From positions 1 through 33,729 of the forward strand of contig JAGXLB010000009.1 in the NCBI GenBank assembly GCA_018334915.1: a DNA stretch of 33,729 nucleotides, read 5' to 3'. Each line of letters starts with the position of its first letter. Position 1 is the first letter of the stretch. The stretch is from Candidatus Bipolaricaulota bacterium (GTDB taxonomy: Bacteria > Bipolaricaulota > Bipolaricaulia > M55B111). Made by a program: the position numbers and the translations under genes. The notes under the pieces were generated by a model. It saw only the letters and a list, made by a program, of their open reading frames with translations. It did no database searches and had not been told where the DNA came from. Shown here piece after piece: positions 1 to 33,729 of this stretch.

Positions 1-496
1 TAGACCTCTTCGCTTCCTCTTTACCGTACCATCCCAGGGTTTCTACTGCTTTTTCTCCCTTCTCGAGTTCCTTGTATACTTCGAACATGTGAGAAATCTC
101 GTCCAGTATGTGATCCGGTACATCGTCAATATCCTTGTAACCCTGATACCTCGGATCCTTTAAAGGTACCGCCAGTATCTTATCGTCTCTTTTGCCGGCG
201 TCCACCATCTCTAAAATCCCGATTGGCCTAGCTTCCATTATGCAACCTGGAAAGGTCGGGTTTGTAACAAGAACAAGGATATCCGTTGGATCGCCATCTG
301 CATCGTAAGTCTGTGGTAAGAATCCGTAATCACCGGGATAGTGCACAGCTGTGTGGAGCACCCTATCCAGAACTATTTCCCCTTTTTCAACGTCGTATTC
401 GTACTTGTTCTCCGTTCTCCGAGGGTTCTCAATTATAGCATTTACGATCCGTGGAGAATCAGGTCCAGTTTCTAGATCTCGCCACTTATCTTCCAT
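1..496 (-). CDS. ppa: Inorganic pyrophosphatase, 3' end cut by window edge
   Basis: Not in the ORF track. My translation of the reverse complement from ATG at 496: MEDKWRDLETGPDSPRIVNAIIENPRRTENKYEYDVEKGEIVLDRVLHTAVHYPGDYGFLPQTYDADGDPTDILVL..., typical family I soluble PPase (NKYEYD, YPGDYGF, DGDPxD). Open to position 1. Confidence 0.93.
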   Translation of the reverse strand, partial: MEDKWRDLETGPDSPRIVNAIIENPRRTENKYEYDVEKGEIVLDRVLHTAVHYPGDYGFLPQTYDADGDPTDILVLVTNPTFPGCIMEARPIGILEMVDAGKRDDKILAVPLKDPRYQGYKDIDDVPDHILDEISHMFEVYKELEKGEKAVETLGWYGKEEAKRS

Positions 497-522
497 ATTT
501 AAACTACCTCCTGAAACCCCAA

Positions 523-1470
523 TCAATCAAGGGCAGATACCGCCATCCTTTCTACAAGCTCTGTGAAACTTATTCCTGCTTCTTTTGCCGCCTGAGGGAG
601 GTCGCTGGTTCGGGTCATTCCGGGTAAAGTGTTTACCTCCAGACCGAAGATTTGATTTTCCTTTCCAATCATGAAATCGACCCGGCAATACCCTTCGCAG
701 TTGAATTCCGAATGAGCCCTGAGAGCCTGTTTTTGCACTAAGCTAGTCAAGTTTTCTGATACCCGGGCAGGACAAATGAATTCCGTTTCGCCGGGTGTAT
801 ACTTTGCCCTGTAGTTAAAAAAACGCTCGCTTTTAACTTTCATTTCAACCAGTGGCAGAGGGGTGAGATCCCCATTTTCTTCCAGGACTCCGACCGTTAC
901 CTCTCTTCCGTCTATATATTCCTCTATAAATAGACGGCCGAATTCGGATCTGATCTGGTCTATTTTCTCACTCAGGTTCTCTTCGCCGTCCGCTATCTCC
1001 ACTCCTCGACTGGATCCTTCTCCTACAGGTTTTACAATTACCGGGTACGTTAGTCCGTCTGAGACCATATCAACCAGCACCGAGGCGGAGCGGTCCGCTC
1101 CTTCCACGTAGTCAGGGGTATTGATCGAAGCCCGGTTAAAAGCTTCCTTTGAATATAATTTATTTATGGCGATCGAACTCCCCAGAGGCCCCGTCCCCGT
1201 GTAGGGAATATCCAGAATATCGAGTAAAGCCTGAATAGTACCGTCCTCACCAATCCCGCCGTGAAGTGAGTTAAAAACTATGTCGTTATCCACGACCAGG
1301 TCCAGAATTTCGTCCTCGTGACTGAATTCTCCCTTGATAGGGTTAAACTCTTTCCTCCTCTCTAGAAGGGCTTCGTAAACGTTGTTCCCGCTCTTTAAGG
1401 AAACCTCTCGTTCGGAGGAAATACCTCCCATGAGAACACAAACGTCAAGTTCCTCGTCAAGCCTTACCAT
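523..1470 (-). CDS. ddl: D-alanine--D-alanine ligase
   Basis: 315 aa ATP-grasp protein: MGGISSEREVSLKSG, VIVKPVGEGSSRGV, FGLEVNTLPGMT. Confidence 0.93.
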   Translation of the reverse strand: MVRLDEELDVCVLMGGISSEREVSLKSGNNVYEALLERRKEFNPIKGEFSHEDEILDLVVDNDIVFNSLHGGIGEDGTIQALLDILDIPYTGTGPLGSSIAINKLYSKEAFNRASINTPDYVEGADRSASVLVDMVSDGLTYPVIVKPVGEGSSRGVEIADGEENLSEKIDQIRSEFGRLFIEEYIDGREVTVGVLEENGDLTPLPLVEMKVKSERFFNYRAKYTPGETEFICPARVSENLTSLVQKQALRAHSEFNCEGYCRVDFMIGKENQIFGLEVNTLPGMTRTSDLPQAAKEAGISFTELVERMAVSALD

Positions 1471-2054
1471 AAAAGTTTCACCTTTCAGAAATTTATTTTA
1501 ACATAAGTTAAGCGATTCTCTAGTTTAAGATCATCTTCTAAACCAGAATACAAAATAAAGTTACTTCCGTTGGATAGATTTAATTATCTCACCTGTTGGG
1601 TGATATGGTAAAAAAGTTAATCTAAATTACTCTCCCCTAACTTTAACCCAGCTCTCAGATGAGTTATCCACCCTGGGACAAGATCTTCCAATGTCATTGC
1701 AGAATTATATCCCATCCTCTTTCAATTAACACTTTTGAACTCCAGGCAACTTTTCTAATCTGAGTGCTGGACCTATTTTCGGTTTTAAAACACACTCTAC
1801 ACAGTACCTTATTCTTTTCAGCCAACACGACACAACAGCTCAATTTAAGTTCAGCTTAATACTACCTGATTTAAGCGATTTTGACAGGTTAGCTGAAAGT
1901 TTAATATTGCTTATCATTCCTACTTTACAAGAAGTAGCTGGTTAAAAGTTTCGAGAGAGCAAGTTGGCCTGAACCTTTTAGGGGTCACCAACTGGGTGAA
2001 GCAATAGTATTAAAGCAAAACTTAATTTATGAAGGTTGACTTCATTTTTCTTTA

Positions 2055-2160
2055 CAGGGAGCGCTTTGCTCATGTATGGCAACTAATTTAACCTTTAAAA
2101 ATTAGCAGTAGAGGTAACCCGGCATTTAGGTTAGGGGCGGAGAGCAGTTATTCAAACCGG
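2055..2160 (-). repeat. Hairpin-core repeat, copy A
   Basis: Minus-strand core ATGCCGGGTTACCTCTACTGCTAATTTTTAAAGGTTAAATTAGTTGCC; adjacent + strand GGTGAAAGAACTGAGT at 2178-2193 identical to the right terminal repeat of copy B. Confidence 0.75.
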
Positions 2161-2225
2161 ACACCTAAATCCGCGTCGGTGAAAGAACTGAGTGCTGATT
2201 AACGAAAAGAATGAGCTTATCAGAA

Positions 2226-3107
2226 TTAACCGTGGAGTAACCTCGCTGCTTTAACAGTATTTGACATTATCAGGGTAGTGGTCATCGGTCCCACTCCACC
2301 CGGAACAGGAGTTATCCGAGACGCTTTCTTTTTTACGTTTTCGTAATCCACATCACCGGTAATGCCGCTTTCCGTTTCATTTATACCCACATCTACCACA
2401 ACTGACCCTTCAGAAACCATATCCGCAGTAATGAAGTTCTTTTTACCTACCGAAGAGCAAACTATATCCGCCCGTCGGGTCTTCTCCGTCAGGTCGCTCG
2501 CCTGATATTCACAGACCGAAACTGTCGCGTAGCCCTCACGGAGAGCGAGCAGAGAAAGGGGCAGACCAACAGCTCCCCCGCCAACCACTAAAAATTCCTT
2601 ACCGGCAAGATCGATATTCGAATAATCCAGGATTTCCATAACCGCGTAAGGAGTCGCCGGTAGCAGGACTTCCGGATCGTTTTTCAGGTCCTCGTAACTC
2701 GCCCTGACAGCTCCTCCGGAAAGCAACTTTCCGCTATTTACCGGGTTAATACAGTCCACGTCTTTCTTCGGGTTTATCTCGTCCCTCAATTCCCCGATGT
2801 CCAAATCCCCAGGAAGAGGCAACTCAACGAATAGTCCGTGGACGGATGGGTCGCGGTTTAGGTCGCCAATCTTGGCTATTAGTTCTTTTTTCGAAATGCT
2901 TTCGTCCAGCTTGACACCCTTGTACTCGATGCCCAGCTTCTCAGCTAGTTTCTTTTTCGTTCTGTAGTAGACTTTGGCCCCTGGGTCGTCACCTACGAGT
3001 ACCGGGGCTATAGCAGGCTTCACACCCTCTTTTTTCAGTTCTTCTACTTCACCTTTCAAATCTTCTCTATAAGTTTCCGCTATCTGATTACCATCTATCT
3101 TTGACAT
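2226..3107 (-). CDS. folD: Bifunctional methylene-THF dehydrogenase / methenyl-THF cyclohydrolase (ORF track start 3122; ATG at 3107 has a better-placed AGGAGG)
   Basis: VGDDPGAKVYYRTKKK, VDCINPVNSGKLL, TPVPGGVGPMTTTLIMSNT. Confidence 0.93.
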   Translation of the reverse strand: MSKIDGNQIAETYREDLKGEVEELKKEGVKPAIAPVLVGDDPGAKVYYRTKKKLAEKLGIEYKGVKLDESISKKELIAKIGDLNRDPSVHGLFVELPLPGDLDIGELRDEINPKKDVDCINPVNSGKLLSGGAVRASYEDLKNDPEVLLPATPYAVMEILDYSNIDLAGKEFLVVGGGAVGLPLSLLALREGYATVSVCEYQASDLTEKTRRADIVCSSVGKKNFITADMVSEGSVVVDVGINETESGITGDVDYENVKKKASRITPVPGGVGPMTTTLIMSNTVKAARLLHG

Positions 3108-3121
3108 TATTCCTCCTGGCA

Positions 3122-3691
3122 TTAGACACTGTTTTTCTCACTGATTAGCGTCAGAGCTTCGTCCCTGGCCGCCTTATCCGTTTTGAATTTGCCCCTTATT
3201 GCAGAGGTAACCATTTTTGAGCCCGGTTTTTTGATTCCCCTAATTGTCATACATAGGTGCTCCGCTCGGATCTTAACCAGGACTCCATAGGGTTCAATTT
3301 TTTCCATCAAGACGTCGGCCACCTGAGACGTCAATCTCTCCTGAATCTGCGGTCTGCTTGACGCAACCTCAAGTGCCCGGGCCAGCTTGCTCGCCCCAAC
3401 TATTCTACCGTCCTTGGGCATGTAAACGATACTTGCTTCACCCATAATCGGAAGGAGATGGTGCTCGCACAGGGACTGGAACGGTATGTCGTCAAGGACC
3501 ACCATCTCATTATAATCTTCCTGAAAAAACGTCGAAACTTCTTTACCGGGGTCGGTATCTATACCGGAACAGATCTCCTTCATCATCCGGGCTACTCTCT
3601 CTGGAGTCTCCTTTAACCCGGGCCTATGGAGATCTTCTCCTATACCTTCCAGTATTAGTCTTGTGCCCTCTGATATTTTTTCTTCGTCCAT
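3122..3691 (-). CDS. folE: GTP cyclohydrolase I
   Basis: 189 aa with CEHHLLPIMGEASIVYMP, GASKLARALEVASSRPQIQERLT, HLCMTIRGIKKPGS. Confidence 0.95.
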   Translation of the reverse strand: MDEEKISEGTRLILEGIGEDLHRPGLKETPERVARMMKEICSGIDTDPGKEVSTFFQEDYNEMVVLDDIPFQSLCEHHLLPIMGEASIVYMPKDGRIVGASKLARALEVASSRPQIQERLTSQVADVLMEKIEPYGVLVKIRAEHLCMTIRGIKKPGSKMVTSAIRGKFKTDKAARDEALTLISEKNSV

Positions 3692-3718
3692 TTATTCTCC
3701 AGAATTGTTACTTTGAGT

Positions 3719-5452
3719 TTAAAACAAGCCTTCTATGTTTCCGTCTTCATCAATATCCACGTCTTCGTATGCAGGTTCGGACGGCAGGCCTGGCATAGTA
3801 CTCATTTCACCACAAAGCGGATAGACGAAACCGGCACCTACGCTCGCCCTTACTTCCCGGACCGGCAGAGTGAAGCCAGTCGGTACACCCTTCTTTTTCG
3901 GGTCGTGAGAGAGGGATAGGTGAGTCTTTGCCATGCAGATTGGGAGATTGCCAAAGCCTGATTCCTCGTAATCCTTTATCTGCTTTTCTGCTTTGTTCGT
4001 ATATTCAACTCCGTCTGCCCCGTAAATCTCCGTCGCGATGGTTTCTATTTTCTCTTTAATTGATTTATCCAGGTCGTAGAGGAACTCAAAGTCAGACTCT
4101 TCTTCAGTTGCCTCAACGGTAGCTTCTGCAAGATTGATCGCTCCCGCTCCCCCATCGGTAAAGTGGTTGGATTCGACAGCGTCAAATGCACCTGCCTTCA
4201 GAGCTTTTTCCTTGACCAGTTTTACTTCCTTGTCCGTGTCGTTTTGAAACCTGTTTACGGCAACTACTACCGGCACGCCGAACTTCTGGGCGATCTCTAT
4301 ATTTTTAGCGAGGTTTTCCGTGCCCTTCTCGAGCAGTTCCAGGTTTTCTTCCTTGTATACCGGGTCAAGTTCCTTTCCTGCCACGACTTCCGGACCTCCA
4401 CCGTGAGTCTTAAGTGCTCTTACAGTTGCCACAAGTACGACTGCATCGGGTACGTTACCGCTGTATCGACATTTGATATTAAAGAATTTTTCCATGCCGA
4501 TATCAGCGCCAAAGCCGGATTCCGTGACTACGTAATCGGCAAGCTTCAGGCCAACCATGTCAGCCAGGTTTGAGCTATTTCCGTGGGCTATATTTGCAAA
4601 CGGACCGGCATGGACGAAAGCGGGTTGACCTTCGAGGGTCTGAAGCAGGTTGGGTTTTATGGTGTCTTTCATAAGCACGGTTGCCGCACCGGCTGCTCCC
4701 AGATCCTCTGCCGTAACCGGTTCTCCATCCCAGGAATACCCGAGAACGATTTTCCCGATTCTTTCCCTGAGGTCCTGCAAACCGTCCGTCAGGCCGAGGA
4801 TTGCCATCAGCTCAGAAGCTACAGTTATATCAAAAGCACTTTCTCTTGGATAACCGTCCCACTTCCCGCCAAGGCCGACGTTTATATTTCGCAGTGCCCG
4901 GTCGTTGATATCAACAACTCTGTTCCACGTTATGGAGTATGGGTTGATATTTAACTTCTCTTTGCCCTTTTCCTTCCATGCTTCATCCGAGTAATTTCTT
5001 TCGTGCATTATCCTGGCATCGAGTGCCGCCGCTATAAGATTGTGAGCCGCCCCTATGGCGTGAATATCTCCGGTGAGGTGAAGATTAAAGTCCTCCATAG
5101 GAATTACTTGGGAGTAACCTCCTCCGGCAGCTCCACCCTTGATTCCAAAAGTCGGTCCCTGAGAGGGCTGGCGAATGGCAGTCATTACATTCTTTCCTAT
5201 CTTTCCTAAGGCCTGGGTTAAGCCGATGTTTGTCGTTGTCTTACCTTCACCAAGCGGCGTTGGCTGGATCGCCGTCACGTCGATATACTTGCCGTCCGGT
5301 TCATTTTTCCTATCCTCGTAAGCATCCAGTTTTACTTTTGCCTTGTAATCGCCATATAGTTCAAGTTCGTCTCTACTTAACCCGACTTTTTCCGCAATTT
5401 CTTTTATTGGCTTTAGGTCAGCCGCTTGAGCAATTTCAATATCGCTTTTCAT
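3719..5452 (-). CDS. fhs: Formate--tetrahydrofolate ligase
   Basis: 577 aa: [59 protein letters not shown] (SD on minus strand) upstream. Confidence 0.97.
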
Positions 5453-5554
5453 AAAATAATGTACCTCCTGTTTGTATTAAAAGTCGATCGAGTGCCTAAA
5501 CTTTTACTCAACCTTTCTAAGATTACCACCACGAGTTACCGACCTGAAATTTAA

Positions 5555-6340
5555 CTAATTGCTTCTTTTGTATTGAAGGTAGTTCAGGCAATTCTTGTCT
5601 ACACCCAGAAGGGCCTCTGCAGCTTTCAAAGTATTCATCATGGACCTGTCAGTCGGATCAATAAGCGCCGCGTCGAGTCCCGCTTCCAGCAACATTGCAA
5701 AAGCAGTTCTGTTGATCAGTGCCCGGTCAGGAAGACCAAAGGACATATTGCTAAGGCCTATATTAGTCTTGACACCGAACTTCTCCTTGATTCCCCTAAC
5801 CGAGTCAATTACGTACTGTCCCTGCTCCTGGTTGCTTCCTATCGTCATGGCGATAACGTCTATGTAAAGTCGGTCTTCGTCTATCCCGAGTTTTTCGCAT
5901 TTTTCAAGTAAAGTTTCAGTTTCAGTTAACCTATCCTCTACCGTCTCTGGCATTCCACCCTCTCCCATCGCTAAACCGATTATCTCGGCGTCGGAATCGG
6001 CCGCTACTTCTCGAGCCTTTGCCTTGTCCTCTTCGTTACTTATCGAATTTATTACCGGTTTGTTTTCTACCTTATTCAGAGCAAACTCAAGCACTTCAGG
6101 GTCCGGTGTATCGATACATATTCTGACGTCATCGATTTCGTCCTCGACTAAATCGATAAGCCAATCCATGTCTTTTTTTTCGTCTTCCATTGATTCCCCG
6201 GCATTAAGGTCAATTACGTCTGCCCCGGCCTCCGATTGATCTCGAGCCAGCTTTCGAATTAAATCTTCGTCCTTTTCTTTCAAAGCTTGTTTAACTTCGT
6301 CCCTGGTGGAGTTAATTAATTCACCAATTGTCAAAAACAT
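5555..6340 (-). CDS. mtgA: Methylcorrinoid:tetrahydrofolate methyltransferase, MtgA/AcsE-like pterin-binding domain protein
   Basis: 261 aa pterin-binding TIM-barrel features (IGELINSTRDEV, QSEAGADVIDLNAG, NIGLSNMSFGLPDRALINRTF-like). Genetic context of corrinoid protein and MttB homologs. Confidence 0.8.
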   Translation of the reverse strand: MFLTIGELINSTRDEVKQALKEKDEDLIRKLARDQSEAGADVIDLNAGESMEDEKKDMDWLIDLVEDEIDDVRICIDTPDPEVLEFALNKVENKPVINSISNEEDKAKAREVAADSDAEIIGLAMGEGGMPETVEDRLTETETLLEKCEKLGIDEDRLYIDVIAMTIGSNQEQGQYVIDSVRGIKEKFGVKTNIGLSNMSFGLPDRALINRTAFAMLLEAGLDAALIDPTDRSMMNTLKAAEALLGVDKNCLNYLQYKRSN

Positions 6341-6463
6341 AGATCTGTACCTCCATAATTCAGGTTTTTCTTTTCAGAAATTTCCAGTTTCTCTTTATCT
6401 ACCTTCGGACCTCGTAAACAGTGAACCACAGAATTGCTATTCCAGGAAGTAAGGAATGTTCGC

Positions 6464-7918
6464 TTACTTCTTGCCTTCCTTTCTCCACCTCAATACGGGC
6501 TCGCGGGCAGCTTTGGTTTCATCCAACCTGCCCACCGGGGTGGTCTTCGGAGACTCGTGCAGCAAATCTGGGTTCTCCGAAGCCTCCTCCGCTATGCTAT
6601 TCATTGCTTCCGCAAATTCATCCAGTGCTTCTCTGGTTTCCGTTTCAGTCGGCTCAACCATTAACGCCTCTTTAACAATCAAAGGAAAGTAAACTGTTGG
6701 AGGGTGGTAACCGTAGTCCAGGAGTCTCTTGGCTATATCCACAGTTTTAACACCTTCTCCGACTCCGCTCCCACTGAGCACGAATTCGTGTTTGCAGAGA
6801 CCTTGGTAAGCAACCTCATACGTGTCCTTCAGCTTCTCCTTGAGGTAGTTAGCGTTAAGCACGGCATTCCCGCTAACCTCTCTCAAACCTTCATCCCCTA
6901 AGGCTTTAATATAACTGTAAGCTTTAACCATAACTCCATAAGGACCGGAAAAACTGTTGACTTTACCTATAGACCGCGATTTGTCGTAATCAAACTCATA
7001 CCCATCTTCGCTCTTCTCAACAGTCGGAACTGGCAGATAAGAAACCAGTTTCTGCTTAACCGCGACCGGACCCGCTCCCGGACCCCCGCCTCCGTGCGGC
7101 GTACTAAACGTCTTGTGTAAATTGAAGTGCGTAATATCCATACCAATATCTCCGGGCCGGACTCTACCCAGGAAAGCGTTGAGGTTAGCCCCGTCGAAGT
7201 AACACAAGCCCCCAGCGTCGTGAACGATCTTCGCTATTTCAACAATATCCGTTTCAAAAATGCCCAGCGTATTGGGTACGGTGAGCATAATTCCAGCCGT
7301 ACTTTCGCCAACTGCACTTTTGAGCTGTTCCAGATCTACGGTTCCTTCTTCGTTCGATTTTACTTCCACCGCGTTGAAACCTGCTACTGCCGCCGAGGCG
7401 GGATTTGTACCATGGGAAGAGTCGGGAAGCAATATTTCCCTTCGCCGGTCCAGTTCTCCGTTATCGTCGTGATACTTCCGAATCATGAGCATACCCGTCA
7501 GTTCTCCATGAGCGCCAGCTGCCGGTTGAAGTGTAATGCCTGCCATTCCGGATATACTCTTCAGCATTTCTCCAAGTTCGTACATCAACTCCAGGTTACC
7601 CTGAACCAGGTCCTCCGATGCCAGTGGGTGGTGGTTTTGAAACCGGGAATCTTTTGCCATATCCTCCATTGACTTCGGGTTGTGCTTCATGGTGCAAGAG
7701 CCAAGCGGGTACAATCCGTCATCCACTCCGTAGTTCTTCTTCGAGAGCTCGGTATAGTGGCGAATGAGTTCGGGCTTACTGACCTCGGGAAGCTCCAGCT
7801 CGTCCGACCTCAATAACCCGTCGTCGAGGCCCTCCTCCGGAGTCAGTTCCGATAAAGACTCCTCCTTAAAGGTAGTACCCTTCTTTCCTTCCTCACTTTT
7901 ATCAAAGATAGTAGTCAT
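6464..7918 (-). CDS. gcvPB: Glycine dehydrogenase (decarboxylating) subunit 2
   Basis: 484 aa; PLP-lysine region DITHFNLHKTFSTPHGGGGPGAGPVAV; YPLGSCTMKHNPK. Confidence 0.95.
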   Translation of the reverse strand: MTTIFDKSEEGKKGTTFKEESLSELTPEEGLDDGLLRSDELELPEVSKPELIRHYTELSKKNYGVDDGLYPLGSCTMKHNPKSMEDMAKDSRFQNHHPLASEDLVQGNLELMYELGEMLKSISGMAGITLQPAAGAHGELTGMLMIRKYHDDNGELDRRREILLPDSSHGTNPASAAVAGFNAVEVKSNEEGTVDLEQLKSAVGESTAGIMLTVPNTLGIFETDIVEIAKIVHDAGGLCYFDGANLNAFLGRVRPGDIGMDITHFNLHKTFSTPHGGGGPGAGPVAVKQKLVSYLPVPTVEKSEDGYEFDYDKSRSIGKVNSFSGPYGVMVKAYSYIKALGDEGLREVSGNAVLNANYLKEKLKDTYEVAYQGLCKHEFVLSGSGVGEGVKTVDIAKRLLDYGYHPPTVYFPLIVKEALMVEPTETETREALDEFAEAMNSIAEEASENPDLLHESPKTTPVGRLDETKAAREPVLRWRKEGKK

Positions 7919-7920
7919 GT

Positions 7921-9264
7921 CTATTCCACCTCGTTCCTCATCAACCTGACGAAATGGTCCATTTCATCCTTCTTTATTTTTTCCGTAACCGCAACCAGCA
8001 GGCGGTCTTCCCACCCCGATTCTTCCAATTTATCGGGGTGCAGAAGATCTATTCCATTCTCCTTCATCTTCTCCCAGATCTCACATGGGTCACCTGGTAC
8101 CTCGATTGCAAACTCGTTGAAGAACGGTTGATTCCAGGAAAGCTCAATACCCTCTAAATCTGTGAGTTTGTCGGCAAGATAGTGAGACTTGTCCCAGTTT
8201 ATCTTAGCAAGGGATTTTAGCCCAGATGGACCGAGAGTAGCGAGATATACGGTGGCTGCCAGGGCATTTAGGGCCTGGTTCGTACAGATATTGGACGTAG
8301 CTCTTTCTCTCTTTATGTGCTGTTCCCGCGTCTGTAGGGCCATTACGTAACCCTCGTTACCATCTCGATCAACCGTCTTACCGGAAACCCTCCCTGGCAG
8401 GTAGCGTAAGTAATCCTTCCTGGTAGCAAAAAGACCCAATAAAGGACCACCGAAGTTAATTGGATTACCCAGCGGCTGACCTTCTCCTACTACTATGTCG
8501 GCTCCAAAACTCCCCGGGGGCTCCAGTAGCCCGAGAGATATGGGGTTGGAGCTAACGATGAGGAAGGAATCATCCAGCACTTCCTTCAGCCCCTCAAGAT
8601 CTTCGACAATTCCCAGATAATTGGGGGACTGAAGGACCAATCCAGCAATAGAATCTTCGCTGGATAAAATATTATCTAATTGGATTCTGTCGACTCGCCC
8701 ATCCCTGGTACCGAGCTCGATTACCTGCTTTTCTTCCAGTGGCAGGTAAGTTTTGATTACTTCTTTGTAGCGCGGATTCAAGGTCTCGCTTACTATAACT
8801 TTGTCCTTACCAAGATATTCCTGAGCCATCAATACAGCCTCAGCTGCTGCTGATCCCCCGTCGTAAATAGAGGAATTTGCAATATCCATACCAGTCAATT
8901 CTGCAATTTCTGTCTGAAACTCGAACATCCAGGTGAGAGTTCCCTGGCTAATTTCAGCCTGGTAGGGAGTATAGGCGGAATAGAATTCGGATCTCCCGGT
9001 AACGTGGGATACTACAGAAGGAATGAAATGATCGTAAAGCCCGGCGCCAATTAGGTTTACTCGGTCGCCAGGCTTTTCATTACGATCAGCTATCTCTTTG
9101 ACGGATTCCTTTAATTCGAGTTCTGTCTCTGCTTCCTCGCCTACTAAGCCGCGCTCTACCTTCAGGTTATCCGGAATATCGGAAAACAATTCCTCCAGAG
9201 AATTGACACCGATATCCTCAAGCATCTCCCTCCTGCCACTATCCGTATTTGGGATAAAATCCAT
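7921..9264 (-). CDS. gcvPA: Glycine dehydrogenase (decarboxylating) subunit 1
   Basis: 447 aa; FIPNTDSGRREML, SAYTPYQAEISQGTLTWMFEFQTEIAELTGMDIANSSIYDG, GPLLGLFATRKDYLRYLPGRVSG. Confidence 0.95.
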   Translation of the reverse strand: MDFIPNTDSGRREMLEDIGVNSLEELFSDIPDNLKVERGLVGEEAETELELKESVKEIADRNEKPGDRVNLIGAGLYDHFIPSVVSHVTGRSEFYSAYTPYQAEISQGTLTWMFEFQTEIAELTGMDIANSSIYDGGSAAAEAVLMAQEYLGKDKVIVSETLNPRYKEVIKTYLPLEEKQVIELGTRDGRVDRIQLDNILSSEDSIAGLVLQSPNYLGIVEDLEGLKEVLDDSFLIVSSNPISLGLLEPPGSFGADIVVGEGQPLGNPINFGGPLLGLFATRKDYLRYLPGRVSGKTVDRDGNEGYVMALQTREQHIKRERATSNICTNQALNALAATVYLATLGPSGLKSLAKINWDKSHYLADKLTDLEGIELSWNQPFFNEFAIEVPGDPCEIWEKMKENGIDLLHPDKLEESGWEDRLLVAVTEKIKKDEMDHFVRLMRNEVE

Positions 9265-9278
9265 GAGGGATCCTGACG

Positions 9279-9914
9279 TTAACTAGTTAATTTCTTAACC
9301 AGTCTGGAAGCTGCTGCCGCATCTGCCGCGTAACCGTCCGCGCCAATTTCATCCGCAAAGTCCTGAGAAACGGGCGCCCCACCAATAGCTACCTTTACCT
9401 GATCCCTTATACCTTCTTCTTCGAGCGTTTCAATTACTTCGGGCATATGAGTCATGGTGGTCGTCAGCAGGGCAGACATTCCAAGTACATTGGCGTTATT
9501 TTCCTTGATTGCCTCGACAAACTCTTCTGCAGGCGTTTCTGGGCCAAGGTTGATTACCTCAAAACCAGCACCTTCAAGCATCATGCTAACCAGATTCTGG
9601 CCGATGTCGTGCAGGTCTCCCTCTACGGTGCCCATCACTACTATGCCAGCAGGTTCGACTCCTGACTCAGCAAGGAGGGGCCGCAACAGTTCCATGGCGC
9701 CTTTCATCGCCTCGGCGGAAAGCAACATTTCCGGAACATACCTATCGCCATTTTCGTATTCCTCTCCGACCTCGTCCATCGCGGGAACCAGGCCTTCGTT
9801 CAGAATCTTTTCCGGCTCCAGGTCTTCGTCTATTGCCTTTTCAGTCAACTCCACCGTCTTATCTTCGTCCATATCAAATACAGCTTGACCTAATTCTTCC
9901 AGTAAGTCGCTCAT
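9279..9914 (-). CDS. mttC: Methyltransferase cognate corrinoid protein (MttC/MtgC-like)
   Basis: 211 aa; B12-binding signature GTVEGDLHDIGQNLVSMMLEGAGFEVINLG (DxHxxG) and helical cap domain. Confidence 0.92.
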   Translation of the reverse strand: MSDLLEELGQAVFDMDEDKTVELTEKAIDEDLEPEKILNEGLVPAMDEVGEEYENGDRYVPEMLLSAEAMKGAMELLRPLLAESGVEPAGIVVMGTVEGDLHDIGQNLVSMMLEGAGFEVINLGPETPAEEFVEAIKENNANVLGMSALLTTTMTHMPEVIETLEEEGIRDQVKVAIGGAPVSQDFADEIGADGYAADAAAASRLVKKLTS

Positions 9915-10008
9915 TCTAACAAATACCTCCTCAAGTATTGTCTCATGTATTGTTTATACCTTTTGTGAGATCATTATATCCCTTGAATATGCAGTTACAA
10001 CCAAAAAG

Positions 10009-10027
10009 GTGGGATAAATCATCCCGC
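10009..10027 (-). terminator. Probable rho-independent terminator downstream of the diverged binding-protein paralog
   Basis: On minus strand GCGGGAT-GATTT-ATCCCAC followed by CTTTTTGG (one wobble pair). Confidence 0.5.
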
Positions 10028-10220
10028 AGAGAACGAGTGATACCTGGCGATTCTTGAGGAAGAGCTTGATTTATTATTAAATTATATAAACTTATCGCAT
10101 CGTTTAACGCGTCACTTAAAAGGAAGCCAAAGTAACTAATACATTTAGCAGAAGATCACAGCTTACTGGGTTAATTGCTGGGTAAACGGTTGTCTGATAA
10201 AAATCTCCTGGATGGAAAAA

Positions 10221-11111
10221 CTAAAGTGCTTTTACTCCATTAACCCAGTAAGCCACCAACTTCGGGTGTCGATTCACGAAATCGCGAACTGAAACTTCCT
10301 GGTCCTGATCCCAGGTCCGTATGAGTTCGTTAACCAGCTCTATTGGTAAGTAAAAACGACTCAAAAACTGAGTTACTTCCCCTGAGAACTCCGCCATCAG
10401 GTCGTTTCTTCCGAAAAGGTGAACGCTCTGCTCTTCCGTTAGCCTTTCGATGATCCTGAAATCATGGAGGCTAAAGGGTAAGCTCGGTCGTCTTATGGTC
10501 GTCACAATCCATTCTTCATTCCGAGTTGCACGTTCCAGCTCTGAGTTCGCTACGCTTTCGCTCAGTTCCACTAACTCGTATTCCTGAAGACCTTTTACTC
10601 CCATAACGATCTCCCTCGAAGCCTCTAGTAGCTTTTCATCGGACTCATAAACAATTATCTCTCGATGCAGACGGTTTTTTGTCTTTTCATTCCTCAGGTC
10701 CTCCGACGAACCGAGCCACTTTTTTGATATATATGCTGGTACCCCCCAGCCGGCAGCGACATCCTCGTAAATAGGCCCCAGATTGCACAACTGGTAGATC
10801 CTGTATGACCCGGACGTCTCGTTAGCAGGGGGCAACTTCAGCCCAAGAAAGAGGTCACCTTTCCCGGTTGCTACCTTCCTCAAACCGACCTCCGGGTACT
10901 GTACAATTTTATTTACCTCGAGCCCCATTTTCGATCTCAGTAAATACGAGATCAGTTCACCAACCGGGACATATTCCGTCTCCGGGGCAACGTAAAAAGC
11001 GATTTTACCATTCGCCTTCGCTGAGCCCGGAGTAGTCATACCCAATAATATCGTGGTCAAAACCAGAGCGAAAACGATAGCACTTTGGTAATAATTATGA
11101 CCTTTATTCAT
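10221..11111 (-). CDS. Diverged glycine-betaine/proline ABC substrate-binding protein paralog
   Basis: 296 aa; signal peptide; aligns along its length with the 11237-12130 protein (LCNLGPIYEDVAAGWGVPAYI, EVTQFLSRFYLPIELVNELI, HPKLVAYWVNGVKAL) but has lost key residues (see findings). Confidence 0.85.
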   Translation of the reverse strand: MNKGHNYYQSAIVFALVLTTILLGMTTPGSAKANGKIAFYVAPETEYVPVGELISYLLRSKMGLEVNKIVQYPEVGLRKVATGKGDLFLGLKLPPANETSGSYRIYQLCNLGPIYEDVAAGWGVPAYISKKWLGSSEDLRNEKTKNRLHREIIVYESDEKLLEASREIVMGVKGLQEYELVELSESVANSELERATRNEEWIVTTIRRPSLPFSLHDFRIIERLTEEQSVHLFGRNDLMAEFSGEVTQFLSRFYLPIELVNELIRTWDQDQEVSVRDFVNRHPKLVAYWVNGVKAL

Positions 11112-11176
11112 ATTGCCCTCCCAAAAAGACGAGCGAATATCCCACCAGAGAGATTTTTAACCCCTTAATAAAGAAA

Positions 11177-11202
11177 GGGTGGGAGATTTTCACCTCCCAC
11201 CC
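11177..11202 (-). terminator. Rho-independent terminator after the glycine betaine binding protein gene
   Basis: GGGTGGGAG-ATTTTCAC-CTCCCACCC, 9-bp perfect stem; on minus strand followed by TTTCTTTATT. Confidence 0.8.
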
Positions 11203-11236
11203 AAACTGGCAAAGAACGGTAAAATAATCTTAAGAT

Positions 11237-12130
11237 CTACTCCAAAGCGTCTACTCCGTTGACCCAGTAATCAACTATTTCTGGATGTTCCTCGGCCCAC
11301 GCGGCCCCGGTGCCTTCACCCATATCGCCATACATACTAGTAAGATTGTTTACCATGCTTATCGGCAAGTATAACCTGCTGAGAAATTGACTGACCTTGC
11401 TGGGGAAATCGGCCACGAAGTTTGTCCGACCCAGCATGTGGATTCTTTCCTCTGCTCCCAGCATATTCTTGGGTTCCTCCAAGTTTCTCAGGTCAAACCG
11501 GCCGTACATCGAATGTGGCTGCCAGCCTGTCACTACGATCCACTCGTCGTTCATGACAGCGTCCTTGAGGGAGGCCTGCATAGCGGCTCCACTACCTTCC
11601 AGCAGCTCGTAATCCGAGAGGGCTTCGTATTCGTCCATCATCTCATCAGATATATTCATGATTCCCGCACCAGGGTCTATTCCGGTAATTTCCCCGTCCA
11701 GTTTTTCCTTTACTTCTTCTTTAGCCAGGTCTTCAACGGAACTTAACTTGTCCTCAGGAACGTATGCCGGTACGGCCCAGGTGAGCTTGGCTTCCTCGTA
11801 CATAGGCCCGAAGTTGGTGAACTCGACGACGTTGTATTTTTCCAGGTAATTGGCCTGAGTCATCGGCTGCCAGGACTCGAGGAACAAGTCCAGGTCACCG
11901 TTGGATACTGCCTCATAGGCAACTCCGGCATTGGGGTTAGTTACTTCCACGTTATAATCCAGCTCGGTCCTCACAACATGTTGAATCAGATCCGCTATTG
12001 CCAGGGATTCCTCCCACGCAATCGCCCCGATTTCAAGAGTCTCATCCTGGGCGCGTACAGGTGTGGCGACAAAACCAAATGTGAGTGCCAGCGCCAGTGT
12101 CAATACCAATGCTACACTCTTTGTTTTCAA
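11237..12130 (-). CDS. opuAC: Glycine betaine ABC transporter substrate-binding protein (ORF track start 12169; TTG at 12130 follows AGGAGGT)
   Basis: OpuAC-like fold: LFLESWQPMTQANY, TWAVPAYV, GIDPGAGIM, VTGWQPHSMYGRFDLR. Signal peptide KTKSVALVLTLALALTFGFVATPVRA. Confidence 0.92.
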   Translation of the reverse strand: MKTKSVALVLTLALALTFGFVATPVRAQDETLEIGAIAWEESLAIADLIQHVVRTELDYNVEVTNPNAGVAYEAVSNGDLDLFLESWQPMTQANYLEKYNVVEFTNFGPMYEEAKLTWAVPAYVPEDKLSSVEDLAKEEVKEKLDGEITGIDPGAGIMNISDEMMDEYEALSDYELLEGSGAAMQASLKDAVMNDEWIVVTGWQPHSMYGRFDLRNLEEPKNMLGAEERIHMLGRTNFVADFPSKVSQFLSRLYLPISMVNNLTSMYGDMGEGTGAAWAEEHPEIVDYWVNGVDALE

Positions 12131-12271
12131 AACGTCCACCTCCTGGTGGAAGTCAGGTAAAATAAGCACTTATTTTTGGACTTTTCTCGGCCAAACTCCA
12201 TATAGGAGCTTTATCATAGACTTTAAATATCACCTCCAGACAATATTAGACTATAAAATTTGTATAGCTAC

Positions 12272-13291
12272 CTATTCTCTTGCACCGATATTAGCCGTAG
12301 CCCTGTCTAATATCATGGCGGTAAATACGACAGCCAATCCAGCCACGAAGCCCTGCCCAACACGCATTCTCTGAATACCACGTACGACCTCTCCACCGAG
12401 GCCCCCAGCTCCAATCAAAGCTGCAACTACGGCCATGGAAAGGGCAAGCATGATGCTCTGATTGACTCCCTGCATGATTGATGGCCTGGCTACTGGAATC
12501 TGCACTTTCATCAGTAGCTGCCAGTAATTACAGCCAAATGCCTCGCCGGCTTCCACTAGCTCTTGAGGGACTTCACGGATCCCCAGGTTGGTCAGCCTGA
12601 CGGAAGGCGGATAGGCAAAAATTACTGTGGCCACCGCCCCGGGAGCCGCCCCCATGCCAAAAAATATAACTGCCGGAATCAAGTAAACGAATACAGGCAT
12701 GGTCTGCATTAAATCGAGAACCGGGCGAATAACATTATGCACCGTATCAGAAATCCCGGCCAGGATTCCAGAAGGAATTCCAAGACTAATAGCAATTAAA
12801 GCAGAAGTCAAAGTTAGTGCAAAAGTCTCCGTCGTCTCAACGTATAATCCGAAGTTGGCAGCAAGCCATAGAGTAACGAGTCCAAGTAAACCAGTCGATA
12901 TCTGACCCGCAAGATACCAGAGTAAAAAGAACAAGAGCAGGGACCAAACAGGGAATCGAATATCTAACCCACCAATTTCCACGACAAATATCGGTATCCA
13001 CTGGATTGCTGCCAGCAGAGCATCATTTATGGTATTTAACATCAGTTGTATGAAGTCGAAAAACGGGCCGAGGTTCAACGCTAACCAGTCCACGACAGCA
13101 ACCGTCCAATCATCCAGGGGAATCGACGCGGGCATAGCGGGTAATTCCAACAAGGAGGCACCTACCCGAGCAAAGGCGGTCCGAGCTGATAAAACCACCC
13201 AACCAATAATTCCCGGAACGGCAGCGAAGTATTTCTCTGGGAAAGAGTCGATCTTATTCATGGTTTTTCGATCCCCCCTCAGGGAATTCAA
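12272..13291 (-). CDS. opuAB: Glycine betaine/proline ABC transporter permease
   Basis: 339 aa, multiple TM segments, EAA-type loop (VPQELVEAGEAFGCNYWQLLMKVQIPVARPSIMQGVNQSIMLALSMAV). Confidence 0.92.
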   Translation of the reverse strand: MNSLRGDRKTMNKIDSFPEKYFAAVPGIIGWVVLSARTAFARVGASLLELPAMPASIPLDDWTVAVVDWLALNLGPFFDFIQLMLNTINDALLAAIQWIPIFVVEIGGLDIRFPVWSLLLFFLLWYLAGQISTGLLGLVTLWLAANFGLYVETTETFALTLTSALIAISLGIPSGILAGISDTVHNVIRPVLDLMQTMPVFVYLIPAVIFFGMGAAPGAVATVIFAYPPSVRLTNLGIREVPQELVEAGEAFGCNYWQLLMKVQIPVARPSIMQGVNQSIMLALSMAVVAALIGAGGLGGEVVRGIQRMRVGQGFVAGLAVVFTAMILDRATANIGARE

Positions 13292-13367
13292 AGAAAATAT
13301 TACTCCACTTATAAGTCGTCTTGTTTAACCTCCGGCCAAGATTTTCAAACCATAAGGTTTTCACGGC

Positions 13368-14537
13368 CTACTCACCCCTACCTTTTTCCAGAAGGCCCCG
13401 AAGGATGTTCTTTTCCCCAACAGACCCAATAAACTCTTGGTTTTTCAGAACTAGGACCGGATGTGAGGTATAGTCCAGCCTTGCCCTCATTATTTCGCTT
13501 ATTGGCGTATCAGGTGAAGAGAACAGAAGTGCCTCTTCTTCTATTCGTTCGTATTCGTCCAGAGGCCTAATTGGGACCGGTGTACCGGATAGGTATCCCT
13601 TTAAGACCTCCCCTTCGTCGCCTAACTCCACTTCAGTCAACTCGTCCAGTCTAACCTTGTCGTTTTCATCGAGTCGGAAATCCTTGTCCGCAACGGTTTC
13701 GGCTCGAAGGACGTCCGAAGGGTCAGCGTTCTCCACGAAATCAGCTACGTATTCGGTCTTTGGATTAACGATGATCTCCTCCGGCACACCCTTCTGGACC
13801 ATTTTCCCTCCGTCCATTATCGTGATCCTATCTCCTACTTTAAGTGCCTCGTCAAGGTCATGGGTTACAAAGAGGATGGTCCGCTGCATGTTCTCCATTA
13901 AATCGAGCAATTCGTCCTGCATCTCCACCTTTATCAACGGGTCAAGTGCCGAAAAAGGCTCGTCCATCAATAGAGCCTCAGCCCCAGTAGCTAATCCCCG
14001 AGCAAGACCAACTCTCTGCTGCATACCGCCTGAGAGTTGAGAGGGGTAGGAATCTCCGAACCCTTCGAGTCCAACGACCTCGATGAGTTCCTGTGATTTC
14101 CTTTCTCTTTCCTCCTGACTTATGCCCTGAATTTCAAGCCCAAATGCTATGTTGTCAAGAACCGTTCTGTGAGGAAATAGCGCAAAATTCTGAAAGACCA
14201 TACTGACTTGAGTCTCCCTGACTTCTCGCAGTTCCTCTTTCTCAGCGGAGGTAATATCGTAATCTTTCCCATCGGAATGTAACATTATACGGCCTTTCGT
14301 TGGCTCTACCAGCCTATTGACACACCTTAGTAGGGTGGACTTGCCCGAACCGGAAAGCCCCATTATGACAAATAACTCGTTGTTCTTTATTTTGAATGTT
14401 ATGTCCTGGACCCCGATCACCTGGCCGGTTTCTTCACGGACTTCGGTTTTACTAGCACCTTCATCAATCAACTTAAGCGCCTTTTCCGGCTCGTCACCGA
14501 AAATCTTGTATACACCCTCTAGCTCAATTGAAGGCAT
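13368..14537 (-). CDS. opuAA: Glycine betaine/proline ABC transporter ATP-binding protein with degenerate CBS-like C-terminus
   Basis: Walker A GLSGSGKS, signature LSGGMQQRVGLARGLA, Walker B ALLMDEPFSALDP. Confidence 0.95.
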   Translation of the reverse strand: MPSIELEGVYKIFGDEPEKALKLIDEGASKTEVREETGQVIGVQDITFKIKNNELFVIMGLSGSGKSTLLRCVNRLVEPTKGRIMLHSDGKDYDITSAEKEELREVRETQVSMVFQNFALFPHRTVLDNIAFGLEIQGISQEERERKSQELIEVVGLEGFGDSYPSQLSGGMQQRVGLARGLATGAEALLMDEPFSALDPLIKVEMQDELLDLMENMQRTILFVTHDLDEALKVGDRITIMDGGKMVQKGVPEEIIVNPKTEYVADFVENADPSDVLRAETVADKDFRLDENDKVRLDELTEVELGDEGEVLKGYLSGTPVPIRPLDEYERIEEEALLFSSPDTPISEIMRARLDYTSHPVLVLKNQEFIGSVGEKNILRGLLEKGRGE

Positions 14538-14850
14538 TTTTTCCTCCCGGACGAGTTTATTTTACGTCTATTTACTTAATTATAAATAGTACCGGAAAAA
14601 AACCAAATTTCGCCACAAATAACGTTCTAACCATAAAGATTGCAAACCAACAACGGATATAACCTGTAAAATTATTCTCCTTAACTTATGATGGGTAATC
14701 CGTGAACCACTCCGGTCGGTCTTCTTTAATACAATCCGGAACCTGCCAGGACTCCTCAGGAAACACTTTCTAAGAAAGATTTAAAATATTTAAACTAATC
14801 ATTCACTCTCTTACCGACAATCAATTTATATAGTAAATTTATTTTCCGAT

Positions 14851-14865
14851 CAGTATGCTATACTG
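14851..14865. promoter_or_regulatory. Palindromic candidate operator upstream of opuAA
   Basis: CAGTAT-GCT-ATACTG: perfect 6-bp arms with a 3-nt spacer, next to GTATATAC at 14880-14887. Confidence 0.4.
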
Positions 14866-14924
14866 TGCTTGTTTGGATAGTATATACCTGACCAGGTTAA
14901 TGCAAATATGACTTTCAGCTACAG

Positions 14925-14956
14925 AAAAAAGCGAGGAGATCAGTTGACCCCCTCGC
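14925..14956 (-). terminator. Rho-independent terminator downstream of the second MttB-family gene
   Basis: GCGAGG...CCTCGC stem; minus-strand U-tract TTTTTT immediately 3'. Confidence 0.75.
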
Positions 14957-14966
14957 CGTTTTAGTT

Positions 14967-16415
14967 CTACAATCTCTCAATTACGGTTTCGATTTTTTCC
15001 TTCGTCTCTTCAGGAAGCGGCTCAGGCTCGTGGTCTTCCAGTATTTCCTGGACCTTTTCCCGTAACCTCTCTTCCATGGATTTCGACCCCTTATCCATCC
15101 AGGTATCGGGAACGTCCCTGTCCATCAACGTAGGATGCCAGGCAACCTTTTTGAAGTTATCCATTGTATGCTCGTGCGTAAGGTGGTCTCCTTCGGGACC
15201 AACTTCGTCTATGACGTCCAGAGCTAACGTGTAATCGTTAACCTCAATCCCATTGGTGAACTTTTTAATCATTCCTACTATCTCGTCCACCATGGCAATT
15301 TGTTCCAGAGAACCCGTGGATGCTGACTCCATGTATCCCACATCGTGGACAAGATTGGCCCCACTCAACGCCGAGAAAAGCACGGACATAGTGGATTCAA
15401 TCCCTGATTGCTGATCGACGAGCTTTGAATCAGTACAACCGGCCGTGCCAAAGGTGGGTAGCTCGTAATGGTGAGCCATATCCATATAGGCCGCCGTGGC
15501 CAGTTCCTTTTCCGGAGCTCCGTAGGCCAGGATTGCCGTCTTCATATCCATAATCGAGATCACTCCACCGATGAAGAACGGTAGACCTTCTCTTCTTACC
15601 TGGGATATAACCAGACCGGAAAGGTTTTCCGCGTTACCCTGAGCAAGCTGGCCCGCCAGAGTGACAGGAGCACTCGCCCCGGCCTGGGGAATTGGTGTAT
15701 GAACCGTCGGTATGCCGTAATCAGCAGTGAGCAACAGCTTCTTGGAAGCGTCTTTGTCGTGAGTCAAGGGAGAGATAGGTTCGGAATACGAGATAACGAA
15801 TGGTTTCCTGAGGAACTCTTCTTTGCTACCCGCTACCGCCGAGGCCATCTCGACGATGTCCTCCAGTCCCTCGTTCGTATAGCTCCAGGCCACTATAGGT
15901 TTAGTCGTATTCTTTACCATAGCCTCGAACTCATGGCGATCGGAGTACTCGTGGGGTACATCATCGATAGTACCTAATCCGGAAACCCAGTCAATATTGT
16001 CCAGAGCGTCTACAAGCCGGGCTGCATCCACAGTATCCTGTTTGCGAAATGGTCTCCTTTCTCCCGTCTCCGTATCTCTCATGTTGAGTAACGTCGGACC
16101 CAGGCCAAAAGTTACGTTATGTCCCCCCAGGGTCAACGGGTTTTCGCCGTTTCTGTCGAATAAGTACGTCCGGGAAGGAGCGGAGTCAATAGCCCATTCC
16201 ACCAAGCTGGGAGGGAAGAAGACCCGGTCCCCTTCAACTTTACAGCCCGCTTCCTCCAGCATATCCCTCGTTTCTTTTAGATGGATATTGACTCCCGTAC
16301 TCTGAAGAATCTCCAGGGAAGCTTGGTGAATATCCTTAACCTGGGATTCGCTGAGCACGTTAAACCCGACTTTGTCTTGAGCAGACTTGTTAGCGAAAAG
16401 TTGATTTTCTAACAT
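14967..16415 (-). CDS. Trimethylamine methyltransferase (MttB) superfamily protein, non-pyrrolysine, MtgB-like
   Basis: 482 aa, full length without in-frame amber; GTAGCTDSKLVDQQSGIESTMSVLFSALSGANLVHDVGYM. Confidence 0.92.
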   Translation of the reverse strand: MLENQLFANKSAQDKVGFNVLSESQVKDIHQASLEILQSTGVNIHLKETRDMLEEAGCKVEGDRVFFPPSLVEWAIDSAPSRTYLFDRNGENPLTLGGHNVTFGLGPTLLNMRDTETGERRPFRKQDTVDAARLVDALDNIDWVSGLGTIDDVPHEYSDRHEFEAMVKNTTKPIVAWSYTNEGLEDIVEMASAVAGSKEEFLRKPFVISYSEPISPLTHDKDASKKLLLTADYGIPTVHTPIPQAGASAPVTLAGQLAQGNAENLSGLVISQVRREGLPFFIGGVISIMDMKTAILAYGAPEKELATAAYMDMAHHYELPTFGTAGCTDSKLVDQQSGIESTMSVLFSALSGANLVHDVGYMESASTGSLEQIAMVDEIVGMIKKFTNGIEVNDYTLALDVIDEVGPEGDHLTHEHTMDNFKKVAWHPTLMDRDVPDTWMDKGSKSMEERLREKVQEILEDHEPEPLPEETKEKIETVIERL

Positions 16416-16424
16416 TTTTCCTCC

Positions 16425-17882
16425 TTAATACTTTACATCTCGATTTTCTCTTTCTTCTTCAATTATCTCATCGAGTTTTTCCTGTTTGTCCTCTGTGAGA
16501 ACGTCGGCCTCGTAACTCTCCAGAATTTCTTCACTTTTCTCGCTAATTCTATCTCCCATTGACTTCTCCCCGTTCTTTTTCCAGTTGTCGTAGTTAGTCC
16601 GGTCCATGAGAGAGGGTTGCCAGTGCTCCTCCTTGAAGTTGTCCATTGTGTGAGAAGTGTTCAGGAAGTTGCCTTTCGGACCGACTTCGTTTATCAGGTC
16701 GAGAGGGATGTTGTCGCCGGAAGTGTCGATACCTTCCATAATTCTCTTTACCATACCTATTATTTCATTGCTCATTACCAGCTGGTCGTAGGAATAGAGA
16801 AGACCGGAAGCCAGATAACCAATGTCGTGAATCAGGTTGGCACCCACGAGAGACTGAGTAGCTATATTAAACGTAGCTTCAATCGCCGCCTGTGTATCCA
16901 CCAATTTGGAATCGGTTACCCCCGCTGTTCCAAACATCGGAAGATTCAGAAAGTTGCTCATTTCAGCCACGGCACCATTCATAAGGGCAAACTCCGGACC
17001 ACCGTATACGAACCCGGACGTCTTCATGTCAAGGATGGAATAGATACCACCTGTTACCATCGGTGCACCCTCGTTCACCAGCTGAGCCAGGGTTATCCCG
17101 GTAAGCGATTCGGCAATACCCAGTGCTATAGAGCCAGCAAAAGTCATCGGGCCGACCGCACCCGCAGAGGGCATCGGCGTGTAAATCGTGGGCAAATTGT
17201 GTTTTGCCCCGAAAATAGTCTGAGCCATAACTTCCTTGCTGTGGCTCAGTGGGGTAACCGGCTCGATGTAATGCATTATATAGGGCTTCGCCTTAAGCTT
17301 TTCCTCCCCCCCTACGGCGACTGACGCCATGTTAAATACGTCTTCCGTACCTCTTTCGTCCCAGGAACAGAACATGACGGGTTTGGAGGTATTTGCCATC
17401 ACCTGTCTTGCTTCCAGTATGTCCTGGACGTTTTCCTCCTCCTTCCTTAACAAACCTATAGGAGAAGAGAAATCAATATGTTCGAGAGCGTCACAGACCC
17501 TTGCCCACTTTTCAATATCTTCCGCTACGGTCTGCCTAATTTCTCCGTCTTCATCCAGGGTTCTGGGGACATCAGTTCCCGAACCAAAATAAGAATTTGT
17601 TCCTCCCAGCCTCATGGCCAGTTCGCCGTTCCTATCGTAAATCAAAACTTTCTTCGGAGCCTTTTCTACAGCGTCGTTAACCAAATGGGGTGGGAGATGA
17701 ACCATTTCATCCTCTACCCTGGCTCCCGCGCCGGCAAATATTGATCTTGCCTCTTCGTGATCTACCTTCACTCCAGTATTCTGGAGAATCTCCAGAGAGG
17801 CGTCGTAAATTTGCTCCTTATCGTCCTCGGAGAGTATATTGAACCGAGGAGTTCTGTTTACAAATTTATTTGACTGTAACAT
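16425..17882 (-). CDS. Trimethylamine methyltransferase (MttB) superfamily protein, non-pyrrolysine, second paralog
   Basis: 485 aa; GTAGVTDSKLVDTQAAIEATFNIATQSLVGANLIHDIGYL; 9-bp gap to the downstream paralog. Confidence 0.92.
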   Translation of the reverse strand: MLQSNKFVNRTPRFNILSEDDKEQIYDASLEILQNTGVKVDHEEARSIFAGAGARVEDEMVHLPPHLVNDAVEKAPKKVLIYDRNGELAMRLGGTNSYFGSGTDVPRTLDEDGEIRQTVAEDIEKWARVCDALEHIDFSSPIGLLRKEEENVQDILEARQVMANTSKPVMFCSWDERGTEDVFNMASVAVGGEEKLKAKPYIMHYIEPVTPLSHSKEVMAQTIFGAKHNLPTIYTPMPSAGAVGPMTFAGSIALGIAESLTGITLAQLVNEGAPMVTGGIYSILDMKTSGFVYGGPEFALMNGAVAEMSNFLNLPMFGTAGVTDSKLVDTQAAIEATFNIATQSLVGANLIHDIGYLASGLLYSYDQLVMSNEIIGMVKRIMEGIDTSGDNIPLDLINEVGPKGNFLNTSHTMDNFKEEHWQPSLMDRTNYDNWKKNGEKSMGDRISEKSEEILESYEADVLTEDKQEKLDEIIEEERENRDVKY

Positions 17883-17922
17883 ATAAACCTCCAGGACTTA
17901 ATTTTATTAAACCGATATACAT

Positions 17923-17931
17923 TCAATATAC
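17923..17931. promoter_or_regulatory. Shared 9-mer TCAATATAC upstream of the first MttB gene
   Basis: Same 9-mer at 18833-18841 (upstream of gntR) and 22055-22063 (upstream of nuoE). Confidence 0.35.
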
Positions 17932-18045
17932 TAACAGGAGGCAAAAAAATTCGCAAACTCTTCTATTATTTTCAAATTCCCCCTGATTGGTTTGTTTAAG
18001 GTTCATAGGTAAATGATAAAATCGGTTTCGCATACCACCCCCAAC

Positions 18046-18690
18046 TTATTCAATGGTCTCTTCTCTTTGTCCGGCACTGATAAATTGATTTTTTATCTCA
18101 TCTATGAAATCTTCCATGTGGGATGCCAGTATTCGCCCGCTTTTCTTCTCATCACCATCGGAAAGAGCCTCGTTTAGTTCTGAAAATTCCTCTGCAAACG
18201 TACCCATAAACTTTTTCGTTCTGGGAAAAACCCATATCCTCACCGATTGCTGTCTGAGTTTGCGCAGATTTTCGACCAGGACAGTGTTTCCTGTAGATTC
18301 GTTTACCAGTTCGTGAGCCCGACAGTCAAGTTTCATTAGCTCTTTTGGATCCTTCTCCGCTCTCATCTCATCTACCAGTCCACTCAACTCCTCCAGTTCA
18401 CCTTCATTGATTCTCCTTGCAGCAAGCTTACCCGCCAGACTGATGAGATAGCTCCGAACCTCGAACAGATCACGGAGTTCGTGAAAACTTACTGTAGAAA
18501 CGTATGTTCCACTGTGAGGAACAGTAGTAATTAAACCCTCGCCTTCCAGTTTTATAAAGATCTCTCTCAGGGGGGTCCTTCCTATGTCAAACTCCTCCCG
18601 AAGTTCCTTTTCTCGTAGTTGTTTTCCCGGTTCATAATCCAGGTACACTATTCTCTCTTTTATTATGTCAAGTACCTTATCTCTTTCCAT
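18046..18690 (-). CDS. GntR-family transcriptional regulator, FCD/FadR-type effector domain
   Basis: 214 aa; wHTH LREKELREEFDIGRTPLREIFIKLEGEGLITTVPHSGTYVS, then helical FCD-like domain with DCRAHELVNESTGN. Confidence 0.92.
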   Translation of the reverse strand: MERDKVLDIIKERIVYLDYEPGKQLREKELREEFDIGRTPLREIFIKLEGEGLITTVPHSGTYVSTVSFHELRDLFEVRSYLISLAGKLAARRINEGELEELSGLVDEMRAEKDPKELMKLDCRAHELVNESTGNTVLVENLRKLRQQSVRIWVFPRTKKFMGTFAEEFSELNEALSDGDEKKSGRILASHMEDFIDEIKNQFISAGQREETIE

Positions 18691-18894
18691 TATTTAAACT
18701 CAACCTCTATTTTTATTTTTAAATTAAAACAACAAATAATTTAGCGCCGGAAATAACAGGAATTCAACCTCAAAAGCAGCTTACCAACATTCTGAACCCA
18801 ACCCTGATTAGCAATATTTTGGAACAATACTATCAATATACAATATTTAGAAATATATTATATGGCCTAACCCCAGTTAGTCAACTAATCAACT

Positions 18895-20808
18895 TCAATC
18901 GAGCCTGGGCGACCCGATAGCGGTTACATGAACCTTCCCTCGCCCGTGACTGAACGGTTCTTTTCGAATGTGAAGGTTGATATCCTCTCCTCCCGACTTC
19001 CGTACAAGTTCACTGACACTTTTTTTACCCAGACTTACGGCCTTATCCATAGCTACTTCCTCGTCTTCCTCCTCGATTGTCTTCCTGCCGTTCGGAAGAA
19101 ATACCAAAAATTGATCCGCCTCCGTCTTTTCTACCACGAGAACTTCAATTCTTCGAGATACTCGGCCGGTCACCGCGCCCACCGCATTTCCTACCTTGTA
19201 GTTTTCTACCTCCAAAAAGTCCGCCCCCAGACGCTCGGCCACCCGGGGAAGAAACACGGCCGCAGGAGCCCCGACACCGATAACGGGGAGATCCAAATCG
19301 AACTCCACGGACAAATCTTTTTTTTCTTCCTCCTTACAATAGTCCCACAGTGAGTTATTCCCGAAATCGCAGCCCGGCTTCTCGTCCCGGATAAATTTCT
19401 TCATTACTTCGAAGGATATTTCTTTCTCGAACGACTCCTTCACTTCGAAGGCAAACAATCCAGGTTCCTGCCCCCTTTCCCCTGCCAGGACGTCAGTACC
19501 CAGCCTTGGTGCTTCCCTGCTCCCGGCCGTATATTCTCCAATTACGTGTAGCAGATCCGTTGGAGTCAAAGCCACTCTGCGAACCAAGCCCAGCCTTTCC
19601 AGCTTTCGCAGGTAGTAATTGCTCCGAATTAGACCTTCTTCCCGGGCAATATCCATAAGCCTGCTCCTATTCATCATTTCGCCGCCGATCAATTTATAAA
19701 ACTTAACTTCGGAGTCCGTTAGCTTGCTTAGATCCTTACCGATCTCTTCTCTCTTCTTTACGAAAGAGGCATCTCCATATACGTCCACCTTATCTAGTGT
19801 CTCGCTGGATAAATCTCCAAAAGCAAGCGGCCTTGCGGTTCTTGGGCCAAATATCAGGTTACCCTCTTTGTCCAGCTCAATCTGACTATCACCACCAAGA
19901 CCTATGCTCCGGAGGTTCATCGACCGGACTTTGGTTCTCCATTTACCGACCGAAACACCCGACTTAGCCAGAGTGGGTAACCCGTTCCTCAGCACCGCAA
20001 CGTCCACCGTGGTACCTCCAATATCTATCACGACTCCGTCGTCCTTGTTCGAAAGCCATCGGGCACCAATCGCGCTCGCCGCGGGTCCGGAAAATATTGT
20101 TTCTATCGGCTTTTCCTTGGCCTCCTTCGATTTAGCAAGCGTTCCGTCACTTTTTACGACCAGCAGGGGGGCGTGGATTCCCCTATCACCCAGAGCCGAC
20201 TTCGCGCTATCGATGAACGAATTAATTATAGGTACTACCTTGACGTTCAAAACTGCAGTAACTGCTCTCTCGTAGAATCCGAGTTGCGGAGAAAGATTGT
20301 GACCCGTTATAACGGGTTTATCGGTTATCTCCTCGACTATCTCCCGGACCCGATTTTCATGAGCAGGATTTCTCACGCTAAAATACCCCGAAACGGCAAA
20401 CCCGACCACCTTATTCTTCCACTCTTCAATAACGGAAGTGACTCTTTCCTCATCCAAAGGTTCGAGTTCCTCACCCCGGGGGTTGAACCTACCAGGGACG
20501 TAAACTCGCCTGGATCTGGGAAACTCCCGGTCCTCACCCGGTTTCCAGCCCAGAGTTAAAAGGCCCACCGGACCTCCCCTTTCCTCGACTATGGAATTGG
20601 TGGCGAGTGTAGAGGATAGAGAAACCTGAATTACGTCTTCGGGATCGATTTCTCCAATAACTTCGTCTATCGCTTCGAATATTCCCCGGGAAAGATCGTC
20701 GTGCGTGGTCCGGATCTTCGTTACCTCTTTAACTCGCTCTTCTTCCTGGTCGAATAGAACGGCATCTGTAAAGGTATCCCCGGCGTCGACACCTACGGCG
20801 TAATCCAT
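18895..20808 (-). CDS. Hydantoinase/oxoprolinase-family (HyuA-like) ASKHA protein with an internal winged-helix-like segment
   Basis: 637 aa; GVDAGDTFTDAVLFD and GVVIDIGGTTVDVAVLRNG phosphate motifs, PVIGVGAPAAVFLPRVAERLGA; no HyuB partner in window. Confidence 0.88.
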   Translation of the reverse strand: MDYAVGVDAGDTFTDAVLFDQEEERVKEVTKIRTTHDDLSRGIFEAIDEVIGEIDPEDVIQVSLSSTLATNSIVEERGGPVGLLTLGWKPGEDREFPRSRRVYVPGRFNPRGEELEPLDEERVTSVIEEWKNKVVGFAVSGYFSVRNPAHENRVREIVEEITDKPVITGHNLSPQLGFYERAVTAVLNVKVVPIINSFIDSAKSALGDRGIHAPLLVVKSDGTLAKSKEAKEKPIETIFSGPAASAIGARWLSNKDDGVVIDIGGTTVDVAVLRNGLPTLAKSGVSVGKWRTKVRSMNLRSIGLGGDSQIELDKEGNLIFGPRTARPLAFGDLSSETLDKVDVYGDASFVKKREEIGKDLSKLTDSEVKFYKLIGGEMMNRSRLMDIAREEGLIRSNYYLRKLERLGLVRRVALTPTDLLHVIGEYTAGSREAPRLGTDVLAGERGQEPGLFAFEVKESFEKEISFEVMKKFIRDEKPGCDFGNNSLWDYCKEEEKKDLSVEFDLDLPVIGVGAPAAVFLPRVAERLGADFLEVENYKVGNAVGAVTGRVSRRIEVLVVEKTEADQFLVFLPNGRKTIEEEDEEVAMDKAVSLGKKSVSELVRKSGGEDINLHIRKEPFSHGRGKVHVTAIGSPRLD

Positions 20809-21005
20809 TATTACCTCCAGTTTATATAGAGAAACCTCGGGTTAGGCAGTAATCTCAGACCGCAACCCCTCATAAGAAAGCAGTGTCAACCTAATGATGA
20901 AATTTCGCTTATTTGCCGTATTGTTCCCAACTTTCAAAAATTTAATTCACGCGGAGGCATAACTCAAAGTCAATGACCCATCCAAAAATAAATAGAACTA
21001 CTCTT

Positions 21006-21208
21006 ACTCAGTTATTTCACCAACGGTAAATTTACCCATCTGCCTGAATAACTGCTCCCTGCTCCTTAGCTGGCAACTGATTTAACCTTTAAACCCAGCA
21101 AGAGACGAAATCCGGCAGTCAGCTAAGAGGCAGGAGGCTTGAACTAAAAAATATGGTGATTCCTTGTGACCTTCACCTTACTTCCGAATAGCGGTGAAAG
21201 AACTGAGT
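21006..21208 (-). repeat. Hairpin-core repeat, copy B, bracketed by 16-bp terminal inverted repeats
   Basis: TIRs ACTCAGTTATTTCACC (21006-21021) and GGTGAAAGAACTGAGT (21193-21208), 15/16 complementary. Core stem CTGCTCCTTAGCTG (21059-21072) / CAGCTAAGAGGCAG (21120-21133). Minus-strand core CTGCCGGATTTCGTCTCTTGCTGGGTTTAAAGGTTAAATCAGTTGCC. Confidence 0.85.
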
Positions 21209-21241
21209 TATTGTCAACTAAACTAAGTTAGGAGGGGACCT

Positions 21242-21274
21242 GTGTCAGGGGGACCGGTACAATTAATTTGACCA
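21242..21274. repeat. REP-like sequence GTGTCAGGGGGACCGG...TTTGACCAC
   Basis: Resembles the GTGTCAGGGGGACGG-type repeats I recall from clostridial genomes, with imperfect GTGTCA/TGACCAC ends; single copy here. Confidence 0.4.
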
Positions 21275-21329
21275 CGACTAACTTGTTCGGTAATATGGAC
21301 AAAACCTCAAGGGGGACAGTGGGGGGATT

Positions 21330-22013
21330 ATGAAAATTGGTGAAATTAGCTGGACGGACTTCCAGGAAGCAGCTCCTTCTTTAGCCTTAATCCCCACGGG
21401 TAGCACAGAACAGCACGGGCCCCACGGTCCCATGGCCACAGATACTATAATCGCCGAATCAATCGCAGAACGAGCCGCCGAAGAGACGGAGACACTTTTG
21501 CTTCCAGCGATCGGCGTTGGTGTTTCGCGGGAACACGCTAACTTTCCTGGATCACTATACTTTTCCCCAGAAGTCTTTCGGGATCAGCTAGGGGAAATAA
21601 TATTGTCCGCTCATAACAGCGGGATCGATGATTTTATCGTAGTGAACGGTCACGGGGGAAACGTATCATCGATTAAGGAAGTTTGCAAAGCTCTGTATCA
21701 CGACCACGACGTAAGAGCAATTGAATGGACCTGGTTTAATGTAATCTCGGCTTCGGGGATGGGACACGGGGGGGAACTTGAAACATCTCTGATCATGTAC
21801 CTCAGGGAAGAGTTAGTTGGAAAGCCTATAGAGAAAGGCTCGGAGTCCTGGGGGCATAGCCTGTACGGAACCAGGTGGGCCTACGATACAAAAGAATTCA
21901 CGGAAAACGGGGTAGTTGGAGACCCAACAGAAGCTTCCAGAGAAAAAGGAGAAAATCTGTTCAATAAATCGACGGAAAAGTTAATTAAACTAATAAAAAG
22001 TATGAGGAACTGA
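21330..22013 (+). CDS. Creatininase-family amidohydrolase
   Basis: 227 aa; IPTGSTEQHGPHGPMATDT, VVNGHGGNVSSI, GHGGELETSL metal-ligand motifs. Confidence 0.92.
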   Translation: MKIGEISWTDFQEAAPSLALIPTGSTEQHGPHGPMATDTIIAESIAERAAEETETLLLPAIGVGVSREHANFPGSLYFSPEVFRDQLGEIILSAHNSGIDDFIVVNGHGGNVSSIKEVCKALYHDHDVRAIEWTWFNVISASGMGHGGELETSLIMYLREELVGKPIEKGSESWGHSLYGTRWAYDTKEFTENGVVGDPTEASREKGENLFNKSTEKLIKLIKSMRN

Positions 22014-22084
22014 AACTTTGCTGCTTTCTAAAGTAATTACATCGTTCGCGATTTTCAATATACTCATCAGAACGAGGAGGACTT

Positions 22085-22567
22085 ATGAGCCAAAAATCTA
22101 GCCCCGAAAATTCAGTACAGGATAAAACTTTTCTCGAGTTGGTCGAAGAATTGCCACCGGAGCGAGAGTCAGTAATTCCTGCGCTCCAGAAGATACAGAA
22201 AAGTCAGGGTTACCTGCCTGAAGACGCGCTGGAGACAATAGCTGACTACACGGACACACCACTGGCAAACGTTACTGGAATTGCGACTTTTTACTCGCAG
22301 TTTTATCTGGAACCCCAGGGTGATCACACAATCAAGGTTTGCCAGGGTACAGCCTGTCATATAAAAGGCGCGGACGATATTCTGGATGAATTAAAGCGGG
22401 AATTAGACGTTAAGGCGGGAGAAGTCACTTCGGACGGTAAGTTTACTCTTACAAATGTCAGATGTCTCGGCGCCTGTAGCCTGGCTCCCGTGATTATGGT
22501 GGACGAAGACGTTCACGGAAACCTTACCACGGAAAAGGCAATAGAAGTTCTGGAGGAATACGAATGA
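22085..22567 (+). CDS. NuoE-like [2Fe-2S] NAD(P)H dehydrogenase subunit of formate dehydrogenase complex
   Basis: 160 aa; VCQGTACHIKGADDIL, TNVRCLGACSLAPVIMVDEDVHGNLT. Confidence 0.94.
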   Translation: MSQKSSPENSVQDKTFLELVEELPPERESVIPALQKIQKSQGYLPEDALETIADYTDTPLANVTGIATFYSQFYLEPQGDHTIKVCQGTACHIKGADDILDELKRELDVKAGEVTSDGKFTLTNVRCLGACSLAPVIMVDEDVHGNLTTEKAIEVLEEYE

Positions 22568-24237
22568 AAGTCACAAGTAAAGAAGATCTGGAAGATATCA
22601 AGAAGCGGGGACTGACCTCCCTCCAATCCGACAAAACAAAGGTTAAAGTGGGCCTGGCCTCTTGCGGAAAAGCAGCTGGCGGGGACAAAGTTTTTGCCAA
22701 ACTCGAGGGAACACTGGAAGGACAAGAGGGGATCGCGGTCGAGAAAACCGGCTGTCTCGGTTTCTGTGCTCGGGAACCACTAGTGGAAGTCGAGGGCCCG
22801 GAGGGAGATTCCCTTGTCTTTGAAGAAGTAGACGAAGAAAGCGCAGCCAGGATAGCGAACTCGTTAAAAGAGGGAAAAACGCCCGAAGCTAAAGTCCTTG
22901 GGAGAAAGGGAAACGGCGAGAAAAAATACGGCGACAGGAAAGACCTCAATTCGTTGGATTTTTATCGCTCACAGAAAAAACTGGTATTGAAAAACAGCGG
23001 GATTATTGATCCAGAAAGCCTGGAGGAATACGCGGCAAAGGACGGTTACTTCGGGCTCTGGAAGGCAATGAACAAATACTCACCGGGAGAAGTTATCGAA
23101 GAAGTAAAATCTTCAGGTCTCCGGGGCAGAGGAGGAGCCGGTTTCCCAACAGGCAAAAAATGGGAATTCGCTCGTAATGCCGAGGGCAATCCGAAGTATG
23201 TAATCTGCAATGCCGATGAGGGAGATCCAGGAGCTTACATGGATAGAAGTATTCTGGAAGGCGATCCATTCTCGGTTCTTGAGGGAATGGCAATCGGTGC
23301 TTACGCTATTGGGGCAAATCAAGGTTATATTTACGTTCGAGCGGAGTATCCGGTAGCAGTAGAGCGGCTAAAAAAGGCAATTGAGCTGGCCGAGGACCGC
23401 GGCTTCCTTGGTGAAGATATAATGGGAACTGGATTCGATTTCGAACTCGAGATAAAACAGGGAGCCGGAGCCTTCGTCTGTGGAGAGGAAACCGCGTTAA
23501 TTGCTTCCATTCAATCAAAACGGGGTATGCCATCACCCAGACCGCCATTTCCTGCTCAATCAGGATTCCGGGGCCAGCCAACGAATATCAACAACGTCGA
23601 GACGTGGGCAAACGTTACTACCGTCTTTATCCGGGGAGCTGAATGGTTTTCCTCTATCGGCACCGAAGACAGTAAAGGTACGAAGGTCTTCTCTCTGACG
23701 GGAGATATCGATAATACGGGCTTAGTCGAAGTACCAATGGGAACGACTATAGAGGAAATAGTCTATAAAATAGGTGGTGCCGAACGAGGCTCGATTAAAG
23801 CAATTCAGACCGGTGGCCCTTCCGGTGGGGTTATTCCAAAAGAGAAGTTCGATCTTCCAGTGGACTACGAATCACTCCAGGAAGCTGGTTCGATAATGGG
23901 TTCGGGAGGGCTAATAGTAATGGACGAAGAAACCTGCCTGGTAGAAGTAGCTCGGTTCTTTCTCGACTTCATTCAGGACGAATCCTGCGGGAAGTGTACT
24001 CCCTGCCGAGACGGGACGAAAAGAATGCTGGAAATCCTCGAGCGGTTGACTTCGGGTAATAGTACTGAAGAGGACATCAAAATACTCGAGGAGCTCTCCC
24101 ATTACGTCAAGGAATCCTCTCTCTGCGGGTTGGGCCAAACTGCTCCAAATCCGGTACTTTCGACACTACGATACTTCCGAAACGAATACGAGGCTCACCT
24201 GGAAGGTAACTGCCCCGCGGGCGTTTGTTTCGAATAA
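22564..24237 (+). CDS. NuoF-like flavoprotein subunit of NAD-linked formate dehydrogenase
   Basis: 557 aa; GLRGRGGAGFPTGKKWEFA, CNADEGDPGAYMDRSILEGDP, ESCGKCTPCRDGT; N-terminal thioredoxin-like 2Fe-2S domain. Overlaps nuoE by 4 nt. Confidence 0.94.
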   Translation: MKVTSKEDLEDIKKRGLTSLQSDKTKVKVGLASCGKAAGGDKVFAKLEGTLEGQEGIAVEKTGCLGFCAREPLVEVEGPEGDSLVFEEVDEESAARIANSLKEGKTPEAKVLGRKGNGEKKYGDRKDLNSLDFYRSQKKLVLKNSGIIDPESLEEYAAKDGYFGLWKAMNKYSPGEVIEEVKSSGLRGRGGAGFPTGKKWEFARNAEGNPKYVICNADEGDPGAYMDRSILEGDPFSVLEGMAIGAYAIGANQGYIYVRAEYPVAVERLKKAIELAEDRGFLGEDIMGTGFDFELEIKQGAGAFVCGEETALIASIQSKRGMPSPRPPFPAQSGFRGQPTNINNVETWANVTTVFIRGAEWFSSIGTEDSKGTKVFSLTGDIDNTGLVEVPMGTTIEEIVYKIGGAERGSIKAIQTGGPSGGVIPKEKFDLPVDYESLQEAGSIMGSGGLIVMDEETCLVEVARFFLDFIQDESCGKCTPCRDGTKRMLEILERLTSGNSTEEDIKILEELSHYVKESSLCGLGQTAPNPVLSTLRYFRNEYEAHLEGNCPAGVCFE

Positions 24238-24259
24238 CTACTCAATCTGAGGAGGAAAT

Positions 24260-26974
24260 ATGGCAAATACGACAAAAACAAAAAGTATAGAGATGAAGAT
24301 AAATGGAGAGGTCGTAGAAGGTGACCAGGGAGATACCATACTGGAAGTAGCGGAAAAGAACGGTATAGAGATTCCCACTCTCTGTCATATGGATCAGCTG
24401 GAACCTACCGGAGCCTGCAGGATGTGTCTGGTGGAACTCGTCGACTCCGGAGAGGTTGTGACTTCATGTACTCAACCGGCAAGCGATGGCCTTGAGGTGG
24501 AAACACACAATGATCGCGTGGAACAGTCACGAAAGCTAAACCTGGAATTGCTTCTTTCAAATACCGACGTCAACGTTGATTGCAAGAGTGAGGAGACGCG
24601 GTGCGAACTGACGGAACTGGTCGGAAAGTACGACCTGGACCCCGAGAGGTTCTCTGGTGAAAAAAGATCCCATCCGAAGATGGAGGATAACCCGTTCTTT
24701 GAACTCGATCACGACAGGTGTATTCTTTGTGGTCGCTGCGTAAGAGCCTGCGACGAAATCCGGGGCCGTTCAGCAATAGATTTCGTAAACCGTGGTTTCA
24801 AGACGAAAATCGCACCACCTCTGGACCGGTCCCTGACAGAAGGAACATGTCAGTTCTGCGGCCAGTGTGTCGACGCGTGTCCTTCCGGTGCCCTTACTTC
24901 AAATATGAGAATAGACAAGGGAAATCCGAACGAAGTAGAGACAACCTCGACCATTTGTACCTACTGTGGCGTCGGCTGCCGGATGAACGTCCACACGAGA
25001 GACGGTGAGGTCGTCGACGTATCTCCGGACCCCGAAGCACCAGCAAACGATATCCGGCTCTGCAGTAAAGGCAGGTTCGGTTTCGACTTCGTCAACCGAG
25101 AGGATCGATTGTCACAGCCGTTAATCAAAGAAGACGGCGAATTCAGAGAGGCCTCCTGGGAGGAGGCTATCGACCTGGTAAGCGATAAACTCGGTGGTAT
25201 AAAAGAGCAATACGGACCCGACGCGATCGCTGGCCTATCATCAGCGACCTGCACAAACGAAGAAAATTACCTATTCCAAAAGTTTATGCGGGCGACGATA
25301 GGCACGAACAGCGTGGATCATTGCGCTCGACTCTGCCACTCCTCTACTGTTGCCGGCCTGGTCAGGGCTTTTGGCAGCGGTGCAATGACGAACTCCATAG
25401 GTGAAATTAGAGATGCCGATACTATTCTCGTAACCGGTTCTAATACGACGGAATCTCATCCGGTAATCGGCCTTGAAGTGAAGAAAGCGGTCGAAAACGG
25501 ATCAAACCTGATCGTCGCCGACCCCAGGGAGATAGAACTGGTCCAGGAAGGTGACGCCGATATCCATATGAGACAGAATTCCGGCACGGACGTCGCCTGG
25601 CTCATGGGCATGATAAATATCATTATCGAAGAAGGTCTCGTCGACGAGGAATTCGTCAAAGATAGGACGGAAAACTTCGAATCCTTGAAGGAATCGGCTG
25701 CCGAGTTCCCGCCGGAGAGGGTCGAGGAAATCACAGGAATAGCCGAAGACAAGCTAAGAGAAGCAGCCCTTATGTACGGAGAAGCGGATAAGGGTACTAT
25801 ACTGTTTGCCATGGGAATTACCCAGCACAGCCATGGTACTGACAACGTACTATCCGTCGCAAACCTGGCAATGGTTACCGGGAACGTCGGAAAAGAATCC
25901 ACAGGAGTTAACCCGTTGAGAGGTCAAAATAATGTCCAGGGTGCCTGTGACCTGGGAGCCCTGCCCAACGTATATCCAGGATACCAGAACGTAGACGCGA
26001 AGGAAAACCAGGAAAAATTCGAAGAGGCCTGGGAGGCAGATTTGTCCCCGGAACCGGGCCTTACAGTGGTCGAAATGATGAACGCTGCTGGAGAAGGAGA
26101 CGTGAAAGGGATGTATATTATGGGCGAAAACCCGATGGTCAGCGATCCCGATATCGGCCACGTTGAGAAGAGCCTGGAAAACCTCGACTTCCTGGCCGTC
26201 CAGGATATCTTTCTGACAGAAACGGCCGAGTACGCCGACGTGGTTTTGCCCGCAGCCAGCTTTGCCGAGACGGAAGGGTCTTTCACCAATTCCGAGAGGA
26301 GAATCCAGAAGCTGAACAAGGCACTCGAACCGAAGGGTAATACCAGGCCCGACTGGGAGATCATCTCCGAGCTAAGCGGGAGACTAGGAAACCCCATGAA
26401 CTACGACTCGGCGATGGAGTTGACGAACGAGATAACCGAAGTGACGCCGATCTACGGCGGAATAACCGCGGAGCGAATAAAGGATAAACAGGGCTTACAG
26501 TGGCCCTGCCGGGACGAAGACGATCCGGGAACAAAATTCCTCCACGAAGGCGAGTTCAGCAGGGGTCTGGGCAAGTTCCACTCAATCAGTTACCGCGACC
26601 CCGCAGAGATGCCCGACGAGGACTACCCGATGACTCTGACGACGGGCCGGATGTACTATCACTTCCACACGAGATCGATGACGGGAAGGTCCAAGGGACT
26701 GGACGAGCTGGTACCGGAAGCTTACGTGGAAATGAACCCCGCTGACGCAACTTCTCTGGAAGTGGAAGAAGGAGAGAAGATCAAGGTAAGCTCTCGCAGG
26801 GGAGAGATAGAAATAAAGACCAAGGTCACGGACAGAGTACCTGAAGGAACGATCTTTATCCCATTCCACTTCGCCGAAGCAGCGGCAAACCGACTTACTA
26901 ATCCAGAACTGGACCCAATCGCCAAGATACCTGAACTGAAGGTAGCTGCGGTGAAAGTCGAAAAGATAGGTTAG
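24260..26974 (+). CDS. fdhA: Formate dehydrogenase alpha subunit, Cys-type, with NuoG-like N-terminal Fe-S domains
   Basis: 904 aa; 2Fe-2S CHMDQLEPTGACRMC, CILCGRCVRAC, CQFCGQCVDACP, molybdopterin domain CTYCGVGCRMN...DHCARLCHSSTVAGL; C-terminal molydopterin dinucleotide binding domain. Confidence 0.94.
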   Translation: MANTTKTKSIEMKINGEVVEGDQGDTILEVAEKNGIEIPTLCHMDQLEPTGACRMCLVELVDSGEVVTSCTQPASDGLEVETHNDRVEQSRKLNLELLLSNTDVNVDCKSEETRCELTELVGKYDLDPERFSGEKRSHPKMEDNPFFELDHDRCILCGRCVRACDEIRGRSAIDFVNRGFKTKIAPPLDRSLTEGTCQFCGQCVDACPSGALTSNMRIDKGNPNEVETTSTICTYCGVGCRMNVHTRDGEVVDVSPDPEAPANDIRLCSKGRFGFDFVNREDRLSQPLIKEDGEFREASWEEAIDLVSDKLGGIKEQYGPDAIAGLSSATCTNEENYLFQKFMRATIGTNSVDHCARLCHSSTVAGLVRAFGSGAMTNSIGEIRDADTILVTGSNTTESHPVIGLEVKKAVENGSNLIVADPREIELVQEGDADIHMRQNSGTDVAWLMGMINIIIEEGLVDEEFVKDRTENFESLKESAAEFPPERVEEITGIAEDKLREAALMYGEADKGTILFAMGITQHSHGTDNVLSVANLAMVTGNVGKESTGVNPLRGQNNVQGACDLGALPNVYPGYQNVDAKENQEKFEEAWEADLSPEPGLTVVEMMNAAGEGDVKGMYIMGENPMVSDPDIGHVEKSLENLDFLAVQDIFLTETAEYADVVLPAASFAETEGSFTNSERRIQKLNKALEPKGNTRPDWEIISELSGRLGNPMNYDSAMELTNEITEVTPIYGGITAERIKDKQGLQWPCRDEDDPGTKFLHEGEFSRGLGKFHSISYRDPAEMPDEDYPMTLTTGRMYYHFHTRSMTGRSKGLDELVPEAYVEMNPADATSLEVEEGEKIKVSSRRGEIEIKTKVTDRVPEGTIFIPFHFAEAAANRLTNPELDPIAKIPELKVAAVKVEKIG

Positions 26975-26978
26975 AAAA

Positions 26979-27014
26979 AATAACCCCCTCCTTTAAAAAG
27001 AGGAGGGGGTTATT
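26979..27014. terminator. Strong terminator hairpin after fdhA, possibly bidirectional
   Basis: AATAACCCCCTCCT / AGGAGGGGGTTATT, 14-bp perfect stem; U-tract present on the minus-strand reading. Confidence 0.85.
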
Positions 27015-27028
27015 AAGAGCCTTCATAG

Positions 27029-27175
27029 TTTAGTTCTTTCGCCATTGTTTATGAACCAAGTCTACTTCAGGATGTTATTTTCACGCTTCACTCTATAAGC
27101 CTTCCCTGCTTCGTCTGACAACTTATTTGACCTTAAAACTTAGACACACCCAAAATCCCAGTAGAAAGGTAACGA
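27029..27175 (-). repeat. Hairpin-core repeat, copy C, with left terminal repeat
   Basis: Minus-strand core CTACTGGGATTTTGGGTGTGTCTAAGTTTTAAGGTCAAATAAGTTGTCA; TTTAGTTCTTTCGCC at 27029-27043 matches the B terminus 12/15. Confidence 0.7.
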
Positions 27176-27294
27176 TAAACGGGTTGTAAGTATATGATTG
27201 AGCTGTTACGCATGAATCACGTTTCAAATATTTCCGCTTTGTAAGAGAACCGGGCCGGTAAGGATATTACCATAACCGAGTAAGTTTAACCCTA

Positions 27295-27385
27295 CCCCCC
27301 TCTGACGCTTAGCGGGCTGCCGGGATCTCATCTATGTCCGATCTTCAACGGTTAGATCAGTTGCCCGCTAAGCGTCAGAGGGGGG
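27295..27385 (+). repeat. Hairpin-core repeat, copy E, perfect 23-bp stem
   Basis: CCCCCCTCTGACGCTTAGCGGGC (27295-27317) / GCCCGCTAAGCGTCAGAGGGGGG (27363-27385), exact reverse complements; core CTGCCGGGATCTCATCTATGTCCGATCTTCAACGGTTAGATCAGTTGCC. Confidence 0.93.
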
Positions 27386-27464
27386 TTGAGATAGACCACG
27401 CGAGTCGGAAATTTCCAGGCTCGGGGAGCTCAGATGTACAATCGGCAGGGCGTGGGAGCCAGGT

Positions 27465-27614
27465 TTACTTAAGCCACAGAAGCTGATTTAACCTTAAAAA
27501 ATTGAACATATTCAAAATCCCGGCAGCCAGGTAAGCGGGGAGAGGGGGTAAAGATAAATTCAAGTGATCCTCCACGGCTTTCGACTTGCTTCATAAACTG
27601 TGGAATAATTTAGT
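27465..27614 (-). repeat. Hairpin-core repeat, copy D, with right terminal repeat
   Basis: Minus-strand core CTGCCGGGATTTTGAATATGTTCAATTTTTTAAGGTTAAATCAGCTTC; GTGGAATAATTTAGT at 27600-27614 matches the B terminus 12/15. Confidence 0.75.
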
Positions 27615-27632
27615 TAAGGATTGGGTCGAAGG

Positions 27633-28217
27633 TTAATATATATCCAGGTCTTCCAAATCCTCTTGTGTATTGACGTTATAGAAGCAGTCAGGGGGGATCT
27701 TTCCGCTTTCGATCAATCCTTCGACCGACACCTCTTTGACTTCATCAAGTCGATCGAGAAAGTCGGTGATCTTCCTCGTTCCGCCTTCCAAAATATTCTT
27801 AAGCCGTGGCAGAACGCTTTTATGGTAGAGGGCTGTTAACGGTTCTAGGTATCCGGACTTCCATCGAGGTATGACTGCTTCGGTTTCACTTTCGACTTCT
27901 GAATAAAGTTCTTCCACTATCCGAGTGTCCAGGTAGGGCAGGTCGCAGGCTGATACAAACAGCCAGTCGTGTTCGGCGTGGGTGAGGGCTGAATATATCG
28001 CGCCGAGAGGCCCTGTTTCCGATACGAGGTCGGGCCTGGCAGGAAGATCGTATTCGTCCTTAGGGTCGATCTGGAGGAAAACGTCGTCGCTTTTTTTCTC
28101 CAACTTGCTCCAGACGAGTTTGTATAAGGGAACCCCGTCCACTTCCACCAGCGTCTTGTCCTCCCCAAATCGGCTGGAATCACCTCCACAGAGAATCGCG
28201 ATCGACAGGTCAGTCAT
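27633..28217 (-). CDS. mobA: Molybdenum cofactor guanylyltransferase
   Basis: 194 aa; AILCGGDSSRFGEDKTLVEVDG, SACDLPYLD. Confidence 0.9.
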   Translation of the reverse strand: MTDLSIAILCGGDSSRFGEDKTLVEVDGVPLYKLVWSKLEKKSDDVFLQIDPKDEYDLPARPDLVSETGPLGAIYSALTHAEHDWLFVSACDLPYLDTRIVEELYSEVESETEAVIPRWKSGYLEPLTALYHKSVLPRLKNILEGGTRKITDFLDRLDEVKEVSVEGLIESGKIPPDCFYNVNTQEDLEDLDIY

Positions 28218-28221
28218 CCCT

Positions 28222-30168
28222 TTAACCGGGGGAATATATTACTTCACCAGCTCCATCCCTCGGATAGAGCCCCGGTATCTTTTTTAGAATTCTGGCGAAC
28301 TCGGAGCCGGTAAGTTTTTCCTGGAACTTTTTACCGAAAGAAGACTTTAAAGCATCCTTCCGACAGATAAAATCGAACTTTTCGTCCTTCAGTTTCATGA
28401 ACCCCAGCCCTTTTGATTCGGCAACTGACCTTATACCCATTCCCGCGCCAGCTTTTCCGTCCCTTACCGCAGCAGCCACGGCGTTATGGGTGGACAACTC
28501 GACTTCATAGCCGGGAATCTCACGTCTTACCTCTTTAACATCCCTGCCGAGCTTCTCGGCGGCTCCTTCCAGCAGGTGATCGAATAGTACTCTCGTACCC
28601 GATCCGGAAGTTCTGTTGGCTATCCGTATACGGCTCTCGATTAGATCCACCAGAGATTCTATATCTTCCGGGTTACCCGAGGGTAAAATCAATCCCTGTT
28701 CCCTTCCATATCCCCTCAGCAGCTTTATTCCTTCAAGATCGCGCTTCTCCAGAACCGGTACGTTATAACCCTCTTCGCTCCAGATGTGAACCCCGGCGAC
28801 GTCGGCAACGTCGTTGGAAATTGCCTCGATTCCTCCCGTCGATCCCCGGTGAATTGACCGGGTTCCAAACGGCAACAGTTCCAGCAGGCGGTTTAATCCG
28901 ACACAATTGCTGCCAATAAATAGCAATTTCGGCAGCTCACCGTCTTCAGTCAATAATCTAACCTCGACTTCCTCATTCCGATCCAGGTAATTGACCCCTT
29001 CCGGAATCGTCACGTATCCGTCGGCCTGGGATAGGAGCGTAACCGCCCCACTAACCTTATTTATCGGGTAGGCTCGCTTCCCTCCCTCTCGATCTACAAT
29101 CCCGACGAATTTCTGCTCCATCCGACCTCCCTCAGAGGTCGTTCTATCCGTCAGTCTGGCTTTTGGAGCCGGACTTTTCGACTCTTTTTCTCCGGTGAGC
29201 TTACGGATTACCGGGGCAACAAAGTTCATGTAAACCACGTAAGCGGAAGAGGGGTTACCGGGCAACCCGAAAAAAGGTACTCCGTCCAGATCGGCCAGTA
29301 CTGACGGTTTACCCGGTTTTATTTTCACTCCGTGGGCAAGTAACTCTCCTCTTTCTTCCAGCACGTCGTAAACCATGTCGTGGGGACCGGCACTCGTACT
29401 GCCCGAGGAAATAAGCAGGTCGTACTCCTCGGTCCCTTGATCTATCAGTTCACCCATCTCGACGAGGTCGTCGTTCACGATCCCCATTCCGTGGGGTCGC
29501 CCTCCAGCCTCCTCTACTCCAGTTATCAGCAGGGACGAATTTACGTCGTAAATCATTGCTTCGGGTAGTTCTCCACCGGGAGAAACAAGTTCCGGTCCGG
29601 TGGAGATAATTCCTACATCCGGTGATCTAAGGACCTCCACATCTTCCAGACCGGAAGCCGCCAGTTTGGCGATCTCCAGAGGGGTTAACTCTTTGTCCTG
29701 CCGGATTATAAGATCGCCAGTCGCGATATCAGTTCCAGCGGAGAGGACGTTTTCGCCGGGAACAGCGGACGATTTTACCAGTAGCTCGTCTCCTTTCCTT
29801 TCCGTATCCTCAACCATGACGACCGCGTTGGCTCCAGCCGGTATTCCCGCCCCAGTCGGGATTTCGGTAGCCTGCCCTTCTTTTACTGTAAGTGAAAAAG
29901 GTCGGCCAATCTCAACTTCCCCTCCGATTTCCAGTCGTTTCGGGTTTTCTTCGTCCGCTCCGTACGTATCGGATGCCACCACGGCGTAGCCATCCATCAG
30001 TGAACGACTGAACGGGGGGGCGTCCGACCTGGCGTAGACGTTTTCCGCGGTTACCTTCCCCAGAGCGCCTTCCAGGGGTACACGTTCCGACTTCCGTTCA
30101 AGCGAGAAGCTTTTGATCAGTTTCCGAAACTCCTCCGGACTTATAAGATCTCTAAATTCCTTTCTCAT
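28222..30168 (-). CDS. MoeA molybdopterin molybdotransferase fused to C-terminal periplasmic-binding-protein-like domain
   Basis: 648 aa; MoeA part (MDGYAV, STSAGPHDMVYDVLEE, GLPGNPSSAYVVYMNFV) plus PBP-like part (LLFIGSNCVGLNRLLELL..., RTSGSGTRVLFDHLL). Confidence 0.92.
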   Translation of the reverse strand: MRKEFRDLISPEEFRKLIKSFSLERKSERVPLEGALGKVTAENVYARSDAPPFSRSLMDGYAVVASDTYGADEENPKRLEIGGEVEIGRPFSLTVKEGQATEIPTGAGIPAGANAVVMVEDTERKGDELLVKSSAVPGENVLSAGTDIATGDLIIRQDKELTPLEIAKLAASGLEDVEVLRSPDVGIISTGPELVSPGGELPEAMIYDVNSSLLITGVEEAGGRPHGMGIVNDDLVEMGELIDQGTEEYDLLISSGSTSAGPHDMVYDVLEERGELLAHGVKIKPGKPSVLADLDGVPFFGLPGNPSSAYVVYMNFVAPVIRKLTGEKESKSPAPKARLTDRTTSEGGRMEQKFVGIVDREGGKRAYPINKVSGAVTLLSQADGYVTIPEGVNYLDRNEEVEVRLLTEDGELPKLLFIGSNCVGLNRLLELLPFGTRSIHRGSTGGIEAISNDVADVAGVHIWSEEGYNVPVLEKRDLEGIKLLRGYGREQGLILPSGNPEDIESLVDLIESRIRIANRTSGSGTRVLFDHLLEGAAEKLGRDVKEVRREIPGYEVELSTHNAVAAAVRDGKAGAGMGIRSVAESKGLGFMKLKDEKFDFICRKDALKSSFGKKFQEKLTGSEFARILKKIPGLYPRDGAGEVIYSPG

Positions 30169-30171
30169 CTC

Positions 30172-31359
30172 TTACCTCCAGTAATGCAGTTCGACGCTCT
30201 TTCCCACAGCGATGCCCTCCAATTCCTCGGGGACCAGGACGAACCCGTCGCTTCTGGTCACGCTGGACAGCACGCCGGATCCGGCTACTCGAATCGGGTA
30301 CGCCCCGCCGTCTTCGACCTTTACCCTTACTAGACTGAGTCTTCCCAGCTTAGAAGATATCTTCTTTTTTAGTTCCACAGTAGCCGTTTTTTGCTCCCTC
30401 TCGCCCCCTACCAAATATTCGATTAGTGGTTTCAAAAAGAAATAGGCATCGGCAAGCGCCGCTACCGGGTACCCCGGCAAAGCAAGAACAGGAGTCTCGT
30501 TAACTAGAGCGAGCGCTACCGGTTTACCGGGCTGTACTGCAACCCCGTGGACGATGACTTCCCCTTCTTCTTCCAGTACCTCCACGATCCTGTCCCTCCG
30601 GCCTACGGAACTACCCCCGATAAAGACGATTGCGTCACTTTCCTCCAGACTCCTGTTCAGAGCAGAACGCAGGTCTTCGGGTAGATCGCTAAGTACTTCT
30701 CGTTCCTCCGGATCGCCTCCCCATCTCCGAACGCAGCTGGAAATCATCAACCCGTTGGATTGAACCGTCTCTCCCGGTCCCGGTTCTTCGCCCGGAGACA
30801 CGAGTTCTTCGCCCGTCGGAATTACCTTAACCTTTGGTTTTGTTGCTACATTCAACTTCTCTACCCCGAGTGACCTCAATAATCCAAGGTGAGAAGGCTG
30901 GATTGCTGTTCCCTCTTCCAGCAACAAGTCTCCTTTCCCTACATCTTCCCCGACGGGGCTGACGTTGTCTCCAGGAGCGATGGAGGCGTACACGTCTAAG
31001 CTCTCACCTTCCCGTCTGGTGTCTTCGATCTTCAATACACCGTCTGCTTCGTCGGGAACGTGACCTCCGGTATGCACTGGAGACGCAATACCGCTTTTAA
31101 CCGAATCGCCAATTTTCATCCTGTTTGGGGACGATTCACTTGCTCCAAAAGTATCCGAAGCTTTTACGGCAAAACCGTCCATCGCGGCACGGCGATAATG
31201 GGGAGCGGGTCGTGGTGCAAGTACTTCCTCGGCAGATATCGTGCCGTCCGCTTCCGGGAGGTTAAGAGATTCCTCTCTATCGAGAGGTTTTATGGTGGAA
31301 AAAAGCTTCGTTCTCGCTTCCGAAACTCTCGTTAATGATTTAAACCCTTTTTCCTTCAC
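30172..31359 (-). CDS. moeA: Molybdopterin molybdenumtransferase MoeA (ORF track start 31413 overlaps moaA; GTG at 31359 after GGGGGG is a plausible start)
   Basis: RRAAMDGFAVKASDTFGA, GGSSVGRRDRIVEVLEE, LPGYPVAALADAYFF. Confidence 0.9.
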   Translation of the reverse strand: MKEKGFKSLTRVSEARTKLFSTIKPLDREESLNLPEADGTISAEEVLAPRPAPHYRRAAMDGFAVKASDTFGASESSPNRMKIGDSVKSGIASPVHTGGHVPDEADGVLKIEDTRREGESLDVYASIAPGDNVSPVGEDVGKGDLLLEEGTAIQPSHLGLLRSLGVEKLNVATKPKVKVIPTGEELVSPGEEPGPGETVQSNGLMISSCVRRWGGDPEEREVLSDLPEDLRSALNRSLEESDAIVFIGGSSVGRRDRIVEVLEEEGEVIVHGVAVQPGKPVALALVNETPVLALPGYPVAALADAYFFLKPLIEYLVGGEREQKTATVELKKKISSKLGRLSLVRVKVEDGGAYPIRVAGSGVLSSVTRSDGFVLVPEELEGIAVGKSVELHYWR

Positions 31360-31361
31360 CG

Positions 31362-32342
31362 TTACCCCCCGATTTCGGACATCTCTCCGGCAGTGGTGTC
31401 CTGCTTTTCCCACCGGTGCCCGTAGGGTTTCTCCTCAATTATCTTGCGTAACCGCGTGGTAATAACGTCCACGGAAGTGTTTTCATTGATACCCAGGTCG
31501 TACTCTTCGTCTCTGGCGAGACAGGGGCGGACCTTACCCCGGGAGGTAATTCTAATCCTATTGCAATCATCACAAAAACTCCTGCTGAGGGGAAAAATAA
31601 ATCCAACCTTTCCCGAAGTATTTCTCCGAGAAGCCCGATAGTACTTGGCCGGACCATTTCCTTGAGGACCGGAAATCTCTTCCAGGGTCCACTTCCTTTT
31701 TATAATTTTTTCCACTTTATTCAGTGGCAAGGATTCAATCGCACCTTTTGCGGCCTCGCCCATGGGCATGAGTTCTATGAACCTCAACACGAGATCTTCA
31801 GCAGCGGCAAATTCCATCAGGGGGCCTATTTCCGATTCATTCACGTCTTTAATTATTACAGTATTTAACTTTACTGGGTCTAGCTTGGCCCTCTTTGCAG
31901 CTTCGATTCCGGCAAGGACCGAACTTAGTTCTCCACGTCTTGTTATTTCGGCAAATACTTCCGGGTCCATGGCGTCAATGCTGATATTTACCCTATCCAG
32001 GCCCGCTTGAGATAGATCCTCCGCCACCCCGGATAAGGAGGACCCGTTCGTGGTTAGTGAAAGTTCGTCGATTCCTTCAATCGCATCCACCATTTTGACC
32101 AGTCCGGGTAAGTCCTTCCTGGTCAGGGGTTCGCCGCCGGTAAACCTCACTTTGTTAATTCCTAATTCTGACGCAGCTCTGACCAGATTAACTATTTCCT
32201 CAAAGGAAAGAATTTCCTCTCGGGGCAGTTTCTCTATACCCTCTTCGGGCATACAATATTTACAGCGGAAATTGCACCTTCCGGTGAGAGAAAGTCGCAA
32301 ATAGGTTATATCTCTTCCAAAGCTGTCCTTCATCAACCTCAC
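31362..32342 (-). CDS. moaA: GTP 3',8-cyclase
   Basis: 326 aa radical SAM protein CNFRCKYCMPEEG, RFTGGEPLTRKDL, second cluster CDDCNRIRITSRGKVRPCL. Confidence 0.97.
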   Translation of the reverse strand: MRLMKDSFGRDITYLRLSLTGRCNFRCKYCMPEEGIEKLPREEILSFEEIVNLVRAASELGINKVRFTGGEPLTRKDLPGLVKMVDAIEGIDELSLTTNGSSLSGVAEDLSQAGLDRVNISIDAMDPEVFAEITRRGELSSVLAGIEAAKRAKLDPVKLNTVIIKDVNESEIGPLMEFAAAEDLVLRFIELMPMGEAAKGAIESLPLNKVEKIIKRKWTLEEISGPQGNGPAKYYRASRRNTSGKVGFIFPLSRSFCDDCNRIRITSRGKVRPCLARDEEYDLGINENTSVDVITTRLRKIIEEKPYGHRWEKQDTTAGEMSEIGG

Positions 32343-32833
32343 TCCTTGTCGATTTCGTATATCGCGTGACCGATCGCGGGGAGGATTAACTCCTCCATTC
32401 CCAGCTCTACAGCGGATGGTGAACCGGGAAGGGAAAAAACCAGAGTAGCGTTTATCAACGAAGCGCGAGCCCGTGACAGCATTGCCCGGGGACCTATTTC
32501 ATCGAAACTCAAACTCCGAAATAACTCTCCGAAACCGGTAAGTTCTTTGTCCTCGTAGTTTTCAAGCACGTCGACCGTCTGGTCGAGGGTCGATAATCCT
32601 GTACCACCTGTTATCAACAAAACCCTGGCCTCTGACGACACAGCATTTTCAATTTCAGTTTCAATCTTCCCCGGCGAGTCCGGTATAACTTTCCTTTCCT
32701 GAAGCTGATGACCCTCAGCTATAAGGAGATCCCTTATTATCTCTCCGCTCTCGTCTTTGTCGTCCTCCCTGGTGCTGCTAACTGTCAGAATTCGGCATAT
32801 AATCCCATTCTTTACCAGGTCTTCGTGACCCAA
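32339..32833 (-). CDS. MoaB/Mog molybdopterin adenylyltransferase family
   Basis: 164 aa; LLITGGTGLSTLDQTVDVLE, LINATLVFSLPGSPSAVELGMEELILPAIGHAIYEI. Confidence 0.92.
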   Translation of the reverse strand: MGHEDLVKNGIICRILTVSSTREDDKDESGEIIRDLLIAEGHQLQERKVIPDSPGKIETEIENAVSSEARVLLITGGTGLSTLDQTVDVLENYEDKELTGFGELFRSLSFDEIGPRAMLSRARASLINATLVFSLPGSPSAVELGMEELILPAIGHAIYEIDKE

Positions 32834-32834
32834 G

Positions 32835-33305
32835 TCAATTCCCCTCTTTTATCAATTCTAACTCGTCGCCGGGGCGAATGCTTCCACCTTCCAGGACCTT
32901 GAAGAACAGGCCCTTCTGTGGCATGATGCACTCACCGGTTTTTTCCTTAATCACACAATCGTCGTGACAGGTTTTACCTATCTGAGAAACTTCCAGCAGA
33001 ACCTCTCCTCCTACTTTCAACCGCGTTCCCAGGGGTAGTTTCCCAAGATCCAGTCCCTCGCTGGTAAGGTTCTCAGCAAAATCACCCGGATTTAGCTCTA
33101 CCCCTGTTCTCTCCTCCATCTTTTCAATTTCCGAGACGTCGAGAAGACTGACCTGTTTGATCTCGGAACCGGCGTGAACGTCGCCCTTAATACCGTGATC
33201 TTCAACTAAATTTGCTTCCTCAACGGGAGTTTTAACCTCTCCTTTCTCCTTGCTGGTATTAATCGAAACCAGATTTGCTTCTTCACTTACTCCTCTTCCA
33301 GTCAC
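32835..33305 (-). CDS. MOSC domain protein
   Basis: 156 aa; GIKGDVHAGSEIKQVSLLD, ELNPGDFAENLTSEGLDL, CHDDCVIKEKTGECIMPQKGLFFKVLEGG. Confidence 0.9.
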   Translation of the reverse strand: MTGRGVSEEANLVSINTSKEKGEVKTPVEEANLVEDHGIKGDVHAGSEIKQVSLLDVSEIEKMEERTGVELNPGDFAENLTSEGLDLGKLPLGTRLKVGGEVLLEVSQIGKTCHDDCVIKEKTGECIMPQKGLFFKVLEGGSIRPGDELELIKEGN

Positions 33306-33729
33306 CGCTTTGACCTCCCGATTTTTCGAGTAATTTTATATCTTTTATCTTCATACCTTTCTCTTCGCTCTTTGCCATGTCGTAAATTGTCAGCAGAGCG
33401 ACGGAACAACCCGTAAGTGCTTCCATCTCTACCCCGGTCTTTCCTCGATAATTAACAGTTACTTCCGCGGTGAGACCAGACTCCACGGGTTCAATATCTA
33501 TATCTACGTTCGTTATCGGCAACGGATGACACAGGGGTAAGAGTTCCGAGGTCTTTTTGGCCGCCATTATCCCGGCAGTCCTGGCGACGGCGAATACGTT
33601 TCCCTTGACCAGCTCACCCGATAAAACCTTCTCTCTGGTCTCCCCAGACATCTCAAGAGTCCCGCTGGCTCTAGCTTCCCTATTCGTATCATCCTTGTCA
33701 CCGACGTCGATCATTCTGACTTCTTCTTC
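33283..33729 (-). CDS. moaC: Cyclic pyranopterin monophosphate synthase; 5' end probably outside window
   Basis: MIDVGDKDDTNREARASG..., LLPLCHPLPITNVDIDI, GKTGVEMEALTGCSVALLTIYDM. The frame stays open upstream (EEEVRMIDVGDK), and RMIDV is normally internal in MoaC. Confidence 0.94.
   Translation of the reverse strand, partial: EEEVRMIDVGDKDDTNREARASGTLEMSGETREKVLSGELVKGNVFAVARTAGIMAAKKTSELLPLCHPLPITNVDIDIEPVESGLTAEVTVNYRGKTGVEMEALTGCSVALLTIYDMAKSEEKGMKIKDIKLLEKSGGQSGDWKRSK

Follow-up and report, generated by a model that had tools for sequence, protein, structure and literature searches.

A MITE family with a conserved, invertible hairpin centre in one genus of Candidatus Bipolaricaulota

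Bacterial MITEs such as ERIC, Correia and RUP are short, non-coding elements that carry terminal inverted repeats, duplicate their target site, lie between genes and occur in many copies. The family described here resembles them in all of these respects; it differs in the sequence of its terminal repeat and in its A+T-rich target duplication of 5 bp. A conserved central hairpin with a covarying stem and an invertible centre is not known from ERIC, Correia or RUP. Among insertion sequences, the relevant comparison is with ISAba11, a member of the IS701 group. Insertions of ISAba11 are flanked by AT-rich 5-bp duplications (e.g., ATTTA and TATAG; PMC7885321), as are those of the MITE, although the MITE carries no gene. 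REP and REPIN sequences, too, are hairpins that recur between genes and whose paired arms vary. However, REPs are palindromes of 20–40 bp (PMC3733652) and are linked to TnpA_REP enzymes, whereas the present elements end in inverted repeats and duplicate their target site, which sets them apart from REP or IS200/IS605-derived palindromes. A further parallel is offered by hairpin-loop inversions and quasipalindrome template switching, which are reported to homogenise the arms of inverted repeats and invert the spacer (PMC8604942). Template switching has also been described as preserving hairpins through changes that look compensatory (PMC8794818). In comparison with those hairpin-loop inversions, the present case consists of one repeat family with many parallel instances in related genomes.

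The sequence studied is a stretch of 33,729 nucleotides (hereafter, the window) from a Candidatus Bipolaricaulota genome designated G000. It contains one copy of a MITE family found in a single genus of this phylum. A sequence-only reading had placed a 203-bp element at 21006–21208; the element itself stands, but its boundaries were moved to 21007–21207, because the consensus ends of the family are CTCAG...CTGAG (Table 1). The resulting length of 201 bp falls among the typical 200–205 bp of the family, and the copy has no open reading frame of its own, in keeping with a short non-coding MITE. Direct reading bore out the inverted ends proposed earlier, ACTCAGTTATTTCACC (21006–21021) against GGTGAAAGAACTGAGT (21193–21208) with one mismatch, along with the central stem and the palindrome GGTAAATTTACC at 21025–21036. 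The palindrome is private to this copy, and copies with the same arm read about GGCGGATTTATCC. The two TTA triplets reported at 21004–21006 and 21208–21210 are also present, but not as a target duplication, for which the family uses 5 bp. The flanks of this copy (TCTTA and TTATT) do not match; since it has lost its own duplication, the TTA pair is a coincidence. With a left arm of subfamily B and a right arm of subfamily A, the copy is a B/A chimera. The predicted fold of the plus strand reaches –63.4 kcal/mol, compared with –43.1 ± 4.1 kcal/mol for shuffled sequences (z = –4.9; 0 of 200 shuffles); in it, the terminal repeats on the outside are paired, as is the central stem.

Table 1. Features of the window, with positions counted from its first nucleotide.
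Feature	Position	Strand	Basis or remark
Second, decayed copy of the family	2055..2193	+	Core 2055–2151; right terminal repeat 2178–2193
Complete MITE copy, 201 bp, consensus ends	21007..21207		64 full-length relatives with the same ends and a 5-bp duplication outside
Left terminal inverted repeat, CTCAGTTATTTCACC	21007..21021	+	1 mismatch to consensus
Left arm, subfamily B type, including palindrome GGTAAATTTACC	21022..21053		Arm typing
5' arm of central stem	21054..21074	+	Pairs with 21118–21138; 15/21 pairs changed on both sides, 32 copies
Conserved hairpin centre	21077..21115	+	CTGATTT 21077–21083 pairs with AAAT..GG 21108–21115; loop 21084–21107
3' arm of central stem	21118..21138	+	Covariation analysis
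Right arm, subfamily A type	21139..21192		Arm typing
Right terminal inverted repeat	21193..21207	-	CTCAGTTCTTTCACC inward; perfect consensus
Promoter-like TTGACC-17-TAATAT, upstream of creatininase operon	21268..21296	+	Conserved in element-free G004; downstream of MITE
Core hairpin relative, degenerate	27092..27190	+	E 8e-4
Core hairpin without terminal repeats	27291..27389	-	E 2e-15
Core hairpin relative, half decayed	27460..27552	+	E 5e-5

That the element is MITE-like and non-autonomous, one of two possibilities raised from the sequence alone, is strongly supported by its copy number, terminal repeats, 5-bp duplications, and empty and nested sites. A genome search of the kind proposed earlier, using the right terminal repeat as a 16-mer with up to two mismatches, returned 65 matches in G000 and one for the reversed control; therefore, the repeat is not a product of chance. 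In G001, a sister species, the terminal repeat gave 110 matches against none for the control. The whole element matched 54 pieces of G000, and strong matches to the core number 60-odd in G000 and at least 69 in G001. From selected stretches of G000 and sister genomes of the genus, 64 non-redundant full elements were extracted, all of which have the same ends (the 15-bp terminal repeat CTCAGTTCTTTCACC) and the central hairpin; their commonest lengths are 200–204 bp. The target duplication is exact over 5 bp in 24 of these 64 copies and agrees at four or more of the five positions in 40, with a single 6-bp match (1/64). Mean identity between the flanks is 3.64 of 5 in register versus about 1.5 off register, and the exact duplications are 83% A+T.

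Occupied and empty versions of one site were also found. In G000, ATCAA flanks both ends of a copy that lies 26 bp downstream of the tmRNA gene; at the corresponding site, G001 has ATCAA once and lacks the element, which makes this a clean empty site. Another copy was inserted into the hairpin centre of an older one, with duplication of TAGTA. The pair L073/L147 was rejected as an empty site because a remnant of the terminal repeat persists there. None of the 64 copies lies within an open reading frame; the neighbouring genes are arranged in tandem around 31 copies, convergently around 14 and divergently around nine, with ten unclassed. The decayed copy at 2055–2193 of the window appears to be orthologous to a G001 copy (L213).

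Copies of the family are scattered across the genomes of a single genus of salt-lake bacteria. An exact-pattern scan for the core in 85,462 species genomes retrieved only two Ca. Bipolaricaulota assemblies, one carrying the label GSL (taken to mean Great Salt Lake) and the other the label Tobar. With a covariance model applied to at most 69 candidates per genome, five genomes of the genus yielded 68, at least 69, 12, 28 and 4 core matches, whereas none was obtained from 55 other genomes of the class; viral contigs gave no core match. The genus genomes are MAGs of about 70–86% completeness, many of whose contigs end within these repeats, and the orthologous comparisons reported below covered selected stretches of them. 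These findings add a MITE family, with a testable candidate type of transposase, to a phylum known mainly from metagenomes.

The likely mobiliser of the family, acting in trans, is an IS701-like (DDE_5) transposase resembling one that adjoins a matching end in a related genus. In G005, a genome of the neighbouring genus, the sole DDE_5 transposase starts about 90 bp inside the end CTCAATTCTTTCACC, which matches the family end at 14 of 15 positions; the element is cut by the end of the contig, so its second end and duplication lie out of view. The partial protein exceeds the cut-off for PF13546 (E 5e-13) and is called only IS701-like because its NCBIfam IS701 scores fall below their cut-offs (73 against 170 for NF049999 and 70.7 against 150 for NF033540). 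The only full-length relative in the class shares 40% identity with it, and the ends of that relative, CACAAGTTTTTCA, resemble CWCAGTTCTTTCA. On the basis of the transposase at the matching end, the ends of its relative and the 5-bp duplications of ISAba11, we infer an IS701/ISAba11-like mobiliser. For the autonomous transposase with the same ends that the sequence-only reading envisaged, this G005 gene is the one candidate; no autonomous partner was found in the genus that carries the MITE. No PF13546 gene was found in the genus genomes searched, so the mobiliser is a candidate from a neighbouring genus. MAGs lose multi-copy elements.

Other candidates were considered. Transposases of the PF01609 type were dropped, none being present in G000, G001 or G003. 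An 896-bp element in G003 (contig C58, L203:852–1747) is bounded by two perfect family terminal repeats, lacks the core and is packed with other hairpin modules; it was rejected as the autonomous partner because it contains no long open reading frame. Relatives of P0001 were sought in viral contigs and plasmids, and none was found. In the G005 insertion sequence, a perfect hairpin, TGACCATGGTAGG/CCTACCATGGTCA (L220:700–822, minus strand), spans the putative translation start of the transposase, including its ribosome-binding site and start codon, a position that fits start-codon sequestration as expected of insertion sequences.

Every full copy carries the central hairpin. Across 32 cores, both-sided changes were observed at 15 of the 21 pairs of the outer stem, a result matched by 0 of 500 shuffles, and the covariation score for the whole structure was 0.300, compared with 0.143 after shuffling and about 0.1 after sliding. 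The outer stem differs considerably from copy to copy; conservation is limited to its inner part, CTTACCTGGC. An integron attC-like reading was abandoned since the core conserves its centre while the outer stem varies. When A copies are compared with B copies, each having a good target duplication, identity is 0.77 in the centre and 0.51 and 0.58 in the arms, against 0.55 for shuffled sequence; with the arms at the shuffled level and the centre 77% identical, the centre is evidently conserved as the element spreads. Among orthologous insertions, most pairs show a centre that changes as fast as the arms, and L022/L156 has identities of 0.81 in the centre versus 0.84 and 0.82 in the arms. The hairpin would matter to the element, for its spread or its tolerance, and not to the neighbouring host gene; its conserved centre may enhance transposition, protect the element or act in some other way. 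Against a purely functional account of this kind, some of the apex conservation could stem from centres being exchanged among copies.

Among 62 typed copies, 14 have a centre whose orientation is reversed with respect to the arms. Moreover, at three orthologous loci of sister species (L104/L172, L008/L134 and L071/L195), the centre has been inverted in place, as the alignment improves on inverting ~42–80 bp; two control orthologous loci showed no such gain. A polymerase that switches template from one stem arm to the other while replicating would keep the stems complementary and, at the same time, flip the centres. Such template switching explains both the covariation and the inversions without selection by the host and, having been reported for arm homogenisation and spacer inversion, is the most economical explanation. 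Covariation in this family is therefore no proof of selection on an RNA. The rule proposed from the sequence alone, that compensatory stem changes at orthologous sites argue against a MITE, proved misleading: such copies exist alongside in-place inversions of the centre, which point to template switching despite the compensatory stems. Usually, covariation of a stem across copies is held to prove that an RNA structure is under selection. Because the family combines covariation, in-place inversion and a centre that mostly decays at the rate of the arms over dozens of copies, many of them at orthologous sites in sister species, it offers a natural dataset for measuring the amount of "compensatory" change that arises from template switching in the absence of selection.

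These inversions might alternatively be attributed to a dedicated site-specific recombinase operating the centre as an invertible switch, for which 14 flipped copies and three orthologous loci could be cited. We judge this quite improbable, given that only the inner CTTACCTGGC is conserved in an otherwise variable outer stem, that the inverted segment is small (about 40–80 bp) and that template switching accounts for the correction of the stems too. Somewhat less remote, but still unlikely, is the notion that a host function acquired after insertion, such as a terminator, mRNA-end protection or a site for a nucleoid protein, selects the hairpin and causes the covariation. Three species share an insertion lying about 8 bp past a stop codon (L069/L143/L125), which agrees with this notion, its stems being intact and its centre better kept than its arms. 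However, the centre decays at the rate of the arms in most orthologous sets, inversions are tolerated, and the window region has no terminator-like site.

The sequence-only reading had also considered a ~200-nt riboregulator with an outer P1 stem, and it correctly placed the element in the divergent region between a hydantoinase-like gene (hydantoinase/oxoprolinase; PF05378 and PF01968) and the creatininase-fdh operon, in which creatininase (PF02633) is followed by NuoE-, NuoF- and molybdopterin-oxidoreductase-like genes. The divergent gene pair recurs in a congener, G004 (70% and 61% protein identity); about 435 bp that hold no element separate the two genes there, and the promoter block TTGACC..GGTAATATGG is the same as in the window. 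Because G004 keeps the pair without any element, and because the MITE is upstream of the creatininase promoter, a leader RNA is unlikely, and the window copy is probably a passenger upstream of that promoter. A structured RNA or riboswitch controlling the operon would fit the strong fold and the strong stem covariation, but we consider it highly improbable, as the supposed P1 stem consists of the terminal inverted repeats, copies adjoin unrelated genes in every orientation, and hairpin centres are inverted in place. A known RNA family was rejected as well: Rfam gave no match at the gathering threshold, and the weak hits below it, to miRNA precursors, are generic hairpin look-alikes. By contrast, the combined reading is very probably correct, namely that the window carries a MITE copy, moved in trans by an IS701-like mobiliser, with a hairpin that serves the element, reshaped by template switching and sitting as a passenger at this locus.

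Cores with neither terminal repeat account for 13 of 54 in G000 and 17 of 84 in G001, and some of these score strongly; the hairpin may accordingly be more than a part of the MITE. One tentative proposal, which we would not favour over the reading above, treats the centre as a functional module, a DNA or RNA structure that either is required for mobilisation or is exchanged between unrelated repeat families of this genus, with selection acting at the level of the element while template switching reshapes the stems and the centre. Slightly more doubtful is that the core hairpin constitutes a separate small mobile or exchangeable module carried by several repeat families. Cores that have other arms and no terminal repeats (L068/L070/L071, L032/L047 and window 27291–27389) would be explained in this way, as would the existence of chimeric elements. 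Nevertheless, all 64 full terminal-repeat elements carry the core, 41 of the 54 G000 cores retain at least one terminal repeat, and neither ends nor duplications of a free core were found.

Further hairpin repeats accompany the family. Three core hairpins stand in a row at 27092–27552 of the window, separating the molybdopterin oxidoreductase gene from the next, and at the orthologous G001 locus (L120/L159) a MITE has been inserted inside a core. Each genome of four species of the genus carries 10–15 copies of the repeat motif CGGCCTCCGATAGGATTTTCC; most are exact, the motif is strongly conserved, and the neighbouring genus lacks it. The motif was noted at L203:852–1747 and at L032/L047, where a nested hairpin whose stems vary encloses it. 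Another hairpin repeat, with an apex of about RYGGGR and a variable stem, was observed at about 27425–27452 of the window and also at L203, L056 and L071; hairpins of this type are flanked by ATCGGC and a CTGCT-like sequence.

Follow-up and report, generated by a model that had tools for sequence, protein, structure and literature searches.

A palindrome between fdhA and mobA and its relatives in the window

The window, that is, the whole stretch of 33,729 nucleotides that was analyzed, belongs to a 2.9-Mb MAG of Candidatus Bipolaricaulota (the host genome, G000; its sister species is G001). The region 21330-33305 contains a formate dehydrogenase-like operon (22085-26974) adjoined by molybdenum-cofactor genes on the other strand (27633-32342; MobA, two MoeA-like proteins and MoaA). 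The fdhA-like gene is followed directly by a perfect, G/C-rich hairpin (26979-27014, AATAACCCCCTCC...GAGGAGGGGGTTATT) that resembles a common intrinsic terminator. At 2226-17882 lie the folate one-carbon genes FolD and formate-THF ligase. The same region encodes a glycine-betaine-type binding protein (10221-11111) and a protein resembling trimethylamine methyltransferase (16425-17882), which scores 424 bits, short of the curated cut-off of 525; taken together, these genes suggest methylamine or betaine one-carbon metabolism.

The hairpin studied here occupies the intergenic gap between the convergent fdhA and mobA genes. A preliminary description of the sequence had reported a perfect 23-bp hairpin, and the segments 27295-27317 and 27363-27385 are indeed exact reverse complements enclosing 45 nt. 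It had also argued that this is not a terminator, which agrees with the 45-nt loop and with the absence of a T run on both sides. The folding energy is about -66 kcal/mol on either strand, with a z-score of -8.7 relative to dinucleotide shuffles. The core of the hairpin recurs at four further places in the window. All four are oriented GGCAACTGATTTAACC...ATCCCGGCAG on the + strand, opposite to the window hairpin, whose core is on the - strand. Three recurrences have E values of 1e-4 to 3e-3 (2078-2124, 21072-21118 and 27483-27526), with nothing comparable in shuffled windows used as a control, while the fourth (27122-27172) was detected via its similarity to the copy at 27483; a search of the window for the 20-nt core centre, allowing up to 3 mismatches, gave no other site. 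The recurrence that had been described is therefore real, but weaker than worded, as the copies are only about 71-73% identical. The statement that every copy has a stem of its own is true of 21055-21138 and, weakly, of 2062-2145, but not of the copies at 27122 and 27483, which have lost their stems and retain 7/20 and 4/20 pairs, respectively. The real unit exceeds the hairpin: it is about 200 bp long, with terminal inverted repeats (TIRs) and a 5-bp target duplication. The features in the window are the following:

27295..27317, + strand: left arm of the perfect 23-bp palindrome, exact reverse complement of the right arm
27363..27385, + strand: right arm of the perfect 23-bp palindrome, exact reverse complement of the left arm
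27317..27365, - strand: conserved core (loop and innermost stem bases), family orientation GGCAACTGATCTAACC...GATCCCGGCAG
21007..21207, + strand: complete 201-bp element, with TIRs at 21007-21021 (CTCAGTTATTTCACC) and 21193-21207 (GGTGAAAGAACTGAG), hairpin 21055-21138 and core 21072-21118
2062..2192, + strand: partial copy whose left arm is decayed and whose right TIR (2178-2192) is intact; hairpin/core at 2062-2145
27028..27255, + strand: degenerate copy that has lost its stem; core at 27122-27172, left TIR remnant TTTAGTTCTTTCGCCA at 27028 and a weak remnant of the right TIR at 27241-27255
27479..27548, + strand: half copy, core and right stem arm retained, left arm gone

Extent, ends and movement of the family

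Hairpin and core-motif searches of the host genome returned tens of copies. Using a covariance model built from 30 copies, with a cut-off of E<=0.01, we obtained 80 matches in the host MAG, which correspond to 66 places after removal of 14 antisense matches to the same palindromes; the window hairpin was matched at 27297-27382 on the - strand with 89.9 bits. The same model gave at least 74 matches in the sister species, 25 in G003, 9 in G002 and 1 in G004, all of the same genus, and none in 55 further Bipolaricaulota genomes from other genera of that family or class. Across 85,488 genomes, the exact core pattern had matches in MAGs of Candidatus Bipolaricaulota alone; these bear the names GSL3510_1 and Tobar, which we take to stand for the hypersaline Great Salt Lake and Lake Tobar. 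Rfam covariance models gave no match at the gathering threshold and nothing relevant at E<=5, and the open-licence papers retrieved for transposons of the phylum concern no such elements, as judged by their titles and the first parts of their abstracts. The family was found only in one salt-lake genus of Bipolaricaulota and previously undescribed. These results bear out the proposal of a repeat family not recognised before, in which the paired stems vary while the apical core is conserved and for which Rfam has no match, as well as the expectation that the core would extend beyond the window, the covariance model having placed it across the host genome and its close relatives. Copies avoid genes: 1/125 falls within an ORF of 120 aa or more, compared with 85/125 random positions.

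Intact copies carry CTCAGTTCTTTCACCA at the left and TGGTGAAAGAACTGAG at the right, around the hairpin, and measure 192-225 bp from TIR to TIR, mostly 200-202 bp. The TIRs are 15-16 bp long, and 56 elements have both. In 22/56 of these the flanking 5-mers are identical, compared with 0.5% for mismatched flank pairs; other duplication lengths show a small excess at most (4 bp: 5/56 vs 1.3%), and mean flank identity peaks only at 5 bp. Subfamilies differ in their outer arms and have the core and the inner stem in common. Two loci record insertions. In G001, between the fdhA and mobA homologues, an older copy has a 202-bp copy inserted in its loop; TAGTA stands at each end of the insert, and joining the flanks of the insert restores an ordinary family core:

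L188 (G001), reverse complement, 2110-2720: one MITE inside the loop of a second, with TAGTA duplicated

In addition, a site that is empty in G001 is occupied in G000 (L165 vs L011), with the duplication ATCAA. At the G001 counterpart of the window fdhA-mobA locus, both species have several copies, and individual insertions are not matchable in the alignment. Movement, ends and target duplication are thus documented for the family, whose elements are small, non-coding, multicopy and dispersed, with TIRs and a duplication of fixed length. Given the TIRs, the 5-bp duplications, the nested insertion, the empty site and the intergenic location, the family is a MITE-like non-autonomous transposon, and not an RNA family or a REP/RAYT palindrome.

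We searched the genus, whose MAGs are fragmented and 70-86% complete, for an autonomous element or a transposase with these TIRs and found none. Four transposase families were tried (PF01609, PF13701, PF00872 and PF01797) and gave no TIR-flanked gene in the genus; PF01609 was not found there, and the PF13701 and PF00872 loci are without MITE TIRs. A partner may have been missed, since the MAGs are incomplete and only a few transposase families were tried. TIR pairs 400-4000 bp apart, considered as a larger element, were only pairs between separate copies, judging by inner TIRs and flanks. Solo TIRs, considered as partner ends, led to copies that had been disrupted, to an N gap or to hairpin sequence that by eye is IS605-like, and no larger element was reached from the left arm of subfamily A. 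Several IS256-type (Transposase_mut) loci without MITE TIRs are present in the host genome, some of them interrupted by stops (C129, C239, C276 and C193 of G000). At L066 (position 1501, - strand) and L043 (position 615), hairpin-rich sequence adjoins the end of the MITE; it looks like the end of an IS605-type element and may come from a second element that inserted there, within the MITE.

Stem covariation and loop inversion

The stem covaries strongly. Two-sided changes affect 13/18 predicted stem pairs, the covariation score is 0.301 compared with at most 0.106 for slid controls, and the structure also exceeds shuffle controls. On average 18.6 of 20 stem pairs are Watson-Crick, vs 14.7 when arms are swapped between copies. 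The 94 well-paired copies contain 273 two-sided Watson-Crick changes, counted as cells, vs 82 G-U/A-C cells; the 273 represent copies and not independent events, and are inflated by shared ancestry. A parsimony count on a tree of the 45-nt loop gave 177 double changes, a figure valid as an order of magnitude only. For 41 copies the loop of the nearest neighbour differs at no more than one site, and 32/41 of them already differ from that neighbour by complementary stem changes, as is directly explained if one arm is copied from the other. Stem pairing falls with loop divergence (rho -0.62), which indicates that most copies are not maintained in place.

The loop occurs in both orientations relative to the outer arms, in a ratio of 20:21 in subfamily B and 40:10 in subfamily A. 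At two orthologous locus pairs it is reversed while flanks, TIRs and outer arms are collinear:

L051 (G000) vs L161 (G001): orthologous inversion, flipped loop identity 38/45 vs collinear 27/52
L067 (G000) vs L176 (Tobar): orthologous inversion, flipped loop identity 33/45 vs collinear 25/48

L051 and L161 have in common the rare variant ATTTGACC, present in 7/135 copies, which favours inversion in place over replacement. An assembly artefact is unlikely, since the hairpin of about 91 nt can be spanned by one short read; the comparison is based on assemblies.

Origin of the hairpin and relation to known systems

Based on these patterns, we propose that a transposase acting in trans on the TIRs would have moved the element into the fdhA-mobA gap, its interior comprising two arms of about 20-24 bp around the conserved 45-nt loop. 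The arms would pair as a hairpin in single-stranded DNA at replication, and the polymerase would then switch template and copy one arm from the other, a step that we infer from the observed pattern. Such copying would remove mismatches and make each change reappear as its complement in the other arm, and a switch spanning the loop would leave the loop inverted. Template switching fits because it homogenises arms and inverts spacers, the two peculiarities seen here. In yeast genes, switching between the arms of inverted repeats is reported to make the arms alike and to invert the spacer (PMC8604942), and in rRNA it is reported to create and maintain hairpins, loop inversions included (PMC8794818). 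These reports likewise describe double compensatory changes and spacer inversion with the arms in place; however, the cases concern single loci with spacers of about 3-8 nt, whereas here a mobile family of 135 examined copies has a 45-nt spacer. That the inversions described there involve 3-8 nt and not 45 counts against the template-switch reading. Ectopic conversion between copies could be a part source of loop inversion and stem turnover, and is conceivable because the inner stem is common to nearly all copies.

The window hairpin is probably the central palindrome of a decayed copy of this MITE-like element of about 200 bp. It has no recognisable TIRs, and its loop is diverged by 11 edits while the stem is perfect, a combination of unrecognisable ends, strongly diverged loop and perfect stem that marks it among the examined copies. 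One recent arm-homogenising switch is the simplest explanation for such a stem, and the copy would thus be an old, end-less element with recent homogenisation. The perfect stem could also mean local selection, given the diverged loop and the lost ends. A domesticated copy, serving as a bidirectional terminator or as an mRNA 3' stabiliser, would suit both this combination and the position between convergent genes; it appears rather unlikely, as the hairpin lacks a T-tract and has a 45-nt loop, a canonical terminator-like hairpin (26979-27014) already follows fdhA, and the locus is built differently in the sister species.

For the family as a whole, strong stem covariation, a conserved loop, a large folding energy excess and an intergenic location are what would be expected of a structured non-coding or cis-regulatory RNA, whose transcript would fold and whose loop would bind a protein or ligand. 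If an RNA were under selection, its transcribed strand would be expected to accept G-U pairs but not A-C. On the loop-sense strand, however, G-U does not exceed A-C (46 vs 36, no strand bias, p=0.32); both strands fold equally, the loop of subfamily B is oriented about 50:50 relative to the element, copies decay with age, Rfam gives no match, and the family is genus-restricted, with variable copy number and empty sites. The structured RNA under selection envisaged in the preliminary description is therefore very unlikely: the missing preference for G-U over A-C and the loss of pairing with loop divergence both contradict it. Its other suggestion, a REP/REPIN-like palindrome moved as a single-stranded hairpin by a Y1 transposase (RAYT or IS200/IS605-type), or a folded single-strand recombination site, would account for palindromic, intergenic repeats in high copy number, and Y1_Tnp proteins are encoded in G000, G001 and G003. 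Yet what moves is a unit with inverted repeats at its ends that leaves a 5-bp duplication, which Y1 transposition is not known to do, it measures 200 bp where a REP has 20-40 bp, and the Y1 genes are flanked by neither the core nor a convincing element end; we regard movement by Y1 as highly improbable.

A closer contender is a MITE that cannot transpose without its central hairpin. The hairpin would either arise as an intermediate or be the binding site of the transposase or of a host factor; pairing and loop would then be selected at each jump, and the flip would be a by-product of hairpin processing. The core and inner stem conserved across subfamilies with different outer arms, the good pairing of young copies and the decay of old ones expected of selection at mobilisation, and the flipping loops are all in line with such a role, and the conserved core suggests a role in transposition or an exchange between copies. 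Against it, template switching alone explains the two-sided changes without surplus intermediates, and the core could also be kept uniform through an exchange of modules among copies; we consider it improbable. By analogy with viral terminal hairpins, the hairpin might be an active part of the life cycle, processed in flip-flop fashion during mobilisation or replication, for which we see a slim chance; each round would then re-copy one arm and randomise loop orientation, making this a bacterial mini-transposon with an obligatory palindrome-copying step. Under the template-switch reading, loop flipping and matched arms most likely reflect DNA-level copying errors and not a functional RNA, and host function is not needed to explain the hairpin. 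Strong stem covariation, normally regarded as proof of functional RNA, here most likely comes from copying between palindrome arms at the DNA level. The lack of asymmetry between G-U and A-C, together with inversion of the 45-nt loop in place, can serve as simple diagnostics for such false positives.

Integron attC sites are folded single-strand recombination sites, imperfect palindromes with conserved and variable parts; in contrast, movement of the new family leaves 5-bp duplications with TIR ends. REP/REPIN sequences with RAYT transposases (PMC3116915, PMC2817692) are also intergenic palindromic repeats in high copy number, and the new family differs from them by its TIRs, its 5-bp duplication, its 200-bp unit and the lack of association with a Y1 transposase. 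The prokaryotic MITEs Nezha, Chunjie, QMITE2 and ERIC (PMC10969869) are alike in being 50-500 bp long and non-coding, with TIRs and a target duplication, and are likewise intergenic, hairpin-forming and presumed to be mobilised in trans. Comparison of descriptions, and not of sequences, sets the new family apart from these four by a different TIR and the 5-bp duplication; a parent IS was not found for it. What is new relative to known MITEs, again as described, is a centre that forms a separate palindrome, with a long conserved loop of 45 nt found in both orientations and thus invertible. The family adds a MITE to an uncultured phylum, and its 135 copies constitute a natural data set in which arm homogenisation and spacer inversion can be measured.
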